Source: Azonexus sp.
GTDB taxonomy: Bacteria; Pseudomonadota; Gammaproteobacteria; Burkholderiales; Rhodocyclaceae
Length of the DNA stretch: 64,000 bases
Assembly: GCF_023150235.1 (NCBI RefSeq)
Contig: NZ_JAKLLH010000018.1
Coordinates: 1 to 64,000 of the forward strand
Direction of reading: 5' to 3'
In this document: one piece after another, positions 1 through 64,000 of the stretch
How the letters are laid out: every line of letters begins with the position of its first letter
Position numbering within the stretch: position 1 is the first letter of the stretch
Made by a program: the position numbers and the translations under genes
The notes under the pieces: generated by a model
The model's input: only the letters and a program-made list of their open reading frames with translations
Database searches by the model: none
Told to the model about the DNA's origin: nothing

Positions 1-470
1 TCGTCGATGCGGCGCAGTACGGCCAGCACTTCGGGGGCGGTAATGTCGGTAATTGGGCGACCTCCCAGCCAGGGGAAAACATCGGATTCCATCCGGGCTA
101 GGGTTTTCGTGTGCTGCGCCGGCTCTACCGAGTCTTTGCGGCTTTCCAGCCACTCCCGGCAGATCACCTCAAAGCAATTGGTGGCCCGTTCAATCCCGGC
201 GGCTTTCTGCGCCTTCTTGGCTTCGCCTGGGTCGGCGCCATTGGCCAGCAGCTTGCGGGCTTCGTCGCGGCGTTCGCGGGCTTCCTTGAGGCTGACTTCC
301 GGGTATGCCCCCAGGGCAAGCCGCTTCTCCTTGCCCCCAAAACGGTACTTGAGGCGCCACAGCTTGCCGCCGGCTGGGGAGATTTCAAGGTAAAGGCCGC
401 CCCCGTCGAACATCCGAATGGGCTTGGCATCAGGCTTGGCGGTGCGGATTGTGGTATCGGTGAGGGGCAT
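1..470 (-). CDS. P4-type tyrosine recombinase (integrase), N-terminal part
   Basis: This open frame begins at an ATG at 470 and runs off the left edge, so only about 156 N-terminal residues are visible. The start has the typical island-integrase form MPLTDTTIRTAKP, followed by FDGGGLYLEI and WRLKYRFGGKEKRLALG, which match the arm-DNA-binding (DUF4102) domain of P4-like integrases. A SAM-like core-binding segment (CREWLESRKDSV) follows, and the catalytic domain lies outside the window. GAGGTAG just upstream is a good ribosome-binding site. The gene sits about 250 bp from the 3' end of tRNA-Leu, the usual position of an integrase next to its attachment site. Family assignment is firm; activity cannot be judged from a partial gene. 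Confidence 0.88.
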   Translation of the reverse strand, partial: MPLTDTTIRTAKPDAKPIRMFDGGGLYLEISPAGGKLWRLKYRFGGKEKRLALGAYPEVSLKEARERRDEARKLLANGADPGEAKKAQKAAGIERATNCFEVICREWLESRKDSVEPAQHTKTLARMESDVFPWLGGRPITDITAPEVLAVLRRID

Positions 471-656
471 AGACTACCTCTTGGGCATGACTTATCGCGT
501 TGCGTTGAGGAAAACGCGAAGCTCCACCGTTTCGGCCATTGACGGGCAATTTAGCGGCGCTGGGGGCATCGGTTTTCGCTAGGGGCATCCATGCCCCCAA
601 TAATGCCCCCATGCGGTGCCGGATTGCAATAGACCGCATTGAACTGCTTTAGACAA

Positions 657-700
657 CAAAAAAGCCGGGACCCTTGAATTTACATGGGCTTCCGGCTTTC
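657..700 (-). terminator. Terminator downstream of tRNA-Leu
   Basis: Arms AAAGCCGG (661-668) and CCGGCTTT (692-699) form a hairpin. Read on the minus strand it is followed by a run of six Ts. It lies 25 bp beyond the tRNA-Leu CCA end, so it probably ends the tRNA transcript. It also separates the tRNA from the integrase side. Confidence 0.7.
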
Positions 701-724
701 TTCGTACTGCTTCGGAATGCTGTC

Positions 725-809
725 TGGTGCCGAGAGAGGGACTCGAACCCTCACACCTTTCGGCGGCGGATTTTGAATCCGCTGCGTCTACCGATTCCGC
801 CATCTCGGC
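725..809 (-). tRNA. tRNA-Leu (anticodon CAA)
   Basis: The acceptor stem GCCGAGA pairs with TCTCGGC, followed by ACCA with an encoded CCA. The T-arm GTTCGAGTC is present. The anticodon loop TTCAAAA gives anticodon CAA. The long variable arm (total 85 nt) is typical of a class II leucine tRNA. Its 3' end faces the partial integrase gene, which fits use as an island attachment site. Confidence 0.95.
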
Positions 810-836
810 AAAGAGGGCGCAATTATGGAGCAATCC

Positions 837-1235
837 TCACTTGGTTTCAAGCTTTTCGTTGCAAGGAAAACTGCGAGCGAATGCCGCTGCTGTGATTTCT
901 GCCGTGCCCTGACGGATTTGCGGTGGCATCCGGTCGAATTGTGCCAGCAGCGCGCGCACCATGCGTGGGGCGAGATTTTCGTCCTTGGGTGGGCAGAAGG
1001 CCGCGATCTGCAGGCCAATCTTGCCGCCCAGGTAGTCGGCGACTGCGTAGCCATCGGCAAAGCCGGCCAGATAGGAAATGCAGCGTGTTGCCCGAAGGCT
1101 GTCATAAGGGGGGATGCCAGTTCGTTGTGCCAGCATGCCTTCGGCAATCTGGCAGTCACCGCGCAATTCTTCGGCCTGGTAAGCCAGCGCCAGCGGGCTG
1201 CAGAGCAGCAGCCCGCAGAACAGCAATCGTTTCAT
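837..1235 (-). CDS. Secreted Rap1a/Tai-immunity-like protein
   Basis: The 132-residue protein has a clear signal peptide (MKRLLFCGLLLCSPLALA, cleavage near residue 18). The mature part has conserved-looking cysteines (C28, C52, C81) and the segment RCISYLAGFADGYA, which resembles the CxxYxxGxxDGY core of the Rap1a/Tai immunity-protein fold (PF18602). In T6SS contexts such proteins protect against amidase effectors, but single copies are common in Proteobacteria with unknown roles, and no effector lies nearby. Its ATG overlaps the cobA stop by 4 bp (ATGA), so the two are probably co-translated. The family call is by motif impression; the function is unknown. Confidence 0.6.
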   Translation of the reverse strand: MKRLLFCGLLLCSPLALAYQAEELRGDCQIAEGMLAQRTGIPPYDSLRATRCISYLAGFADGYAVADYLGGKIGLQIAAFCPPKDENLAPRMVRALLAQFDRMPPQIRQGTAEITAAAFARSFPCNEKLETK

Positions 1236-1996
1236 GCCTTCTCGAACCAGCTGAGCTTGCGGTGCAGGCCGACGACGCTGCCAACGGCGATCAATGCCGG
1301 CGGCTTGATGCCGGAATCCTCTATGGCGCTTGGCAGGGTTCCGAGAGTGGCCAGCAGGGTTTGCTGGTCCGCCTGCGTACCGTTGCGCACGACGGCTGCC
1401 GGTGTGTCCGGGGGTAGGCCATGGGCAATCATCTGGCGGCAGATTTCGCCGGCAGCGCCAATGCCCATATAGAACACGACGGTGTGGCAGGGGCGGGCAA
1501 GCGCCGGCCAGTCGAGGTTGACCGTGCCGTCCTTGAGGTGGCCGGTGACGAAGGTCACGGCCTGGGCGTGGTCGCGGTGGGTAAGGGGAAAGCCCGAGTA
1601 GGCGCCACAGCCGGCTGCGGCGGTGACCCCGGGGACGACTTCAAAGGAAATGCCGGCTTCGGCAAGCGTTTCCAGTTCTTCGCCACCCCGGCCGAAGATG
1701 AAAGGATCGCCGCCCTTGAGTCGCACCACCGACAGGCCTTCGTGCGCCAGGTCGACGAGCAGTCGATTGATGTCTTCCTGCGGCAGGGTGTGTTTCGAGG
1801 CTTCCTTGCCGGCGTAGATACGACGGGCATCGCTGCGGGCGAGGTCGACGATGCCGTTGCCGACCAGGTGGTCGTAAACCAGGACGTCGGCATTGGCGAT
1901 GAGGCGGGCGGCCTTCAGGGTCAGTAGTTCCGGGTCGCCGGGGCCGGCACCAACGAGCCAGACCTTGCCGGTTGCGGGAGTGAGCGGTGTGTTCAT
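1232..1996 (-). CDS. cobA: Uroporphyrinogen-III C-methyltransferase (CobA/NirE type)
   Basis: The 254-residue protein carries the SUMT signatures: VWLVGAGPGDPELLTLKA at the N-terminus, YDHLVG, RLKGGDPFIFGRGGEE (the SAM/substrate loop) and PGVTAAAGCGAYSGFPLTHR. It methylates uroporphyrinogen III twice with SAM to give precorrin-2, the branch point to siroheme and heme d1. I chose the ATG at 1996 because AAGGAAA lies about 7 nt upstream; an upstream extension of 25 residues has no family likeness. It is divergent from nirS, and no other SUMT is in this window, so it plausibly supplies the NirE step for heme d1 and may share the FNR-type site in the common intergenic region. It is a stand-alone SUMT without the CysG dehydrogenase/ferrochelatase domain. 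Confidence 0.93.
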   Translation of the reverse strand: MNTPLTPATGKVWLVGAGPGDPELLTLKAARLIANADVLVYDHLVGNGIVDLARSDARRIYAGKEASKHTLPQEDINRLLVDLAHEGLSVVRLKGGDPFIFGRGGEELETLAEAGISFEVVPGVTAAAGCGAYSGFPLTHRDHAQAVTFVTGHLKDGTVNLDWPALARPCHTVVFYMGIGAAGEICRQMIAHGLPPDTPAAVVRNGTQADQQTLLATLGTLPSAIEDSGIKPPALIAVGSVVGLHRKLSWFEKA

Positions 1997-2152
1997 GTCG
2001 GTTTTCCTTTGCGCGGCCATGCTAATGCCGGAATGGTCGCCTGCCAATAGCCGGCTCCTTCGATTCCGCAAATTCTAACCAAAAAGAAGTGGTTACCTAG
2101 TTATTAGTAATTAGGTTGCCTTGTTAAATAAGGGATTTCTTATCTCGTAGAA

Positions 2153-2166
2153 TTGATGGGCATCAA
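2153..2166 (+). promoter_or_regulatory. FNR/DNR-type binding site upstream of nirS
   Basis: TTGAT-GGGC-ATCAA is a perfect 5+5 match to the FNR/DNR consensus (TTGAT-N4-ATCAA). Its centre is 94.5 bp upstream of the nirS ATG. A class II promoter with the site at -41.5 would start transcription near 2201, with TTCAAT (2187-2192) as a plausible -10. The site also lies 163 bp upstream of the divergent cobA start. A Crp/Fnr-family regulator is encoded at 28920 in this window, but which regulator binds here is inference. Confidence 0.85.
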
Positions 2167-2253
2167 GGATGGTGAAGGGGGGGAGGTTCAATCTTTCGCC
2201 TACCGCGTTTGGGGGTTTGAACGCGCTTATTTCATGTTCCTTGGAGAGTAAAG

Positions 2254-3942
2254 ATGAAAAAGTCTGTAGTGGGGATGCTTGCACTGACCGCCGTCGCTGC
2301 CGCCATGAGCACCGCGTTTGCCGATGAGGTGGGCAAGGCTCCGGAGATGACCGCAGCCGAGAAAGAAACCGCCAAGAAGATCTACTTCGAACGTTGTGCT
2401 GGTTGCCACGGTGTCCTGCGCAAGGGCGCTACCGGCAAGAACCTGGAGCCGCACTGGACCAAGAAGGACAAGGATGGCAATACCACCGAGGGCGGTATGC
2501 TCAAGCTGGGTCAGCAGCGCCTCGAGAAGATCATCGGTTACGGTACCGATGGCGGCATGGTCAACTTCGACGACATCCTGACCAAGGATGAGATCGCGCT
2601 GATGGCCAAGTACATCCAGAACACGCCGGATGTCCCGCCCGAGTACAGCCTGAAGGACACGATGGATTCCTGGAAGCTGATCGTCCCGGTTGACCAGCGT
2701 CCGACCAAGCCGATGAACAACTTCAATCTGAAGAACATCATGTCCGTCACCCTGCGTGACACCGGCGAAGTGGCGCTGATCGACGGCGACACCAAGGAAA
2801 TCCGTTCCATCGTCAAGACCGGTTACGCCGTTCATATTTCCCGTCTCTCCGCCTCCGGTCGCTATGTTTACGTGATCGGTCGCGACGGTCGTCTCTCCCT
2901 GATCGACCTGTGGATGGAAAAGCCGGCCGTTGTGGCTGAAGTCAAGGTCGGTTTCGATGCCCGTTCCGTCGATACCTCCAAGTTCAAGGGTTACGAAGAC
3001 AAGTACGCCGTTGCCGGTTCCTACTGGCCGCCCCAGTACGTGATCACCGAAGGCGACACCCTGAAGCCGCTGAAGGTCGTTTCCACCCGTGGCATGACCG
3101 TCGATGGCGAATACCATCCGGAGCCGCGCGTTGCCTCGATCGTCGCTTCCTTCACCAAGCCGGAGTGGGTCATCAACATCAAGGAAACCGGCCAGATCCT
3201 GCTGGTCGATTACTCCGACATCAACAACCTGAAGACCACCACCATCGGTTCCGCCAAGTTCCTGCATGACGGCGGCTGGGATGCCTCCAAGCGTTACTTC
3301 CTGGTGGCCGCCAACGCCTCCAACAAGATCGCTGCGGTCGACACCAAGACCGGCAAGCTGGCCGCCCTGGTCGATACTGCCAAGATCCCGCACCCGGGTC
3401 GTGGTGCCAACTTCGTGCATGCCAAGTTTGGTCCGGTGTGGACCACCGGTCACCTTGGTGCCGACGTGATCACCCTGATCTCCACCCCGTCGGATGACAA
3501 GAAGAACGCCAAGTTCAAGGAATACAACTGGAAGGTCGTTCAGGAAATCAAGCACATCGGTGCCGGTAACCTGTTCGTGAAGACCCATCCGAAGTCCAAG
3601 CACCTGTGGGCCGATGCACCGATGAACCCGGATACCGACATCGCCAACTCGGTCGCGGTTTACGACTCCACCGGCGATTTCTCCAAGCCAAAGGCTGTGC
3701 TGAACGTTGCCAAGGATTCCGGTCTGCCGGTGACCAAGGCCGTCAAGCGCGCCGTGCAGCCGGAATACTCGGCTGACGGTAAGGAAGTCTGGATCTCCCT
3801 GTGGGGCGGCAAGGCCGACCAGTCCGCCATCGTGGTCTATGACGATGCCACCCTGAAGGTCAAGAAGGTCATCACCGATCCGAAGATGATCACCCCGACC
3901 GGCAAGTTCAACGTCTACAATACCCAGCACGACATCTACTAA
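2254..3942 (+). CDS. nirS: Cytochrome cd1 nitrite reductase
   Basis: This 562-residue periplasmic enzyme reduces nitrite to nitric oxide. A Sec signal peptide (cleavage near AFA|DEV, residue 23) precedes a cytochrome c domain whose heme motif CAGCH is at residues 48-52 (ERCAGCHGVLRKGATG). From about residue 150 comes the eight-bladed d1 propeller, with typical segments YAVHISRLSASGRY, HPGRGANFVHAKFGPVW and NLFVKTHPKSKHLW, which contain histidines of the d1 pocket. Length matches the family. GGAGAG lies 8-10 nt upstream of the ATG. A perfect FNR-type box lies upstream, and a cytochrome, a cupredoxin and d1 biosynthesis genes follow. Highly biased codon use (mostly C/G-ending) suggests strong expression. 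Identification is firm. Confidence 0.98.
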   Translation: MKKSVVGMLALTAVAAAMSTAFADEVGKAPEMTAAEKETAKKIYFERCAGCHGVLRKGATGKNLEPHWTKKDKDGNTTEGGMLKLGQQRLEKIIGYGTDGGMVNFDDILTKDEIALMAKYIQNTPDVPPEYSLKDTMDSWKLIVPVDQRPTKPMNNFNLKNIMSVTLRDTGEVALIDGDTKEIRSIVKTGYAVHISRLSASGRYVYVIGRDGRLSLIDLWMEKPAVVAEVKVGFDARSVDTSKFKGYEDKYAVAGSYWPPQYVITEGDTLKPLKVVSTRGMTVDGEYHPEPRVASIVASFTKPEWVINIKETGQILLVDYSDINNLKTTTIGSAKFLHDGGWDASKRYFLVAANASNKIAAVDTKTGKLAALVDTAKIPHPGRGANFVHAKFGPVWTTGHLGADVITLISTPSDDKKNAKFKEYNWKVVQEIKHIGAGNLFVKTHPKSKHLWADAPMNPDTDIANSVAVYDSTGDFSKPKAVLNVAKDSGLPVTKAVKRAVQPEYSADGKEVWISLWGGKADQSAIVVYDDATLKVKKVITDPKMITPTGKFNVYNTQHDIY

Positions 3943-3974
3943 TCCTTACGGATAGTTTGATCTGAAGCATTAAA

Positions 3975-3994
3975 ACGGGGGCGCAAGCCCCCGT
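3975..3994 (+). terminator. Strong hairpin after nirS (attenuator-like)
   Basis: ACGGGGGC (3975-3982), loop GCAA, GCCCCCGT (3987-3994): a perfect 8-bp GC-rich stem 32 bp after the nirS stop. No T-run follows (AGCATTACAGG), so it is more likely a partial terminator or an mRNA-stabilising hairpin that sets nirS above the downstream genes than a full stop. That role is inference. Confidence 0.55.
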
Positions 3995-4067
3995 AGCATT
4001 ACAGGCGTCCGGAAATGTCAGCTGGCTGATCCGGGGCCATCGTTACTTGTTACTGGAGAAGATCGCA

Positions 4068-4904
4068 ATGAAGAAAAACCTCGTCGCCCTGGTGGTTGGT
4101 GGGGCCTTGCTGGCTCTTGGTTCGCAGGCTGCCCTGGCTGCACCCGACTGGAGCAAGGTTCCGAAGAAGGACATCCATGTCTTCCATCCGGGTGCCACCC
4201 CGATTGAATGGCTGCAGGGCAAGGGCGAGCACAGCGGTGCCGCCGGCCTGAAAAAGGGTGAAACCTGTGCCGGCTGCCACGTTGAGGACGGCAAGCTCAG
4301 TCTCGACCTGAAGCGTCTGGCCAGCAAGGAAATGGAGCCCAAGAGCGCACCCAAGACCATGACCTACCCGGTTGCGGTGCAGGCTGCTTTCGACGCCAAC
4401 AATCTTTACGTTCGTCTCACCTTCAAGGCCCCGGCCGGCGGTGCCGATCATTCCGACAAGGACAACGAACTGAAGGCGACGGTGCTCTTCCCGAACGACA
4501 AAGTGCCGATGGGTGAGCAGGTCGGTTGCTGGGCTACTTGTCACCAGGACGCCAAGGGCATGCCCAAGGGTAGCGACAGCAAGAGCAAGTACGTCAGTGG
4601 CGGCGCCTATGACCTGATGCAGTGGTCCACCAGCGGCAAGGTCAGCGATGGCAGCGTTACCGACAAGCGCAACATGAGCGGTGGCAAGGCCGGTGCCACG
4701 GCTGAAGGCGCCAAGGCGGGCGATACCTACACCGTGACCTTTACCCGCAAGCTGGCCGGCAATGCCGTGCTCGCCGCCGGCAAGGCCGTTCCGTTCGGTA
4801 TCGCGATCCATGCCGACCACGCGGCGGGTCGTTTCCATCACGTTTCCTTCGGCCACACCCTGGGTCTGGGAACCGATGGCGATGTCAAGGCTGTCAAGCA
4901 GTAA
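4068..4904 (+). CDS. Diheme c-type cytochrome with ethylbenzene-dehydrogenase-like heme domain
   Basis: The 278-residue protein has a Sec signal (cleavage near ALA|APDW, residue 25). A canonical heme motif CAGCH lies at residues 67-71. A second motif, C154-W-A-T-C158-H159, has three residues between the cysteines (CX3CH). Between and after these, segments such as YPVAVQAAFDANNLYVRLTF and FGIAIHADHAAGRFHHVSFG resemble the EB_dh heme-binding domain (PF09459 type) found in DMSO-reductase-family gamma subunits and related cytochromes. The ATG at 4068 is preceded by GGAGAA. The position between nirS and nirC suggests an electron-transfer role in nitrite respiration; no direct partner is proved. 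Domain call is moderate, cytochrome call strong. Confidence 0.75.
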   Translation: MKKNLVALVVGGALLALGSQAALAAPDWSKVPKKDIHVFHPGATPIEWLQGKGEHSGAAGLKKGETCAGCHVEDGKLSLDLKRLASKEMEPKSAPKTMTYPVAVQAAFDANNLYVRLTFKAPAGGADHSDKDNELKATVLFPNDKVPMGEQVGCWATCHQDAKGMPKGSDSKSKYVSGGAYDLMQWSTSGKVSDGSVTDKRNMSGGKAGATAEGAKAGDTYTVTFTRKLAGNAVLAAGKAVPFGIAIHADHAAGRFHHVSFGHTLGLGTDGDVKAVKQ

Positions 4905-4925
4905 TCCAGCCAGGGCTTGCTGCGC

Positions 4926-5267
4926 ATGAAGACGTTTGCGCGCAGCCTGCAGCGGGCCGCTCCTTTGACCGGCCTGCTGCTTTTTGCCTTGCTGCCGGCG
5001 CCGTCGCTGCTGGCGGCGACGCTGACCGTGGAAATCGTCGATTACCGTTTCATGCCCGCTGAATTACGGATACGGGCGGGCGACAGCGTTCGCTGGATCA
5101 ATCGCGAAAAGCGGACCAGCCACTCCATTCTCTTTCCCGCCACCGGCCAGGAGTCGGAGCGTCTTTTTCCCGACGAACACTGGGAAAAGCTATTTGAGCG
5201 GGCAGGGCTTTATCGCTATCGTTGCGGCCCACACCCCGAAATGGAAGGTGTCGTTCATGTCGAATAG
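4926..5267 (+). CDS. Periplasmic cupredoxin (type 1 blue copper protein)
   Basis: The 113-residue protein has a long hydrophobic signal (residues about 12-30, cleavage near LLA|ATLT). The plastocyanin-like fold is suggested by VEIVDYRFMPAELRIRAGDSVRW. All four type 1 copper ligands are visible: His66 (TSHSILF), then Cys100, His103 and Met106 in CGPHPEMEG. It is a small soluble electron carrier. It is placed between two cytochrome genes of the nir operon and is a reasonable donor to NirS, but this is inferred from context. The ribosome-binding site is weak, so translation may be coupled to the gene 21 bp upstream. Confidence 0.85.
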   Translation: MKTFARSLQRAAPLTGLLLFALLPAPSLLAATLTVEIVDYRFMPAELRIRAGDSVRWINREKRTSHSILFPATGQESERLFPDEHWEKLFERAGLYRYRCGPHPEMEGVVHVE

Positions 5268-5332
5268 GCTTGCCATACGTCGGAGGCGAACCGGGAGCGA
5301 TGCCACCTCCGCCATTCCCGACCGCGAATGCC

Positions 5333-5674
5333 ATGAATCCTGAAGTCGTGCGTGCGCGCGTTTCCGCGCTGCTTTTTTGCTTTTTTTCCTTGTCGACCGT
5401 GACGGTGCTTGCCGATGAATCCCTGACGCCAAGACAGCGCGAACTGGTGCGCATGGTGCGCCAGGATTGTGGCTCCTGTCACGGCATGACCCTGCAGGGT
5501 GGCCTCGGGCCGGCGCTGCTGCCGGCCGATCTCAAGGACAAGCCGGTCGAGGGCCTGGCGGCCACCATCTACCAAGGTCGGCCGGGTACCGCGATGCCGC
5601 CGTGGCAACGTTTTCTCAATGAAGCCGAGGCGCAGTGGATCGCCGAGCGGCTGATGACGGAGTTTCCCCAATGA
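5333..5674 (+). CDS. nirC: Cytochrome c55X, NirC
   Basis: A small monoheme cytochrome: signal peptide (hydrophobic VSALLFCFFSLSTVTVLA), heme motif CGSCH at residues 46-50, then GMTLQGGLGPALLP and GRPGTAMPPW, the last giving the axial Met. The spacing and the GGLGPALLP block match NirC of nir clusters, which is reported as an electron donor in heme d1 maturation and for NirS. I chose the ATG at 5333, which gives a good signal peptide. An in-frame ATG at 5300 with GGAGG 13 nt upstream would add 11 Pro-rich residues and cannot be excluded. The stop overlaps the nirF start by 4 bp. Confidence 0.85.
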   Translation: MNPEVVRARVSALLFCFFSLSTVTVLADESLTPRQRELVRMVRQDCGSCHGMTLQGGLGPALLPADLKDKPVEGLAATIYQGRPGTAMPPWQRFLNEAEAQWIAERLMTEFPQ

Positions 5675-6846
5675 AGCGCCTGCGTTCCCTTCTTTGCGCT
5701 GCTGCCGCGACGCTGCTGCTCGCCGCCTGCGCCGGTCAGCCCCTGCGCGGTACGGGCGATCTTGGTCTGATCATCGAGCGGGCCAGCGGCCACGTCCGCT
5801 TGGTCAATACCAGTTCGCGCCAGCCGTATGCGCGAATCGGCGGTCTTGGCGATCTCTCGCACGCCTCCGCCGTGTATTCGCGGGATGGCCGCTACGCCTA
5901 CATTTTCGGGCGGGATGGCGGGCTGACCAAGATCGACCTGCTGGAAGCCAAGATCGTCAAGCGCGTGATCCAGTCCGGCAACGCCATTGGCGGCTCGATT
6001 TCGCAGGACGGCCGTATTGTCGTCGTGCAAAACTACACGCCGGGCGGGATCAAGGCATTTGATGCCGAAACCCTGGATTTGCTGTCGGAAGTCCCCGCCG
6101 AGTATGCCCCGGGCAAGTTTTCCAAGGTCGTCGGCCTGGCTGATTCGCCGGGCAACAAGTTTGCCTACGCACTCTTCGACGGCGGCGAGATTCGTGTCAC
6201 CGATTTCAGCGATCCCAAGGCGCCGAAGACCGAGCGTTACCCGGCCGGCAGCCAGCCCTACGACGGCTTGGTGACGCCCGACGGCCGGCATTTCCTGGCC
6301 GGTTTGTTCGGCGAGGACGGGGTCGCGCTGCTCGACCTGTGGCAGCCGGAAAAGGGCGCGCGCAAGATTCTTGAAAACTACGGTCGCGGCGAACAGAAGT
6401 TGCCGGTGTTCAAGATGCCGCACCTGCGCGGCTGGTCGGTCGCCCAGGGCAAGGCCTACCTGCCGGCGATCGGTCGCCACGAAATTCTGGTGGTCGATGT
6501 CGCGACCTGGAAGGAAGTCGGCCGGATTCCGGTGCGCGGTCAGCCGGTGTTCGTGATGGCGCGGCCCGACGGGCGCCAGATCTGGGTCAACTTCGCCTTC
6601 CCCGATTACGGCATGGTCGACGTGGTCGATACGCTGGCCGGCAAGGTAGTCAAGCAACTGGCGCCGGGTAAGGGCATCCTGCACATGGAATTCACGCCGC
6701 GTGGCGAGAATGTCTGGCTCTCGGCCCGCGACGACAACAAGGTGGTGATTTACGATACCGCCAGTTTTGCCCAGGTCGGCGAAATCGCCGCCGACAATCC
6801 TTCCGGGATATTTTTCACCACGCGCGCCGCGCGCATCGGTTTTTGA
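5671..6846 (+). CDS. nirF: Heme d1 biosynthesis protein NirF
   Basis: A 391-residue periplasmic propeller protein related to the d1 domain of NirS but without a heme c motif. The N-terminus is a lipoprotein signal (LLLAAC|AG), as in other NirF proteins anchored to the outer face of the inner membrane. Propeller-like repeats include GRYAYIFGRDGGLTKIDL, KMPHLRGWSV and PRGENVWLSARDDNKVVIYD. NirF is described as catalysing a late, dehydrogenation-type step that gives dihydro-heme d1/heme d1. The start at 5671 overlaps the nirC stop (ATGA). The stop overlaps the next start by one base (TGATG), so these genes form a tight operon. Confidence 0.95.
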   Translation: MKRLRSLLCAAAATLLLAACAGQPLRGTGDLGLIIERASGHVRLVNTSSRQPYARIGGLGDLSHASAVYSRDGRYAYIFGRDGGLTKIDLLEAKIVKRVIQSGNAIGGSISQDGRIVVVQNYTPGGIKAFDAETLDLLSEVPAEYAPGKFSKVVGLADSPGNKFAYALFDGGEIRVTDFSDPKAPKTERYPAGSQPYDGLVTPDGRHFLAGLFGEDGVALLDLWQPEKGARKILENYGRGEQKLPVFKMPHLRGWSVAQGKAYLPAIGRHEILVVDVATWKEVGRIPVRGQPVFVMARPDGRQIWVNFAFPDYGMVDVVDTLAGKVVKQLAPGKGILHMEFTPRGENVWLSARDDNKVVIYDTASFAQVGEIAADNPSGIFFTTRAARIGF

Positions 6847-7829
6847 TGAACGAAGACATGCAGGCCACGCTCGACTTCCGTCTCCTGAACGAATTTCAGC
6901 GTGATTTTCCGCTCTGCCCGGCGCCCTTTGCCGAACTGGCCAGCCGCCTGGGCGTCGGTGAGACCACGGTGCTCGGGCGTCTGGAGGCCTTGCGCCGCGA
7001 AGGAAAAATTTCGCGGGTCGGTGCCGTTTTCGCACCCAAGCGAATCGGCGCCTCGACCCTGGCGGCAATGGCGGTGCCGCCGGAAAAACTGGCCGCCATC
7101 GGCGCGGCGGTCAGCCGCTTCCCCGAAGTCAATCACAATTACGAGCGCGAACATCGCTACAACCTGTGGTTTGTCGTCACCGCCGGCAGCGAGGCGCGCT
7201 TGCAGGCCACTCTGGGCGCCATTGCGCAATGCGCGGGTTACCCCTTGCTGCCATTGCCGCTGGTCGAGGAATTCCATATCGACCTCGGTTTCTGCCTGCA
7301 GGGTGGTGAGCGCAAGCCGGCGCCGGCCAGCGCGCGCCCCGTCGTGCCGCAGGCGCCGCTGGATGAAGAGGAACGACGCCTGATCTCGGTCCTGCAGGAG
7401 GGCTTGCCCTTGTTCATCCGCCCCTTCCAGCTGATCGCGCAGCGCATCGGTGTCGAGGAGCCCGAGGTTCTGGCGCGTATCCGTCGCTGGGTCGAGGAAG
7501 GGGCGATCAAGCGTTTCGGCGTAGTGGTTCGTCATCACGAACTCGGTTTTACCGCCAACGCGATGCTGGTTCAGGATATTCCCGACGATGAAGTCAGTGC
7601 CGCGGGACGGGGGCTGGCCGAGGCACCGGATGTGACGCTCTGCTATCGCCGGCCCCGGCATCTGCCGGAGTGGCGTTACAACCTCTTCTGCATGATCCAC
7701 GGCCGCGACCGTGGCGAGGTCGAGCAAAAAATCGCCGAACTGCGAGTCCGCCATGGGCTTGAGGGCCACGCTCATGAAATCCTTTTTTCCCGCACCCGTT
7801 TCAAGCAGACCGGAGCTCGTTATGCGTGA
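6846..7829 (+). CDS. nirDL: Siroheme decarboxylase, fused NirD-NirL
   Basis: The 327-residue protein contains two AsnC/Lrp-like NirD/L/G/H units in series. The first (residues about 8-150) has LLNEFQRDFPLCPAPFAELA and VNHNYEREHRYNLWFVV; the second (about 170-327) has RRLISVLQEGLPLFIRPF and LCYRRPRHLPEWRYNLFCM. The family decarboxylates siroheme to didecarboxysiroheme on the way to heme d1; it resembles transcription factors but acts as an enzyme. The N-terminal half corresponds to NirD and the C-terminal half to NirL, joined by an Ala/Pro linker near residue 160. Fusion is known in several nir clusters. It overlaps nirF by 1 bp and nirG by 8 bp. Confidence 0.93.
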   Translation: MNEDMQATLDFRLLNEFQRDFPLCPAPFAELASRLGVGETTVLGRLEALRREGKISRVGAVFAPKRIGASTLAAMAVPPEKLAAIGAAVSRFPEVNHNYEREHRYNLWFVVTAGSEARLQATLGAIAQCAGYPLLPLPLVEEFHIDLGFCLQGGERKPAPASARPVVPQAPLDEEERRLISVLQEGLPLFIRPFQLIAQRIGVEEPEVLARIRRWVEEGAIKRFGVVVRHHELGFTANAMLVQDIPDDEVSAAGRGLAEAPDVTLCYRRPRHLPEWRYNLFCMIHGRDRGEVEQKIAELRVRHGLEGHAHEILFSRTRFKQTGARYA

Positions 7830-8301
7830 GGCAGCCGGAGAAAAAATCGTTCTCGACACGGTCGACCGTGAAATTCTCGCCAAATTGCAGGGCGAATTCC
7901 CGCTCTGCGAGCGCCCTTACCAAGCAGCGGCCGAGCGCCTGGGAATCGACGAGGCCGAGTTGCTGCAGCGCCTGCGGCGCCTGCTCGACGCCCGGGTGCT
8001 GACCCGTTTTGGGCCGATGGTGCAGATCGAGCGCATCGGTGGTGCCTTCGTGCTGGCCGCGCTCGCCGTGCCGGAAGCACGCTACGAGGAGGTGGCGGCT
8101 CAGGTCAATGCCTTGCCGCAAGTAGCACACAACTATCGCCGCGAGCATTTGCTGAACATGTGGTTCGTTCTCGCCACCGAGACCCCGGGCGGGATTCCGG
8201 CGGCGATTGCCGAAATCGAGGCAGCGACCGGGCTGAAGGTGCATGCCTTCCCCAAGGAACGCGAATATTTTGTCGAAATGAAACTGGAGGCGCGAGTATG
8301 A
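7822..8301 (+). CDS. nirG: Siroheme decarboxylase subunit NirG
   Basis: A 159-residue AsnC/Lrp-like protein of the NirD/G type: VDREILAKLQGEFPLCERPY, then VAHNYRREHLLNMWFVLATE, the YRREH-x4-N-W motif shared with the NirD half upstream. It works with NirH/NirDL in siroheme decarboxylation. I chose the ATG at 7822 with GGAG 5-9 nt upstream; it overlaps the nirDL 3' end by 8 bp and the nirH start by 4 bp. The codons for TVDRE at 7857-7870 form a perfect copy of the dispersed palindrome described elsewhere in this annotation. Confidence 0.92.
   Translation: MREAAGEKIVLDTVDREILAKLQGEFPLCERPYQAAAERLGIDEAELLQRLRRLLDARVLTRFGPMVQIERIGGAFVLAALAVPEARYEEVAAQVNALPQVAHNYRREHLLNMWFVLATETPGGIPAAIAEIEAATGLKVHAFPKEREYFVEMKLEARV
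7857..7870. repeat. Dispersed palindrome CACGGTCGACCGTG (copy in nirG)
   Basis: A perfect 14-bp palindrome centred on a SalI site. This copy lies inside coding sequence, where it encodes part of DTVDRE, so it may be chance or tolerated insertion. The same 14-mer recurs at four intergenic sites. Confidence 0.6.
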
Positions 8302-8804
8302 GCGCATGGTCCGCCGGCGAACCCGCCGTACGCCTCGATGCAGTCGACCGTGCGCTGATCGTTGCCACCCAGGCTGGCTTGCCGCTGGTTTCCGAGCCCT
8401 ATGCGCAGATTGCCGCCAGCGTTGGCATTCCGCAGGCCGAAGTCATCGCCCGTTTGCGGGCGCTGCTGGATGCCGGCGCGATCCGTCGTATCGGCGCCGT
8501 ACCCAATCACTATGCAATTGGCTGGACGGCGAACGGAATGACCGTCTGGGATGTTGCCGACGATGCCGTCGACACGCTCGGCAGCCTGGTTGGCGCACTC
8601 GATTTCGTCACCCACTGCTACCGCCGTCCGCGCGCGCTGCCGGACTGGCCGTACAACCTTTTCGCCATGGTGCACGGCAGCTCGCGCACCGAATGTGAAG
8701 CCAAGGCCGGTCAGATTCGTGAGCTGCTGGGAGCCGCCTGCCGTGCCGGCGACATCCTCTACTCGACCAGAATCCTGAAGAAAAGCGGTTTGCGCATCGC
8801 CTGA
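8298..8804 (+). CDS. nirH: Siroheme decarboxylase subunit NirH
   Basis: A 168-residue AsnC/Lrp-like protein of the NirL/H type: VDRALIVATQAGLPLVSEPY and HCYRRPRALPDWPYNLFAMVHG, matching the C-terminal half of NirDL (CYRRPRHLPEW), and ending STRILKKSGLRI. It completes the four-unit D-L-G-H set for siroheme decarboxylation. ATG at 8298 overlaps the nirG stop (ATGA), with GGAGG upstream. It is the last gene of this run; no convincing plus-strand terminator follows before the convergent cphA. Confidence 0.92.
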   Translation: MSAWSAGEPAVRLDAVDRALIVATQAGLPLVSEPYAQIAASVGIPQAEVIARLRALLDAGAIRRIGAVPNHYAIGWTANGMTVWDVADDAVDTLGSLVGALDFVTHCYRRPRALPDWPYNLFAMVHGSSRTECEAKAGQIRELLGAACRAGDILYSTRILKKSGLRIA

Positions 8805-8861
8805 GCGCATTGGCTGAGTATCGGTCTGGCTGCAGATAAACCTGGAAAAATCCGTTTCAGA

Positions 8862-8923
8862 CACGGATGGCGTGGACGAACGCGGATTTTCCCGGGCTTT
8901 ACGAAGACCTTGCCAAGACTTGC
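8862..8923. repeat. Imperfect dispersed repeat (copy after nirH)
   Basis: The segment CACGGATG...GACGAACGCGGAT followed by TTGCCAAGACTTGC aligns, with small gaps, to 27505-27555 after nosZ. Only two copies are seen here. It looks like a non-coding intergenic repeat family; read on the minus strand it contains ATCCGCGTTCGTC and ATCCGTGTC units. Confidence 0.5.
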
Positions 8924-8990
8924 TGCCTTGCTTGCCAACCACAGCCTCGCGAGGCTTGCCCGATCTTTGCCGGAACCGCTTTCCACGGGA

Positions 8991-9017
8991 TAAAAACAAG
9001 CCCGGTCGGGCCGGGCT
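8991..9017 (-). terminator. Terminator for the cphA transcript
   Basis: AGCCCGG (8999-9005) pairs with CCGGGCT (9011-9017). On the minus strand the stem is followed by TGTTTTTA. It lies 24 bp beyond the cphA stop and separates it from the convergent nir operon. Confidence 0.75.
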
Positions 9018-9041
9018 GTTGCTGGGCATGGGCGGGCAGGT

Positions 9042-11630
9042 TTACCGGCAATCCGCGATTCGCTGCGCGATGTGTGCGAGTGCCTCTTCGACCTGGTCGA
9101 TCAGGATCAGGCACAGGTCACCGGGGTGCAGGCGCTCCAGGGCCAGGTCGATGGCCTTGAATTCGCCCGTGACTTCATCGACCCGGCGGGTGCGGCCGGC
9201 GCCGGTCAGACCCTGGCGGAGGAGGGCAATGACCTCGCCGTCTTCGCGGCCGCGCTGGCAGGCGTCCTGGTAAAGAATGGCGTCGTCGAAGGCCTCGCCG
9301 AGAATTTCCGTCTGCTGACGGATATCTTCGTCGCGACGGTCGCCGGCGCCGCTGATGACCACCGAGCGGCGGACCGCCGGCATGCCTTCGATGGCCTGGG
9401 TCAAGGCCTGGATCGCGTCCGGGTTGTGGCCGTAATCGGCAATCAGCGTCGCACCCTTGTAGTCGAAGACATTGAAGCGGCCGGGGGCCGTGCCGGCGTC
9501 GCTGGTGAAACCGGCCAGCGCCTGCTCGATCCGTGTCCAGTCGATGCCCAGCGCCCAACCGGCCGCCGCCGCCGCCATGGCGTTCTCGACCTGGAAGCCG
9601 ATGCTGCCATTGCGAGTCAGCGGGATGCCGGCGAAGGGCACGCGGTGCTTCCTGTTGCCGTGCTGGAAGATCATCGCATCGCGTTCGGCATAAACCACGC
9701 GCTTGCCCTGGGCCTTGTGCGTGGCCAGTACCGGGTTCTTCTTGTCGCGGGCGAAGAAGATGACCTCCCCGGAGCAGTGCGGCGCCATGCGGGCCACGAT
9801 CGGGTCGCCGGCGTTGAGCACGGCGTGGCCGCTGGCGGCAACGTTTTCGATAATCACCCTTTTGACCACGCTCAGCTCGTCGACCGTGGTGATGTAATTC
9901 AGGCCAAGGTGGTCGCCAATGCCGAGGTTGGTGACCACGGCCACGTCGCAAACATCGAAGCCAAGGCCTTCGCGCAGCACGCCGCCGCGCGCGGTCTCGA
10001 ATACTGCCGCATCGACATCCGGGTGCAGCAGCACATTGCGCGCCGAGCGCGGGCCGGAGCAGTCACCGCTGTCGATCCGGCGGTTCTCGACGTAGATGCC
10101 GTCGGTGCTGGTCATCCCCACGCGCTTGCCGTCAGCCTCGAAAATACGGCCGATCAGGCGGCTGGTGGTGGTCTTGCCGTTGGTGCCGGTGATCGCCACG
10201 ACCGGGATGCGGGCGTTATCGGGTTTGCCGTCGGGGCCGGGCTTGAACATCATCTCGATGATCGCCTCGCCGACCGCGCGGCCCTTGCCGTAAGACGGGT
10301 CGAGGTGCATGCGCAGGCCGGGCGCGGCATTGACTTCGACAATGCCGCCGCCTTGTTCTTCGAGCGGCTTGAGGATGGTGTCGCAGACCACGTCGATGCC
10401 GGCGATGTCGAGGCCGACGGTCTGCGCGGCGGCGACAGCGGCGGCTGCCAGCTCGGGATGCACGTCGTCGGTAACATCGGTGGCGGTGCCGCCGGTGGAC
10501 AGGTTGGCATTGTTGCGCAGCACGACGCGGGTGCCGCGCGTCGGGATCGAATCGGGCTGATAACCTTGCTCGGCGAGGCGGGCGATGGCGATCTCGTCGA
10601 AGCGGATCTTGGTCAGCGAGGTGGCATGGCCGTCGGAGCGGCGCGGATCGTTATTGACGATGTCGACCAGCTCGCGCACCGTATGGGTGCCGTCGCCGAC
10701 CACCAGCGGCGGGTCGCGGCGGGCGGCGGCGATCAGCTTGTTGCCGATCACCAGCAGGCGCCAGTCGTGGCCGGGCAGGTACTTCTCGACCATGATGTCG
10801 TCGCGGAATTCGATGGCGACGCGGTAGGCGTGGCGGACCTGTTCCTCGCTGGTCAGGTTGACCGAAATGCCTTTGCCCTGGTTGCCGTCCTGCGGCTTGA
10901 CCACCACCGGCAGGCCAATTTCCTGCGCCGCCGCCCAGGCGTCGTCCTCGTCATCGACCGGACGGCCGAAGGGCACGGCGACGCCGGCGGCGTGCAGCAG
11001 CTGCTTGGTCAGCTCCTTATCTTGCGCAATCGATTCGGCGATGGCGCTGGTGAAGCTGGTTTCGGCGGCCTGGATGCGCTTCTGCTTCGAGCCCCAGCCG
11101 AGTTGCACCAGGCTGCCCTGGGTCAGGCGGCGGTAGGGAATGCCCCGGGCGACGGCAGCGGCAACGATGGCGCCGGTGGAGGGGCCGAGGCGGATGTCCT
11201 CGTCGAGGTCGCGCAATTCCTTGAGCGTGCCTTCGAGGTCGAAGGGGGTGTCGTCGAGCGCGGCCAGGCACAATTGTTCGGCGCGCTCGAAGGCGAGGCG
11301 ACCGACGTCCTCTTCCGAGTATTCGACGACGACCTGGAAAACACCCGTATCCACCGTCTGGGTGGTGCGGCTGAAGGTTACCGGGCAGCCGGCCTGGGCT
11401 TGCAGTCCGAGCGCGCAGAATTCGAGCGCGTGGGCCATCGACACGGTATCGAGGTGGTCGGAAGGAATCAGGTCGCCAAGCTCGGGAAAGCGTTCACGCA
11501 GGCGGGCCTCGAAACCGGGCAGGTGGGCAATGGCGCGTTCGTCGCCGGGGCAGCTGACGATGGCCTGGATGGCGGTATGGCGGCTCCAGAGATTGGGGCC
11601 GCGCAGGGCGCGAATACGGGAAACGTCCAT
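9042..11630 (-). CDS. cphA: Cyanophycin synthetase CphA
   Basis: The 862-residue protein polymerises aspartate and arginine into cyanophycin, an intracellular nitrogen/carbon reserve. Domain order is as in the family: N-terminal domain (about 1-160), ATP-grasp (about 200-470; VVKPQDGNQGKGISVNL and GIDVVCD...IVEVNAAPGLRMH), then a Mur-ligase domain with P-loop GTNGKTTTS near residue 482 and DYGHNPDAI near the C-terminus. I chose the ATG at 11630 because AAGGAA lies about 10 nt upstream and the N-terminus MDVSRIRALRGPNLW is family-like. It follows cphA' after 16 bp, so the two are co-transcribed. No cyanophycinase gene is visible in the window. Confidence 0.96.
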   Translation of the reverse strand: MDVSRIRALRGPNLWSRHTAIQAIVSCPGDERAIAHLPGFEARLRERFPELGDLIPSDHLDTVSMAHALEFCALGLQAQAGCPVTFSRTTQTVDTGVFQVVVEYSEEDVGRLAFERAEQLCLAALDDTPFDLEGTLKELRDLDEDIRLGPSTGAIVAAAVARGIPYRRLTQGSLVQLGWGSKQKRIQAAETSFTSAIAESIAQDKELTKQLLHAAGVAVPFGRPVDDEDDAWAAAQEIGLPVVVKPQDGNQGKGISVNLTSEEQVRHAYRVAIEFRDDIMVEKYLPGHDWRLLVIGNKLIAAARRDPPLVVGDGTHTVRELVDIVNNDPRRSDGHATSLTKIRFDEIAIARLAEQGYQPDSIPTRGTRVVLRNNANLSTGGTATDVTDDVHPELAAAAVAAAQTVGLDIAGIDVVCDTILKPLEEQGGGIVEVNAAPGLRMHLDPSYGKGRAVGEAIIEMMFKPGPDGKPDNARIPVVAITGTNGKTTTSRLIGRIFEADGKRVGMTSTDGIYVENRRIDSGDCSGPRSARNVLLHPDVDAAVFETARGGVLREGLGFDVCDVAVVTNLGIGDHLGLNYITTVDELSVVKRVIIENVAASGHAVLNAGDPIVARMAPHCSGEVIFFARDKKNPVLATHKAQGKRVVYAERDAMIFQHGNRKHRVPFAGIPLTRNGSIGFQVENAMAAAAAGWALGIDWTRIEQALAGFTSDAGTAPGRFNVFDYKGATLIADYGHNPDAIQALTQAIEGMPAVRRSVVISGAGDRRDEDIRQQTEILGEAFDDAILYQDACQRGREDGEVIALLRQGLTGAGRTRRVDEVTGEFKAIDLALERLHPGDLCLILIDQVEEALAHIAQRIADCR

Positions 11631-11646
11631 GACGTCGAGTTCCTTG

Positions 11647-13866
11647 TTATTTCTTCTTGAGCAGCGAAGCCGGATCGGCCAGCTCGATGCCATAAGTTTT
11701 CAGGCCGGTCTTGAGCACATCCCTGGACAGGCCCAGCGCCCAACCGGCAGCGGTGGCCGCGAGCACGTTGGCGATGTCGGCCGGCTTCTTCGCCTTGCCG
11801 ATCAGCGGCACGTCGCCGAGGCGGCAGAGGCGGATCTCATCGCTGCCGGCAAGCAGCACGATGCGCCCGTCGTCGAGGGTGACGACGCGCTCGCCGGCGG
11901 CCAGATGCGAGAAAATGCGCGGATTTTTACGGTCGACCGTGAAAAAGAGCGTTTTTCCTTCGCACAGCTCGGCAAAGTCGGCGACCAGCGCGTCGTCGGC
12001 GTTAAGTACCGCCGTTCCCGAAGGCAGCACGACGTCGACCTGCGAACGGTAGATAGCGCGCGGCGTCGTGTAGTAATCGCTGTCGTTCGGCTGCACATCC
12101 CAGCGCGAGAGATTCTCGGCGTCGGCAACGACATTGGTGACCACCCCGACGGCGCAGCGATCATAGGCGATGCCCTCGCCGAGAATGGTTTCGGCGCCGC
12201 ATTCGATCACCGCCGCCTCGACGGCGCGGTTCATCAGCAGGCGGCGGGCAGCGGCGAAATTGCCGGCGTCGCTCTTCTGCACCTGGCGGCGACCGAGGTA
12301 GAGGCCGTCGCTGCAAGCCAGGCCGGTGTGCTTGCCGGAGAGATAGAGCAGGTGGGCGACGATCTTGGCGACGGCGGTCTTGCCGTGGGTGCCGCTGACG
12401 CCGACCAGCGGCACGCGGCCGCTTTCGCTGGCGGCAAACAGGTTGTCGACAATCGCCTGGCCGACCGGGCGCGGTTTGCCGACACCGGGTTTGATGTGCA
12501 TCAGCAGGCTGGGGCCGGCGTTCACTTCGACGATGGCGCCACCCTGCGCGGCCAGCGGCTGGGAAATGTCGGCGCAGACCAGATCGATGCCGGCAATGTC
12601 GAGCCCGACCACGCGTGCGGCCAGTGCGGCGACGGCGGCGGTTTCGGGATGAACGTCATCGGTACAGTCGAAGGCGTGATTGGCGTTGCGCTGGATCAGC
12701 ACTTCGCGGCCGGCCTCCGGCACGCTGTCGCCGGTCAGGCCCTGGCGCTCGAGTTCCATGCGGGCAGCGGTGTCGATGCGGATGATCGACAGCGGATGCA
12801 GTTCGGTATCGCCCCGGCGCGGGTCGTTGTTGATCTGGCTGGCGATCAGTGCCTGCACCGTCTGCTGGCCGTCGCCGGTGACGGTGATGAAGTCGCTGCG
12901 GTTGGCCGCGACCAGCTTGCCGCCAACGACCAGCAGGCGGTGTTCGATGCCCTGGATGGCACGTTCGACGAGCACGCCGGAACCTTCCTCGGCGGCAATC
13001 GGGTAAGCCTTGCGCACCGCTTCCGGTGTCACCAGGTCGATGAACACGCCGCGCCCGTGGTTGCCGTCGGTCGGCTTGAGCACCACCGGGTAGCCGATGT
13101 CTTCGGCGGCTTCGACCGCGTCGTCGGCGCTCTCGACCTCGCGGCCTTCCGGCACCGGCACGCCGACCGAGGAAATCAATTCCTTGGTCAGGTCCTTGTC
13201 GCGCGAGATGGTTTCGGCGATGGCGCTGGTCTGGTCGGTTTCGGCGGTCCAGATGCGGCGCATCGCGGCGCCGTAGCCGAGTTGCACCAGGTTGCCGTCG
13301 GGTAACAGGCGGATGTGCGGAATGTCGCGCTTTTCGGCGGCCTGGACGATGGCGGCGGTGGACGGGCCGAGGTGCTTGCGGTCGACCTGGCGGCGCAGCT
13401 TGGCGATGGTCGCCTCGACATCGTGCGGCTCGTCGCGGATCGCTGCCAGCAGCAGGTCGCGGGCGAGGTTCAGGGCGAGGCGGGTGCAGCCTTCGTGCAG
13501 GTTGCTGATGATCAGCTTGTACACGCCACGTTCGGTCATCTCGCGGGTGCGCCCGAAACCGTCGCGGGTCCCGGTCAGGCCGGCCAGGTTCATCAACTCG
13601 AGCACGACGTGTTCGAGGATGTGGCCGCTCCAGGTGCCGTTGCGCAAACGCTGCAGGAAACCGCCGCGTTCGCCGATGTTGCAGCGGTGCTCGATCAGGG
13701 TTGGGAGCCAAGCGGTCAGTCGTTCGTAGAGGCCGGGAATCTTGTCGGAAGGGTAGTCTTCCAGCTCGCCGATATCGATCCAGGCCTCGAGGACCGGGTA
13801 AATGGTCCAGATGTTCGGGCCGGGCAGCGAAAAGCTATCCCTGATGATGATGTTTGCGTTCTTCAT
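11647..13866 (-). CDS. cphA': Second cyanophycin synthetase, CphA'
   Basis: A 739-residue paralogue of CphA. It has the N-terminal segment SLPGPNIWTIYPVLEAWIDIG, an ATP-grasp domain (VVLKPTDGNHGRGVFIDL; GIDLVCA...IVEVNAGPSLLMH) and a shorter Mur-ligase-like domain with P-loop GTHGKTAVAK near residue 490. It lacks about 120 C-terminal residues of CphA. Such cphA'-cphA pairs occur in betaproteobacteria such as Cupriavidus; the role of the shorter enzyme (primer-dependent or accessory) is not settled. It is upstream of cphA in the same operon. An internal near-palindrome at 11924-11946 encodes FFTVDRKNPR. Confidence 0.93.
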   Translation of the reverse strand: MKNANIIIRDSFSLPGPNIWTIYPVLEAWIDIGELEDYPSDKIPGLYERLTAWLPTLIEHRCNIGERGGFLQRLRNGTWSGHILEHVVLELMNLAGLTGTRDGFGRTREMTERGVYKLIISNLHEGCTRLALNLARDLLLAAIRDEPHDVEATIAKLRRQVDRKHLGPSTAAIVQAAEKRDIPHIRLLPDGNLVQLGYGAAMRRIWTAETDQTSAIAETISRDKDLTKELISSVGVPVPEGREVESADDAVEAAEDIGYPVVLKPTDGNHGRGVFIDLVTPEAVRKAYPIAAEEGSGVLVERAIQGIEHRLLVVGGKLVAANRSDFITVTGDGQQTVQALIASQINNDPRRGDTELHPLSIIRIDTAARMELERQGLTGDSVPEAGREVLIQRNANHAFDCTDDVHPETAAVAALAARVVGLDIAGIDLVCADISQPLAAQGGAIVEVNAGPSLLMHIKPGVGKPRPVGQAIVDNLFAASESGRVPLVGVSGTHGKTAVAKIVAHLLYLSGKHTGLACSDGLYLGRRQVQKSDAGNFAAARRLLMNRAVEAAVIECGAETILGEGIAYDRCAVGVVTNVVADAENLSRWDVQPNDSDYYTTPRAIYRSQVDVVLPSGTAVLNADDALVADFAELCEGKTLFFTVDRKNPRIFSHLAAGERVVTLDDGRIVLLAGSDEIRLCRLGDVPLIGKAKKPADIANVLAATAAGWALGLSRDVLKTGLKTYGIELADPASLLKKK
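11924..11946. repeat. Dispersed palindrome, variant copy in cphA'
   Basis: The core ACGGTCGACCGT (11929-11940) is perfect and is flanked by T5 on one side and G-A5 on the other, so symmetry extends with one mismatch. The flanks resemble the T-run/A-run arms of the intergenic copy at 34785. It lies in the codons for FTVDRK. Confidence 0.5.
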
Positions 13867-14024
13867 GCTAGCGGCTTGGTGAGTGTCTTGGGCATTGGGA
13901 CGAATTCCCGATTATCAACGCATTTGTTTGCCACTGGGCTGACCGGCCGCGAAAAATTGTCACTGTTTTGCCACAGGCGGTTACAAGGCGCTGTCCAGGC
14001 AAAGCGGCGGCAAAATCGCGAAAA

Positions 14025-14495
14025 CTACAGGAAGCGGTCGAGCAGCTTGCGGCTGTGCCGGTCGAGCTGGTTGAGGTCGCGCACCAGAAACTGGACACCG
14101 TGGCTGTCGGCGATCAGCAATTGCGTGCGCGACAGCCGGCGGATGTCCTCCTCGCCCTTGAGCAACAGCTCGCAGGCGCCCCGGCTGGTGCTGACCTGCC
14201 AGGTGCTGGGGCAGGCGAAGCTGGAGACGGCGATGATCCGGTCGATTTCGGGAACGAATTCGCGGCTGGCCAGTTCGTCCTCGACCAGGGCGCGTACCGC
14301 CGGCGGCAGGTCGGCCACGCGGTCGGCCCAGGCCACTTCGTGGCCTTCGGCGCTGATCAGCGAAATGCCTTCGTCCGGCGCGGCAATCGGAAAGGCGCGC
14401 ACCGGGGTGACGCCTTCGTGGCGCTCGCCGTTTTCGCTGGTCAGGACCAGTCGACCGTAGGCGTCGCGGGCAAGTTGAAAGGAAGCGGTAGACAT
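14025..14495 (-). CDS. DUF1854 protein associated with the cyanophycin cluster
   Basis: A 156-residue soluble protein with no signal or membrane segment. Segments PVRAFPIAAPDEGISLISAEGHEV and QLLIADSHGVQFLVRDLNQLD match my memory of DUF1854 proteins that accompany an ABC transporter in betaproteobacterial cyanophycin clusters. Its biochemical role is unknown. It lies 38 bp after the ABC-transporter gene on the same strand and 158 bp before cphA'. The start MSTASFQL was chosen at the ATG at 14495; upstream in-frame sequence is antisense-like filler. The conserved pairing with the ABC gene suggests joint function. Confidence 0.75.
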   Translation of the reverse strand: MSTASFQLARDAYGRLVLTSENGERHEGVTPVRAFPIAAPDEGISLISAEGHEVAWADRVADLPPAVRALVEDELASREFVPEIDRIIAVSSFACPSTWQVSTSRGACELLLKGEEDIRRLSRTQLLIADSHGVQFLVRDLNQLDRHSRKLLDRFL

Positions 14496-14533
14496 GCGGA
14501 ATTCTCGGTCAAAGGCGGGGGCTGGGGCGGGCG

Positions 14534-16858
14534 TCAGGCGGAAGCGGCCACGGTCTTGGGCAGGTTGGGCGCCGCCGGCTCCGGGTCTTCGGTGTCGACA
14601 TTGCGCGCCTGCGCCATGTACAGCTTGTGGTAATGCCCTTCGGCGGCCATCAACTGGTCGTGGTTGCCGATCTCGACGATCTTGCCGCGATCCATCACCA
14701 CCAGCCGGTCGGCCTTGCGCAGCGTGCTCAGGCGGTGGGCGATGGCGATCGTGGTGCGGCCCTTGACCAGGTTGTCGAGGGCGCGCTGGATTTCCTTCTC
14801 GGTTTCGGTGTCGACCGCGGAAGTCGCCTCGTCGAGGATCAGGATGCGCGGGTCGATCAACAGCGCGCGGGCAATCGAGATGCGCTGGCGCTCGCCGCCG
14901 GAGAGGCCCTGGCCGCGTTCGCCGACCAGCGAGTCGTAGCCGTGCGGCAGGCGCAGGATGAATTCGTGGGCGTGGGCGGCGCGGGCGGCGGCGATGATCT
15001 CGGCGCGGCTGGCGTGGGGCTTGCCGTAGGCGATGTTCTCGGCAATCGTGCCGAAGAAGAGGAAAGGCTCCTGCAGCACCAGCCCGATGTGGCTGCGGAA
15101 TTCGGCGACCGGCACCGAGCGCACATCGACGCCGTCGATCAGCACCTGGCCCTCGGAAACGTCGTAGAAGCGGCAGATCAGGTTCACCAGCGTCGATTTG
15201 CCCGAGCCGGAATGGCCGACCAGGCCGATCATCTCGCCCGGCTGGATCACCAGGTCGACGTCCTTGGTCACGGCGCGGGTGCCGTAGCGGAAGCCGGCCT
15301 TCTTCAGTTCGATCTGCCCGGTGACTTTCTCCAGATGCACCGGCTTGCTCGGTTCCGGCACGCTCGACACATGGTCGAGGATGTCGAAGATGCGCTTGGT
15401 GCTGGAGGCGGCGCGCTGGGTCGCCGAAACGATGCGGCTCATCGAGTCGAGACGGGTGTAGAAGCGGCCGATGTAGGCGAGGAAGGCAGTGAGCACGCCG
15501 ACCGTCGAATCGCCCTTGGCGATCTGCCAGATGCCGAAAATCCAGACCACGAGCAGGCCGACCTCGGTCAGCAGCGTCACCGTCGGGGTGAACACCGACC
15601 AGGTCTTGTTCAGCTTGTCGTTCATCGCCAGGTTGTGCTCGTTGGCGGCGCGGAAGCGGTCGCCCTCGCGCTTTTCCTGGGCAAAGGCCTTGACCACGCG
15701 GATGCCGGGGATGGTGTCGGCGAGCACGTTGGTGACTTCGGCCCAGACCCGGTCGATCTTCTCGAAGCCGGTGCGCAGCCGCTCGCGCACGGTGTGGATC
15801 AGCCAGCCGATGATCGGCAAGGGCAGCAGGGTGACCAGCGCCAGCCACGGATTGATGGTGAACAGGATCACCGCCGTCATCGTGATCATCAGCACGTCGG
15901 TCGCGAAGTTGAGCAGGTCGAGCGACAGGAAGACGTTGATCCGGTCGGTCTCGGCGCCGATCCGCGCCATCAGGTCGCCGGTACGCTTGCCGCCGAAGTA
16001 CTCCAGCGACAGGCCAAGCAGGTGCTCGTAGGTCTGGGTGCGCAGGTCGCGGCCGATCCGTTCCGAGACCAGTGACAGGATGTAGGTGCGGACCCAGCCC
16101 AGCCCCCAGGCAACGATGGCGGCGGCGAGCAGTCCGCCGAGGTACATGCTGACCAGTTCCCAGTCGATCGGCTGCCCGTTCTGGAAGGGGATCAGCACAT
16201 TGTCCATCAGCGGCATGGTCAGGTAGGGCGGCACCAGTTGCGCGGCGGTCGAGGCCAGGGTCAGGATGAAGCCCATGAACAACTGCCAGCGGTAGGGGCG
16301 GGCAAAGCGCGACAGGCGGAACAGCGTCCAGGTCGACGGGGCGACGGTCGATTCGCGATTGCAGATCGGACATTCGTCCTCGCCGGGCGGAATCGGCGTC
16401 TTGCACTTGGGGCAGTTGCTGTCGTCCGGGCGCTGGACCGGCTGGCCGGATACGCAGCTGTCGCGGTGCAGGTCGAATTCGCCGATCACCCGCAGCGCCG
16501 CCAGGTTGCGCGCCAGGGTGTAGCGCCAGACGGCGACCCGACCCCGTTCATCGACCAGTTCGAGCAGGCCGACGCCGGCGTGGTCGTGGTGCTCCAGGCG
16601 CTGTCCGGCGGCCAGCGGCCAGCTCTGCCATTCCAGCTCGCTGCCGCCGCGTGCCAGCAGGCGGCGCTCGGTCAGCACAATCAGGCCGGGGGCAAAATAG
16701 AGGCGGGTGTCAAGGTCGGTTTCGAGCCAGGCCTGGATATTCTCGCCCGGGGCAAGCTGGGCGCCGGCTTCGGATTTCCAGTGTGGCGGCAGGCTGAGGT
16801 CGGCAGGGAGCTGGGTGGCCGGTTCGATGCCGGCCTCGGGATTCTGTCTGGGGGTCAT
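14534..16858 (-). CDS. Exporter-type ABC transporter with N-terminal zinc ribbon (cyanophycin-associated)
   Basis: The 774-residue protein fuses an uncharacterised N-terminal region (about 1-170) to a six-helix exporter domain (about 180-480) and an ATP-binding domain. Walker A GHSGSGKST is near residue 548, the signature LSGGERQR and Walker B ILILDEAT follow, and the H-loop is AIAHRLST. Two CPxC pairs (149-152 and 163-166) form a likely zinc ribbon before the membrane part, and a PH-like segment (RLYFAPGLIVLTERRLLARG) precedes it. The fold resembles MsbA-type exporters, but the substrate is unknown. Linkage to DUF1854 and cphA'/cphA suggests a role in cyanophycin metabolism; this is context only. 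Confidence 0.85.
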   Translation of the reverse strand: MTPRQNPEAGIEPATQLPADLSLPPHWKSEAGAQLAPGENIQAWLETDLDTRLYFAPGLIVLTERRLLARGGSELEWQSWPLAAGQRLEHHDHAGVGLLELVDERGRVAVWRYTLARNLAALRVIGEFDLHRDSCVSGQPVQRPDDSNCPKCKTPIPPGEDECPICNRESTVAPSTWTLFRLSRFARPYRWQLFMGFILTLASTAAQLVPPYLTMPLMDNVLIPFQNGQPIDWELVSMYLGGLLAAAIVAWGLGWVRTYILSLVSERIGRDLRTQTYEHLLGLSLEYFGGKRTGDLMARIGAETDRINVFLSLDLLNFATDVLMITMTAVILFTINPWLALVTLLPLPIIGWLIHTVRERLRTGFEKIDRVWAEVTNVLADTIPGIRVVKAFAQEKREGDRFRAANEHNLAMNDKLNKTWSVFTPTVTLLTEVGLLVVWIFGIWQIAKGDSTVGVLTAFLAYIGRFYTRLDSMSRIVSATQRAASSTKRIFDILDHVSSVPEPSKPVHLEKVTGQIELKKAGFRYGTRAVTKDVDLVIQPGEMIGLVGHSGSGKSTLVNLICRFYDVSEGQVLIDGVDVRSVPVAEFRSHIGLVLQEPFLFFGTIAENIAYGKPHASRAEIIAAARAAHAHEFILRLPHGYDSLVGERGQGLSGGERQRISIARALLIDPRILILDEATSAVDTETEKEIQRALDNLVKGRTTIAIAHRLSTLRKADRLVVMDRGKIVEIGNHDQLMAAEGHYHKLYMAQARNVDTEDPEPAAPNLPKTVAASA

Positions 16859-16904
16859 GGCGGGAGTATAGCGGAAGGGGCTTTTGCCTAACGCCCTTGC
16901 CCTC

Positions 16905-16940
16905 CGGCGGTTGACCGTGGCGATACACGGTCAACCGCCG
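16905..16940. repeat. Perfect 15-bp hairpin in the ABC/nirJ divergent region
   Basis: CGGCGGTTGACCGTG (16905-16919), loop GCGATA, CACGGTCAACCGCCG (16926-16940). The arms contain TTGACCGTG, one base from the TCGACCGTG half of the dispersed palindrome. A second half-site GTCGACCGTGG follows near 16960 after a T-rich stretch. It lies between divergent genes, so it is not an ordinary 3' terminator for either. Confidence 0.65.
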
Positions 16941-17092
16941 AAAAATGCCTTTTTTTGCCGTCGACCGTGGCATTGCGCATCGGGCAGCGGCTCAAGGTTG
17001 ACGCGCATCAATGTTGCAAAAGCCGCTCTGCCATTGAATACGGCCACGCCGCTAGCGAGGCCAGCCGGCGAGGTAAACCAGCAAGGAAACCC

Positions 17093-18232
17093 ATGTTCCG
17101 CATTTCGCAATTCATGCAGGAAATCACCGCCCCGACCCCGGTCGGGCCGCGCCGCAATCCGCCCGGTCCGGTCGTGATCTGGAATTTGATCCGCCGCTGC
17201 AACCTGACCTGCAAACACTGTTATTCGATTTCCGCCGATACCGAATTCGCCGGCGAATTGAGCTTGGCCGAGGTGGCGACGGTGATGGACGACCTCAAGG
17301 CCTTCCGCGTGCCGGTGCTGATCCTCTCCGGCGGCGAGCCGCTGCTGCGCCCGGACATCTTCGACATCGCCCAGCGGGCCAAGGCGCAGGGCTTTTACGT
17401 CGCGCTCTCGTCCAACGGCACGCTGATCGACGAAGGCAACATCGAGCGCATTGCCGAATGCGATTTCAACTACGTCGGCGTTTCGCTCGACGGGCTGGGC
17501 GCGACCCACGACAAATTCCGCCGCCTCGACGGTGCCTTCGACAAATCGCTGCACGGCATCCGCCTCTGCCGCGAGCTCGACCTCAAGATCGGCGTCCGCT
17601 ACACGATGACGCAGGACAACGCGCAGGACCTGCCCGGCCTGCTCAAGCTGATCGAGGACGAAGGCATCGACCGCTTCTACTTCTCGCACCTCAACTACGC
17701 CGGGCGCGGCAACAAGAACCGCAAGGACGACGCGCAGCACCAGCTCACCCGCTGGGCGATGGACCTGCTCTTCGACACCTGTCTCGACTACCAGCAGCGC
17801 GGCCTGCACAAGGAATTCACCACCGGCAACAACGACGCCGACGGCGCCTACTTTTTGCACTGGGTGCGCCGCCGCTTCCCGGCCAGTGCCGAACACATCG
17901 CCGCCAAGCTGGTGCAATGGGGCGGCAACGCTTCCGGGGTCAATGTCGCCAATATCGACAACCTGGGCAATGTGCACCCCGACACCATGTGGTGGCACCA
18001 CACCCTGGGCAATGTCCGCGAGCGGCCCTTCTCGCAGATCTGGAGCGACCTCTCCGACCCGCTGCTGGCCGGCCTCAAGCAGCACCCGCGCGCGGTCGAG
18101 GGCCGCTGCGCCGGCTGCGCCCATCTCGCCCGCTGCAACGGCAACACCCGCGTGCGCGCCCAACAACTGACCGGCAACCCCTGGGCGGAAGACCCCGGCT
18201 GCTACCTGAGCGACGAGGAGATCGCAGCATGA
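17093..18232 (+). CDS. nirJ: Heme d1 biosynthesis radical SAM protein NirJ
   Basis: A 379-residue radical SAM enzyme. The 4Fe-4S motif is C36-x3-C40-x2-C43 (RRCNLTCKHCYS), followed by LILSGGEPLLRPDIF and LSSNGTLID. The C-terminal region has more cysteines (CAGCAHLARCNGNTRVRA...PGCYL), as in SPASM-like second cluster domains. NirJ replaces two propionate side chains of didecarboxysiroheme by oxo groups. I chose the ATG at 17093, preceded by AAGGAAA. It overlaps nirN by 4 bp. It is on the same strand as nirS-nirH but separated by 8.3 kb of opposite-strand cyanophycin genes, so it must have its own promoter. Confidence 0.95.
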   Translation: MFRISQFMQEITAPTPVGPRRNPPGPVVIWNLIRRCNLTCKHCYSISADTEFAGELSLAEVATVMDDLKAFRVPVLILSGGEPLLRPDIFDIAQRAKAQGFYVALSSNGTLIDEGNIERIAECDFNYVGVSLDGLGATHDKFRRLDGAFDKSLHGIRLCRELDLKIGVRYTMTQDNAQDLPGLLKLIEDEGIDRFYFSHLNYAGRGNKNRKDDAQHQLTRWAMDLLFDTCLDYQQRGLHKEFTTGNNDADGAYFLHWVRRRFPASAEHIAAKLVQWGGNASGVNVANIDNLGNVHPDTMWWHHTLGNVRERPFSQIWSDLSDPLLAGLKQHPRAVEGRCAGCAHLARCNGNTRVRAQQLTGNPWAEDPGCYLSDEEIAA

Positions 18233-19854
18233 ACCTCAAGGAAATCACCAAGATCATGATCCCCGCCGGCTTTGCGCTGTGCTCGCTGCTGGCGCTGAGC
18301 GAACTGGCCCAGGCCGCCGATGCCCCTGTTGCCTCTGCGATGCCCGCTGCGCCCGCCGCCTACAAGGAGCACTGCGCTTCCTGCCACGGCGAGGCGCGGC
18401 TGGGCGGCATCGGCCCGGCGCTGCTGCCCGACAACCTGGCCCGCCTGCGCAAGGCCGAAGCCGAAAAGGTCATCCGCGAAAGCCGCCCGGCAACGCAAAT
18501 GCCGGCCTTTGGCGACAAGCTCTCGGCGGCCGAGGTCAAGGCCCTGGTCGAGTACATCTACACCCCGGTCAAGCCGCTGCCGGTGTGGGGCGAAAAAGAG
18601 ATTGCCGCCTCGCGCATCGTGCACGAAGCCCAGCCCCTGTCCAACCAGCCGGTGTTCAAGGCTGATCCGCTCAACCTCTTCGTCGTGGTCGAATCCGGTG
18701 ACCACCATGTCTCGGTGCTCGACGGCGACAAGCTCGAACGCATCCACCGCTTCCCTTCGCGCTACGCCCTGCACGGCGGCCCCAAGTTCTCACCGGATGG
18801 CCGCTACGTCTATTTCGCCTCGCGCGACGGCTGGGTCACCAAATACGACCTGTGGAACCTCAAGGTGATCAGCGAAGTCCGCGCCGGGATCAACACCCGC
18901 AACGCCGCCGTCTCCGGCGACGGCAAGTTCGTCGCGGTCGCCAACTACCTGCCGCACAGCCTGGTCATCCTCGACGCCGACCTCAATTTCGTGAAATCCA
19001 TCCCGGTTGGCGACAAGGACGGCAAAACCAGCTCGCGGGTCTCCGCCGTCTATGACGCCAGCCCGCGCCAGAGCTTTGTCGCCGCGCTCAAGGACGTCAA
19101 GGAAATCTGGGAAATCTCCTACAACCCGCAAGCGCCCGAAATCCCCGCCGGCATCATCCACGACTTCAAGTACCGCGAAGGCGCCTTTGTTCCCGGCTTC
19201 CTCAACCCGCAACGCAGCCAGACCGAGGACTACCTCGACGACTTCTATTTCACCCAGAACTACGACGAAGTGATGGGCGCCTCGCGCAACGACGCCAAGA
19301 CCGCGATCAGCGGCCAGGTCATCAATCTCGACGTGCGCAAGAAAATCGCCGACCTCGAACTGCCCGGCATGCCTCACCTTGGTTCCGGCATCAGCTGGAA
19401 ATGGAAGGACGCCGAAGGCCGGGAACGCACGGTAATGGCCACGCCCAATCTCAACCAGGGCCTGGTCAGCATCATCGACATGGCGACCTGGAAAACGATC
19501 AAGCAGATCAAGACCCGTGGCCCCGGCTTCTTCATGCGCAGCCACGAACTCAGCCGCTACGCCTGGACCGACGCGATGATGAGCCGCGAATTCAAGGACA
19601 CCATGCAGGTGATCGACAAGCAAAGCCTGGAAGTCGTGGCCGAACTCAAACCCGAGCCGGGCAAGACCTTCGCCCACGTCGAATTCACTCGCGACGGCAA
19701 GTACGTGCTCGCCAGCCTGCTCGAAATGGACGGCGCCTTGATCATCTACGATGCCGTCACACTCAAGGAAATCAAGCGTCTGCCGATGAAAAAGCCGGTC
19801 GGCAAATACAACGTCTGGAACAAGATCACCAAGTCGGAAGGGACCAGCCACTAA
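18229..19854 (+). CDS. nirN: NirN, dihydro-heme d1 dehydrogenase / d1 transfer protein
   Basis: A 541-residue periplasmic NirS paralogue. It has a signal peptide (cleavage near AQA|ADA, about residue 30), cytochrome c motif CASCH at 49-53 with PATQMPAFG as the axial Met segment, then a d1-type propeller (GRYVYFASRDGWVTKYDLWN, MPHLGSGISWKWKD, GPGFFMRSHELSRYAW). NirN is known to oxidise dihydro-heme d1 and to help pass d1 to NirS. The ATG overlaps the nirJ stop (ATGA). It ends the d1 set; a GC hairpin without a T-run follows. Confidence 0.95.
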   Translation: MNLKEITKIMIPAGFALCSLLALSELAQAADAPVASAMPAAPAAYKEHCASCHGEARLGGIGPALLPDNLARLRKAEAEKVIRESRPATQMPAFGDKLSAAEVKALVEYIYTPVKPLPVWGEKEIAASRIVHEAQPLSNQPVFKADPLNLFVVVESGDHHVSVLDGDKLERIHRFPSRYALHGGPKFSPDGRYVYFASRDGWVTKYDLWNLKVISEVRAGINTRNAAVSGDGKFVAVANYLPHSLVILDADLNFVKSIPVGDKDGKTSSRVSAVYDASPRQSFVAALKDVKEIWEISYNPQAPEIPAGIIHDFKYREGAFVPGFLNPQRSQTEDYLDDFYFTQNYDEVMGASRNDAKTAISGQVINLDVRKKIADLELPGMPHLGSGISWKWKDAEGRERTVMATPNLNQGLVSIIDMATWKTIKQIKTRGPGFFMRSHELSRYAWTDAMMSREFKDTMQVIDKQSLEVVAELKPEPGKTFAHVEFTRDGKYVLASLLEMDGALIIYDAVTLKEIKRLPMKKPVGKYNVWNKITKSEGTSH

Positions 19855-19862
19855 GGAGCGAC

Positions 19863-19883
19863 GCGGGGCCAGCGGCGCCCCGC
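19863..19883 (+). terminator. Possible hairpin after nirN
   Basis: GCGGGGC (19863-19869) pairs with GCCCCGC (19877-19883), 8 bp after the nirN stop. No T-run follows (CGCCGCCAGAAAAAC), so termination strength is doubtful. Confidence 0.4.
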
Positions 19884-20027
19884 CGCCGCCAGAAAAACAA
19901 CACTCTCAGAATAATTCCCTATCCGGATCATGGATATTTCCCCCTCAGCCAATGTATGTGGGACACTCAGGCGTAAGTCAGGAATATCCAAAAACAAGTT
20001 GGACATTGCAGAAACCGGGGGGCAAAA

Positions 20028-21917
20028 ATGCGCAACGCAGTTGCTTTTATTCTGTCGACCGCGCTCGCCACGCTAACTGGCTGTGCGACACCGCCGCAGC
20101 TTGTTGGTGAGTCCTCCGCCCCCTCTCCCGCCCCCGAAAAGGGAATGGCCTTGCTGGCTTCCGGTCAAGCTAGGCAGGCCAACGAAGAAATCAATCGGGC
20201 ATTGGCGCTAAGCCCTTCCGACGCCAATCTGCATTTTCTCAATGCGCTGTCGTATCGCTTGCTTGCCCGCGACAAGGGCCAGGCCGTCACTGAACTGGAA
20301 GAAACGGGGTATCGACTGGCCCTGGAATTCGATCCCGAGCACTGGTTGGCGGCATGGCATCTTGGCCTGCTGCAGATCGAGCAGCGCCAGTACGGCGATG
20401 CCCGAAAGTCCCTGGTCAAGGCTGCCCGGCTGCGTCCGCGCAATCCAGACATTCAGCTCGCACTTGCCGGATCCGCCTATCTGGCAAGCGATGCACCCGT
20501 TGCCTTGCTGGCGGCGGAAAAAACACTGGCACTGCGGCCCAGAGACCCGGAGGCTTTGCGTGTTGCCGCCCTGGCGAGTGCCGCGCTGGATATGGAATCG
20601 GGTGCCTTGGCATTTGCCGAGCGTTTGCGCGAGATCAATCCCGCAGAGGGGGAAATTGTTGCCGAACGACTTGATACATGGAAAAACACCGTGGCACAGG
20701 CTAGTCCGGCCAATGATCCGCCGACAGTGATAGCACCCTATACCCCGCCCGACTCAGGATTTTCACCTCCGCCTGTCGTGCCCATCGAACAAGGCCCCGT
20801 AGCCAGCGGCTGGAGCGATTGCGTCCAGACAAGTTCGCCCAGCACGGTGAGCGGAAACTGGACGACGGGAAATACCAGCAGCAACTGGAGCAGCAGTTGG
20901 GGCAATACCAGCGCAGATGCAACCGAGCGCCTGGCCGCCTTGCCGGCACCCTGCAAGGGCCAGCCCTTGCCACGCATGGTGGCGGTCGATGCAACCATCA
21001 TCCGTACCCAGGAAACATCGGGATACACCCAGGGCGTGAATCTCCTCGACGGCCTGAAAATCGTGCTCAGCGGCAGCCGCGTGACCACCACTAGCCGATC
21101 AGATAGTGGAAACAACCGCAGCACGGTGGTCACCCGAAATTTCGGCCTTCCCTCCGCGGGCATCAACTACTCGTTAAACATATTCAATGCTGCCGACACG
21201 GCCACGGACGTCATCGCCCGCCCCAGCTTGCTGGCACTGGATCGCACCCCCGCTACCTTCTTTTCCGGTGCCACGATTTCTGTCGCGCTGACGGGGCAGT
21301 ACGGCGGCTCTCTCTCGGATAAAAACGTAGGGGTCAGCCTCTCGGTAACCCCCACCTTCATCGACGATCAGCGCTTGTTACTCTCGGTCAAAGGGGCGCG
21401 CTCTTTTATCGAACCGACCCAATTCGACGGCTTTGATCAGGCGATGACCTCGACCAACAACACCGTGTCGACCAACGTCATCATGCAGTTTGGCGAAACG
21501 CTCATTCTTTCCGGGTTGCGTGAACGCGAGAGCATCAAGACGAAAAAGGGCGTCCCGCTGCTCCGCGACATCCCATTGGTGCAGAACTTTTTTTCCACGA
21601 TTTCGGATTCGGACTACGCAAAACATGTACTGATTTTGCTGACCCCGCGCAAGCCGGCCTCCTTCAACGAAATTGCACACAGCGCCAACGCCTATCGGCG
21701 TTCCCCCGGTTTTCAGGTCGAACAAGACGATGCCAGCCTCGAGGCCCTTGGCACGCTGCGCACACGCCGCCCGAACATGGAAACGATCATGGCCAAGATG
21801 CAGCTCAGCCACTACCGCCACGAGTTTCGCAGTGGTGATCTATCGAAACGGCGCTTTGCCCCCAGTCCTTCGCTACAGCGTGTTTTCCAGGACTTGCGTC
21901 GATTGATTTATTTTTAA
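20028..21917 (+). CDS. TPR-secretin fusion lipoprotein
   Basis: The 629-residue protein has a lipobox (LATLTGC, Cys19). Residues about 38-215 are helical TPR-like repeats (AGSAYLASDAPVALLAAEKTLALRPRDPEAL is one). A Ser/Asn/Thr/Trp-rich linker (about 264-300) follows. From about 325 comes a secretin-family beta domain: PRMVAVDATIIRTQE, VIARPSLLALDRTPATFF, VSLSVTPTFIDDQRLLL and the signature-like GVPLLRDIPLVQNFFS near 506-521. Secretins form outer-membrane rings for type II/III secretion and type IV pili; lipoprotein secretins occur in type IVb pilus systems. No pilus or secretion ATPase genes are nearby, only the Cys-loop protein downstream. The function is unassigned. Confidence 0.8.
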   Translation: MRNAVAFILSTALATLTGCATPPQLVGESSAPSPAPEKGMALLASGQARQANEEINRALALSPSDANLHFLNALSYRLLARDKGQAVTELEETGYRLALEFDPEHWLAAWHLGLLQIEQRQYGDARKSLVKAARLRPRNPDIQLALAGSAYLASDAPVALLAAEKTLALRPRDPEALRVAALASAALDMESGALAFAERLREINPAEGEIVAERLDTWKNTVAQASPANDPPTVIAPYTPPDSGFSPPPVVPIEQGPVASGWSDCVQTSSPSTVSGNWTTGNTSSNWSSSWGNTSADATERLAALPAPCKGQPLPRMVAVDATIIRTQETSGYTQGVNLLDGLKIVLSGSRVTTTSRSDSGNNRSTVVTRNFGLPSAGINYSLNIFNAADTATDVIARPSLLALDRTPATFFSGATISVALTGQYGGSLSDKNVGVSLSVTPTFIDDQRLLLSVKGARSFIEPTQFDGFDQAMTSTNNTVSTNVIMQFGETLILSGLRERESIKTKKGVPLLRDIPLVQNFFSTISDSDYAKHVLILLTPRKPASFNEIAHSANAYRRSPGFQVEQDDASLEALGTLRTRRPNMETIMAKMQLSHYRHEFRSGDLSKRRFAPSPSLQRVFQDLRRLIYF

Positions 21918-22047
21918 GCACAGAGCGCGGCCGGTTCGGCAAGAGCAAAGCACGAAAAACTGCGCCCTCCCCACTTCAAACCGCTATCCAGACGTTTCAT
22001 TCTTGATTTAACGGCTTTTCATGTAGCACTGATACAAGGGGACGAAA

Positions 22048-23526
22048 ATGAAAAAACTACGTTTTTCAGCCTGCCAGGCCAGCGCCTGTCTATGGCTGTC
22101 CGTCATGGCGTTTGCCTCGCCAGCCCACGCGCAACAAGCACAGGGTCAGGGTCAGGAAACGCCTTATACCCAGGCTGCGACGGCATTCTTCGCCGAGACC
22201 GAAGTCTTTGGTACTCAATCCAGTCTGCTCATCGACAACACGCAAGAAATTGACAACGCCTTATTGACTCTGGAAAACATCCTGTCCCTGCAACACAAAG
22301 CCGCCATGGCCCTGAAACAGCTGGACAATACGCTGACCACTACACAGCAGATGATCGTGGTGGCAAAACAAATCCCGCAGACCAGGGCGCAAGCGGAAAA
22401 ACTGGAAGTCAATCTCAATACCATACACCCCGGCATCACCCGGGCAGCCATCTCTGCCGAAAAAGTGGATATCGCCCTGGAGCCGACCAGGACAGCAACC
22501 ACCAAAGCGGAAAGGGCCGCCGAAACAGCCCTGGATTACGAAAGCAAGCTGCGCGATTTCGGGCTGGCCTACATTGACCAGGTCGAAAACCTGACGCAGT
22601 GCGTTGAGGCGCATCCGCCCATGGAGCCGCCGGCCACCGGCCTGCTCGGCCGTTCACGGGATGTCTTCAGCCGGCTGGACAAGGGGATGACGATTGCCAA
22701 TCAGACCTATGCCAATACCGTCGGCGCACCCGCCAAAGCAGTGCATGCCACCATTGCGGAAATCAGCAAGCAGGTTCGGCAACTGGAACAGATGCTGGCG
22801 GCCATCACCGCCCTGCAAAACCAGCTCCAGCCACTGAACGAACCCTTGGCCGAGCTCAAGAAAATTCTTGATCAATCCCTTGGTTTTTCCTTCCCGTATC
22901 CGTGTGGCGCCAAAATGTGCTCGCAAAGTACGCCCTATCCTTGCGGTGTCAAAACCTGCAAAGGCAGCTGGGGGGTGCGTTATCCCTGCGGCACCAAGAT
23001 CTGTCACAAGGAAGTTCCCTTCCCGTGCGGCGTCAACACCTGCAATGCCAGTGCAAACATGTCCGTGAGTGTTGCCCTGAACGGTGCGGATGCGATCGAA
23101 CACAAGATCGAAGCAATCTTGAGTTCCGCCGCCTGGACGGCACTGAAGACCATCGGCGTCAAACAATATGTCGACCAAATCAGCCATCAGGCCGATTCCT
23201 TGTTGAACCCTGTGCTGGGGAGACTACATCTGGATATTTCCCCCAATCTACCGAATCTGGAAGTCTCTTTGAATGGCAACATGCTGGCTGAAGCACTGCC
23301 GCAATTCAATCTGCTGGCGCAAAAGATGACTGATTTCATTGCTGTCATCGATATGCGAAACAACGTTTTCGCCCCGGAAGTGGCAAATCTGAATGCGCTG
23401 CAAGTCGACATCAACAATGGCATGCGGATGAATGCTTGTGCCGCCCCGGCAAAATTGCTGAGAGCCGTACCGCAACAACAGCGGATTGACTGGAGAACGG
23501 GACGCCCGTACGTCAATATCCGCTAA
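22048..23526 (+). CDS. Secreted coiled-coil-like protein with four [YF]PCGxxxC loops
   Basis: I do not recognise this 492-residue protein. A signal peptide ends near AHA|QQ (residue 28). Residues about 50-275 are Ala/Leu/Gln/Thr-rich and probably helical or coiled coil (for example AALQNQLQPLNEPLAELKKIL at reduced length). Residues 284-332 hold four tandem loops: YPCGAKMC (284-291), YPCGVKTC (297-304), YPCGTKIC (312-319) and FPCGVNTC (325-332), each a CX4C pair with spacings of 13, 15 and 13. A helical C-terminal part follows. The gene is 130 bp after the TPR-secretin gene, has no other neighbour on its strand, and is closed by a strong terminator, so the pair looks like one unit. Confidence 0.8.
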   Translation: MKKLRFSACQASACLWLSVMAFASPAHAQQAQGQGQETPYTQAATAFFAETEVFGTQSSLLIDNTQEIDNALLTLENILSLQHKAAMALKQLDNTLTTTQQMIVVAKQIPQTRAQAEKLEVNLNTIHPGITRAAISAEKVDIALEPTRTATTKAERAAETALDYESKLRDFGLAYIDQVENLTQCVEAHPPMEPPATGLLGRSRDVFSRLDKGMTIANQTYANTVGAPAKAVHATIAEISKQVRQLEQMLAAITALQNQLQPLNEPLAELKKILDQSLGFSFPYPCGAKMCSQSTPYPCGVKTCKGSWGVRYPCGTKICHKEVPFPCGVNTCNASANMSVSVALNGADAIEHKIEAILSSAAWTALKTIGVKQYVDQISHQADSLLNPVLGRLHLDISPNLPNLEVSLNGNMLAEALPQFNLLAQKMTDFIAVIDMRNNVFAPEVANLNALQVDINNGMRMNACAAPAKLLRAVPQQQRIDWRTGRPYVNIR

Positions 23527-23577
23527 CACGCATCATTCTGGATGCCTGTTGAAGAAGCCATGGTGCCAAGGCTTCGG

Positions 23578-23617
23578 ACGGCTGATTTCCGCTACTGGAA
23601 ATCAGCCGTTTTTTTGT
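23578..23617 (+). terminator. Strong intrinsic terminator after the secretin module
   Basis: ACGGCTGATTTCC (23578-23590), loop GCTACT, GGAAATCAGCCGT (23597-23609), then seven or more Ts. A perfect 13-bp stem, 52 bp after the preceding stop. Confidence 0.92.
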
Positions 23618-23700
23618 TTTTTGCACTCACATGACAAACCGGTATCTTCAAGCAGGCTTTTGGTTTTTTTGACGGTGATCTGATGGCCGTTTTTGCTCTA

Positions 23701-23720
23701 AACCACGGTCGACCGTGGTT
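23701..23720. repeat. Dispersed palindrome, 20-bp perfect copy
   Basis: AACCACGGTCGACCGTGGTT is a perfect 20-bp palindrome centred on GTCGAC. It is intergenic, between the terminator at 23578 and the intron-like remnant. It has no loop, so it is more like a dimeric protein site than an RNA hairpin. Confidence 0.8.
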
Positions 23721-23755
23721 TTTGGAAGAAACTGACCGTTCGCAGTAACAGCAGT

Positions 23756-24070
23756 AAATCTAGCGGGTTGAAGTCCCGTCCGGGGAGTTGTCCGTGCGCC
23801 CCGGTAGCATGAGGAAGCGGTGTCGTGGTGACACGGGGTCGTGAGTTTCCAAACAGCAAGAGAGCAGGCCGTAACGCAAGTGAACCTATGAGTAGCCTCG
23901 TAAACGAAGTGGAGAAGCCGACCCTGTGGTCAGAAGGGGAAGGCCGTTGGGTGGGTGCTGGAATAACGGAAGTGGCACCCGTCGACTCCCGGGGTAGCAG
24001 GGACGGCATGTTCTTGAAGATTTATTGCCCAGTGCTGGAGACCCGTCTGCGGGGGTGGCCCCCTGGGTCA
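23756..24070 (+). mobile_element. Group II intron-like structured RNA remnant, no reverse transcriptase
   Basis: Boundaries are approximate. The stretch is full of short hairpins (GCGGG-TTGAAGT-CCCG near 23763; GTGTCG-TGG-TGACAC near 23820; GGGTGC...GCACCC near 23950) and contains GTGCGCC (23794), GCCGTAACGCAAGTGAACC and CTCGTAAACGAAGTGGAG, which I recognise as typical of bacterial group II intron domain I. No intron-encoded protein follows, and the next gene is on the other strand 220 bp away, so it is a 5' fragment. An open frame across it (about 83 codons) is not a real gene. Confidence 0.6.
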
Positions 24071-24288
24071 GAATAGTTGTCGCTTCGATAGAATCTTGGG
24101 AGAAAACTGACCCCGGCCCCTTTGGTTGCGGCCCCTTTGGTTGATGCTTTGGTTGATGGCCGAATCGGGTATTGGCATCAACGATCAATTGTTGCCGAAC
24201 CTTTGTCGTGTCCGCTTTGAGTCCAACCAGTAGATGGCAGCAGGTAGCAGACAATTCTTTCCGTATCCCACTGAGTGGCATTGGACTC
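24071..24288. other. Non-coding stretch with CCCCTTTGGTT repeats
   Basis: No gene is seen. Near 24107-24140 ACTGACCCCGGCCCCTTTGG and a second CCCCTTTGGTT resemble the TGACCCTGACCCCTTT tracts of the 62.8-63.6 kb accessory region. This suggests debris of the same repeat/mobile-element family beside the intron remnant. Confidence 0.5.
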
Positions 24289-24732
24289 TCACCCCGCCAA
24301 ACGGCCCCGCAACCTTCCCGCATACTCCTCCAGCACCTCCCTCGGCGGGTTCTTTCTCGGCCAGGAGAGGGCGATGCCGTCGTTGCCGTGGCGGGGGACG
24401 ACGTGCAGGTGGAAGTGGAAGACGGTTTGGTCGCCTTCCTTGCCGTTGGCTTGCAGCAGGGTGATGCCGGGCGGGTCGAAGCTGGCTGTGAGCGCCTGCG
24501 CGATACGCTGCGCGGTTTGCATCGCGGCGCCGGCTTCTTCCGGGGTCAGGTCGAGCAGGGTGGCGGCGTGGCGTTTGACGGCGACCAGCACATGGCCGGG
24601 GTTGACCTGGCCGATGTCCATGAAGGCCAGCGTCAGTTCGTCTTCATAGACCTTGGCGGCGGGGATTTCGCCGGCGATCAGGCGGCAGAAAATGCATTCG
24701 CCGGGTGGCGAGGTATCAACAAACATCGGCAT
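24289..24732 (-). CDS. HIT-family hydrolase
   Basis: The 147-residue protein has the histidine triad HFHLHVVP near its C-terminus, the N-terminal CIFCRLIAGEIPAAKVYED and VNPGHVLVAVKRH, as in Hint/HIT nucleotide phosphoramidases and AMP-lysine-type hydrolases. The substrate in this organism is unknown. I chose the ATG at 24732, with GAGGAG about 8 nt upstream; ATG 24726 is the alternative. An upstream in-frame extension crosses a dispersed palindrome and has no family likeness. It is monocistronic. Confidence 0.9.
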   Translation of the reverse strand: MPMFVDTSPPGECIFCRLIAGEIPAAKVYEDELTLAFMDIGQVNPGHVLVAVKRHAATLLDLTPEEAGAAMQTAQRIAQALTASFDPPGITLLQANGKEGDQTVFHFHLHVVPRHGNDGIALSWPRKNPPREVLEEYAGRLRGRLAG

Positions 24733-25102
24733 GCGGCAGGCTCCTCGGGGGGGATGAGTTTGGCTTGATTTTAGCCGCCCGGCATGGCGTGGTTTTTGAT
24801 TTTTCTCACGGTCGACCGTGTGCGGGGCAAAAAAGCGCATTTCCGCTTCCCTCGGCGGCTTGCCGCTTTCTCCGCCGGCGCATTTTTGCCTGGCGGGCAA
24901 CTGTGCGGGTTGATTACATATTTGCCTGTAACTGTGCGCAAGGAATAGCCGCGCAACTGTTACCGAGGCGGCTTTTCTCCTCATGTTTTACTGACGTCGT
25001 TGGGTATGTCTGTGTTTTGATGCGGATTTTCTGTATCTGAACGACCGTTTTCCGCATACGCGGGTGCATGCCCATCGCTACGCAATCTTATAGGGGTGAA
25101 AA
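24733..25102. other. Intergenic region upstream of nosZ
   Basis: 370 bp between the divergent HIT and nosZ genes. It holds a palindrome copy at 24807 and the nosZ ribosome-binding site AGGGGTGA (about 25092). FNR half-sites TTGAT occur at 24910 and 25018, but neither has the second ATCAA half (TTGAT-GCGG-ATTTT at best), so no FNR-type box is supported. Confidence 0.5.
24807..24820. repeat. Dispersed palindrome CACGGTCGACCGTG (copy upstream of nosZ)
   Basis: Perfect 14-bp copy in the HIT/nosZ intergenic region, preceded by GATTTTTCT and followed by GCAAAAAAGCGC, the same kind of T-rich/A-rich flanks as other copies. Confidence 0.75.
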
Positions 25103-27400
25103 ATGCGTGTACCAGCCATGCGCCAGTTGGCGCTGTTTCTACTTGCCGGCTTTTCCGCCGGTCTGGCGGGATCTGCCGTTGCTGCGGAATCCCTGCAGGA
25201 TGTCATGAAGCGCCGAAATATCTCGCAGCAGGATTTGCTGGCTGCGGCAAAAACCTATGTGCCAACCGGTAGGCGAGATGAGTTTGTGGCTTTTTCGTCG
25301 GGAGGCCAGTCGGGGCAGGTCATCGTTTATGGGATTCCGTCGATGCGGATCCTGAAATATATCGGTGTGTTCACCCCGGAGCCGTGGCAGGGCTATGGCT
25401 ATGACGAGAGCTCGAAGGCGGTACTGGCTCAGGGGAATATCGACGGTCGCAAGATCACCTGGGGCGATTCGCACCATCCGGCGATGTCGGAAACCCAAGG
25501 TAAATACGACGGGCAGTTTCTTTTCATCAACGATAAGGCCAATCCCCGGATTGCCGTGGTCGATCTGCGCGATTTCGAGACCAAGCAACTGGTTGCCAAC
25601 CCGATCTTCAAGTCGGAGCACGGTGGCGCTTTCGTGACGCCGAATACCGAATATGTGATCGAGGCGGCTCAGTATGCGACGCCGTTTGAAAACAAGAAAT
25701 TCGTGCCGCTCGAGGAGTTCAACGAGAAATACCGAGGGGGCATCACCTACTGGAAATTCGATCGCAAGGAAGGCCGGATCGTTCCCAAGGATTCCTTCTC
25801 CGTGGAACTGCCGCCTTACTCGCAGGATTTGTCGGATGCCGGCAAGGGGCCGTCTGACGGCTGGTCCTTTACCAATTCGTTTTGCGCCGAGCGCTACGTC
25901 GGCGGGATCGAAAAGGGACGCCCGCCTTACGAGGCCGGCTGTTCGGCCAAAGATACCGACTACATGCACGTGGTGAATTGGAAGCGGGCTGCCGAGCTGG
26001 TGGCTCAGGGCAAGGCGAAGAAAATCAACGGTCATAATGTGATCATGATGGAGACCGCGATCAAGGAAGGCATCCTTTTCCTGATACCGGAACCCAAGTC
26101 GCCGCATGGTGTGATGCTCTCCCCGGACGGAAAATACATCACGGTTTCCGGCAAGCTCGATACTCATGTCATCGTCTATTCCTGGGAAAAAATCCAGGCG
26201 GCGATCAAGGCGGGGCATTTTGAAGGCAAAGACCCCTATGGCATCCCGATTATCGGCATGAAGGAGACCCTGCATAAGCAGGTGCAACTCGGGCTCGGGC
26301 CGCTGCACACACAGTACGATGCCAAGAATTGTGTTGCCTATACCTCGCTGTACGTCGATTCGCAGATCGTGAAATGGGATTATTGCGAAGGGCGGGTGCT
26401 GGACAAGATTGCCGTGCACTACAACGTCGGCCACCTGATGACCATGGAAGGCGATAGTGTCGAGCCGAAGGGTAAATACCTGGTGGCGATGAACAAGCTG
26501 TCGATCGACCGTTTCAACCCCGTTGGCCCGCTGCATCCGCAAAATCACCAGCTCATCGACATCACCGACGACAAAATGCAGCTTTTGTACGATATGCCGA
26601 TTCCTCTGGGCGAACCGCATTACGTTGTCGGGATCGAGGCCGCAAAGCTGAAGCCCGGCGTGCGTTACAAGCTGGGTACCGATTCCCGTACCGACAAGCC
26701 GCATCCGGGAGCCGTGCGTGCCGGCGAGGAAAAAACCGTCAGGAAGGGCAACAAGGTCGAGGTATTCGGTACCTTGATCCGCTCCCACATCACGCCGGAG
26801 ACCATCGAGGTCGAAGTTGGGGATGAAGTCACGGTGCACCTCACCAATCTCGAACGCGCTCAGGACGAAACCCACGGCTTTACCGTCGGCACATTCGATG
26901 TTCACGCCTCGGTCGAGCCGGGCAAGACAGTCACCGTCAAGTTCAAGGCCGATAAGGAGGGGGTATATCCCTACTACTGCACCGAGTTCTGCTCGGCCTT
27001 GCACCTGGAAATGCAGGGTTATCTCCTGGTCAAGCCCAAAGGCTGGAAACCGGCCAAGGCCGCTGCGGCGGAGCAGGCTTCCTACAACGAAGAGGATTAC
27101 AGGAAGCAACTGAAGAAGGTGGTGGAAACCCAGGCGGTGATCGATCAGGTCGTTGGCTACATTACCGGGGTCAATTATCGCGACTTCCCTGATGTCATCA
27201 ACTTGATGGACGACGCCGTCGATCAGCTGAACCGGACCAAGGAAGCTCGCGCCAAGGCCGAGGATGCCGCCCGGAAAAAGGATTGGCAGCAGGCAACGCT
27301 GTGGGCCGAGCAGATCTGGCAATACCAGGTCAAGGCGGCGGATATCGGCATGCGAGCAAAGAACTACCTTGAGCAAAATGGTGCCAGGAAAATCAAGTAG
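25103..27400 (+). CDS. nosZ: Nitrous oxide reductase, clade II (Sec-type)
   Basis: The 765-residue periplasmic copper enzyme reduces N2O to N2. The signal peptide (MRVPAMRQLALFLLAGFSAG, cleavage near AVA|AES) lacks a twin-arginine motif, the mark of clade II enzymes. CuZ-type histidine segments are seen: DSHHPAMSET, SEHGGAF, NGHNVIMMET, SPHGVMLSPDGK, LGPLHTQYD and GEPHY. The C-terminal cupredoxin domain has the CuA site YYCTEFCSALHLEMQGY. About 110 extra C-terminal residues, mostly charged helix, follow this domain. AGGGGTGA lies 5 nt before the start. A strong terminator follows directly, so nosZ is transcribed alone; nosB, nosD, nosF, nosY and nosL are not in this window. Confidence 0.96.
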   Translation: MRVPAMRQLALFLLAGFSAGLAGSAVAAESLQDVMKRRNISQQDLLAAAKTYVPTGRRDEFVAFSSGGQSGQVIVYGIPSMRILKYIGVFTPEPWQGYGYDESSKAVLAQGNIDGRKITWGDSHHPAMSETQGKYDGQFLFINDKANPRIAVVDLRDFETKQLVANPIFKSEHGGAFVTPNTEYVIEAAQYATPFENKKFVPLEEFNEKYRGGITYWKFDRKEGRIVPKDSFSVELPPYSQDLSDAGKGPSDGWSFTNSFCAERYVGGIEKGRPPYEAGCSAKDTDYMHVVNWKRAAELVAQGKAKKINGHNVIMMETAIKEGILFLIPEPKSPHGVMLSPDGKYITVSGKLDTHVIVYSWEKIQAAIKAGHFEGKDPYGIPIIGMKETLHKQVQLGLGPLHTQYDAKNCVAYTSLYVDSQIVKWDYCEGRVLDKIAVHYNVGHLMTMEGDSVEPKGKYLVAMNKLSIDRFNPVGPLHPQNHQLIDITDDKMQLLYDMPIPLGEPHYVVGIEAAKLKPGVRYKLGTDSRTDKPHPGAVRAGEEKTVRKGNKVEVFGTLIRSHITPETIEVEVGDEVTVHLTNLERAQDETHGFTVGTFDVHASVEPGKTVTVKFKADKEGVYPYYCTEFCSALHLEMQGYLLVKPKGWKPAKAAAAEQASYNEEDYRKQLKKVVETQAVIDQVVGYITGVNYRDFPDVINLMDDAVDQLNRTKEARAKAEDAARKKDWQQATLWAEQIWQYQVKAADIGMRAKNYLEQNGARKIK

Positions 27401-27430
27401 TCGATGATGTAAGTAGCAACCCGTTCATTC

Positions 27431-27482
27431 GGAGGGCGTGCACTCCCTCTTTCCCCCTCCTCGCACGCCCTCCGGATTTTTT
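27431..27482 (+). terminator. Terminator after nosZ
   Basis: GGAGGGCGTGC (27431-27441) and GCACGCCCTCC (27463-27473) form a perfect 11-bp stem with a 21-nt pyrimidine-rich loop, followed by GGATTTTTT. It lies 30 bp after the nosZ stop. Confidence 0.88.
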
Positions 27483-27504
27483 CCTTCGGAAAAGCAGATC
27501 GGGG

Positions 27505-27555
27505 CACGGATGAGGCAGACGAACACGGATCTTTCCGAAGCTTGCCAAGGCCTGC
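27505..27555. repeat. Imperfect dispersed repeat (copy after nosZ)
   Basis: CACGGATGAGGCAGACGAAC, then ACGGAT and TTGCCAAGGCCTGC, aligns with 8862-8923 after nirH. Both copies lie just downstream of a denitrification gene; with two copies this may be chance. Confidence 0.5.
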
Positions 27556-27655
27556 CGCATCGCCCGGGGACTAAGTGGGCCAATACCCCGGGAAATTCGC
27601 GTCATGTGTATTGCATGCGCACGATCTGTGCCGGAACAGTTTTTTCCTGGTTGAT

Positions 27656-27793
27656 ATGACCAGACCAATCATCCGGCTTGCCGCCTGCGCTGGCTTGCTC
27701 CTGCTCGGCTCGCCAGGCCTTGCGCTCCCCGGCGCGGGAGGTTTGTCGGAGCGGGCCAGCGAACAGGAGGCGCGTCATGCCCATGCCTGGTAA
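27656..27793 (+). CDS. Possible small secreted peptide (doubtful)
   Basis: An ATG-started 45-codon frame encodes MTRPIIRLAACAGLLLLG then SPGLALPGAGG, which looks like a signal peptide followed by a short Glu/His-rich tail. No ribosome-binding site is visible and the frame ends before any recognisable domain. It may be a real small protein or the start of a lost gene. The rest of 27483-27816 holds a repeat copy and nothing else I can name. Confidence 0.25.
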   Translation: MTRPIIRLAACAGLLLLGSPGLALPGAGGLSERASEQEARHAHAW

Positions 27794-27816
27794 AAGCCAT
27801 CTGGATGGATGGTTTT

Positions 27817-28191
27817 TCAGCAAAGTATTGACTGGAGGCTATCGAGACCGTCGAAGCGGGCCATTTTCCGCTGCAGGGTCCGGCGGCTGATGTTGAGCAT
27901 CTTGGCTGCTTGCGAACGGTTTCCGCCGCTACGTGAGAGGATTTCGACAATGTAGTCGCGTTCAACCTCTTCCAGCGATTTCACCGGGCCGCTGCTTCCG
28001 CCTTTTTTACTGGCACGCGGCAGGGGCTTTCCTGCGTCGGGATTCGTCTTGGCGGCTTGTCCGCCGCGCTTGTCCGGAACGACGCGCAGCCGGGAGCGGG
28101 CGAGCAGTCGTTGCAGATCGGCCTCCTGGCCGGAAAACCCGGACTCCCTTTCCGAGGGAACTTCGAGCAGCAAAAAAATCGATTGAGTCAC
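27817..28191 (-). CDS. Orphan Fis-type helix-turn-helix protein
   Basis: The 124-residue protein has a C-terminal Fis-family HTH: EVERDYIVEILSRSGGNRSQ followed by AAKMLNISRRTLQRKM. The N-terminal 80 residues are basic and low in structure, with no receiver or AAA+ domain, so it resembles the DNA-binding tail of an NtrC/ActR-type regulator expressed alone. Start is a GTG at 28191 with AGGAGG 6 nt upstream, a strong site. It follows the ankyrin gene after 18 bp on the same strand. Proximity to nosZ suggests, but does not show, a role in its control. Confidence 0.8.
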   Translation of the reverse strand: MTQSIFLLLEVPSERESGFSGQEADLQRLLARSRLRVVPDKRGGQAAKTNPDAGKPLPRASKKGGSSGPVKSLEEVERDYIVEILSRSGGNRSQAAKMLNISRRTLQRKMARFDGLDSLQSILC

Positions 28192-28209
28192 GCTGGCCTC
28201 CTGGGGGCG

Positions 28210-28683
28210 TTAGCAGGGCTGGCCCGGTGTGCAGTGTTTCAGGCGCCAGAGGGAAACGACGCCGGCCACCTCGTGGGCCATGGCTTTCCTGGCCAGCGAG
28301 GTCGGGTCGCGGCCGGAGGCGGTCAGGGCGTAGGAATCCGCACCGGCTTCGAGCAAGAGCTGCGCGTGGGTGGCATTTTGTGAATAGGCGGCGACGTGGA
28401 GCGGTGTCATACCGTCGCGGTCGCGGGCATTCGGGTTGGCGCCCGCTGCGATCAAGACCTTGAGGGGGCCGGGGTTGGCATTGGCCGCTGCCAGGTGGAG
28501 CGGCGTTGAACCCATCTCGGTGCGCACTTCCCTGCTGCCGGGGGCGGAGCGGAGCGCGGTCGCCAGGTCTTCTGCTGTGCCGGTCCTGGCGGCATTCAGG
28601 ATCGGGTGTTCGAGTATGCTGGCATTTTCGCCTCCAGCACAGTTGAGGCTGATCGCAGCCAGGATCATGACAAGGGCTCTCAA
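28210..28683 (-). CDS. Ankyrin-repeat protein, exported
   Basis: A 157-residue protein with a signal-like N-terminus (MRALVMILAAISLNCAGG). At least two ankyrin repeats are clear: GSTPLHLAAANANPGPLKVLI with AAGANPNARD, and GMTPLHVAAYSQNATHAQLL with LEAGADSYA. It ends with a Cys pair region (KHCTPGQPC). Ankyrin repeats bind protein partners; the partner is unknown. It probably forms an operon with the Fis-type gene and is divergent from the Crp/Fnr gene. Confidence 0.82.
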   Translation of the reverse strand: MRALVMILAAISLNCAGGENASILEHPILNAARTGTAEDLATALRSAPGSREVRTEMGSTPLHLAAANANPGPLKVLIAAGANPNARDRDGMTPLHVAAYSQNATHAQLLLEAGADSYALTASGRDPTSLARKAMAHEVAGVVSLWRLKHCTPGQPC

Positions 28684-28919
28684 AGTCGATTTCCTCGATT
28701 AATTAGATTGTTAGGGAAATTTTCACCCGGCTCGAGGGGTCGCTGTGATAACAGCTGGTGACTTAGTCTTGCAATACAGAGCAAAGCGCCCGCCAATCTG
28801 TTGCCATGGAATTCGATGGATTCTGTAACTGTTTTCCACACCGTGCTTCTGGTGTACTTCGGGGTATCGGCAACTTGCTCCCTGGGCTTTCCAATGGGCT
28901 TGCTTTATAGGAGGGGAGG

Positions 28920-29636
28920 GTGGGCGGACAAGACTGTGAAAAAATCCTGGCGTGCGTTGCTTCGTTCCAGGCGCGTTTCCCATTGGCGGGCGTCTGTCGG
29001 CAACGGGTGCTGCGCAATCGCTATGTTTTTCACTCGGGAGACCCGGTGCCGGGCCTCTACCTGGTCGTCGAGGGCCTGGTGAAGATATCGCGGGTGAGCA
29101 GCAGCGGGACCGAGAAAGTGATCCATATCGCCGCTGGGGGAGATTTCCTGGCGGAAGTGCCTGTTTTGCTGGCGCATGCCTGCGACACCACTGCGCAAGC
29201 CGCCACGGATGTCGAGCTTGTCCTGATTCCCCGGCAGGCCGCCATGGATTTTCTTCGCGAGTCGCCGCCGGTGCCGTGGCAGCTCCTGGGAGGCATGGCA
29301 CGGAAGATGCACGGTCTGCTCCTGGATATCGAGTTGAATTTCAAGGCCGGGCATGAGCGGGTGGTCGATTTCCTGCTTGCTCATGCCCTCGATTCGTCGG
29401 CGCGGGATGAGCACTTGAGTGTTGCCTTGCCTATCAAGAAAACCGACCTGGCCTCCCGGCTTGGGCTGACGCCCCAGCATTTTTCGCGCATCCTGCAGGA
29501 TTTGCGGAAAAAGGGCCTGATCGTGGTCGATGGGCCGCTGATCCACGTTCCCTCGGTTGGGGGATTGAGAAACGGCTACCTGCGTTTTGGCAAAAACAAA
29601 GCGGCTTCGCGACTGGCCTGTGCCGGGGCGGCATGA
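28920..29636 (+). CDS. Crp/Fnr-family transcriptional regulator (Dnr-like)
   Basis: The 238-residue protein has a cyclic-nucleotide-binding-like beta domain (YVFHSGDPVPGLYLVVEGLV; GGDFLAEVPVL), a long dimer helix, and a Crp-type HTH (KKTDLASRLGLTPQHFSRIL, then QDLRKKGLIVV). It lacks the Fnr CX2CX5C iron-sulphur pattern; cysteines at 6, 12 and 26 do not fit it, so it resembles Dnr/Nnr-type nitrogen-oxide sensors rather than Fnr. A GTG start directly after GGAGGGGAGG is used. It is a candidate for the FNR-type site of nirS, 26 kb away. It overlaps the MocR-type gene by 4 bp. Confidence 0.87.
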   Translation: MGGQDCEKILACVASFQARFPLAGVCRQRVLRNRYVFHSGDPVPGLYLVVEGLVKISRVSSSGTEKVIHIAAGGDFLAEVPVLLAHACDTTAQAATDVELVLIPRQAAMDFLRESPPVPWQLLGGMARKMHGLLLDIELNFKAGHERVVDFLLAHALDSSARDEHLSVALPIKKTDLASRLGLTPQHFSRILQDLRKKGLIVVDGPLIHVPSVGGLRNGYLRFGKNKAASRLACAGAA

Positions 29637-31090
29637 GCAAGCGTACAAGCGCGAGTGCGATCTATCGGGGAACAAGCATGGTGCGTTATCAAAGTCTGGC
29701 CTATGAAACCGAAAAGCTGATTGTCGAGGGGGTGCTGCGCCCCGGAGATCGGCTACCCTCGGTGCGCCAGGTGTGCCGGACTCATGCCATCAGCCCGGTA
29801 ACCGTGACGCAGGCCTATTACCTGCTGGAAAGTCGGGGCCTGGTCGAGGCAAGGCCAAAATCGGGCTATTTCGTTCGTGCCCGCCTCGGTCAACGGCTGA
29901 ATGAGCCGGAAATGAGCCATCCGCTGGGGCATTCGACCGAGTTGCAGGTCAGTGATTTCATTTTCCAGATACTCCACAGCGTCAAGGACCCGGCGGTGAT
30001 GCCGCTCGGGTCCAGTTTTCCCAGCCCCTTTCTCTTCCCGCTCGATAAATTGGGGCGCTTTCTCTGCCAGGCTGCCCGGCGCTTCGATCCGCTATCGACA
30101 TTGACCGACCTGCCTCCCGGCAACGAGGAATTGCGTCGCCAGATCGTGCTGCGTTACCTGTCACGCGGGGCGGTGGTGTCGACCGAGGAGGTTGTGGTGA
30201 CCTCCGGGGCGATGGAGGGGATCAATCTGTGCCTGCAGGCGGTGACGCAGCCGGGCGACCTGATCGCCATCGAGTCGCCGACCTTTTATGCCGGGCTGCA
30301 GGCCAGCGAGCGGCTTGGCCTCAAGGTGGTCGAAATTCCGTCGCATCCGCGCGAGGGCATCAGTATCCAGGCCCTGGAAGAGGCTTTGCGGCAGCACCCG
30401 ATCAAGGCCTGCCTGCTGATGCTCAATTTTGGCAATCCGACCGGAAGCCTGGTCAGCGATGAGCGAAAACGCTACCTGATCGATTTGCTGGCGCGTCACG
30501 ATGTGCCCTTGATCGAGGACGACGTCTACAACGAGCTCTACTTCGGTGCGCAGCCGCCCTTGTGCAGTAAATCGCTCGCCAGGGCCGATCATGTCATGCA
30601 CATCTCCTCCTTTTCCAAGTGCCTGGCCCCCGGTTATCGCCTGGGCTGGGTGGCTGCCGGGCGCTATGCGGAAAAGATCGTCCGGCTCAAGTTGGCGACA
30701 ACCCTGGCGACGACGGTCCCGGTGCAGATTGCGGTGGCGGAATATCTCAAGCATGGCGGCTACGATCACCACTTGCGCCGTTTGCGGCAGCAATTGCTGG
30801 TGCGGGAATCGCTTTTGCTTGAAGGGGTGGAGCGGTATTTTCCTGCCAGCACGCGGCTGGCCAGGCCGGCTGGTGGGTATTTCGTCTGGCTCGAATTACC
30901 GGAGTCCGTCGACGCCCTCAAATTGCATCGCATGGCGCTGGACCAAGGGATCAGCATTGCGCCCGGGCCGATTTTTTCGGCAAAAAAAGAGTTCGGGAAT
31001 TGCATCCGTCTCAATTTCGGACACCCGCAGGCTGACAGCCTGCGGCAGGCCATCGTGACCCTCGGGCACCTGGTGAGCAAGCTATCGTGA
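29633..31090 (+). CDS. MocR/PdxR-type regulator (GntR HTH fused to PLP aminotransferase)
   Basis: A 485-residue protein: GntR winged helix (about 15-90; GDRLPSVRQVCRTHAISPVT and QAYYLLESRGLVEARPKSGY), then a fold-type I aminotransferase domain with LNFGNPTGS, IEDDVYNELYF and the PLP-lysine segment ISSFSKCLAPGYRLGW (Lys near 328). MocR proteins regulate PLP, GABA, taurine or amino-acid genes. The target is unknown; no obvious metabolic operon is adjacent. Its ATG overlaps the Crp/Fnr stop (ATGA), so the two regulators are translationally coupled, which is unusual. Confidence 0.92.
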   Translation: MSKRTSASAIYRGTSMVRYQSLAYETEKLIVEGVLRPGDRLPSVRQVCRTHAISPVTVTQAYYLLESRGLVEARPKSGYFVRARLGQRLNEPEMSHPLGHSTELQVSDFIFQILHSVKDPAVMPLGSSFPSPFLFPLDKLGRFLCQAARRFDPLSTLTDLPPGNEELRRQIVLRYLSRGAVVSTEEVVVTSGAMEGINLCLQAVTQPGDLIAIESPTFYAGLQASERLGLKVVEIPSHPREGISIQALEEALRQHPIKACLLMLNFGNPTGSLVSDERKRYLIDLLARHDVPLIEDDVYNELYFGAQPPLCSKSLARADHVMHISSFSKCLAPGYRLGWVAAGRYAEKIVRLKLATTLATTVPVQIAVAEYLKHGGYDHHLRRLRQQLLVRESLLLEGVERYFPASTRLARPAGGYFVWLELPESVDALKLHRMALDQGISIAPGPIFSAKKEFGNCIRLNFGHPQADSLRQAIVTLGHLVSKLS

Positions 31091-31093
31091 GAC

Positions 31094-31132
31094 CTCCGCC
31101 TTGTCGGCCAGGCCAGGCCAGCCAAGGCGGAG
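31094..31132. terminator. Hairpin between the MocR-type gene and norF
   Basis: CTCCGCCTTG (31094-31103) pairs with CAAGGCGGAG (31123-31132), 10 bp perfect with a 19-nt loop containing CCAGGCCAGGCC. Weak T-richness (ATTTATCC) follows on the plus strand. It lies between convergent genes and may serve both. Confidence 0.55.
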
Positions 31133-31175
31133 ATTTATCCGGGCGCATCCCGCTTGCCGATGCGCTCGTCGTTTT

Positions 31176-31484
31176 TCAGATGGATGCGAAGCGGGCGAAT
31201 TCCTGGCCAAAAAAAGTGGTCAGGATCAGGGCGGCGGGGGTGAAGGCGATGAAGGCGTGCGTGACGCGACGGATGAAAGGGTGGGCGATCTGCGTTTCCA
31301 CGAAATGGCGGGCAATCATTTCGCCTTTGATCCAGACGATTGCCGCTACCAGCAACTGCAGCCAGGCCGCTCCCTGGAGCCAGCGATTGAGCAGGACGCT
31401 GAGCGCGGTCAGGCCGACCAGCACAAGCCATGTCGTGACCAGCGGACGATAAGAGGTCGATGGGGTGATTGAGTGCTGATTCAT
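31176..31484 (-). CDS. norF: Cytochrome-oxidase subunit IV-like membrane protein (NorF-like)
   Basis: A 102-residue protein with three hydrophobic segments (LVTTWLVLVGLTALSVLL; AAWLQLLVAAIVWI; THAFIAFTPAALILTTFF). The length and the KGEMIARHFVE segment fit small COX4/NorF-like proteins. It starts 2 bp after the norE stop. NorF supports nitric oxide reductase in Paracoccus-type denitrifiers; the catalytic norCB genes are not in this window, so assignment to NO reduction rather than an oxidase rests on the pairing with NorE. Confidence 0.7.
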   Translation of the reverse strand: MNQHSITPSTSYRPLVTTWLVLVGLTALSVLLNRWLQGAAWLQLLVAAIVWIKGEMIARHFVETQIAHPFIRRVTHAFIAFTPAALILTTFFGQEFARFASI

Positions 31485-31486
31485 GC

Positions 31487-32092
31487 TTACACCAGGACGT
31501 AGAAGAAGGGGAAGATGACAAGCCAGATGATGTCCGTTGCGTGCCAGTAGCAGGCCAGTGCCTCCAGGCCGGCGTGATCCTCGGCGGAGTAGCCGCCGAC
31601 CAGGTGTCGGGCGAGCACCCAGAGAATGCCCAATATTCCCCAGGTGGCATGGACGAGGTGATTGAAGGTGAGGTAGTAATAAACGGTGAAGAAAATCCCG
31701 GATTCGCCATTGATGCCCTGGCTGAGATTCCACTGGATTTCAAGGTACTTGGCGACCGGGTAGCCCAGGGCGACAACGAGCCCCGCGATCAGCCAGTAAA
31801 GCGACTGCCGGCGTTTGTTGGCGCGCATTGCAACCACGGAGCAGGCGATGAAGAAACTGCTGCTCACCATCAGCAGGGTGATGGCGGTGCCGGCAAATTG
31901 CGACAGCCTCGCGCTGCCCGCCTCGAACGAGGCGGGAAAGTGGGCACGGGCAATGAAGTAGACCGCGAAAAGGACAAGGAACTCGACAAACTCGCAGGTA
32001 ATGCCCACCCAGATGCCTTTGTTGCCGGGGATGCGGAATGTCTGCTCGCTGCTTGCTGCTGCTTCGGGTAGGGATAGGGTATGTGAACTCAT
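31487..32092 (-). CDS. norE: Cytochrome c oxidase subunit III-like protein (NorE-like)
   Basis: The 201-residue protein has five predicted membrane helices and the COX3-family features GIWVGITCEFVEFLVLFAVY, HLVHATWGILGILWVL and the terminal CYWHATDIIWLVIFPFFYV. The size (about 200) and the pairing with a NorF-like gene match NorE of denitrifiers. ATG at 32092 is preceded by AGGAAA. It shares a transcript with norF. Confidence 0.82.
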   Translation of the reverse strand: MSSHTLSLPEAAASSEQTFRIPGNKGIWVGITCEFVEFLVLFAVYFIARAHFPASFEAGSARLSQFAGTAITLLMVSSSFFIACSVVAMRANKRRQSLYWLIAGLVVALGYPVAKYLEIQWNLSQGINGESGIFFTVYYYLTFNHLVHATWGILGILWVLARHLVGGYSAEDHAGLEALACYWHATDIIWLVIFPFFYVLV

Positions 32093-32477
32093 GGCGTTTC
32101 CTGTCGGATGGATGCCTGATTGTTCGCTCGATTCCCTTTTGATAACAGATACAGCATTGCTGAAATCGCATGGGTACAGATGCCTTGCCCGCTTGCGAGA
32201 GCGATCAGCCACCCCGAGGCGGGGCGGGAGCCGTCAATCGGCAGTGGCTCCCTCTGTGCCGGGTCGTCGTGGAAATCCCGCATTTGAAGGCTCGCTTTCG
32301 GAGTGTTTCTTGCCGATTTTTTGCCGAAGATTGACGGGCTGGATGGGCTTGCCGCCGGGAGCCTTGTCGCGCAGAGTTTCGCATCTTGTTGTTTTTCCTC
32401 ATTTCCACGGTCGACCGTGGAAATCGGCGAAAATCGCGGCCTTGCCGGTGCTGCCGGCGTTTTGTCTTGGCCTGATC
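32093..32477. other. Intergenic region between norE and the L,D-transpeptidase
   Basis: 385 bp between divergent genes. It carries the longest palindrome copy (32401-32424). The plus-strand frame over about 32420-32480 reads KIAALPVLPAFCLGLIV, which looks like a signal peptide for the downstream gene but lacks a standard start with a ribosome-binding site. Nothing else is recognised. Confidence 0.5.
32401..32424. repeat. Dispersed palindrome, 24-bp perfect copy
   Basis: The core CACGGTCGACCGTG (32406-32419) is extended by ATTTC on the left and GAAAT on the right, giving perfect two-fold symmetry over 24 bp. Followed by CGGCGAAAATCGCGG. Confidence 0.85.
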
Positions 32478-33401
32478 GTGTCTGAACCCTCTGCTCTTCC
32501 CGCCGCGCCCATGCCTTCCCCCGACCTGGCTGGGGAGGCGCTGGCGCCCGTTGCCGGCGATGACGCGCTGGCGACCGTGCTGGCGTCTTCTCATCAGTTG
32601 CTGCTGTGCCTGGCGGCTGACTGGCAGGCGACCAGCGGGCGTTTGCAGCGTTTTGAGCGGACGGCGGCCGGCTGGCAGCCGGTGGGGGCGGCGTGGCCGG
32701 TGATGCTGGGGCGCAACGGCCTGGCCTGGGGGATGGCTGGGGTGCCGGCGGGTGTGATCGAAAAGACGCTGGCTACAGCAGAGAAAACGGGGGCGGCAGT
32801 GGTTGCGAAAAATGCCGCCGAAAGTACAGCGCGAGTCACCGCCGAGAACGTGCCGGAAAATCTTCACCCGCCAGGGCTGGCTGCCGCACTTGAGCTAGTC
32901 GCCGCCGCAACCACCCCTCCGCGCAAAATCGAGGGCGACGGCCGGGCGCCGGTCGGGGTGTTTCCAATCACTGCCGTGTTCGGTTACGCGGCGGCCGACA
33001 GCGCCCTGGCGCAGGCGCTGCGGTTGCCGTATTTGGCGGCGCATCCTGGCTTGCAGTGCGTGGATGATCTGGCCTCAGCGCATTACAACCAGGTGGTGGA
33101 TCGCGCCACGGTCACGGTCGACTGGGGTTCGGCCGAAGAAATGCGCCGCGCCGACGGCCGTTACGAACTCGGCGCGGTGCTTGCCTATAACCAGCCGCCG
33201 CAGCCGGGGCGCGGTTCGTGCATTTTCTTGCACGTGTGGGAGGCGCCGGGCGTGCCCACCGCCGGCTGCACCGCGCTGGCGCTGCCGGCGATGCGCGAAC
33301 TGGCGCTGTGGCTCAATGCCGCCGCCCGGCCGCTGCTGCTGCAGTGGCCGCAGGCCGAGTATGCGGCGCGGCGGGCGGCCTGGGGCTTGCCCGATTTGTG
33401 A
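32478..33401 (+). CDS. L,D-transpeptidase (YkuD) family protein
   Basis: The catalytic signature is at the C-terminus: GRGSCIFLHVW then GVPTAGCTALA, the HxxGS-like histidine and the SxGC cysteine of YkuD enzymes, which cross-link or modify peptidoglycan. Other family-like features are KIEGDGRAPVGVF and VMLGRNGLAWG. The start is uncertain. GTG 32478 (used here) and ATG 32511 give no signal peptide, whereas an unusual upstream start in the KIAALPVLPAFCLGLIV stretch would give one, as expected for a periplasmic enzyme. A sequencing or start-codon oddity next to the palindrome is possible. Confidence 0.8.
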   Translation: MSEPSALPAAPMPSPDLAGEALAPVAGDDALATVLASSHQLLLCLAADWQATSGRLQRFERTAAGWQPVGAAWPVMLGRNGLAWGMAGVPAGVIEKTLATAEKTGAAVVAKNAAESTARVTAENVPENLHPPGLAAALELVAAATTPPRKIEGDGRAPVGVFPITAVFGYAAADSALAQALRLPYLAAHPGLQCVDDLASAHYNQVVDRATVTVDWGSAEEMRRADGRYELGAVLAYNQPPQPGRGSCIFLHVWEAPGVPTAGCTALALPAMRELALWLNAAARPLLLQWPQAEYAARRAAWGLPDL

Positions 33402-33485
33402 GCCGGGCCGCTGGGTCGGCGCCGGCTTTGGCGTAGACTGGCGCTCTTTTCATCTTGCTCAGCGGCGGCGGGCCGCGCCTTTATC

Positions 33486-34730
33486 GTGCTTAACCGGATC
33501 TGGATTGGCTTTGTCTTGTTCGCCTTCGCGGCGGCGCTGTGGCAGGCGCTGCACGGCGATGTCGAGGTCTTTGCGCGGCTGCTGACGACCTTGTTCGACA
33601 GTGCCAAGACCAGTTTCGACATCGCGCTCGGGCTGGTCGGGCTGATGAGCCTGTGGCTGGGGGTGATGAAGGTGGGCGAGCGCGGCGGCCTGATCGAGGC
33701 GCTGGCGCGGCTGCTGGCGCCGTTCTTCCGCCGCATCTTTCCGGCGATTCCGCCGGGGCACCCGGCCAGCGGCAGCATCGCGATGAACTTTTCCGCCAAC
33801 CTGCTCGGCCTCGACAACGCGGCGACGCCGCTGGGGCTGAAGGCGATGCGCGAACTGCAGGAGATCAACCCGCAGAAAACGGTGGCGAGCGACCCGATGC
33901 TGATGTTCCTGGTCCTCAATACCGCCGGGATCACGCTGATCCCGACCTCGGTGATCGCGATCCGCCAGAGCCTGGCGCTCAAGCAGGGGCTGGTCGGCTT
34001 CAACGCCGCCGACATCTTTTTGCCGACCCTGCTCGCCACCTTCATCTCGTTTACCGCCGGGCTGATCGCGGTCGCCCGCTGGCAGCGCATCAACCTGCTG
34101 TGCCGGCCGGTGCTGGTCTTCTTTGCCGGTTTTGCCGCGCTGCTCGCCGGGCTGTACCTGTGGCTGGGCGGCTTGCCGCCGGAGGAGATGGCGCGGGCAA
34201 TGGGGGCGCTGGGCAGCGGCACGGTGCTGGCGATCATCGGGCTCTTTGTCGGCGTCGCGGCCTGGCGCGGCGTCGATGTGTACGCCAGCTTTGTCGAGGG
34301 CGCCAAGGATGGTTTCAATGTTGCGATCCAGATCGTGCCTTACCTGGTCGCGATGCTGGCGGCGATTGCGCTGTTCCGCGCCAGCGGCGGCATGGGCTGG
34401 CTGGTCGAGGGCATCGCCTGGGGCGTGCGCGGGCTGGGGCTGAATACCGATTTTGTCCCGGCGCTGCCGGTCGGGCTGATGAAAACCCTGTCGGGCAGCG
34501 GCGCGCGCGGCTTGATGGTCGATGTGATGACCACCTACGGCGTCGATTCCTTCGCCGGGCGGCTGGCGGCGATCATCCAGGGCTCGACCGAAACCACCTT
34601 CTACGTGCTGGCGGTGTATTTCGGCAGCGTCGGCATCACGCAAACCCGCTACGCGGTGGCCGGCGGCCTGATCGCCGATGCGGTCGGGCTGGTCGGCGCG
34701 ATTTTGATCGGCTACGCCTTTTATCACTGA
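33486..34730 (+). CDS. Fused SpmA-SpmB-like membrane protein (nucleoside-recognition/Gate domains)
   Basis: The 414-residue integral membrane protein is made of two Gate-domain halves. The N-half has TSFDIALGLVGLMSLWLGVM and SGSIAMNFSANLLGLDNAATPLG (given in parts), as in spore maturation protein A; the C-half has GAKDGFNVAIQIVPYLVAML, GVDSFAGRLAAIIQGSTETT and YFGSVGITQTRYA, as in SpmB. Such fusions occur in many non-sporulating Gram-negatives with unknown transport or signalling role. The start is a GTG with no clear ribosome-binding site. Confidence 0.88.
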   Translation: MLNRIWIGFVLFAFAAALWQALHGDVEVFARLLTTLFDSAKTSFDIALGLVGLMSLWLGVMKVGERGGLIEALARLLAPFFRRIFPAIPPGHPASGSIAMNFSANLLGLDNAATPLGLKAMRELQEINPQKTVASDPMLMFLVLNTAGITLIPTSVIAIRQSLALKQGLVGFNAADIFLPTLLATFISFTAGLIAVARWQRINLLCRPVLVFFAGFAALLAGLYLWLGGLPPEEMARAMGALGSGTVLAIIGLFVGVAAWRGVDVYASFVEGAKDGFNVAIQIVPYLVAMLAAIALFRASGGMGWLVEGIAWGVRGLGLNTDFVPALPVGLMKTLSGSGARGLMVDVMTTYGVDSFAGRLAAIIQGSTETTFYVLAVYFGSVGITQTRYAVAGGLIADAVGLVGAILIGYAFYH

Positions 34731-34784
34731 GCCGCCGGGCGGCCTCCTGGCTGCCCGCCTGGTCGACTTGCGGGTTTTCCCTGA

Positions 34785-34806
34785 TTTTCACGGTCGACCG
34801 TGAAAA
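34785..34806. repeat. Dispersed palindrome, 22-bp perfect copy
   Basis: The core CACGGTCGACCGTG (34789-34802) is extended by TTTT on the left and AAAA on the right. Intergenic, 55 bp after the SpmAB stop and followed by GGGCAAAAACCCG. Confidence 0.85.
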
Positions 34807-34879
34807 AGGGCAAAAACCCGCTCGACGCCGGCGCAAAGGCTGGCGCACAATCCGTTTTTTTCTGCCTCGCTGGTATTTC

Positions 34880-35509
34880 GTGGCCCGGATCGTCGTTTTC
34901 AACAAGCCTTATGGCGTGCTCAGCCAATTCACCCCCGAGGGGAAGTGGCGGGCGTTGGACGAGTTCATCCCGCTCAAGGGGGTGTATGTCGCCGGCCGCC
35001 TCGATGCCGACAGCGAAGGCCTGCTGCTGCTGACCGACGACGGCCAGTTGCAGGCGCGCATCGCCGAGCCCAGGCACAAGCTGGAAAAAACCTACTGGGC
35101 GCAGGTCGAGGGCATTCCCGACGAAGCGGCGCTCGACCGGCTGCGCGCCGGGATCGCCTTGTCCGACTACGTCGCCAAGCCCGCCAAGGTACGGCTGATC
35201 GACGCGCCCGCAGGGCTGTGGGAGCGCGATCCGCCGATCCGCTACCGGGCGGCAATTCCGACCCGCTGGCTGGAAATCCGCATCAGCGAGGGCAAGAACC
35301 GCCAGGTCAGGAAGATGACGGCGGCTATCGGCTATCCTACGCTGCGCTTGGTTCGGGCGGCGATTGGCCGGCTCGACCTGGCCGGACTGGCGCCCGGGGA
35401 ATGGCGTCAGTTTGCTGGCAGCCTGGCCGACCTGGCGCCATCGGCTGCCGTCGCGCAGCATCCGGCGGTGTCCCGTTCCCATCAAAAAAAAGGAAAATAC
35501 AGACCATGA
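34880..35509 (+). CDS. rluE: 23S rRNA pseudouridine synthase, RluE-like
   Basis: The 209-residue RsuA/RluB/E-type enzyme contains the catalytic motif AGRLDADSEGLLLLTDDG with the nucleophilic Asp, and the family segments NKPYGVLSQFTPEG, ISEGKNRQVRKMTAAIGYPT and LVRAAIGRLDL. There is no N-terminal S4 domain, which fits RluE (U2457) more than RsuA/RluB. A GTG start at 34880 gives MARIVVFNKPYG. The stop overlaps the next gene's ATG by 4 bp. The C-terminus has about 20 extra basic residues (SRSHQKKGKYRP). Confidence 0.9.
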   Translation: MARIVVFNKPYGVLSQFTPEGKWRALDEFIPLKGVYVAGRLDADSEGLLLLTDDGQLQARIAEPRHKLEKTYWAQVEGIPDEAALDRLRAGIALSDYVAKPAKVRLIDAPAGLWERDPPIRYRAAIPTRWLEIRISEGKNRQVRKMTAAIGYPTLRLVRAAIGRLDLAGLAPGEWRQFAGSLADLAPSAAVAQHPAVSRSHQKKGKYRP

Positions 35510-35757
35510 AAAAGCTGATCAGCCTGCTGGCTGCCATCGCCCTCATTTCCACCTCTTTGGTCGCCGACGCCGCGCCGCGCCACAAGCATGGCGTCAAGGC
35601 CGTCAAGATGCATCAAGCCAAAACCGGGGCCAAGAGCGGGGCCAAGGCCGGCAAGAGCCTGAAATCCAGGAAGACGCACAAGAAGTCGCTGTCCGCGAAG
35701 AAGGCCAGGCGCGCCCCGGTCGGCGCCTACAACGGGCCGCGCGTTGCCGCCCAGTAA
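35506..35757 (+). CDS. Small exported lysine-rich protein
   Basis: An 83-residue protein with a clear signal peptide (MKKLISLLAAIALISTSLVA, cleavage near ADA|APR) and a mature part made of Lys, Ala, Ser and Gly, with GAKSGAKAGKSLKSRKTHKK as a near-repetitive core and a terminal GAYNGPRVAAQ. No cysteines or known domain. It is strongly cationic and could bind nucleic acid, phosphate polymer or cell wall; this is speculation. It overlaps the rluE stop (ATGA) and has its own AAGGAAA. Confidence 0.7.
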   Translation: MKKLISLLAAIALISTSLVADAAPRHKHGVKAVKMHQAKTGAKSGAKAGKSLKSRKTHKKSLSAKKARRAPVGAYNGPRVAAQ

Positions 35758-35773
35758 GTAATCACGGAGTCGC

Positions 35774-36208
35774 ATGAAACCCATTTTCTCCCTCCTCGCC
35801 GCTTTGCTGCTGGCGCCCGTCGCGCAGGCCGAAATGCCGCGCATGGAGCTGACCGCCGGCATGTACCGGATCGACGCCGAAGTCGCTGCCGACCAGCAAA
35901 ATCGTATGGTCGGGTTGATGCAGCGCAAGAGCATGCCGCAGCACCACGGCATGCTGTTCGTCTTCCCGCAGGCGAACACCCACTGCATGTGGATGCGCAA
36001 TACGCTGTTGCCGCTGTCGGTCGCCTTCCTCGATGAAAGCGGGATCGTCATCAACGTCGAGGACATGCAGCCGCAGACCGAGGACAGCCACTGCGCACGT
36101 CGTCCGGCACGCTTTGCGCTGGAAATGAACCTCGGCTGGTTCCGCGAGCGCGGGATCAAGTCCGGCAGCAAGATCGGCGGCATCGAGCGCGCGCCGCAGC
36201 CGCGGTAA
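35774..36208 (+). CDS. DUF192 family exported protein
   Basis: The 144-residue protein has a signal peptide (cleavage near AQA|EMP) and the DUF192 hallmarks EVAADQQNRMVGLMQRKSMP, GMLFVFPQANTHCMWMRNTL (partly), PLSVAFLDESGIVINVEDM and a terminal GIKSGSKI. The family is widespread, small and of unknown biochemical function. It sits 16 bp after the Lys-rich gene and 6 bp before ubiC, so it is likely in the same operon. Confidence 0.9.
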   Translation: MKPIFSLLAALLLAPVAQAEMPRMELTAGMYRIDAEVAADQQNRMVGLMQRKSMPQHHGMLFVFPQANTHCMWMRNTLLPLSVAFLDESGIVINVEDMQPQTEDSHCARRPARFALEMNLGWFRERGIKSGSKIGGIERAPQPR

Positions 36209-36214
36209 CTTCCG

Positions 36215-36754
36215 ATGGCGGTAGGCAAACCCTGGCGTGCCACGCTGGCTGCGCCGGCGCCCGGACCGCGATTGCGCGCCTGGCTCACCGAGCCGGGTTC
36301 GCTGACGCGGCGCTGCCAGCGGCTGAGCCGGCATTTCCAGATCCGCCTGCTTGCCCAGGGGCGGGCGCCGGACTTGGTCGCCACCGTGCCGGCGCGGGCG
36401 CGCCAGATGCTGGTGCGCGAAGTCCTGCTCTGTTGCGACGGCGTACCGGTGATTTTTGCCCATACCACGCTGTCGACCGTGGGACGCGGCCGCCTCAACC
36501 GCTGGCTGGCCCGGCTCGGCAGCCGCTCGCTCGGTTCCTTGCTCTTCGCCTATCCCGGCTTCCGGCGCGGCGCCATCGAGTTCCGCCGCCTCGACGCGCG
36601 CGATCCGCTGTACCGCTCGGCACAGAATGCGCTGGCGGATACCTGCCAGCTGCCGCCACAGCTCTGGGCGCGGCGTTCGGCGCATGTGCTGGCCGGGCAG
36701 CGGGTCACGGTCTGCGAAGTCTTTCTGCCCGCCTTGCTCGCGCTCGACGCTTGA
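36215..36754 (+). CDS. ubiC: Chorismate pyruvate-lyase
   Basis: The 179-residue protein shows the UbiC pattern: LRAWLTEPGSLTRRCQRLSR, LVREVLLCCDGVPVIFAHT, RSLGSLLFAYPGFRRGAIEF and a C-terminal VCEVFLPALL. It converts chorismate to 4-hydroxybenzoate for ubiquinone synthesis, in the cytoplasm. Start ATG 36215. The last stop base begins the 7-bp tandem repeat. ubiA is not adjacent downstream, as it often is. Confidence 0.9.
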   Translation: MAVGKPWRATLAAPAPGPRLRAWLTEPGSLTRRCQRLSRHFQIRLLAQGRAPDLVATVPARARQMLVREVLLCCDGVPVIFAHTTLSTVGRGRLNRWLARLGSRSLGSLLFAYPGFRRGAIEFRRLDARDPLYRSAQNALADTCQLPPQLWARRSAHVLAGQRVTVCEVFLPALLALDA

Positions 36755-36823
36755 GTCGTCAGTCGTCAGTCGTCAGTCGTCAGTCGTCAGTCGTCAGTCG
36801 TCAGCTGTCAGCTGTCAGCTGTC
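36754..36823. repeat. Tandem 7-bp repeat between convergent ubiC and response-regulator genes
   Basis: Seven copies of AGTCGTC are followed by three of AGCTGTC, 70 bp in all. The array starts at the last base of the ubiC stop and ends over the stop of the convergent response-regulator gene (tca at 36822-36824). The unit change at copy eight suggests two expansion phases. Possible slipped-strand variation would alter the intergenic length only. Confidence 0.95.
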
Positions 36824-37997
36824 AGCCGCCGGACCAGGCGGCCTGGCGACCGACGTCGTCCGCCAATGCCTGGGAATTCCGCAGTGCGTCCAGCACCTGC
36901 TGGAAATCGGCGGTGTCCTGCTCATTGCCGGCGCCGAGCATTTCCAGCACCTTGTGCACCGCGGCTTCCATCGTCGTGCTGATCGCCGCTTCCTGGTTGG
37001 GGGCGGTGTCTAGCCAGGCATAAGCCTTTTCGATTCCGTCGATCATCTCCTGCAACAATAAGCGGGTATCCAGCGAGATCTGCTGCTGCCGCAGGCGCAG
37101 GCGCTCGACCGCCGCAACCGCGCTGTTCTGCGCCAGTTGGAGTTGTGCCGCGTGTTCACCGGATTGCTGCCGCATCGCCACATTGTCGCAAAGCGCCTCG
37201 GTGGTTTCGGCCAGGATGGTCAGGTTATCGCGGATGCGGCCAAGCCTTTCCTCGTCTCCCGGCAGGCCACGGACGACGATGGAAACGTGATCGTAGTTGA
37301 AGACGCACTGGCTGCCGAGCTGGAAAATCCGACCCATCGTCGATGCGTGTTCGAGAATCGCCTGCTCCAGCGGCGAGGGCTGTCCGGCCGAGGTGCGGAT
37401 CGTGGTTTCGCCGCCGTGACGGATCATCACGCTGCAGCTCAGATCGAAGGCGCCAATGGCATCGACCAGGCGCCTGGCCAGGGTGTAATAGTTGGGACTC
37501 TGGATCGCGGCGCGGGTGAAGTTGAGCAGGGTGCCGTTTTCGCCGGCCGAGGACAGGAATTGCATCGCCATTTGCTGCAGGTTCTGCTTTTCGGCCTGCA
37601 ACTGCGCGGCATCGGCGTGGCGTTGCAGTGCCAGCTGGATCTTGCGCACCAGGATTTCGTATTCGACCGGCTTGACGATGAGGTCGTCGCCGCCGGCCTC
37701 GAAGGCGTGCAGATGTTCGTCGAGGGTCTGGCAGGCAGTGACGAAAATGATCGGCACCCGCGGGTGGCGTTCGCGCAGCAGGCGGCAGGTCTGGTAGCCG
37801 TCGAGCCCGGGCATGGTGACGTCGAGCAGCAGCAGATCGGGCAGTTCCTGCGCGCAAAGCGCCAGTGCTTCCTCGCCGGAGGCGGCGGCGGTGACCGCGA
37901 AGTGCTTGGCCAGCATCAGTCGATGCGTGGTCCGGCAGAGGCGGTCGTCATCGACAACGAGAAGGCGGCTTCCGTTCTGGAGAGGCTGGTCGGTCAT
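36822..37997 (-). CDS. Response regulator with uncharacterised output region
   Basis: The 391-residue protein has an N-terminal receiver domain (about 10-130): acidic pair VVDDDR, phospho-acceptor Asp59 in LLLLDVTMPGLDG, Thr in IIFVTACQ and Lys in LIVKPVEYEI. After a coiled linker (about 130-165) comes a region of about 200 residues starting NFTRAAIQSPNYYTLARRLV, without DNA-binding, GGDEF, EAL or HD-GYP motifs, then a helical tail. It may be a GAF-like sensor fused to a receiver; I do not recognise the family firmly. ATG 37997 is used; a TTG three codons upstream is possible. No partner kinase is adjacent. Confidence 0.8.
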   Translation of the reverse strand: MTDQPLQNGSRLLVVDDDRLCRTTHRLMLAKHFAVTAAASGEEALALCAQELPDLLLLDVTMPGLDGYQTCRLLRERHPRVPIIFVTACQTLDEHLHAFEAGGDDLIVKPVEYEILVRKIQLALQRHADAAQLQAEKQNLQQMAMQFLSSAGENGTLLNFTRAAIQSPNYYTLARRLVDAIGAFDLSCSVMIRHGGETTIRTSAGQPSPLEQAILEHASTMGRIFQLGSQCVFNYDHVSIVVRGLPGDEERLGRIRDNLTILAETTEALCDNVAMRQQSGEHAAQLQLAQNSAVAAVERLRLRQQQISLDTRLLLQEMIDGIEKAYAWLDTAPNQEAAISTTMEAAVHKVLEMLGAGNEQDTADFQQVLDALRNSQALADDVGRQAAWSGG

Positions 37998-38072
37998 GGC
38001 TGGCAATCGGCGGGAGGGAGAGTCGAACGATAATCCCCCGCCGGGGGATGACGCAAGGAAGGAACGTAAAAA

Positions 38073-38091
38073 ACCCCGCTCGTGGCGGGGT
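38073..38091 (-). terminator. Terminator for sodB
   Basis: ACCCCGC (38073-38079) and GCGGGGT (38085-38091). On the minus strand the stem runs into TTTTTTACG. It lies 24 bp beyond the sodB stop. Confidence 0.88.
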
Positions 38092-38114
38092 CGTTCGGCA
38101 CGGCGGCGAATGGC

Positions 38115-38702
38115 TCAGCCGGCGAAGTTGGCGGCGGCGAAGTTCCAATTCACCAGATGATTCAGGAAGGTTTCGACGAACTTCGGGCGCAGATTGCGGT
38201 AGTCGATGTAGTAGGCGTGTTCCCAGACGTCGACGCAGAGCAGGGCGGTGTCGCCGGTGGTCAGCGGGGTGCCGGCGGCGCCCATGTTGACGATGTCGAG
38301 GGAACCGTCGGCCTTCTTGACCAGCCAGGTCCAGCCGGAACCGAAGTTGCCGACGGCGGAAGCCTGGAAGGCGGCCTTGAAGGCATCCAGCGAACCCCAC
38401 TTGGCGTTGATCGCGTCGGCCAGGGCGCCGCTCGGAGCGCCGCCGCCGTTCGGGGTCATGCAGTTCCAGAAGAAGGTGTGGTTCCAGACTTGGGCGGCGT
38501 TGTTGTAGATGCCGCCAGCCGGGGCCTTCTTGACGATGGCTTCGAGGTCGAGGGCTTCGTACTCGGTGCCCTTGATCAGGTTGTTCAGGTTAACCACGTA
38601 GGCGTTGTGGTGCTTGCTGTAGTGGTAATCGAAGGTCTCGGCCGACATGTGCGGGGCCAGGGCGTCCTTGGCGTAGGGCAGGGCGGGCAGTTGATGTTCC
38701 AT
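38115..38702 (-). CDS. sodB: Superoxide dismutase, Fe-type
   Basis: A 195-residue cytoplasmic enzyme. Metal ligands are visible in family positions: His in [13 protein letters not shown], His in [16 protein letters not shown], and the [13 protein letters not shown] motif (Asp and His). FFWNCM and GWTWLV favour the iron form. Length is normal. It has its own terminator and no operon partner; xseA lies 37 bp upstream on the same strand. Confidence 0.95.
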
Positions 38703-38739
38703 GGTTTTCTCCGTTGTTTTCAGGGTTTGGCTAAAAATT

Positions 38740-40119
38740 CTATTGGGCTTCCCGTGCAGCGGCAACTTCCGCGCTGCTTTTTTCGTTTTCCACCGCGTTG
38801 ACCGTGACATGGGCGCCGCCATGGGCGAAGGCCAGGCGCAGCGCGTCGCCGTTGCGCAATTGTTGCGCCGTGCGCACCGTGCGCCCCTCGGCTGTGACGG
38901 CAATGGCATAGCCACGATTCAGGACCGCGAGTGGATCGAGCTGCTTGAGACTGGTTGCCTGCGTGTTTAGTTGCATTTTTTTGCCTGCCATCTGGCGTTC
39001 GAGGGCGTTTTGCAGCCGATGCCCGAGTTCGGCCAGAGGTGTTCGCTGGCGCCCGGCCTGCGGTCGTTGCGCTTGCAGTCCGCGCAGTGCGTTGCTAAGG
39101 CGTTCGCGGCGGCGGGCGAGCAGGCGCTCGCCGGCAAAGTGCAGAGCGTCGCCCAGAGCGCGCAGCTCGCGCCCTTGTTGTTGCAGGCGTTGAGCGGGGT
39201 GGAGCAGGCGGGCGGCGAGCAGGTCGAGTTGCTGGCGGCGGGTGGCGAGCAGGCGTTCGCTGGCGCGTTCGAGGCGGTGCCGGCCGTCGTCGAGCCGGCC
39301 AAGCAGGGTGTCGCGATCCGGCGCGGCCAATTCGGCGGCGGCGGTCGGCGTGGTCGCGCGCAGGTCGGCGACGAAATCGGCGATGGTGAAATCGGTTTCG
39401 TGGCCGACACCGGAAATCACCGGCACGGTACAGGCGGCAATCGCCCTGGCCACGATTTCTTCGTTGAACGACCACAGGTCTTCGATGCTGCCGCCGCCAC
39501 GGCAGAGGATGACGAGATCGTGGGGGCCGGTGGAGGCGCAGGCCAATGCGGCGGCGATCCGCTCGCCCGCGCCTTCGCCTTGTACCGCTGTCGGGTAAAG
39601 CGTCAGCCGCAGGTAAGGCGCGCGTCGGTGCAGGGCGCTCAAGACATCGCGCAGGGCGGCGGCCTGCGGGCTGGTGACAATGGCCAGCGAGTGGGGAAAG
39701 GGCGGCAGCGGGCGCTTGCGTGCGGGGGAAAACAGTCCCTCGCTTTCCAGCTTTGCCTTGAGTTGCAGAAAACGCTCGAAAAGATCGCCCTGGCCGGCAC
39801 GGCGAATGCCTTCTACATTGAGCTGGAATTCGCCGCGTGGCTCGTAGAACGAAACCAGCGCCCGAGCCTCGACCTTTTGCCCGTTCTCCAGCCGCCAGCC
39901 GAGCAATTGCGCCCGGTTGCGCCACATGACGCAACGGACCTGCGCCTGGGCGTCCTTGAGTGAAAAATAGACGTGGCCGGAAGCGGCCTGCGTCAGATTG
40001 GAAATCTCGCCGGCGATCCAGGCAAGCGGAAACCCGGCCTCCAGGCAATCGCGAACCCGGCGATTCAGCGCCGAGACGCTGAGAACCGGATTGTCAACAG
40101 GGGGAAACGATTTGGACAT
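38740..40119 (-). CDS. xseA: Exodeoxyribonuclease VII large subunit
   Basis: The 459-residue protein has an N-terminal OB fold ([39 protein letters not shown]) and the XseA core ([58 protein letters not shown]), then a long coiled coil and terminal [14 protein letters not shown]. It degrades single-stranded DNA with XseB, which is not adjacent. I chose ATG 40119 ([14 protein letters not shown]); upstream sequence is AT-rich and not family-like. Confidence 0.95.
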
Positions 40120-40412
40120 GGCCGCGATTCTACGCACCATCCCTCCTCGAATGCAGGTCTTGACAGTTGTTGTTAATTTGTAAGCTTTTGTTTTTATTGT
40201 AGTTTGTGTTTTTGCCTGTTTTTTGGGCAGAGTAAGCCGCAATGTGCAAATACCGGCCATTGGCTCGGCTTTCTACCGCTCATGCACAGACTTATCCACA
40301 GCTTCTGGGGATAAGCTCTCAGGACTGCGGCATTTTGTCGCAAACATCATGGCTTGCCCTGCATCGGGGGGCAGGGCAAAATCGCGGGCTGACATTCCAC
40401 CGGGGATACGAA

Positions 40413-41018
40413 GTGTTTGAAATCGTCAAAGCGGCCGGCTGGCCGATCTGGCCCTTGTTGCTGGCCTCCATCATTGCCGTTGCGCTGATCATCGAGCGAC
40501 TGCTTGCCTTGCGCGCGTCCAGGATCGTTCCGCCGGGGCTGCTGCAGCGCTCGGTCGGCGAGTTCCGGCGCGGTCAGGACAACAGCATCCTGCTCGACAA
40601 CCTTGAACGCCATTCCCCGCTCGGCCGCGTTCTTGCCGCCGGCCTGCGCAATGTCGACAACCCGCGCGAGGTGATGAAGGAGTCGATCGAAGAAGCCGGC
40701 TCGGCGGTGGCGCATGAACTTGGCCGCTACCTGACGACCCTCGGCACCATCGCCTCGATCAGCCCGCTGATGGGCCTGTTCGGCACGGTGATCGGGATGA
40801 TCGAGATCTTCGGCGCGCAGGCGCCGGGCAGCGGCAATCCGCAGCAGCTGGCGCACGGGATTTCGATCGCGCTGTACAACACCGGTTTCGGCATCTTCAT
40901 CGCCATCCCGAGCATGATCTTCTGGCGCCACTTCCGCGCGCTGGTCGACGGCTTCGTCGTCGAGATGGAGCAGCAGGCGGTGCGCCTGGTCGAATTCATG
41001 CACGGCGACCGGAAGTAA
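40413..41018 (+). CDS. exbB: ExbB/TolQ-type proton channel subunit
   Basis: The 201-residue inner-membrane protein has three membrane segments (WPIWPLLLASIIAVALIIER; LTTLGTIASISPLMGLFGTV; GISIALYNTGFGIFIAIPSM) and the MotA/TolQ/ExbB signature in the second and third. With ExbD it uses proton motive force to energise TonB or a similar process. A GTG start at 40413 was chosen because it starts just before the first helix; upstream in-frame sequence to 40242 is not family-like. The upstream 290 bp is AT-rich and includes a DnaA-box-like TTATCCACA near 40301. Confidence 0.85.
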   Translation: MFEIVKAAGWPIWPLLLASIIAVALIIERLLALRASRIVPPGLLQRSVGEFRRGQDNSILLDNLERHSPLGRVLAAGLRNVDNPREVMKESIEEAGSAVAHELGRYLTTLGTIASISPLMGLFGTVIGMIEIFGAQAPGSGNPQQLAHGISIALYNTGFGIFIAIPSMIFWRHFRALVDGFVVEMEQQAVRLVEFMHGDRK

Positions 41019-41022
41019 GCGC

Positions 41023-41439
41023 ATGAACTTCCGTCGCGGATCGGCTCGCGAAGAGCCTGAAATCAACCTGGTGCCGATGATCGACGTACTGCTGGTGATC
41101 ATCATCTTCCTGATGCTGACCACCACCTATTCCAGGTTCTCCGGGCTGGAAATCAACCTGCCGACCGCCGAGGCGGGCAAGCAGGCCGAGCAGCCGAACG
41201 AGATCGACGTCGCGGTCACCGCCAGCGGCCAGATATTGGTCAACAAGTCACCCTTGACGGGTAATACCGTCCCGGCCATCTCCGAGGCGCTGCGCCGCGC
41301 CGCCGGCAGTCGCAACGATCCGGTCATCATCATCAATGCCGATGCCAAGGCGACGCACCAGAGCGTCGTCGATGTGATGCAGGCGGCGCAGTCGGCCGGT
41401 TATCCGCACATTTCCTTCGCCACCCAGACGGCGCAGTGA
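41023..41439 (+). CDS. exbD: ExbD/TolR-type biopolymer transport protein
   Basis: The 138-residue protein has one N-terminal membrane helix with the conserved Asp in NLVPMIDVLLVIIIFLML, then a periplasmic domain (VNKSPLTGNTVPAISEALR; VIINADAKATHQSVVDVMQA). It pairs with the ExbB-like protein 4 bp upstream. It overlaps lpxK by one base (TGATG). The exbB-exbD-lpxK-trm112-kdsB order is common in betaproteobacteria, so housekeeping envelope use is likely. Confidence 0.92.
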   Translation: MNFRRGSAREEPEINLVPMIDVLLVIIIFLMLTTTYSRFSGLEINLPTAEAGKQAEQPNEIDVAVTASGQILVNKSPLTGNTVPAISEALRRAAGSRNDPVIIINADAKATHQSVVDVMQAAQSAGYPHISFATQTAQ

Positions 41440-42479
41440 TGTTTGCCCGCTGGCTGCAACGCCAATGGTTCCAACGCCGGCTGACGCCGGCGTTGTTGTT
41501 CCTGCGCTTGCCGCTGCTTTTGCCGCTCTTGCCGCTGCACGCGCTGTTCGTCCTGGTCTCCGGTTGGCAGCGCCGGCGGGTTCGCCCGCAGCGCTTGCCG
41601 GTGCCGGTGCTGGTAGTCGGCAACCTGACCGTCGGCGGCGCCGGCAAGACGCCGCTGACCTTGTCGCTGGCCCAGGCACTGCAGGCGCGCGGCTGGCGGC
41701 CGGGGATCGTCAGCCGGGGCTACGGCCGGGGTGGCGACGGCGTGGTTGCGGTGACGGCGACGAGTTCGGCCGCCGAGGTCGGCGACGAACCGCTGTTGCT
41801 CGCCCGGCGCAGCGGCGTGCCGGTATATGTCGGGCGCGACCGGGTCGCCGCCGCCCGGGCCTTGCTGGCCACCGAGCTGCAGGTCGATGTGATCCTCTGC
41901 GACGACGGCCTGCAGCACCTGCGCCTGGGGCGCGATGTCGAGCTGGCGGTGTTCGACGGGCGCGGCGCCGGCAACGGCTGGCGCCTGCCGCTGGGGCCGC
42001 TGCGCGAACCCTTGTCGCGCTTAGCCACGGTCGACGCGGTGATCGGCAATTTTTCCAGTGCGGCGACGGCGCTGCCGCCCGGCGTCGAGTTGCCGGCTGG
42101 CCCGGCATATTTCCCGATGTGCCTGCAGCCGGGGGCTTTTGCGCGGCTGGATCGGCCGTCGCTGACAGTCGATGCCGGATATTTTCGTGGCCGCCGGGTG
42201 CATGCCTTGGCCGGGATCGGTGACCCGGGGCGCTTCTTCGCCACCCTGCAGGGACTGGGTATCGATTTTGTCGCCCATCCTTTCCCCGACCATCATGCCT
42301 ATACCGTTGCCGATTTATCCTTCGCCGGCGACGATATCCTGCTGATGACCGAGAAGGATGCAGTAAAATGTTCGGCTCTTGTGCCGGGCGAAGCCTGGTA
42401 CCTGCCGGTCGAGGCGGAACTGCCGCCGGCGCTGATTGAACTCGTTGAGGAGAAACTCCGTGGACGCCAGGCTGCTTGA
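41439..42479 (+). CDS. lpxK: Tetraacyldisaccharide 4'-kinase
   Basis: A 346-residue inner-membrane-associated kinase of lipid A synthesis. It has an N-terminal hydrophobic segment ([19 protein letters not shown]), P-loop [25 protein letters not shown] and [17 protein letters not shown], all typical. It phosphorylates the 4' position of the disaccharide precursor. The last 20 bp overlap the trm112 gene. Confidence 0.95.
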
Positions 42480-42636
42480 CATCCTTGTCTGCCCGATCTG
42501 CAAGGGCAATCTGGAACATCGCAAGAATGAAAAGGAACTGGTCTGCAAGCCGTGCAAGCTGGCCTTCCCGGTGCGCGACGACATTCCGGTGATGCTGGTC
42601 GACGAGGCTCGCCGCCTCGAAGCGGAAGGCCAGTAG
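42460..42636 (+). CDS. Trm112-family zinc-ribbon-like protein
   Basis: A 58-residue protein, [20 protein letters not shown] then [20 protein letters not shown]. Two CPxC/CKPC pairs are present, as in YcaR/Trm112-like proteins. In bacteria the role is undefined (methyltransferase activation in eukaryotes). The GTG start at 42460 follows GAGGAGA and lies inside lpxK; the stop overlaps the kdsB start by one base. Confidence 0.9.
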
Positions 42637-43403
42637 TGTCGGCCCCGGCGTTCAAGGTCGTCATCCCGGCCCGCTACGCCTCGACCCGCCTACCCGGCAA
42701 GCCCCTGCTCAACCTCGGCGGCAAGCCGATGGTGGTGCGCGTCGCCGAACGCGCGCGGCAATCCGGGGCCGAGGAAATCTGGGTCGCGACCGACGACGAG
42801 CGGGTCCATGCTGCCTGCTGCGCGCACGAGGTCGCCGCGATCATGACCCGCAGCGACCATCCCACCGGTACCGACCGCCTGGCCGAAGTGGTCGCCCAGC
42901 GCGGCTGGGCAGCCGATACGCTGGTGGTCAATGTGCAGGGCGACGAACCGCTGATCGAGCCGGCGGTGATTCTGCAGACCGCGCGCCAGCTGGCGGCCAG
43001 CGGCGCCGATATCGCCACGGTGGCACATCCGATTGCCGCTGCCGAAGAGTTTTTCAACCCGAATGTGGTCAAGGTGGTCTGTCGTGCCGACGGCGACGCT
43101 GCGTATTTTTCGCGCGCGCCGCTGCCCTATGCCCGCGACGATTTCGCCCGCGACCGTAGCGTGCTCCCGGCCGGCTTGCCGGCCTTGCGCCACGTCGGCC
43201 TCTATGCCTATCGCGCGGCCTTCCTCAAGGCCTACGCCGGCCTGGCGCCAGCGCCGACCGAGCAGTTCGAGGCACTCGAACAGTTGCGTGCCTTGTGGCA
43301 CGGTTACCGCATCAGCGTGGCGCAGATCGACGCCGCGCCGGCTCCCGGTGTCGACACCCCGGAGGATGCCGAGCGGATGCGCAAACTGTTTGACCGGGTT
43401 TGA
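42636..43403 (+). CDS. kdsB: 3-deoxy-manno-octulosonate cytidylyltransferase
   Basis: The 255-residue enzyme makes CMP-Kdo for lipopolysaccharide. Motifs: [55 protein letters not shown] and a C-terminal [19 protein letters not shown] start at 42636 (MSAPAFKV) overlaps the preceding stop. Length is normal. Confidence 0.96.
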
Positions 43404-43493
43404 AATAGCGAGTACTTTTTTCGAAAAACAATCGCCAGCGCCAAGGTAGCCAAGGCGGTCGAGAACAGGTTTCAGTAGTAAAACTTTTAATAA

Positions 43494-44165
<672 letters not shown>

Positions 44166-44189
44166 TTCCTCCCATGTAAGGAGAAGCCC

Positions 44190-45461
44190 ATGGCCGCAAT
44201 CAATGCCTTCTATGCGCAGTCGGGAGGTGTGACTGCGGTCATCAATGCAACGGCGTGCGGCCTGATTCAGGAAGCGCGCCGTTTGCATTTGCTGCACCCG
44301 GAAAAGATCGGCAAGGTGCTGGCTGGGCGCGACGGGATCATCGGCGCATTGACCGAAGACCTGATCGACACCAGCCGGGAGTCCGATGCCGACATCGCCC
44401 GCCTGCTGCAGACGCCGGGCGGTGCTTTCGGCTCCTGCCGCTACAAGTTGAAGAGCCTGGAGCAGCATCGTGCGCAGTACGAACGCCTGATCGAGGTTTT
44501 TCGCGCGCACCAGATCGGCTATTTCTTCTACAACGGCGGCAACGATTCGATGGACACCGCGTGGAAGGTGTCGCAGATTGCCGAGGCGATGGGCTATCCG
44601 GTGGTCTGCGTCGGGATTCCCAAGACCATCGACAACGATCTGCCGCTGACCGACTGCTGTCCCGGCTTCGGTTCGGTCGCCAAGTATGTTGCGACCTCGA
44701 TCCGCGAGGCCGGCTACGATGTCGCGTCGATGGCGCGCACCTCGACCAGGATTTTCGTCCTTGAAGTGATGGGCCGCCACGCCGGCTGGATCACCGCTGC
44801 CTGCGGCCTGGCGTCCGAGCAGGCCGGCGAGCCGCCGCATCTGTTGCTGTTTCCCGAGGTGCCGTTCGATCCCGAGGCCTTCCTCGCCCGCGTCGACCAG
44901 TGCGTGCGCGATTACGGTTATTGCACGGTCGCCGTCTCCGAAGGTTTGCGCGATGCAGCCGGCAATTTGCTCGCCGAGTCCGGCGGGCGCGATGCCTTCG
45001 GCCATGCGCAGCTGGGTGGCGTTGGCCAGTACGTCGCGCAATTGATCAAGGACCGCCTCGGCCACAAATACCACTGGGCGCTCGCCGATTACCTGCAGCG
45101 TTCGGCCCGCCACCTGGCTTCGCGTACCGACCTCGAACAGGCGCACGCGCTTGGTGTCGCTGCGGTCGACCTCGCCTTGCAGGGCAAAAACGCGGTGATG
45201 GCGACCATCGTCCGCGAGTCGGATGCGCCGTATCGCTGGCGCATTGGCGAAGCGCCGTTGGCCGCCGTCGCCAATGTCGAGCGCAAGATGCCGGCCGAAT
45301 TCATCTCGGCCGACGGTTTCCAGATCACCGACGCCTGCCGCCGTTATTTGCAGCCCTTGATCGAGGGCGAGGCGCCGCCGCCGTTCCGCGCCGGCCTGCC
45401 CGACTATGTCCGTTTGCAGAATCTTGCCGTAGAGAAAAAGCTCGCCGCATTTGCCGTTTGA
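44190..45461 (+). CDS. pfp: PPi-dependent 6-phosphofructokinase
   Basis: The 423-residue enzyme uses pyrophosphate to phosphorylate fructose 6-phosphate reversibly. Motifs: [17 protein letters not shown] at the N-terminus, [16 protein letters not shown] (GGND, with Asp replacing the Gly typical of ATP enzymes), [20 protein letters not shown] and [15 protein letters not shown]. It lies 24 bp after adk with AAGGAGAAG upstream and 70 bp before hppA, so PPi use (PFP, H+-PPase) is grouped with an adenylate pool enzyme. Confidence 0.95.
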
Positions 45462-45531
45462 CCGTGGTTTGCGGTTGCGCCGGGTGGTCATCCCGACCGC
45501 CCGGGTGTTTCATCAACGCAGGGGGTGTGTG

Positions 45532-47586
<2,055 letters not shown>

Positions 47587-47595
47587 GCGCCTGCC

Positions 47596-48258
47596 TCAGC
47601 ACATCTTGACGACGATGTCGTGCAGGGTGTTGGCGCAGTTGGCCATGCGGTCGGCGGCGTTGGAGAGATGGCGGTAGATTTCCCGGCGCTTGAACATGTG
47701 GATGTAATCATCGCCTTGGAACAACTCGGCGATGGCGCGGCGATAGGCTTTTTCCACCCGGCGTTCGGCTTTGCGGGCGGCGTCGGCGTCGCCGGCGGCG
47801 CCGGCAGGGTCGTGGGAAAGCCTGGCGTAGCCGAGGGCGAGGGCATCGACCCCGAGCTTGATGTGCAGAGCCATTTCCAGGCAGTGCTTGTCGGGTGCCA
47901 GGGCGAGCACATCCATTTCGCTGACCGTGGTTTTGCAGTAATTCACCACTTCGTCGAGATCGATGATCGCGCGGTAGAGGTCTTCCCGGTCGATGGGGGT
48001 CGAAAAAGCTTCGTTCAAGGTGTGGAGATTGCGCACCTTGATCCGGTCCGCCTCATGTTCGTCGCGGCGGATCAGCTTGCCGGTTTCGGGGTTGCCGCTT
48101 TCCATGAATTCGATGAGCAGGCCGGCGGTATGCGCTGCCTGCTGGCATTGCTCGGTGAGCAAGGCAAAAAAATCCGGCATGCGCGGAAAGACGTGCTCGA
48201 TGATGCGCCGCAAGAGCGAGGGCCTGCGGGTGGACGTGGCGGCTGGGGTCGGGTTCAT
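47596..48258 (-). CDS. DUF47/PhoU-like Pit accessory protein
   Basis: A 220-residue, all-helical cytoplasmic protein: LLRRIIEHVFPRMPDFFALL, ETGKLIRRDEHEADRIKVRN, TPIDREDLYRAIIDLDEVVN and YRHLSNAADRMANCANTLHD are DUF47 hallmarks (PhoU-like with acidic metal-binding patches). Such proteins accompany and probably control Pit transporters. The start overlaps the pit stop by 4 bp. It converges with hppA, leaving 9 bp between stops and no visible terminator. Confidence 0.92.
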   Translation of the reverse strand: MNPTPAATSTRRPSLLRRIIEHVFPRMPDFFALLTEQCQQAAHTAGLLIEFMESGNPETGKLIRRDEHEADRIKVRNLHTLNEAFSTPIDREDLYRAIIDLDEVVNYCKTTVSEMDVLALAPDKHCLEMALHIKLGVDALALGYARLSHDPAGAAGDADAARKAERRVEKAYRRAIAELFQGDDYIHMFKRREIYRHLSNAADRMANCANTLHDIVVKMC

Positions 48259-49298
48259 GGCCGGTTTCCGAGAAAAAGATGTACCAGGGCGTAGGCCTGG
48301 ATCGCGACCAGGGCGGCGCCGGGAATGGTGACTACCCAGGTGGTGGCGATTTCGCCCGCCTTGTTCCAGCGGACTGCTCGCGGGCGTTCGGAAGCGCCGA
48401 TGCCCATGATCGAGGTGGCGACGACGTGCGTGGTCGAGACCGGGGCGCCCCCCAGGGATGCCGCCAGGATGACCGCCGCCGAAGTCAGCTGCGAGCCGAG
48501 GGCATGCTGCGGGCGGACGCGGTAAATGGCGAACCCCAGGGTGCGGACAATGCGCCAGCCACCGGAAAGAATGCCCAGTGTCATGGCGCAGGCGCAGGCG
48601 AGCATTACCCAGAACGGCACCTCGAAACGCGGAATGAAACCGCCGAGGAGCAGCACCAGGGTCAGGATGCCCATGCTTTTCTGGGCGTCATTGGCCCCGT
48701 GTGCGAAGGCCAGGCCGGCGGCGGTGAAAAACTGGGTGCTGCGCAAGTGCTGATTGGCGGCCGGGCGGGCGCCGCGCAAGATCACGGTCAACAGCCGGTG
48801 GAGGAGAAAACCGACCCAGAAGCCGATCAGTGGCGAGAGGAGGAGGGCGGCAAGCACCTTGACGATGCCGGTCAAGTGGCCGGCGGCGAGTTCCTTCAGC
48901 CCCCAGACGACATGCTCGCTGCCGACGGCGACACTGACCGAGCCGATCAAGCCGCCGACGAGGGCGTGCGAGGATGATGAGGGGATGCCGAAATACCAGG
49001 TCAGCAGGTTCCAGGCGATGGCGCCAAGCAGGCCGCAGAGCAGGATGGCCAGCGAGAGTCGCGCTGGCAAGTCGTCGAGGCTGACGAACTTGCCGATGGT
49101 GTTGGCAACGGCGGTACCGCCGAGCAGCGGGCCGAGGAACTCGAAGAAAGCGACCACCAGCACCGCCTGCACCGGCGTCATCGCCCGCGAGGCGATGACC
49201 GTGGCGACGATGTTGGCGGCGTCGTGAAAACCGTTGGTGTAATCGAAAAGCAGGACGACCAGCAGGGTCGCCGCCGTGAGCAGCAGGAGACTGTCCAT
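48255..49298 (-). CDS. pit: Low-affinity inorganic phosphate transporter, Pit family
   Basis: The 347-residue integral membrane protein has about ten helices and the duplicated PHO4 signatures: LLFDYTNGFHDAANIVATVI near the N-terminus and GLAFAHGANDAQKSMGILTL in the middle, plus FGIPSSSSHALVGGLIG and GGAPVSTTHVVATSIMGIG. It takes up metal-phosphate with protons. Co-translated with the DUF47 gene. Neighbouring hppA releases Pi from PPi in the cytoplasm; a functional link is inference. Confidence 0.95.
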   Translation of the reverse strand: MDSLLLLTAATLLVVLLFDYTNGFHDAANIVATVIASRAMTPVQAVLVVAFFEFLGPLLGGTAVANTIGKFVSLDDLPARLSLAILLCGLLGAIAWNLLTWYFGIPSSSSHALVGGLIGSVSVAVGSEHVVWGLKELAAGHLTGIVKVLAALLLSPLIGFWVGFLLHRLLTVILRGARPAANQHLRSTQFFTAAGLAFAHGANDAQKSMGILTLVLLLGGFIPRFEVPFWVMLACACAMTLGILSGGWRIVRTLGFAIYRVRPQHALGSQLTSAAVILAASLGGAPVSTTHVVATSIMGIGASERPRAVRWNKAGEIATTWVVTIPGAALVAIQAYALVHLFLGNRP

Positions 49299-49337
49299 GC
49301 CCGTCCTTCCTCCCTTGTTCGTTCCCCGGCCGTCCGC

Positions 49338-50750
49338 TCAGCGCGGTAGCAGGAAGCTGGCTTTTTCGCGAAGCTTGATCTCCGGGTTGTCGGTGGCGAC
49401 GATATTGAAATGGATGGTGTTGGCGCCGCTCTTGCCGGCTTCCGGTGCAACGCGGACCGCCGTATTGAATCCCTGCAGGCTGGCGGCATCGACCTCGAAT
49501 TCCGCCTCGCCGGCGATTTCCGCTCCATCCAGGCCGTCGACCGTGATTCGATAGCGATGCGCGCGTTCCTCCGTGTTCATGATCTGCAGCAGATACAGGT
49601 TTTCGATGCGACCGTCGTCGGCTTCGCGGGCGAGCACCGAGCGGTCGCGGATGACGTCCACCTTGAGCGGTACGCGATGCGCGAGGAACCAGGCGCAGAG
49701 GCCGCAGATGAGTAGCAGGATCGCCGTGTAAAGCAGAATGCGCGGGCGGACGATGTGGGCCGTGATTTCCTTGCGGCTCAGATGCTGGGCCATCGCGTTC
49801 TCGGTCGAATAACGGATCAGGCCGCGCGGCAGGCCGACTTTGTCCATGACCTGATCGCAGACGTCGATACAGGCCGCGCAACCGATGCACTCGTACTGGA
49901 GACCATTGCGGATGTCGATCCCGGTCGGACAGACATGAACGCACTGGCCGCAATCCACGCAATCGCCGAGGCCGGCGGCCTTGGCGTCGCTGCCTTTCTT
50001 GCGGGCGCCGCGCTGTTCGCCGCGCTCCGGGTCGTAGCTGATGATCAGCGTATCCGGGTCGAACATCACGCTCTGGAAGCGGGCGTAGGGGCACATGTAT
50101 TTGCATACCTGCTCACGCAGGAAACCGGCCATCAGGATCATGAAACCGGCGTAGAAGAGAATCCAGAAGGTTTCCCACGGGCCGAGGCGGTTGTTCAGAA
50201 CATTGCCGATCAATTCGTCGACCGGCGTGAAATAAGCGACCAGGGTAAAGCCGCTCCACAGGCCGAGCAGGGTCCACAACAGGTATTTGCTGGCCCGCAG
50301 GCGGAATTTGCGGGCGTCCATCGGCGCCTTGTCGAGCTTGATGCGGGCGTTGCGGTCGCCTTCGATGAAATTCTCGATCCACATGTACATCTCGGTGTAC
50401 ACCGTTTGCGGGCAGGCGTAGCCGCAGAAGAGACGACCGGCGACAGCGGTGACGAGAAAGAGCGCGTAGGCCGAGATGATCAGCAAGACGGCGAGGTAGA
50501 TGACGTCCTGTGGCCAAAAAACCATGCCGAAGATGTAGAACTTTCGTTCAAGAAGGTGAAAGAGAATGGCCTGGCGACCGTTCCATTCGAGCCAGGGCGC
50601 GCCGTAGAAAATGACCTGGGTGAAGATCACAAGCGCCACGCGCCAGTTGTCAAAAAAGCCGCGCACGCTCTTGGCGTGGATTTTCTTGCGTTTTTCGTAG
50701 AAAGAGACCGGGGCCGGGCTGGTCTCTTGCGCTTTGTTTGCTTGGTTCAT
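49338..50750 (-). CDS. ccoG: CcoG (FixG) copper-reductase/ferredoxin-like protein for cbb3 oxidase assembly
   Basis: The 470-residue protein has an N-terminal cytoplasmic tail, several helices including GRLFCGYACPQTVYTEMYMW (a CxxxCP motif), two 4Fe-4S sites (CVDCGQCVHVCPTGIDIR; CIGCAACIDVCDQVM) and a C-terminal Ig-like FixG domain (YRITVDGLDG; NTIHFNIVATDNPEI). CcoG reduces Cu(II) for cbb3 oxidase assembly. ccoNOP and ccoHIS are not nearby, so it is an isolated copy. It is divergent from the sigma-54 activator gene. Confidence 0.94.
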   Translation of the reverse strand: MNQANKAQETSPAPVSFYEKRKKIHAKSVRGFFDNWRVALVIFTQVIFYGAPWLEWNGRQAILFHLLERKFYIFGMVFWPQDVIYLAVLLIISAYALFLVTAVAGRLFCGYACPQTVYTEMYMWIENFIEGDRNARIKLDKAPMDARKFRLRASKYLLWTLLGLWSGFTLVAYFTPVDELIGNVLNNRLGPWETFWILFYAGFMILMAGFLREQVCKYMCPYARFQSVMFDPDTLIISYDPERGEQRGARKKGSDAKAAGLGDCVDCGQCVHVCPTGIDIRNGLQYECIGCAACIDVCDQVMDKVGLPRGLIRYSTENAMAQHLSRKEITAHIVRPRILLYTAILLLICGLCAWFLAHRVPLKVDVIRDRSVLAREADDGRIENLYLLQIMNTEERAHRYRITVDGLDGAEIAGEAEFEVDAASLQGFNTAVRVAPEAGKSGANTIHFNIVATDNPEIKLREKASFLLPR

Positions 50751-50930
50751 CGGGAATTTCCCTTGCCGGAGAAAAACGGTTTATAACAAGATGTATGCCT
50801 GTTTTGTCTAGTTCATATGATCTATTAAAAACAGTCGCTTGTCTTCCTTCGCTCTCTTTGTCTGACGACACGCTATCTGGTTCGCGCCAGAATTGGCGGA
50901 CAATTTTGGCAATTTGCCGGATTTGACACA

Positions 50931-52322
50931 ATGAACTCCTCAAAGACCGACCCGATGAACGCCCGCTTGAGCGAACTGCTTTCCTATCTCGAAGTGCTAC
51001 CTGGGCCGAGGATGGTGATGGATGCGGATTACCGCATCGTCGCCGCCAATGCCGCCTACCTGCGCGAGTTCGCGGGCGAAGACGGCGACGGGCTGGCCGG
51101 GCGGCATTGCTACGAGGTCTCGCACCGCTTCAGCGTCCCCTGCGACCAGGCCGGTGAATCCTGCCCGTTGAAGCTGAGCCTGGCGTCGGGGCGACCGCAG
51201 CGGGTATTGCACCTGCATCATACGCCGCGCGGCGAGGAGCATGTCGCCGTCGATACGACGCCGATTCGCAACGCGGCGGGTGAAATCGCCTACTTTGTCG
51301 AGAGCATGCAAGTCCTTCGGCAAAGCAGCAGCCGTCCGGCCGCTCAAGGCCTGGTCGGGCGGGCGCCGGCCTTTGTCCGCATGCTGGAAAAAGTGATGCG
51401 GGTGGCGCCTTCGGCGGCGGCGGTCCTGTTGCTGGGCGAAACCGGGACCGGCAAGGAACTGGTGGCGCACGCCATCCACGAAGCCAGCAAGCGCGAAAAA
51501 GGGCCTTTCGTTCCCGTCGACTGCGCCGGAATGACCGAAACCTTGTTCGAGAGCGAGCTGTTCGGTTACGAGAAAGGGGCATTCACCGGCGCGGCACAGC
51601 GCAAGCCGGGCCTGGTCGAGGCGGCGGCTGGCGGTACTCTTTTTCTCGATGAAATCGGCGAACTGCCCTTGTCGCAACAGGTGAAGCTCCTGCGTTTGCT
51701 GGAGAGCGGAAGTTTTCGCCGTGTGGGCGGTCTCGACCACCTGCCCGCCGATTTTCGCCTGGTTTGCGCCACGCATCAGGATTTGCGGGCCATGGTCGCC
51801 GCCGGCAGTTTTCGCCGCGATCTCTACTTCCGTATCAATACCTTTCCCATCCGCACCCCGGCGCTGCACGAGCGGGAGGAGGATATTCCCCTGCTTGCCG
51901 CCTCGCTTCTGGAACGGGTAGATCAGCGTCCGGGGCGTTGCCTGACGCCCGCTGCCCTGGACTGGCTGCAAACCCGGCGCTACGAGGGGAATATCCGCGA
52001 ATTGCGCAATCTGATAGAAGGCGCCGCCCTGTTGGCCGACGGCGACACGGTCGACCGCGCGCACCTGCGGGAAATGGCCGGCGAACTGGCGCCGACGCCC
52101 TCTTTGGCGGACTGGCCGTCATCCGCCCCGCCCGGCGACAGCGACGATACCGGCGGCGACGAGATTTTTCGTAGTGCCGGGCTGCAGCCGCTCGATGCGC
52201 TCGAGGCCGGCTATCTGCGCTGGGCACATCAGCGTCTGCCGGACGATGTCGGAGAACTGGCCAGGGCGCTGGGTATCAGCCCGCGCACCCTGTACCGGAA
52301 ATTGCGCGCCGCCGGTGCCTGA
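50931..52322 (+). CDS. PAS-domain sigma-54-dependent transcriptional activator
   Basis: The 463-residue protein has an N-terminal PAS domain (about 15-130; [18 protein letters not shown]) with Cys residues in [20 protein letters not shown], a pattern seen in small-molecule or redox PAS sensors. An AAA+ domain follows: Walker [14 protein letters not shown] near 169, the sigma-54 contact GAFTGA near 215, Walker [14 protein letters not shown], and Fis HTH at the end ([19 protein letters not shown]). No kinase partner is adjacent, and there is no receiver domain, so the signal is sensed directly. Target unknown; ccoG is divergent. No ribosome-binding site is obvious. Confidence 0.92.
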
Positions 52323-52347
52323 GTCCGGCGCTACGGGGTGGCAATAG

Positions 52348-52809
52348 TCAGGCGGTGAAGCTGTCCGGCATCTGCACGGCGAGCACCTCGCCGCGCGCGG
52401 TGGCGGTGCCGTTGGCGTAAACGACGGCTTCGACAATGACCTTGCGCCCCTTGATTTCCTTGACCTTGCCGCGAATTTCCAGCACCACGCCCATCGGTGT
52501 CGGCTTCAGGTAGTCGACGTGCAGCGAGCCGGTCACGAAACGGAAAGGCGGCTGCGTATCCATGGCCCGGTTTTCCGCGCGGTACATCGCGGCGGCAGCG
52601 GTACCGGTGCTGTGGCAGTCGATCAGCGAGGCGAGCAGGCCGCCGTAGACAAAGCCGGGAATGGCGGTGTGTTCGGGGCGCGGCTGGTAACGGGTGACGG
52701 TCTCGTCGCCTTCCCACACGGTCTTGATCTGGTGGCCGGCGCCGTTGAGGCGGCCGCAACCGTAGCAGTGCGCCACGTTATCCGGGTAAAAGTCCTGAAA
52801 AGCTTGCAT
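52348..52809 (-). CDS. PaaI-type hotdog thioesterase
   Basis: A 153-residue hotdog protein: HCYGCGRLNGAGHQIKTVWEG, IPGFVYGGLLASLIDCHSTG and FRFVTGSLHVDYLKPTPMGV match the PaaI/acyl-CoA thioesterase family with a conserved N-terminal CxGCG. Substrate unknown. Convergent with the sigma-54 activator gene, 25 bp apart. Confidence 0.88.
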   Translation of the reverse strand: MQAFQDFYPDNVAHCYGCGRLNGAGHQIKTVWEGDETVTRYQPRPEHTAIPGFVYGGLLASLIDCHSTGTAAAAMYRAENRAMDTQPPFRFVTGSLHVDYLKPTPMGVVLEIRGKVKEIKGRKVIVEAVVYANGTATARGEVLAVQMPDSFTA

Positions 52810-52900
52810 TCGATGTCTCCTTGCGTGTCATTGGCGATGGCATGGTAAGGCCAGGCGCCCGTGCCGGCCATTGCCGGACTTGCCGAGGATCATGCAAATT

Positions 52901-52916
52901 CCGCCGCAAGCGGCGG
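52901..52916. terminator. Weak GC hairpin between thioesterase and EF-hand genes
   Basis: CCGCCG (52901-52906), loop CAAG, CGGCGG (52911-52916). On the minus strand it is followed by AATTTGC. It lies downstream of the EF-hand gene stop and may end its transcript together with the adjacent palindrome. Confidence 0.4.
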
Positions 52917-52935
52917 CGGAAATCCCGAATTTTGC

Positions 52936-52945
52936 CGGTCGACCG
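52936..52945. repeat. Dispersed palindrome, 10-bp core copy
   Basis: CGGTCGACCG with flanks TTTTGC on one side and TGTTTGCG on the other; intergenic, 22 bp beyond the EF-hand gene stop. Symmetry is shorter than in the main copies. Confidence 0.5.
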
Positions 52946-52966
52946 TGTTTGCGAGGCGGACGGGGC

Positions 52967-53695
52967 TCAGGCGCTGACCGAAAGGCGGCTGAGCAACTCG
53001 CTACTGCTCTGTTCCTGTCCTCCCTGGCCGTAGGCATGGATCAGCTGCATGATTTTCTTCATCACGGCCGTGTTGTTGCTGCTGTCGCTGCTCCCCGAGT
53101 CCTGGCTACTGCTGCTACTGCTGCTGCTGCTGTCCGCACTGCTGCCGGTGCTCGTCTGGCGCAGCGATTCGCCGTAGCTCATGGCTTCGCTGCGGTTCAC
53201 CTTGCCGTCGCCGTCGCTGTCGGCCGTGTCGAAGTTGTCGACGATGCTGGCAATGAGACTGCTGCGCTGACTGTCGCTGCTCCCGATTTCTTCAAGCTGG
53301 CTGCTGAGTTCATCGACGCTGAAGCCGCTGTCACTTTCCTCTTCCCGCGATCCCGAGGGGGGCGGTGGCGGCATGCCCCCGCCCATGCCTTGCGGTCCCT
53401 GGCCGGGCATGCCCTGCATGCGCATCTGGCTGAACTGGCTGTCGAGTTCCTCCTTCAGCTTGCCGAGCGCGGAGGAGAGTTCGTTCTCCGTGACCTTGCC
53501 GTCGCTGTCTCCGTCCAGAGCGGTGAACACTTCGTCGATGCCGGAAGAGGAACTGTCGCTGCTGCCGCTGTCGCCGATCTGGCTGAAGGCCGTGGCCAGG
53601 TCGGCTTTTTCGATGTAGCCCTGCTGCCGTGTGTCGAGGCGGGAAAATATCTGGCTTGCCAGGTGGGCGCTGCTCTGGCCGATTCCGCTGATCAT
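52967..53695 (-). CDS. EF-hand protein with Ser-rich low-complexity segments
   Basis: A 242-residue protein with no signal peptide. Two strong EF-hand loops are seen: DGDSDGKVTENE and DSDGDGKVNRSE; RLDTRQQGYIEKAD is a degenerate one. Between and after them are Ser/Asp-rich tracts (GSADSSSSSSSSSQDSGSS) and a Met/Gly/Pro stretch (MPGQGPQGMGGGMPPPPPS). Calcium binding is likely; location and role are unknown. Start ATG 53695 with AAGGAG upstream. Confidence 0.85.
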   Translation of the reverse strand: MISGIGQSSAHLASQIFSRLDTRQQGYIEKADLATAFSQIGDSGSSDSSSSGIDEVFTALDGDSDGKVTENELSSALGKLKEELDSQFSQMRMQGMPGQGPQGMGGGMPPPPPSGSREEESDSGFSVDELSSQLEEIGSSDSQRSSLIASIVDNFDTADSDGDGKVNRSEAMSYGESLRQTSTGSSADSSSSSSSSSQDSGSSDSSNNTAVMKKIMQLIHAYGQGGQEQSSSELLSRLSVSA

Positions 53696-54000
53696 GATGG
53701 ACTCCTTGGTGGATGAGTGGTGGCAAATGCCGTAGTGGCTTGAGCAAGTTATCGGCCCGTGAGCGGCGGAATTGGCGGCGATTCGGGTTAAGAAGGGTAA
53801 AGTTTTGTTAGCCGGAGGCCGCGCTTTGGGCGGCAAGGCCTCGCCCGGAGCGGGAAAATCGCCTTTTTTGCGGGTGGACCGTGAATAAGGGGGATGGGCG
53901 GCATTTTTTGCCGTCGGGTGGCGTAAAGAAGTGTAAAGCCCCGTAAGCGACTTGCCGCTTTGGCTATCATCGCCCGTGCTGCCGGCTACTGGAGGAGAAA
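53696..54000. other. Intergenic region before the OmpR-type two-component pair
   Basis: 305 bp. TGGACCGTGAAT near 53875 is a variant half of the dispersed palindrome, set in the usual T-rich (GCCTTTTTTGCG) and A-rich surroundings. Two direct GTAAAG-type hexamers near 53796 and 53932 (GGGTAAAGTTTT; GTGTAAAGCCCC), and GGCGTAAAGAAG, resemble CpxR-like GTAAA boxes and may be the regulator's own sites. Otherwise empty. Confidence 0.45.
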
Positions 54001-54684
54001 TTGAGCGCAGTCCTGCTGATTGACGACGACATCGCCCTGACCGCGCTGCTCGCCGATTACCTGACCCGGGAAGGCTATGCGGTAAGCACGGTCAACGACC
54101 CCGTGGAGGGCATTTCCGCTGCCTTGTCCGGGCAGTTCGCGATTGCCGTTCTCGATGTGATGATGCCCGGCGTTTCGGGTATCGAAGTCTTGCGACAGAT
54201 CCGCGCTGCGGGCAACCTGCCGGTGCTGATGCTGACGGCGCGCGGCGACGACATGGATCGCATTGTCGGGCTGGAACTCGGGGCCGACGACTACGTTCCC
54301 AAGCCCTGTCCGCCGCGCGAACTGGCGGCGCGCTTGCGGGCGATCCTGCGTCGGACCGCCGCGCCTCCCGAGTCGCAGGGCCTGCCCATCGTCATCGGCG
54401 CCCTCTGCGTGCGCCCCGGGCAGCGCGTGGTCGAATGGGCGGGGGAGCGGGTGACGTTGACCAGCAGCGAATTCAATCTGGTTCTGGCGCTGGCGCGTCA
54501 ACCTGGCGTGCCGGTGAGCAAGGAAGTCCTCTCCCTGGAGGGTCTGGGCCGGCCGCTGGCGCGCTTCGACCGCAGCGTCGACGTGCACCTCTCGAGCATC
54601 CGGCAAAAACTCGGCACCTTGGCCGACGGTCGCTCCTGCATCCAGACCGTCTATCGCCGGGGCTACCAGTTGATCAGGGACTGA
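54001..54684 (+). CDS. OmpR-family response regulator (CpxR-like)
   Basis: The 227-residue protein has a receiver domain (VLLIDDDIALTALLADYLTR; Asp52 in AVLDVMMPGVSG; LMLTARGDD; GADDYVPKP) and a winged-helix C-terminus (LTSSEFNLVLALARQPGVPV; RSVDVHLSSIRQKLG; IQTVYRRGYQLI). Start is TTG at 54001 with GGAGGAG 4-9 nt upstream, a strong site that decides the start. The kinase gene follows after 2 bp. Resembles CpxR/RstA-like regulators. Confidence 0.93.
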   Translation: MSAVLLIDDDIALTALLADYLTREGYAVSTVNDPVEGISAALSGQFAIAVLDVMMPGVSGIEVLRQIRAAGNLPVLMLTARGDDMDRIVGLELGADDYVPKPCPPRELAARLRAILRRTAAPPESQGLPIVIGALCVRPGQRVVEWAGERVTLTSSEFNLVLALARQPGVPVSKEVLSLEGLGRPLARFDRSVDVHLSSIRQKLGTLADGRSCIQTVYRRGYQLIRD

Positions 54685-54686
54685 GG

Positions 54687-55835
54687 ATGGGGCGTTTATT
54701 CTGGCGCTTTTTCCTCATCGTCTGGCTGGCACAGCTGGCGGCGGTTTTCGGGACGGGCGCCGTGTTCTGGCTCGAGCATCGCGCGCGCGGCGGGCCGCCG
54801 GGGCACGACGCAGGCCCCAGGCCACCGCCGCACGAGCGGAGATTCCTGCCGACCGTCGGTCCGCCGCCGGGTCCGGCCCCGGCTCCGCCTCCTGCCGGAC
54901 CGCCGGGCGAGTTCCGCATTCCCCTGGTGCCGGCCCTGGTTGGCCTGCTTGCCAGCCTGGCCTGTGCCGCCGGTCTGGCCTGGTATGTCGCCCACCCGAT
55001 CCGTCTCCTGCGCCGCGTCTTCGGCGAAATTGCCGGCGGGCGCCTCGATTCGCGCATCGCTGGCGAGATGGGCCGTCGCCGCGATGAGTTGGCCGACCTC
55101 GGGCAGGATTTCGACCGCATGGCCGGGCATCTGCAATCCGTGGTTCTCGGCCAGCGCCGCCTGCTGCACGATGTTTCGCATGAGATGCGTTCGCCCCTGG
55201 CCCGCCTGCAGGCCGCGATCGGCCTGGCCCGGCAGCAGCCGGAGCGTGTGCAGGAATTGCTTGAACGGATCGAACGCGAGGGCGAGCGGCTCGATGCCCT
55301 GGTCGGCGAGGTGCTGGCGCTGGCCAGAGCCGAGTCCGGTGCCGCGCGCAAGGAGCGTTTCGAGCTGCGGGAACTCTTGCTCACCCTGGTCGACGATGCG
55401 CGCTTCGAGGGGGCCGCGCGCAAGCTGGCGCTGGTTCTCGACTGCCCCGCCGGCATCCAGGTCGAAGCCGCGCCGGAGCTTCTGCACGCGGCCATTGACA
55501 ACGTGCTGCGCAACGGCCTGCGCTTTTCACCGGACGGCGGGGAGTTGCAGATCAGCTGCCGCGTGCTTGCCGGGATCGCCCGCATCGACGTTGCCGACCG
55601 TGGCCCCGGTGTGGCGGAGGCCTTGTTACCGCACATCTTTACCCCCTTCATTCGCGGTGCGGCCTCTGAACGCTCGGGGGAGGGCTACGGCCTGGGGCTG
55701 GCGATTGCCCAGCGTGCGCTGGCCGCCAGCGGCGGGCGGATAGAGGCGACGAACCGGGAAGGCGGAGGGCTGCGGGTCAGCCTCCAGCTCCCGGTACTGC
55801 CCGCTCCGCCTCTCAATCGGCCAGTGCCGGATTGA
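54687..55835 (+). CDS. Sensor histidine kinase (CpxA-like) with Pro-rich periplasmic loop
   Basis: A 382-residue membrane kinase: first helix FWRFFLIVWLAQLAAVFGTG, a short periplasmic loop rich in Pro, Gly, His and Arg (GHDAGPRPPPHERRF...), second helix near 80-100 (VPALVGLLASLACAAGLAWY), HAMP, HisKA box LLHDVSHEMRSPLARLQAAIG (20 residues within it shown), and ATPase motifs NVLRNGLRFSPDGG, VADRGPGV and GYGLGLAIAQ. The loop is too small for a folded sensor domain and could bind metal. The 3' end overlaps the convergent PEBP gene by 23 bp. Confidence 0.92.
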   Translation: MGRLFWRFFLIVWLAQLAAVFGTGAVFWLEHRARGGPPGHDAGPRPPPHERRFLPTVGPPPGPAPAPPPAGPPGEFRIPLVPALVGLLASLACAAGLAWYVAHPIRLLRRVFGEIAGGRLDSRIAGEMGRRRDELADLGQDFDRMAGHLQSVVLGQRRLLHDVSHEMRSPLARLQAAIGLARQQPERVQELLERIEREGERLDALVGEVLALARAESGAARKERFELRELLLTLVDDARFEGAARKLALVLDCPAGIQVEAAPELLHAAIDNVLRNGLRFSPDGGELQISCRVLAGIARIDVADRGPGVAEALLPHIFTPFIRGAASERSGEGYGLGLAIAQRALAASGGRIEATNREGGGLRVSLQLPVLPAPPLNRPVPD

Positions 55836-56442
55836 GCGTGTAAGTACCGTAAAGGCTGGCTTCGGCCAGAATATGACCAGCGATGGCGGCGCGTACTTCC
55901 GGCCCGCCGAATTTGCCGCTGAGCGGCAGTTTTTCGATATCCAGCGCGTAGACCGTGAAAATGTAGCGATGGACGATTTCATCGTTCCACGGCGGGCAGG
56001 GACCGTCGTAGCCGTGGTAGTCGCCGCGCATGTCGTTGTCCCCGGCAAACCAGTCGGTATAGTTGTTCACGCCCTGGCGTGCCCCGTGTGCCGCCTGCGG
56101 CCCGGGTTTGCCGCGCGGCGTGACGGTGGCGCTGAATTCGCCCTCGGCGATACTGCCGAGGCTTGCCGGCAGGTCGATCAGTACCCAGTGGAAGAAATCG
56201 ACGCGCGGCAGAGAGGCCGGCACGCTGCGGCCCTCCTGGTTGACGTCGTCCCCTCGGCTTGGCACGTCCGGGTCGTGACAAAGCACGACAAACGAACGGG
56301 TTGCCGCCGGTGCGCCGCTCCAGCTCAATTGCGGGTTGCGATTCTTGCCGAGGCAGACATGGTGCGCCGGGTCCGGCAGGCAGAAAGCCAGATCGCCGGG
56401 AATCCGTTCGCCATCGCCAAAATTGCTGCTGCTGAGCTGCAT
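55813..56442 (-). CDS. YbhB/YbcL-type PEBP (Raf-kinase-inhibitor-like) protein
   Basis: A 209-residue protein of the bacterial phosphatidylethanolamine-binding family: NPQLSWSGAPAATRSFVVLC, HDPDVPSRGDDVN, FFHWVLIDLP, GYDGPCPPWNDEIVHRYIF and FTVYALD are typical. No signal peptide. Biochemical role undefined. Its 3' end overlaps the histidine kinase 3' end by 23 bp in convergent orientation. Confidence 0.92.
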   Translation of the reverse strand: MQLSSSNFGDGERIPGDLAFCLPDPAHHVCLGKNRNPQLSWSGAPAATRSFVVLCHDPDVPSRGDDVNQEGRSVPASLPRVDFFHWVLIDLPASLGSIAEGEFSATVTPRGKPGPQAAHGARQGVNNYTDWFAGDNDMRGDYHGYDGPCPPWNDEIVHRYIFTVYALDIEKLPLSGKFGGPEVRAAIAGHILAEASLYGTYTLNPALAD

Positions 56443-56487
56443 GGTTTCTCCTCCTTGTGGATGTAGCCTGTGATTTCGCTCCCGGCT

Positions 56488-58038
56488 TCAGGCACTGCCC
56501 TGGCGCCGAAAATCGCGCGGGCGAAAGCCGAGCAGCCACAGTGTAGCGAAATAGCTGCCCGCGCCAAGAGGTGCAAGCCAGGAGAGGTGGATCGCCCGCC
56601 CGAGCTGGCTGGCCTCCAGCCACTCCTGCTCCCGGCCCATGCCCACCCAAAGCACCGCGGACATGACGAGCAGCGCCAGCAGCAACTTGCCGAGAAACGA
56701 AGACCAGCCCGCCTGGGGGGTATAGATGCCGCTCTGGCGCAGGCCGCGATAAAGCATGGCTGCATTGAGGCAGGCCGCCAGCCCGATCGAGAGTGCCAGT
56801 CCGGCGTGGGCAATCCAGCCGATCAAGGCGAGATTCATGGCCTGTGTGGCGACCAGGGAAATCAAGGCAATCTTCACCGGCGTGCGTACGTTCTGCTGTG
56901 CGTAAAAACCGGGGGCGAGCACCTTGACCAGAATCAGGCCGGTCAGCCCGACACTGTAGGCAACCAGCGCTTCCCGCGTGCGCAGTACATCATCCACGCC
57001 AAAAGCGCCGTGCAGGAACAGCGTTGCGATCAGGGGAAGGCCAAGCATCGCCAGCGCCAAGGCGGCGGGTGTCGCCAGCAACAGGGTCAGGCGCAAGCCC
57101 CAGTCGAGCAGGCGTGCATATTCCTCGTGCTTCCCCGTCGCATGGCAGCGCGACAGCGAGGGCAGCAGGATGGTGCCCAGGGCGGCACCGAGCAAGCCGG
57201 AGGGAAATTCCATCAGGCGGTCAGCGTAATACAGCCAGGAAACACTACCCGTGGCAAGAAAGGAGGCAAAAACGGTATTGATGATCAGGCTGATCTGCGC
57301 CACCGAAACACCAATCAGCGCCGGTCCCATCAATCGCACGATGCGGCGCACGCCGGAATCGGTCCAGGCGGCCCGCCAGTCGATGCCGGGCCGGGGCAGC
57401 ATCCGTATCCGCCTCAAGGCTGGCACCTGCAAGGCCAGCTGCAGCAAGCCGCCGATGAATACCGCCCAGCCAAGGGCGAGCACCGGCGGGTCGAAATAGG
57501 GAACGGCAAACAGCGCCATGGCGATGAAGCTGAGGTTGAGCAGAACCGGAGTGAATGCCGGAATCGCAAACCGGCTCCAGGTGTTGAGAATGCCGCCGGC
57601 GAGCGCCACCAGCGACATGAATAGGATGTAGGGAAAGGTGATCCGCGTCAGCATCACGGTCAACTCGAACTTGCTCGCATCGGCGGCAAAGCCGGGGGCG
57701 GAAACCCAGACCAGCAGCGGCGCCGCCACCATGCCGAGCGCAGTAATCGCCAACAAGGCCAGCGCCAGCAAGCGGGTCACATGGTCAACCAGAATACGCG
57801 TTTCCTCTTCGCTGCGACGATTGCGGTATTCCCCGAGAATGGGCACGAAAGCTTGCGAAAAAGCCCCCTCGGCAAACATCCGGCGCAACAGGTTGGGAAG
57901 TTTGAACGCGACAAAGAAGGCATCGGTCGCCAGGCCAGCGCCGAAACTGCGGGCAATGACAAAATCACGGACAAAACCGAGAACACGGGAAAGCAAGGTC
58001 ATGCCGCTGACGGTAAGCAGCGCGCGCAATAGATTCAT
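56488..58038 (-). CDS. murJ: Lipid II flippase MurJ
   Basis: The 516-residue protein has about 14 membrane helices and MVF-family segments: [40 protein letters not shown]-type sequence ([19 protein letters not shown]), [30 protein letters not shown] and [20 protein letters not shown]. It moves lipid II across the inner membrane for peptidoglycan synthesis. ATG 58038 was chosen over an upstream frame because [18 protein letters not shown] is the family start. tRNA-Thr is divergent 85 bp away. Confidence 0.96.
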
Positions 58039-58123
58039 GGCAGGGGAGGGCTTGCCTGTCGGCAAAAACAAAAGTTATAATTCTAATCTCTGTTCAACGC
58101 CGATGCTCGGTGTTCAGGCAGAC

Positions 58124-58199
<76 letters not shown>

Positions 58200-58208
58200 A
58201 AGAATTCA

Positions 58209-58239
58209 AGGGGTTACGGTCATTCCGTGACCCCTTTTT
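58209..58239 (+). terminator. Intrinsic terminator of tRNA-Thr
   Basis: AGGGGTTACGG (58209-58219) and CCGTGACCCCT (58225-58235) pair with one G-T wobble, followed by TTTTTC. Directly after it begins the group II intron-like remnant. Confidence 0.88.
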
Positions 58240-58242
58240 CGC

Positions 58243-58420
58243 GTGCGCCCAGCATGGGCGCACTCCTGCGGGTGCCAGTCCCGCCGTAAGTTGATCACAG
58301 CGAACGAAGTGAAGCGCAACTGCGTGAGGGTGACCGAGCGTGGGGAGGAAGCGTGGATCGTAATCTGCGAGCCGATGAACTGGGGGAATCTGACAAAGTA
58401 GAACTAACCCGCTGGATATG
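58243..58420 (+). mobile_element. Group II intron 5' fragment inserted at the tRNA-Thr terminator
   Basis: The stretch starts GTGCGCCCAGCATGGGCGCA, a GUGCG-type 5' end forming its own hairpin, followed by GCGGG-TGCCAGT-CCCGC and AGCGAACGAAGTGAAGCGCA, which I recognise as domain I of bacterial group II introns. It begins three bases after the terminator T-run, the position favoured by terminator-targeting (class C-like) introns. There is no reverse transcriptase; the 3' limit is approximate. The remaining bases to 58548 hold nothing I recognise. Confidence 0.65.
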
Positions 58421-58548
58421 CCGCCGATCACGGCGAACGGTCTGTCCCCTATTATTTTTATTTTGCTGCCATGCCGAGGTCCGAAATACGGGCGGCAAGT
58501 TCGCGCCACTTTGCCGGTGGCCAGCACCGACGTTGAGAACGATTTGGG

Positions 58549-60204
58549 TCATGGACGGGGTTCCAGATGAAGTACGGTCGATGCCCAATCACTGGCAAAT
58601 TGCTTGGCATCGCAAAGCGGGGATTGTCGCATTCGTTCGCGCAGCGACTCGCGGTATTTCTTGAGTCGTTCGGGATTGGTAGCCAGTCTTTGGCCGATCT
58701 GCAGGTAGTCGGCCTCGTCCTGGGCGATCCACTCGTGCATCCCGATCAAGGAAAGGAAGGCTGTCGTCTGGCGGGAAACAGACCGCTTGCCCGGCAAGGT
58801 AATCACCGGCACGCCCATCCATAATGCCTCGCAGCTCGACTGCCCACCGGTGAAGGGATACGGGTCCAGGGCGATGTCGATGTCGGCGTATTCCTTGAGC
58901 AGATCGGCGTGGAAGCTCGGGCCGCGCAGATCGATACGCTCTGCGGCAATGCTACGGTCAACGAAGGCTTGGGTCATTTTTTGCCGCTGCGATGCGTCGC
59001 TGAAGGCGTAGGACTTGAGCACCAGACGCGCGGTCGGCAAGGCATGGAGCAGTCTCGCCCACAAGGTCAGCACAGCTTCGTTGAGCTTGGCCGTATTGTT
59101 GAAGCTGCCGAAGGTGACATACCCATTGCTCAGGCAGGGCGGTGGCGATACCGCCGGCGTAAACGGTAGCGGCTGGTAACAGAAACGGCTGTGCGGCAGG
59201 CGAATGACCTGCTCGGTGAATTGGTCTTCGGCACCGGCGGGCACATGCCAGCCATCCATCAGAACGTAGTCCATGGCGGGCACACCTGTGGTGGCGAAGT
59301 AACCCAGCCAAGACACCTGGATCGGTGCCGCACGCTGGGCAAAGACCGGCAGGCGGTGACCGGCAGTATGACCTGACAAATCGATCAGCACATCGAGTTG
59401 GTGATGCCTCAGGTTGTGCAGCAAAGAGGTGTCATCCAGATGCGCGACATCAACCCAGACGCCAAGTTGCTGTAGCGCCCGGCGCGTGTCATCTTCATGG
59501 CCAGCGGTGCTGTAAAGCACCGGCTGGATGCACTGGCGGTCGAGGTGTTGCAGCAGCGGCAGCAAGAAGAAGCCCACCGGATGATCGCAGAGGTCAGGAG
59601 ACAGAAAACCCACTCGCAACGGCTCTCCTGCATTTTGCGAACGCTTTGGCAGTAGTTCTGCAGCAGAACAGAGTGCGCCGTATTCCTTCGCAAGGTCGAT
59701 CAGCAGGCGCTCATCGGCCACCGGCTGGTACTGCAAGCGCATCAGTCGCGTGGATAACAAACCCGCCAAGTTACCTCGGGCCAGGGTATGATCAGGTTCC
59801 AGATCCAGCGCCTGACGCAATGCCGCTTCTGCCCCTTCCTGATCTCCGGCCTCGGCCAATGCCACCCCGAGATTGCAATGAGCCAGCGCCCACGCCGGTT
59901 TTTGGGTGACCACCAAACGAAAAGCGATGACAGATTCTTCATGCCGCCCGGCTGCCCGAAGCGCATTGCCAAGGTTATAGGCCGCATGTTCATTGGCATC
60001 CGGCAACGCGACCGCCCGCTGCAGTAAGGCGATGGCTTCGTCCAGTCGTCCTTCTTGCCGCAGGATGCTCCCGAGGTTAGTCAACGCCGGGGCTGTGCTC
60101 GGAGACTCATCGAGGATTTGCCGGTACAACTGCGCCGCCTGCACCAATTCACCTTGACGGTGCAAGGTAACGGCTTGGCTCAGCCGTTGCTCAAGCGAAC
60201 CCAT
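58549..60204 (-). CDS. TPR protein with OGT/SPINDLY-type glycosyltransferase domain
   Basis: The 551-residue protein has three or four N-terminal TPRs (AAQLYRQILDESPSTAPALT; NLGNALRAAGRHEESVIAFR; CNLGVALAEAGDQEGAEAAL) and a C-terminal Glyco_transf_41 domain: RVGFLSPDLCDHPVGFFLLP, DVLIDLSGHTAGHRLPVFA, APIQVSWLGYFATTGVPAMD, FGSFNNTAKLNE and DPYPFTGGQSSCEALWMGVP. This is the O-GlcNAc-transferase-like family; in bacteria it may glycosylate proteins (for example flagellin or surface proteins). ATG 60204 is used; GTG 60210 would overlap the preceding stop (GTGA). It is co-directional with the GT4 gene. Confidence 0.9.
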   Translation of the reverse strand: MGSLEQRLSQAVTLHRQGELVQAAQLYRQILDESPSTAPALTNLGSILRQEGRLDEAIALLQRAVALPDANEHAAYNLGNALRAAGRHEESVIAFRLVVTQKPAWALAHCNLGVALAEAGDQEGAEAALRQALDLEPDHTLARGNLAGLLSTRLMRLQYQPVADERLLIDLAKEYGALCSAAELLPKRSQNAGEPLRVGFLSPDLCDHPVGFFLLPLLQHLDRQCIQPVLYSTAGHEDDTRRALQQLGVWVDVAHLDDTSLLHNLRHHQLDVLIDLSGHTAGHRLPVFAQRAAPIQVSWLGYFATTGVPAMDYVLMDGWHVPAGAEDQFTEQVIRLPHSRFCYQPLPFTPAVSPPPCLSNGYVTFGSFNNTAKLNEAVLTLWARLLHALPTARLVLKSYAFSDASQRQKMTQAFVDRSIAAERIDLRGPSFHADLLKEYADIDIALDPYPFTGGQSSCEALWMGVPVITLPGKRSVSRQTTAFLSLIGMHEWIAQDEADYLQIGQRLATNPERLKKYRESLRERMRQSPLCDAKQFASDWASTVLHLEPRP

Positions 60205-60206
60205 CG

Positions 60207-61430
60207 TCACCGATTTCGTGCAGCCAGTTCGTCGATGGTCGCCAGATGTTGCGGCAGGCAGATGCGCTTTAAATCGTAGTGATCCACAATGGTCTGCCGC
60301 GCCCGCTGGCGGATCGCGGTGAAGTCACCCGGCGATGTGAGCGCCTGCGTAACCTGCTCGGCAATCTCACTGGGGCTGAAGAAATCCACCAGCAGCCCGT
60401 TCTCACCCTGCGTAATCACCTCTTCCACCGGTTGCGTTCTGGAGCCGATCACCAGGCAGCCCGCACTCATGGCTTCGAGCATCGACCAAGAGAGCACGAA
60501 CGGGTTAGTCAGATAGACATGACAGGCCGACACCTGCAGCAAGCCGATGAAGGCATTGTAGGGAATCGTCCCGACAAAATGCACGCGCGACCCATCGATC
60601 CGGTCGCCCAATTCCTTCAGGAAATGCGCCTTCCAGGTCGTGCCCGCTGGGGGTTGGCTGCCATAACTCACGCCATCCCCGCCGACGATCACGATACGGG
60701 CTTGCGGACGACGGCGCTGGATTTCCGGAATTGCGCGGATGAAGCTGTGGCAACCGCGATAGGGCTCCTGGTTGCGATTGACGAAGGTCACGACCTCATC
60801 GCCCGGGCGCAGTGCAATGCCGCCATCCAGATTGATCGTGGTGTCGGCCGCCGGCCGAATCGTGTGGGTATCCACCCCTTCGTGAATCACGCGGATCTTG
60901 TGCTGGAAACTGGCGGGATGAGTGGATTTCTGCCAGGCCGTAGGGGATACACCCGCATCGCACTGTTCCAGATTCATCAGGTTGGCCAGGTTCTTCGCCA
61001 TCAGGCGCGGCGCATCGTTCTCGCTACTCGGGAATTCCGGATCGAAGCCGACATCGGCCCCATGGGGATGGTAGTAGAACTCGAAGTGGCTCAGCAGCGG
61101 CACCTGCGGCCAGACTTCCTTGATGAACAGGGCTTCGCCCCAACCGGGGTGAGCGCAGATGATGTCCGGCACATAGCCTTGATCGTGCAGTTGTTTCGCC
61201 GCCAGGAAACAGGCTTCACCACGGATGACCTTGGTCTCGGTGTCTTGTATCCAGGGATGGACATTGGGTGTGTTACCGCGTTTCGGCGTATAGCGAAACA
61301 CCTGGACGCCAGCCGGTGCGGGATTGTTTTCGACACACAGAGCCGTGACCTCATCGCCACGGGCGACCAAGGCGGCGGCGATGTGCTTGTATTGGCCGGG
61401 GAAATTCTGGTGGATGAAGAGGATGCGCAC
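60207..61430 (-). CDS. Family 4 glycosyltransferase
   Basis: The 407-residue GT-B enzyme: N-terminal MRILFIHQNFPGQYKHIAAA, DIICAHPGWGEALFIKEVWP, then the donor domain with VTFVNRNQEPYRGCHSFIRA, VGGDGVSYGS and the ExxxxxxxE-like SAGCLVIGSRTQPVEEVI. Acceptor unknown. It ends 2 bp before the ATG of the OGT-like gene, so both act in one pathway, possibly protein or polysaccharide glycosylation. No other glycan genes are in view, so the pair looks transferred as a small module. Confidence 0.9.
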   Translation of the reverse strand: MRILFIHQNFPGQYKHIAAALVARGDEVTALCVENNPAPAGVQVFRYTPKRGNTPNVHPWIQDTETKVIRGEACFLAAKQLHDQGYVPDIICAHPGWGEALFIKEVWPQVPLLSHFEFYYHPHGADVGFDPEFPSSENDAPRLMAKNLANLMNLEQCDAGVSPTAWQKSTHPASFQHKIRVIHEGVDTHTIRPAADTTINLDGGIALRPGDEVVTFVNRNQEPYRGCHSFIRAIPEIQRRRPQARIVIVGGDGVSYGSQPPAGTTWKAHFLKELGDRIDGSRVHFVGTIPYNAFIGLLQVSACHVYLTNPFVLSWSMLEAMSAGCLVIGSRTQPVEEVITQGENGLLVDFFSPSEIAEQVTQALTSPGDFTAIRQRARQTIVDHYDLKRICLPQHLATIDELAARNR

Positions 61431-61487
61431 AGTAGATTGAAGGGCTTCAGGGATTCACGATAAAAGTCGGCGCTGGCGGGACGGCAT

Positions 61488-62219
61488 TCAAATTGGCAAC
61501 GCCTGCTGTTGGCCTTTTAATTCGCTCGGGGCCTTGATTTTTCGAGGTCGTCCGCGCGGACGCACCTCGCACCGCCGTCCCAGCATGTTTTCCACCTGAT
61601 CGATGAAGCGCCCTTTGCCTAGCGGCTGTCCCTGATCCAGCGCCAGGCGAATATCCGTGAGTGCCGCCTGATCGAGTTCGCTGCGAAACAGGAAACGATA
61701 CACTGCCTGACGACTGGCTGGATCACCATCCAGGGCAAGATACAAGTCATGTGGCGTCAGCAGTGCATCCGCTTGTCCCAAACCATTGGCGCGATAGCTG
61801 CTCCAGCGATAGTGGGCGGGATCGTCGGTCATGGCGGCACGTACCGGATTCAGTTCGATATAGCGCTGGCACAGCAGCAGGTAATCGTCAGCATGCACCA
61901 GCGAAGATTTGTAACGGCTGTCCCACAAGGTTCCCGTGCGGCGGTAGGTCTTGTTGACGTATTGCACATAGCGTCGGCCGAGTGACATGACCAGTTGCGA
62001 CACCGCGGCTGCGCTGGGTGATGTCAGCAATAGATGTACATGATTGGTCATCAGTACGTAGGCGTGCAAGGCGCAGCCGGTTTTCTTGAGGGCATCGCCC
62101 AGCCATTCTCGATAGGCCAGATAATCCTCGTCGCTGAAAAAGCAGGCTTCGCGGTTGTGGCCGCGCTGCACCAGATGGATAGGCACACCAGGCAGGTGGA
62201 TGCGGGGGCGGCGGGGCAT
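61488..62219 (-). CDS. REP-associated tyrosine transposase (RAYT, Y1/HUH type)
   Basis: A 243-residue protein of the TnpA-REP family: RRPRIHLPGVPIHLVQRGHN, the HUH motif MTNHVHLLLTSP, the catalytic-Tyr segment YVQYVNKTYRRTGTLWDSRY and CQRYIELNPVRAAM, a very conserved RAYT block, and a basic C-terminus. RAYTs act on REP-type extragenic palindromes. Repeated GGGGTCA-type tracts lie nearby (62801-63574). The gene is intact and full length. Confidence 0.92.
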   Translation of the reverse strand: MPRRPRIHLPGVPIHLVQRGHNREACFFSDEDYLAYREWLGDALKKTGCALHAYVLMTNHVHLLLTSPSAAAVSQLVMSLGRRYVQYVNKTYRRTGTLWDSRYKSSLVHADDYLLLCQRYIELNPVRAAMTDDPAHYRWSSYRANGLGQADALLTPHDLYLALDGDPASRQAVYRFLFRSELDQAALTDIRLALDQGQPLGKGRFIDQVENMLGRRCEVRPRGRPRKIKAPSELKGQQQALPI

Positions 62220-62226
62220 GGGCAGC

Positions 62227-62475
62227 TTATCTTGCTAGCGGGGTGGATCGGTCGTACAAGGTTTCGGGCGCAATATCAATATTCCCCGGCCAGACGACCG
62301 TGCCGTAGTCCACGCGTGCGGCAAGAAACGTGTTCGATTGTTTGAGTCGCGCAAACGGCTTCTTGTCCATTATGGGCGCCATATCGAAGCGACGACACTC
62401 CCCGTTTTCGAATTCCAGCTCCAAGGTATAGTCGGGCTGCGCTTTTACGTTTACCACATCAAGCAAGGCATTCAT
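62227..62475 (-). CDS. DUF2442 family protein
   Basis: An 82-residue protein: VVNVKAQPDYTLELEFENGE, FDMAPIMDKKPFARLKQSN, VDYGTVVWPGNIDIAPETLY match DUF2442. DUF2442 genes commonly follow DUF4160 genes as TA-like pairs; here the DUF4160 partner, 10 bp upstream, carries a nonsense mutation. ATG 62475 with GGGGAAG upstream. Confidence 0.88.
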   Translation of the reverse strand: MNALLDVVNVKAQPDYTLELEFENGECRRFDMAPIMDKKPFARLKQSNTFLAARVDYGTVVWPGNIDIAPETLYDRSTPLAR

Positions 62476-62485
62476 CACGCTTCCC

Positions 62486-62755
62486 CTATTGCAAAGGCGC
62501 AATCCGGAATGGCTCCTCGCCATTGACTGCGAGTTCCCAATCGGCAAACAAATCGTCACGGTGTAACTCAACCCATGCCTGCACCAGTTTCAGTTGCTTG
62601 GGTGGGAATGTCCCCGCCAGCACGCGACCATCCTCAATGGCAATGGTTGCTTTTTAATCCTGATAGCGAACATGGAAATGCGGCAGATGATGACGATCAT
62701 TATCTTCGTACATCAATGCAACCAGAATTCCGTAGAACATACTGATAGTGGGCAT
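62486..62755 (-). pseudogene. DUF4160 gene broken by an in-frame stop
   Basis: A 90-codon frame reads MPTISMFYGILVALMYEDND then HHLPHFHVRYQD, a TAA at 62654-62656, and continues without shift as KATIAIEDGRVLAGTFPPKQ and LKLVQAWVELHRDDLFADWE to a TAG at 62488. Both halves match DUF4160, where GluLys (GAA-AAA) is usual at the break, so a G-to-T change of the first base would explain the stop. It could be a true pseudogene, a sequencing error, or read through. Confidence 0.85.
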
Positions 62756-62800
62756 AGCCGGGCTCGGCGAATTTGATTGAGGCAGTGTACCAGATTTTTA

Positions 62801-62830
62801 TTGACCCTGACCCCTTTGACCCCTTTGATT
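62801..62830. repeat. TGACCCTGACCCCTTT tract, copy 1
   Basis: TTGACCCTGACCCCTTTGAC then CCCTTTGATT. Related tracts at 63213-63231, 63492-63520 and 63554-63574, and a degenerate one at 24107-24140. They lie between broken TA-type genes next to a RAYT gene. Confidence 0.75.
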
Positions 62831-62861
62831 GATTCCCGATTCTATACCCCCCAAACCCGAT

Positions 62862-63158
62862 TCATACGGCATTTATCGCTCTGTCAGCAACTTTTGCCAA
62901 GTAGTTGTCTAGCGATGCAGCATCGTTGAATTCGGTGTACCGTCCCGCTTCAATGTCGGCAATCCCTACCGCCACCGCCTCGCGCAAGGCAGCGAGCTTC
63001 GCTGCCTGCTCTACCTCCCGAGCCTGGACCAGGCGCAAGCCCTCGCGCAGTACCTCGCTGGCGTTCTGGTAGTGACCGCAGGCCACCATCTGTTCGACAA
63101 ACTTTGTTTGGCTGTCTGTTAACACGAGCCTTACATCATCGCCGGCGGCTGCTTGCAT
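62862..63158 (-). CDS. ParD-like antitoxin without partner
   Basis: A 98-residue protein resembling CopG/ParD antitoxins: RLVLTDSQTKFVEQMVACGH, YQNASEVLREGLRLVQARE (the ribbon-helix-helix part) and a helical C-tail GIADIEAGRYTEF. ParE would be expected directly downstream on the minus strand, but only repeat tract lies there, so the toxin is missing. ATG 63158 is used; no clear ribosome-binding site. Confidence 0.75.
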   Translation of the reverse strand: MQAAAGDDVRLVLTDSQTKFVEQMVACGHYQNASEVLREGLRLVQAREVEQAAKLAALREAVAVGIADIEAGRYTEFNDAASLDNYLAKVADRAINAV

Positions 63159-63649
63159 GGCCAGCAAGGGGGGTGCGTGCAAATTGGTGTTACGCTCAAA
63201 GGCCTAAACAATTCACCCTGACCCCTTTGGTTCGTGACAGTGATCACGATCTCTTCCTCGTCCAGCTTGCCCATGTGCAGATACGCACCGTCGCCCAACG
63301 GCAGCCAGCCGATGGATTCGGCTTCGATGGCGACATCAGAAGACGCGTCTCACTTGATTGTTGTTTGTACTCATGCCGCATGGTGGCACTGGGTGCGACC
63401 AATATCAACCGGCGAGATGTTTGCTTGATGAAACCTATTCGACACCACTACACCACTTCGCCAATAATTTGGCGTTAAAAACGGAAATTAAATGACCCTG
63501 ACCCCTTTTAGACCCCTTTAATGCTTTGCTGCTTTCTTTAATGTGCCTTTAATGTGACCCCTTTAATGACCCCATTGGATGGTGGCGAGCTCGGCTTTCA
63601 GGTCAAGAACCAGCTCGCTCATGCTGACAGCACCACCATCGATTTCCTG
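63159..63649. other. Degenerate accessory stretch with repeat tracts
   Basis: 491 bp with no complete gene. Three TGACCC/CCCCTTT tracts (63213-63231, 63492-63520, 63554-63574) punctuate it. On the minus strand around 63335-63220 a frame reads DVAIEAESIGWLPLGDGAYL then HMGKLDEEEIVITVTNQ, like the tail of a lost protein, and near 63620-63563 MSELVLDLKAELATIQWGH ends abruptly at a stop; both run up to a repeat tract, so the repeats may mark deletion ends. Confidence 0.5.
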
Positions 63650-63982
63650 TTACGCAAAAATCGGAGCGACTTTGGCGAGCACCTCATCAAGCACTGACTG
63701 GGGCACGCTTTCAAGTTTGCGACCATGACGAGAACCAATATCCAACGCACGGGGCTGGTCGCAACGTACAACGCCTGTTGTTTGCGTACCTGAACCCATC
63801 AGGGAAACAGCAAAGCCAGCCGTGCGCGCAAAATTGCCGCCGCTGGTGATAGGTAGCACGACGGGGGTTCGTGTCAGCCGGTTGAACGCCGTCGGTGACA
63901 CCACCAGTACCGGACGCGTACCTTGCTGCTCATGACCCGAGGTTGGATCAAGTGAAACAAGATAGATGTCGCCACGCTCCAT
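63650..63982 (-). CDS. PemK/MazF-family toxin (endoribonuclease)
   Basis: The 110-residue protein has MazF/PemK features: RGDIYLVSLDPTSGHEQQGT, RPVLVVSPTAFNRLT, VVLPITSGGNFARTAGFAVS, TGVVRCDQPRALD and a C-terminal VLDEVLAKVAPIF. The family cuts mRNA at short motifs. The start (ATG 63982) overlaps by one base the stop of an upstream frame (TAATG) that leaves the window, presumably the MazE/PemI/ChpS-like antitoxin. Confidence 0.92.
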   Translation of the reverse strand: MERGDIYLVSLDPTSGHEQQGTRPVLVVSPTAFNRLTRTPVVLPITSGGNFARTAGFAVSLMGSGTQTTGVVRCDQPRALDIGSRHGRKLESVPQSVLDEVLAKVAPIFA

Positions 63983-64000
63983 TACAACAACTCACTACCG
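63982..64000 (-). CDS. Probable antitoxin of the PemK/MazF pair, last codons only
   Basis: Only GSELL-stop is visible at the right edge, with the TAA sharing a base with the toxin ATG. Type II antitoxin genes normally precede the toxin in this way; the identity is inferred from position. Confidence 0.4.

Follow-up and report, generated by a model that had tools for sequence, protein, structure and literature searches.

According to a 2025 paper (PMC12616744), uptake sequences are known in two families only, namely as USS in the Pasteurellaceae and as DUS in the Neisseriaceae. For USS, perfect copies in excess of near-misses were described as a hallmark, and a density of roughly 1 per kb was given for USS and DUS (PMC1626085). 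For Simonsiella, a type of overlapping DUS pair was reported (PMC3630211). USS (AAGTGCGGT and ACAAGCGGT types) are described as short cores flanked on one side by A/T-rich segments at distances of roughly one and two helical turns, present in high copy number, with dialects and with inverted pairs within terminators. DUS (GCCGTCTGAA and its dialects) are described as high-copy 10-12-mers whose inner core is invariant; their inverted pairs serve as terminators, and their hosts have type IV pilus genes. Pasteurellaceae and Neisseriaceae are mostly animal-associated. Other short dispersed sequences are parS, matS, Noc and KOPS sites, which are read by a DNA-binding protein, and HIP1 of cyanobacteria, which is likewise abundant and whose function is debated.

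In this study, we analyzed a dispersed motif in a 64-kb stretch of DNA, in the following called the window, from a genus that appears to be Dechloromonas-like, judging from named comEC relatives in a scan that excluded the present genome. In a preliminary description, an exact 14-mer had been located at 7857, 23704, 24807, 32406 and 34789 and tentatively interpreted as a palindromic binding site; all five positions were confirmed. Allowing up to two mismatches, 11 matches were obtained in the window versus 0.42 expected, and none of 100 shuffles reached 11. Perfect symmetry was reproduced for the copies of 24 bp (32401-32424) and 22 bp (34785-34806), but the copy described as 20 bp long in fact comprises 22 bp (23700-23721), and at 7857 and 24807 symmetry is limited to 14 bp. 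The shorter cores reported before are present as well, namely those at 11929 and 45978 (12 bp each) and at 52936 (10 bp). Four of the five 14-mers are intergenic, as had been stated, with 7857 in an AsnC-type regulator gene as the exception; the neighboring genes are convergent at 23704, divergent at 24807 and 32406, and co-directional at 34789, whereby these assignments come from a simple codon-usage caller of our own making that missed some short genes, and depend on start codons, longer mechanical open reading frames spanning 24807, 32406 and 34789.

In the whole genome (3.42 Mb), the 14-mer was found 187 times and its reversed control 0 times. The observation that the outer bases vary between copies and yet remain self-complementary also holds beyond the window: for 38 palindromes of this genome, scored for matched positions among the eight outside the 14-mer, 176 matches were counted versus a permutation mean of 122.6, and none of 5000 permutations reached 176. 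The T-rich flank on the left and the A-rich flank on the right, noted earlier, are present and represent the A/T tracts of two overlapping motifs. In agreement with the preliminary description, the motif is genome-wide, selected or driven, shows real arm symmetry and does not derive from recent copying of a single element. It is probably read by a protein.

The unit of this motif is asymmetric and bipartite. It consists of the core GTYGACCGTG and, at a distance of about two helical turns upstream, an A/T tract that accompanies 118 of 130 single sites. The palindrome is composed of two overlapping opposed copies with GTCGAC common to both, and was rejected as the basic unit because single asymmetric half-sites dominate. 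The core word occurs 662 + 640 times in the whole genome (control 16 + 21) and the dialect-free form 558 + 590 times (~1,150 in total), at a motif density of ~0.35 per kb. In 464 kb of this genome, order-2 Markov simulations yielded 3.2 core words, 1.7 bipartite forms and 0 palindromes, compared with 193, 160 and 31 observed. Although 28 times more words with one mismatch exist, copies of this kind were found only 180 times versus 193 perfect copies; for the reversed control, the respective numbers were 121 and 6. All patterns were picked after inspecting the data, with the reversed pattern, the Markov simulations and 392 other genomes as controls.

Single sites are located within genes in 100 of 131 cases, in both orientations and in all three codon phases, mostly one. 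The words preceding GACCGTG are GTC (144), GTT (49), GTG (8) and GTA (4). A codon or protein motif was rejected because of both orientations, the three phases, the intergenic copies and the rarity of GTG and GTA. Spacing is more even than expected by chance (CV 0.756; 6 of 2000 simulations equally low). On the chromosome of a sister species, 21 sampled stretches of 20 kb carried 3 to 12 sites each, with 38 on the plus and 35 on the minus strand in the first ten (mostly positive GC skew) and 44 on either strand in the other eleven. Polarity of the Chi/KOPS kind was rejected, since strand bias is absent in this sampled chromosome. The sites in the window are listed in the table.

Table. Palindromes, inverted pairs and single copies of the motif in the window (intergenic status according to our own gene caller).
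Feature	Position	Strand	Remarks
22-bp palindrome AAACCACGGTCGACCGTGGTTT, two overlapping motifs	23700..23721	.	convergent intergenic; -21.8 kcal/mol, z -4.0
24-bp palindrome ATTTCCACGGTCGACCGTGGAAAT, two overlapping motifs	32401..32424	.	intergenic; fold z -3.0
22-bp palindrome TTTTCACGGTCGACCGTGAAAA	34785..34806	.	stem runs imperfectly into flanks; -30.7 kcal/mol, z -6.0
14-bp palindrome	24807..24820	.	intergenic; without extended stem; fold z +0.3
14-bp palindrome	7857..7870	.	in AsnC-type regulator gene; without extended symmetry
Near-palindrome TACGGTCGACCGTG, 12 bp	11928..11941	.	in cyanophycin synthetase gene
Near-palindrome TACGGTCGACCGTG, 12 bp	45977..45990	.	in H+-pyrophosphatase gene
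Inverted GTTGACCGTG pair, face to face, 6-nt loop	16910..16935	.	15 predicted pairs; -33.2 kcal/mol, z -7.0
Single motif GTCGACCGTG with upstream A/T tract	16960..16969	+	
Single motif GTCGACCGTG with upstream A/T tract	5392..5401	+	intergenic
Single motif with A/T tract	9879..9888	+	in cyanophycin synthetase gene
Single motif with A/T tract	36472..36481	+	
Single motif GTTGACCGTG with A/T tract	38797..38806	+	
Single motif with A/T tract	42026..42035	-	
Single motif GTTGACCGTG, tract off by one base	48783..48792	-	
Single motif, A/T tract off by one base	49536..49545	+	
Single motif	52938..52947	+	intergenic; gap in poorly aligning sister region
Single motif	52046..52055	-	one base different in sister species
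Single motif GTTGACCGTG with A/T tract	54087..54096	-	six core bases different in sister species
Single motif GTCGACCGTG, tract shifted	33113..33122	-	
Core word without A/T tract	1517..1526	+	possible chance match
Core word without A/T tract	8343	+	possible chance match
Core word without A/T tract	57655	-	possible chance match

The inverted pair at 16910..16935 represents a second pairing geometry. As expected of uptake sequences, inverted motif pairs form predicted hairpins between genes, few of them with a T run beside the stem. In a descriptive comparison by class, the share of matched arm positions was 0.74 for co-directional (9), 0.64 for convergent (13), 0.46 for divergent (3) and 0.42 for genic palindromes (12), plus one edge case, so that stems are extended on average in convergent and co-directional intergenic palindromes and not in genic ones. 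Some intergenic paired copies may have been reused as transcription terminators. A family primarily made up of intrinsic terminators would be in accordance with the location of 13 of 31 palindromes between convergent genes (176 of 4780 sampled background positions), with the extended intergenic arms, with the strong folds of several copies and with the terminal T run of one palindrome (L028:19684). We nevertheless consider it very improbable that this is the primary role: there are 131 single half-sites, most of them within genes, versus 31 palindromes, symmetry is not increased in palindromes within genes, and a T4 lies within 8 nt in only 4 of 76 palindrome flanks. In a terminator scan of 16001-36000 of the window, the palindromes were not among the predicted terminators, probably because T runs are not directly 3' of the stems.

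Among 76 genomes of the genus, 40 carry at least 391 sites, eight 88-159 and 28 at most 60; in 392 further genomes from the same order, the number never exceeded 20 sites per strand. The ends of the core vary among relatives, while GTYGACCG and the tract are constant. The clear types are a TG dialect (this genome and G042) and a CA dialect (G077, G008, G010 and G083); G044 and G053 have less sharp forms, and in G018, G048 and G049 both TG and CA words are numerous, so that dialects are not always clean. Clear dialects number at least two, and others probably exist. The A/T tract at about -19..-16 was kept in all seven relatives profiled, being weakest in G053. In alignments to the sister species, restricted to those with 400 or more columns and an identity of 74% or higher, 16 of 22 sites were conserved, five had substitutions and one fell into a gap. 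On a tree of 40 of the 76 genomes, built from one locus of six window proteins, presence of the motif requires at least eight changes. De novo search in 120 kb each of two motif-poor genomes (G041 and G079) revealed no alternative word.

The genome encodes comEC (an 860-aa open reading frame) and dprA; a minor-pilin operon is also present and includes one pilin of the ComP_DUS family and one of the GspH/FimT family. By inspection, genes of both pilin families are found irrespective of whether a genome is rich or poor in the motif, and the type of the minor-pilin operon does not track the motif across 19 genomes. Among these candidates, no receptor was found. These three were discarded as determinants of motif presence, as were comEC and dprA, which showed no association by inspection and are mostly retained in motif-poor genomes. 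In the motif-rich genomes G002, G008 and G018, comEC is broken or split, which may be an assembly effect in the latter two, and dprA was not found in G018. Among the papers listed in a literature search, there were no uptake or transformation experiments for this group, and neither the motif nor uptake sequences from the group were mentioned.

The preliminary description had suggested, as one possibility, a dimeric protein binding in the manner of parS, matS or Noc sites. A chromosome-organizing or nucleoid-associated protein that co-evolves rapidly with its site, following parS/matS/Noc/KOPS logic, could account for sites that are spread evenly over the whole genome and for the most part conserved in the sister species, and A/T tracts in helical phase could allow the DNA to bend around it. 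However, an organizer appears unlikely, as each of the 21 stretches of 20 kb sampled from the sister chromosome contains sites, with neither confinement to origin or terminus nor strand polarity, the motif is absent or nearly so in 36 of 76 genomes of the genus and changes so often on the tree, and an estimated 800-900 sites would burden coding sequence. The known sites of this kind differ from the motif in positional domain, polarity and the symmetry of the unit, and here words vary even in close species. A dimer site in particular is not supported, because asymmetric half-sites with a one-sided A/T tract dominate, occurrence is even, the word depends on the species and the symmetry excess is not genic.

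Two further explanations were considered. A HIP1-like iterated word maintained by methylation or mismatch-repair bias would agree with the central GTCGAC, a palindromic methylase-type word, but is very improbable given that the preferred unit is asymmetric, that position 3 may be a T, whereby the palindrome is lost, and that the motif is coupled to an A/T tract 15 bases away. Hundreds of dispersed, palindromic copies could also result from a REP/MITE-like mobile repeat spreading by copying. This we regard as extremely improbable, since flanks outside the motif differ between copies (by inspection), single sites are mostly within genes, sister differences are substitutions with one gap in 22 sites and no clean insertion, and the core end varies by species at constant geometry.

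Judged from these sequence features, the motif is quite probably a DNA-uptake (self-recognition) signal. High copy number on both strands, genic and intergenic location, even spread and an excess of perfect copies are hallmarks of uptake sequences, as are dialects around a constant core, here with some mixed genomes, and competence genes of the host, here comEC, dprA and pilins at the level of genes. The half-site excess, the lack of strand polarity, the species-dependent word and a symmetry excess only in convergent and co-directional intergenic copies fit uptake sequences that double as hairpins better than a chromosome organizer. As in USS, A/T-rich segments are found at helical spacing on one side of the core. 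The likeness to USS extends to the CA dialect, which in USS orientation reads TGCGGTCRAC with A/T tracts downstream, sharing TGCGGT and the side of the tract. Differences from USS concern the invariant core, here GTYGACCG (CGGTCRAC), the strong tract, which is more distant and not identically spaced, the lower density and the host, which appears to be a betaproteobacterium; in 464 kb of this genome, AAGTGCGGT was counted only 3 times and ACAAGCGGT once. DUS differ in that GCCGTCTGAA has 0 copies in the same 464 kb, CTG is lacking from the core here, the A/T tract stands against DUS described without flanking motifs (PMC1626085), and presence of the ComP_DUS-family pilin is not linked to that of the motif.

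For an uptake signal, one of the minor pilins of the type IV pilus, acting in the competence machinery, would prefer motif-bearing DNA, mostly from the same species, which would be pulled through the pilus pore and ComEC and then recombined. Biased uptake and recombination would enrich the motif over generations, changes of the receptor would give rise to dialects, and loss of the preference would let the motif decay. On balance, we lean towards a third, independently evolved self-DNA uptake-sequence system in a large environmental Rhodocyclales-type genus, with at least two dialects, a motif gained or lost repeatedly within one genus tree, and a receptor different from both of those known or predicted so far. 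The USS-like geometry of such a system would suggest that for the DNA-kinking step at the pore, the same solution arose twice. If true, this third case would be found in probably free-living bacteria. The 76 motif-rich, intermediate and motif-poor genomes would then allow comparative tests of how such tags originate and how rapidly they decay once the preference is lost, and dialect switching and the identity of the reading pilin would also be open to comparison within the genus. Moreover, the motif may provide a practical handle for transforming these bacteria.

To characterize over-represented words, 464 kb of the Azonexus genome comprising the window and 20 further stretches were sampled. 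The top 10-mer was the half-site CACGGTCGAC (144 copies versus 2.5 expected), followed by CACGGTCAAC (49 versus 0.9), while the top 12-mer was the palindromic core ACGGTCGACCGT (76 counting both strands). GACCGTG (287 copies) was preceded by GTC in 144 cases, GTT in 49, GTG in 8 and GTA in 4. In 130 single half-sites, positions −19 to −16 contained 80–96% A+T in DNA of 62% G+C, G or C occupied −13 and −12, with a weaker A/T preference from −9 to −7 and from +10 to +14; a run of four A/T started within −21 to −16 in 118 of them (background per single start 0.023). In the sample, the core word GTYGACCGTG occurred 193 times, the bipartite form with its upstream A/T tract 160 times and palindromes 31 times, versus 3.2, 1.7 and 0 in order-2 Markov sequences. 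Perfect and one-mismatch copies stood at 193:180 (reversed control 6:121).

Since GTCGAC is self-complementary, two opposed motifs can share it and thereby form a palindrome. All five window copies of the 14-mer CACGGTCGACCGTG listed in the preliminary description were recovered, and allowing up to two mismatches gave 11 matches versus 0.42 expected. The whole genome (3,416,561 bases in 50 contigs, the window being contig C35) contained 187 copies and none of the reversed pattern. Among 40 relatives the 14-mer was scarce, with 11 copies in G018, 2 in G010, one each in five others and none in 33. The T-rich left and A-rich right flanks described earlier represent the A/T tracts of two overlapping motif copies. 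That the outer bases stay self-complementary was borne out in 38 palindromes of this genome, with 176 partner matches at eight positions beyond the 14-mer versus 122.6 after permutation (0/5000), while their A/T tract positions paired no better than chance (84 versus 86.2). The matched share of outer arm positions was 0.74 between co-directional genes (n = 9), 0.64 between convergent genes (n = 13), 0.46 between divergent genes (n = 3) and 0.42 within genes (n = 12). Judged by folding, some palindromes would form full terminator-like hairpins, most not obviously so. T4 lay within 8 nt of the palindrome in only 4 of 76 flanks, and a terminator scan did not pick up the palindromes at 16–36 kb of the window. 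The window also carries a Sec-dependent nosZ.

Coordinates of palindromes, motif pairs and further features
Feature	Location	Remark
Palindrome	window 23700	symmetry 22 bp
Palindrome	window 32401	symmetry 24 bp
Palindrome	window 34785	symmetry 22 bp
14-mer copy	window 24807	folding no better than shuffled sequences
Facing motifs	window 16910-16935	second pairing geometry, 6-nt loop
Terminator-like hairpin	L028:19684	outer A/T tract as U-tract; −36.1 kcal/mol, z −6.3
Divergent motif pairs, 33–34 bp apart	L021:8043, L023:6342, L035:17130, window 16926	both A/T tracts occupy one stretch between the cores
Split comEC, G079	L194:1-11719	
Split comEC, G002	contig C33 109525-144033	
Cyanophycin synthetase gene pair	window 9042-16858	adjacent genes, with cyanophycin-associated ABC transporter gene
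GTTTCACGTGAAAC-type palindromes, G008	L041-L044	distinct from the motif; resembling parS

The last two core bases differed among relatives. TG-ending words prevailed in the own genome (662+640) and its sister species G042 (630+613), CA-ending words in G077 (788+842), G008 (638+659), G010 (662+607) and G083 (588+525), and both were plentiful in G018, G048 and G049. In G044, CC and CT were the commonest ends (15 each among 89), and G053 used the flanked form CCGGTTGACCGTGG. Profiles of seven relatives (G008, G019, G010, G018, G042, G044, G053) placed the A/T tract at nearly the same position, with the weakest tract in G053. Across a sample of 399 genomes from the order, counts of the dialect-free pattern WWWW-N15-GTYGACCG reached 371–594 per strand in six of the seven members of the genus and 59 and 39 in the remaining one (G052). 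None of the 392 others, eight of them from the same family, exceeded 20 per strand. A comEC scan of named genomes (own comEC as query, own genome excluded, best 80 of 269 kept) yielded 80 loci, of which a Dechloromonas sp. MAG (L207) carried 6 motifs in 15.0 kb and a Rhodocyclaceae MAG (L209) 3 in 14.8 kb; the remaining 78, including Accumulibacter and Sulfuritalea, held 2 altogether. This points to a Dechloromonas/Azonexus-type genus, with which the Sec-dependent nosZ and the cyanophycin synthetases of the window are consistent. Within the genus (76 genomes), 40 genomes had at least 391 sites on both strands together, 8 had 88–159 and 28 had at most 60. On a tree of 40 of these, motif presence required at least 8 changes (shuffled mean 12.3, minimum 8), and G021 (40 sites) was sister to G077 (1785 sites).

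Using our own gene caller, 100 of 131 single sites were genic, compared with 3926 of the 4780 positions sampled as background. Of 101 in-gene sites, 75 shared one codon phase. Palindromes were intergenic in 22 of 31 cases, 13 of these 22 lying between convergent genes (background 176/4780). The spacing of merged sites was more regular than expected at random (CV 0.756 versus mean 0.925; 6 of 2000 simulations as low). Strands were balanced in both parts of the 3.57 Mb chromosome of G042 (38/35 and 44/44 in 21 stretches of 20 kb).

Spread as a mobile element was considered. Over 61 kb of alignment with the sister species, 16 of the 22 sites in the own genome were kept, 5 had one to six core substitutions and one lay in intergenic DNA that aligned poorly and with gaps; conversely, 16 of 17 sister sites were kept in the own genome. 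These substitution-type differences, together with flanks that by inspection are unlike between copies, argue against a mobile element. A DNA-uptake signal is the most likely reading, and we consider it probable, because biased uptake and recombination would jointly explain genic accumulation, even spread, dialects and repeated gain or loss; through these two processes the motif would accumulate. The uptake step is inferred, as is the receptor. The motif shows the sequence hallmarks of uptake sequences as a kind, its word being neither that of the USS of Pasteurellaceae nor that of the DUS of Neisseriaceae, the two known families. PMC1626085 describes USS types, A/T segments and an excess of perfect over mismatched copies, PMC3630211 DUS dialects, inverted pairs and one overlapping pair type, and PMC1852404 and PMC13020248 a role of USS and DUS in terminators of the respective families. 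In USS orientation, the CA dialect reads TGCGGTCRAC with A/T tracts downstream, a notable likeness which may reflect convergence or chance.

The competence machinery is present, but no gene family examined emerged as the reader of the motif. In the genus, comEC was found in 71 of 76 genomes, dprA in 75 (73 exceeding the cut-off), a ComP_DUS-family pilin in 70 and a GspH/FimT-family pilin in 69; by inspection, none of the four correlated with the motif. The own ComEC has 860 aa, and 15 of 17 prepilin matches (E up to 1) exceeded the cut-off, the minor-pilin operon encoding pilins of both families. In 19 genomes examined, this type IV minor-pilin operon had two gene orders, each in motif-rich and motif-poor genomes. 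Species of the genus alternate between PilE first and FimU-PilV-PilW first with PilE last (L106-L125), a pattern reminiscent of cassette exchange. The comEC gene was broken, split or fragmentary in poor (G017, G060, G079) and rich (G002, G008, G018) genomes, and contig ends may explain some of these cases. In G079 and G002 the gene is split at the same domain position, with pieces 32–34 kb apart and N-terminal pieces that are weak matches; the fragments of G017 and G018 start near this position. Beside the 3′ part in G079 lie a type-B DNA polymerase fragment, a D5/VapE-type primase-helicase, an IS66 transposase and an IrrE-type peptidase gene, and from this gene content the insert resembles an integrative element that would disrupt competence. 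The rich G018 (699+695 sites, with both TG and CA words) lacks a dprA match and has a fragmented comEC, possibly reflecting recent competence loss or an assembly gap.

The eight genomes with intermediate counts are G043, G047, G051, G052, G073, G088, G005 and G007, four of which are on the tree. There, G088 and G047 are sisters of the rich G068 and G013, and their counts look like decay after loss. All eight may represent stages of decay after the preference was lost, and if so, they would be useful for timing that decay.
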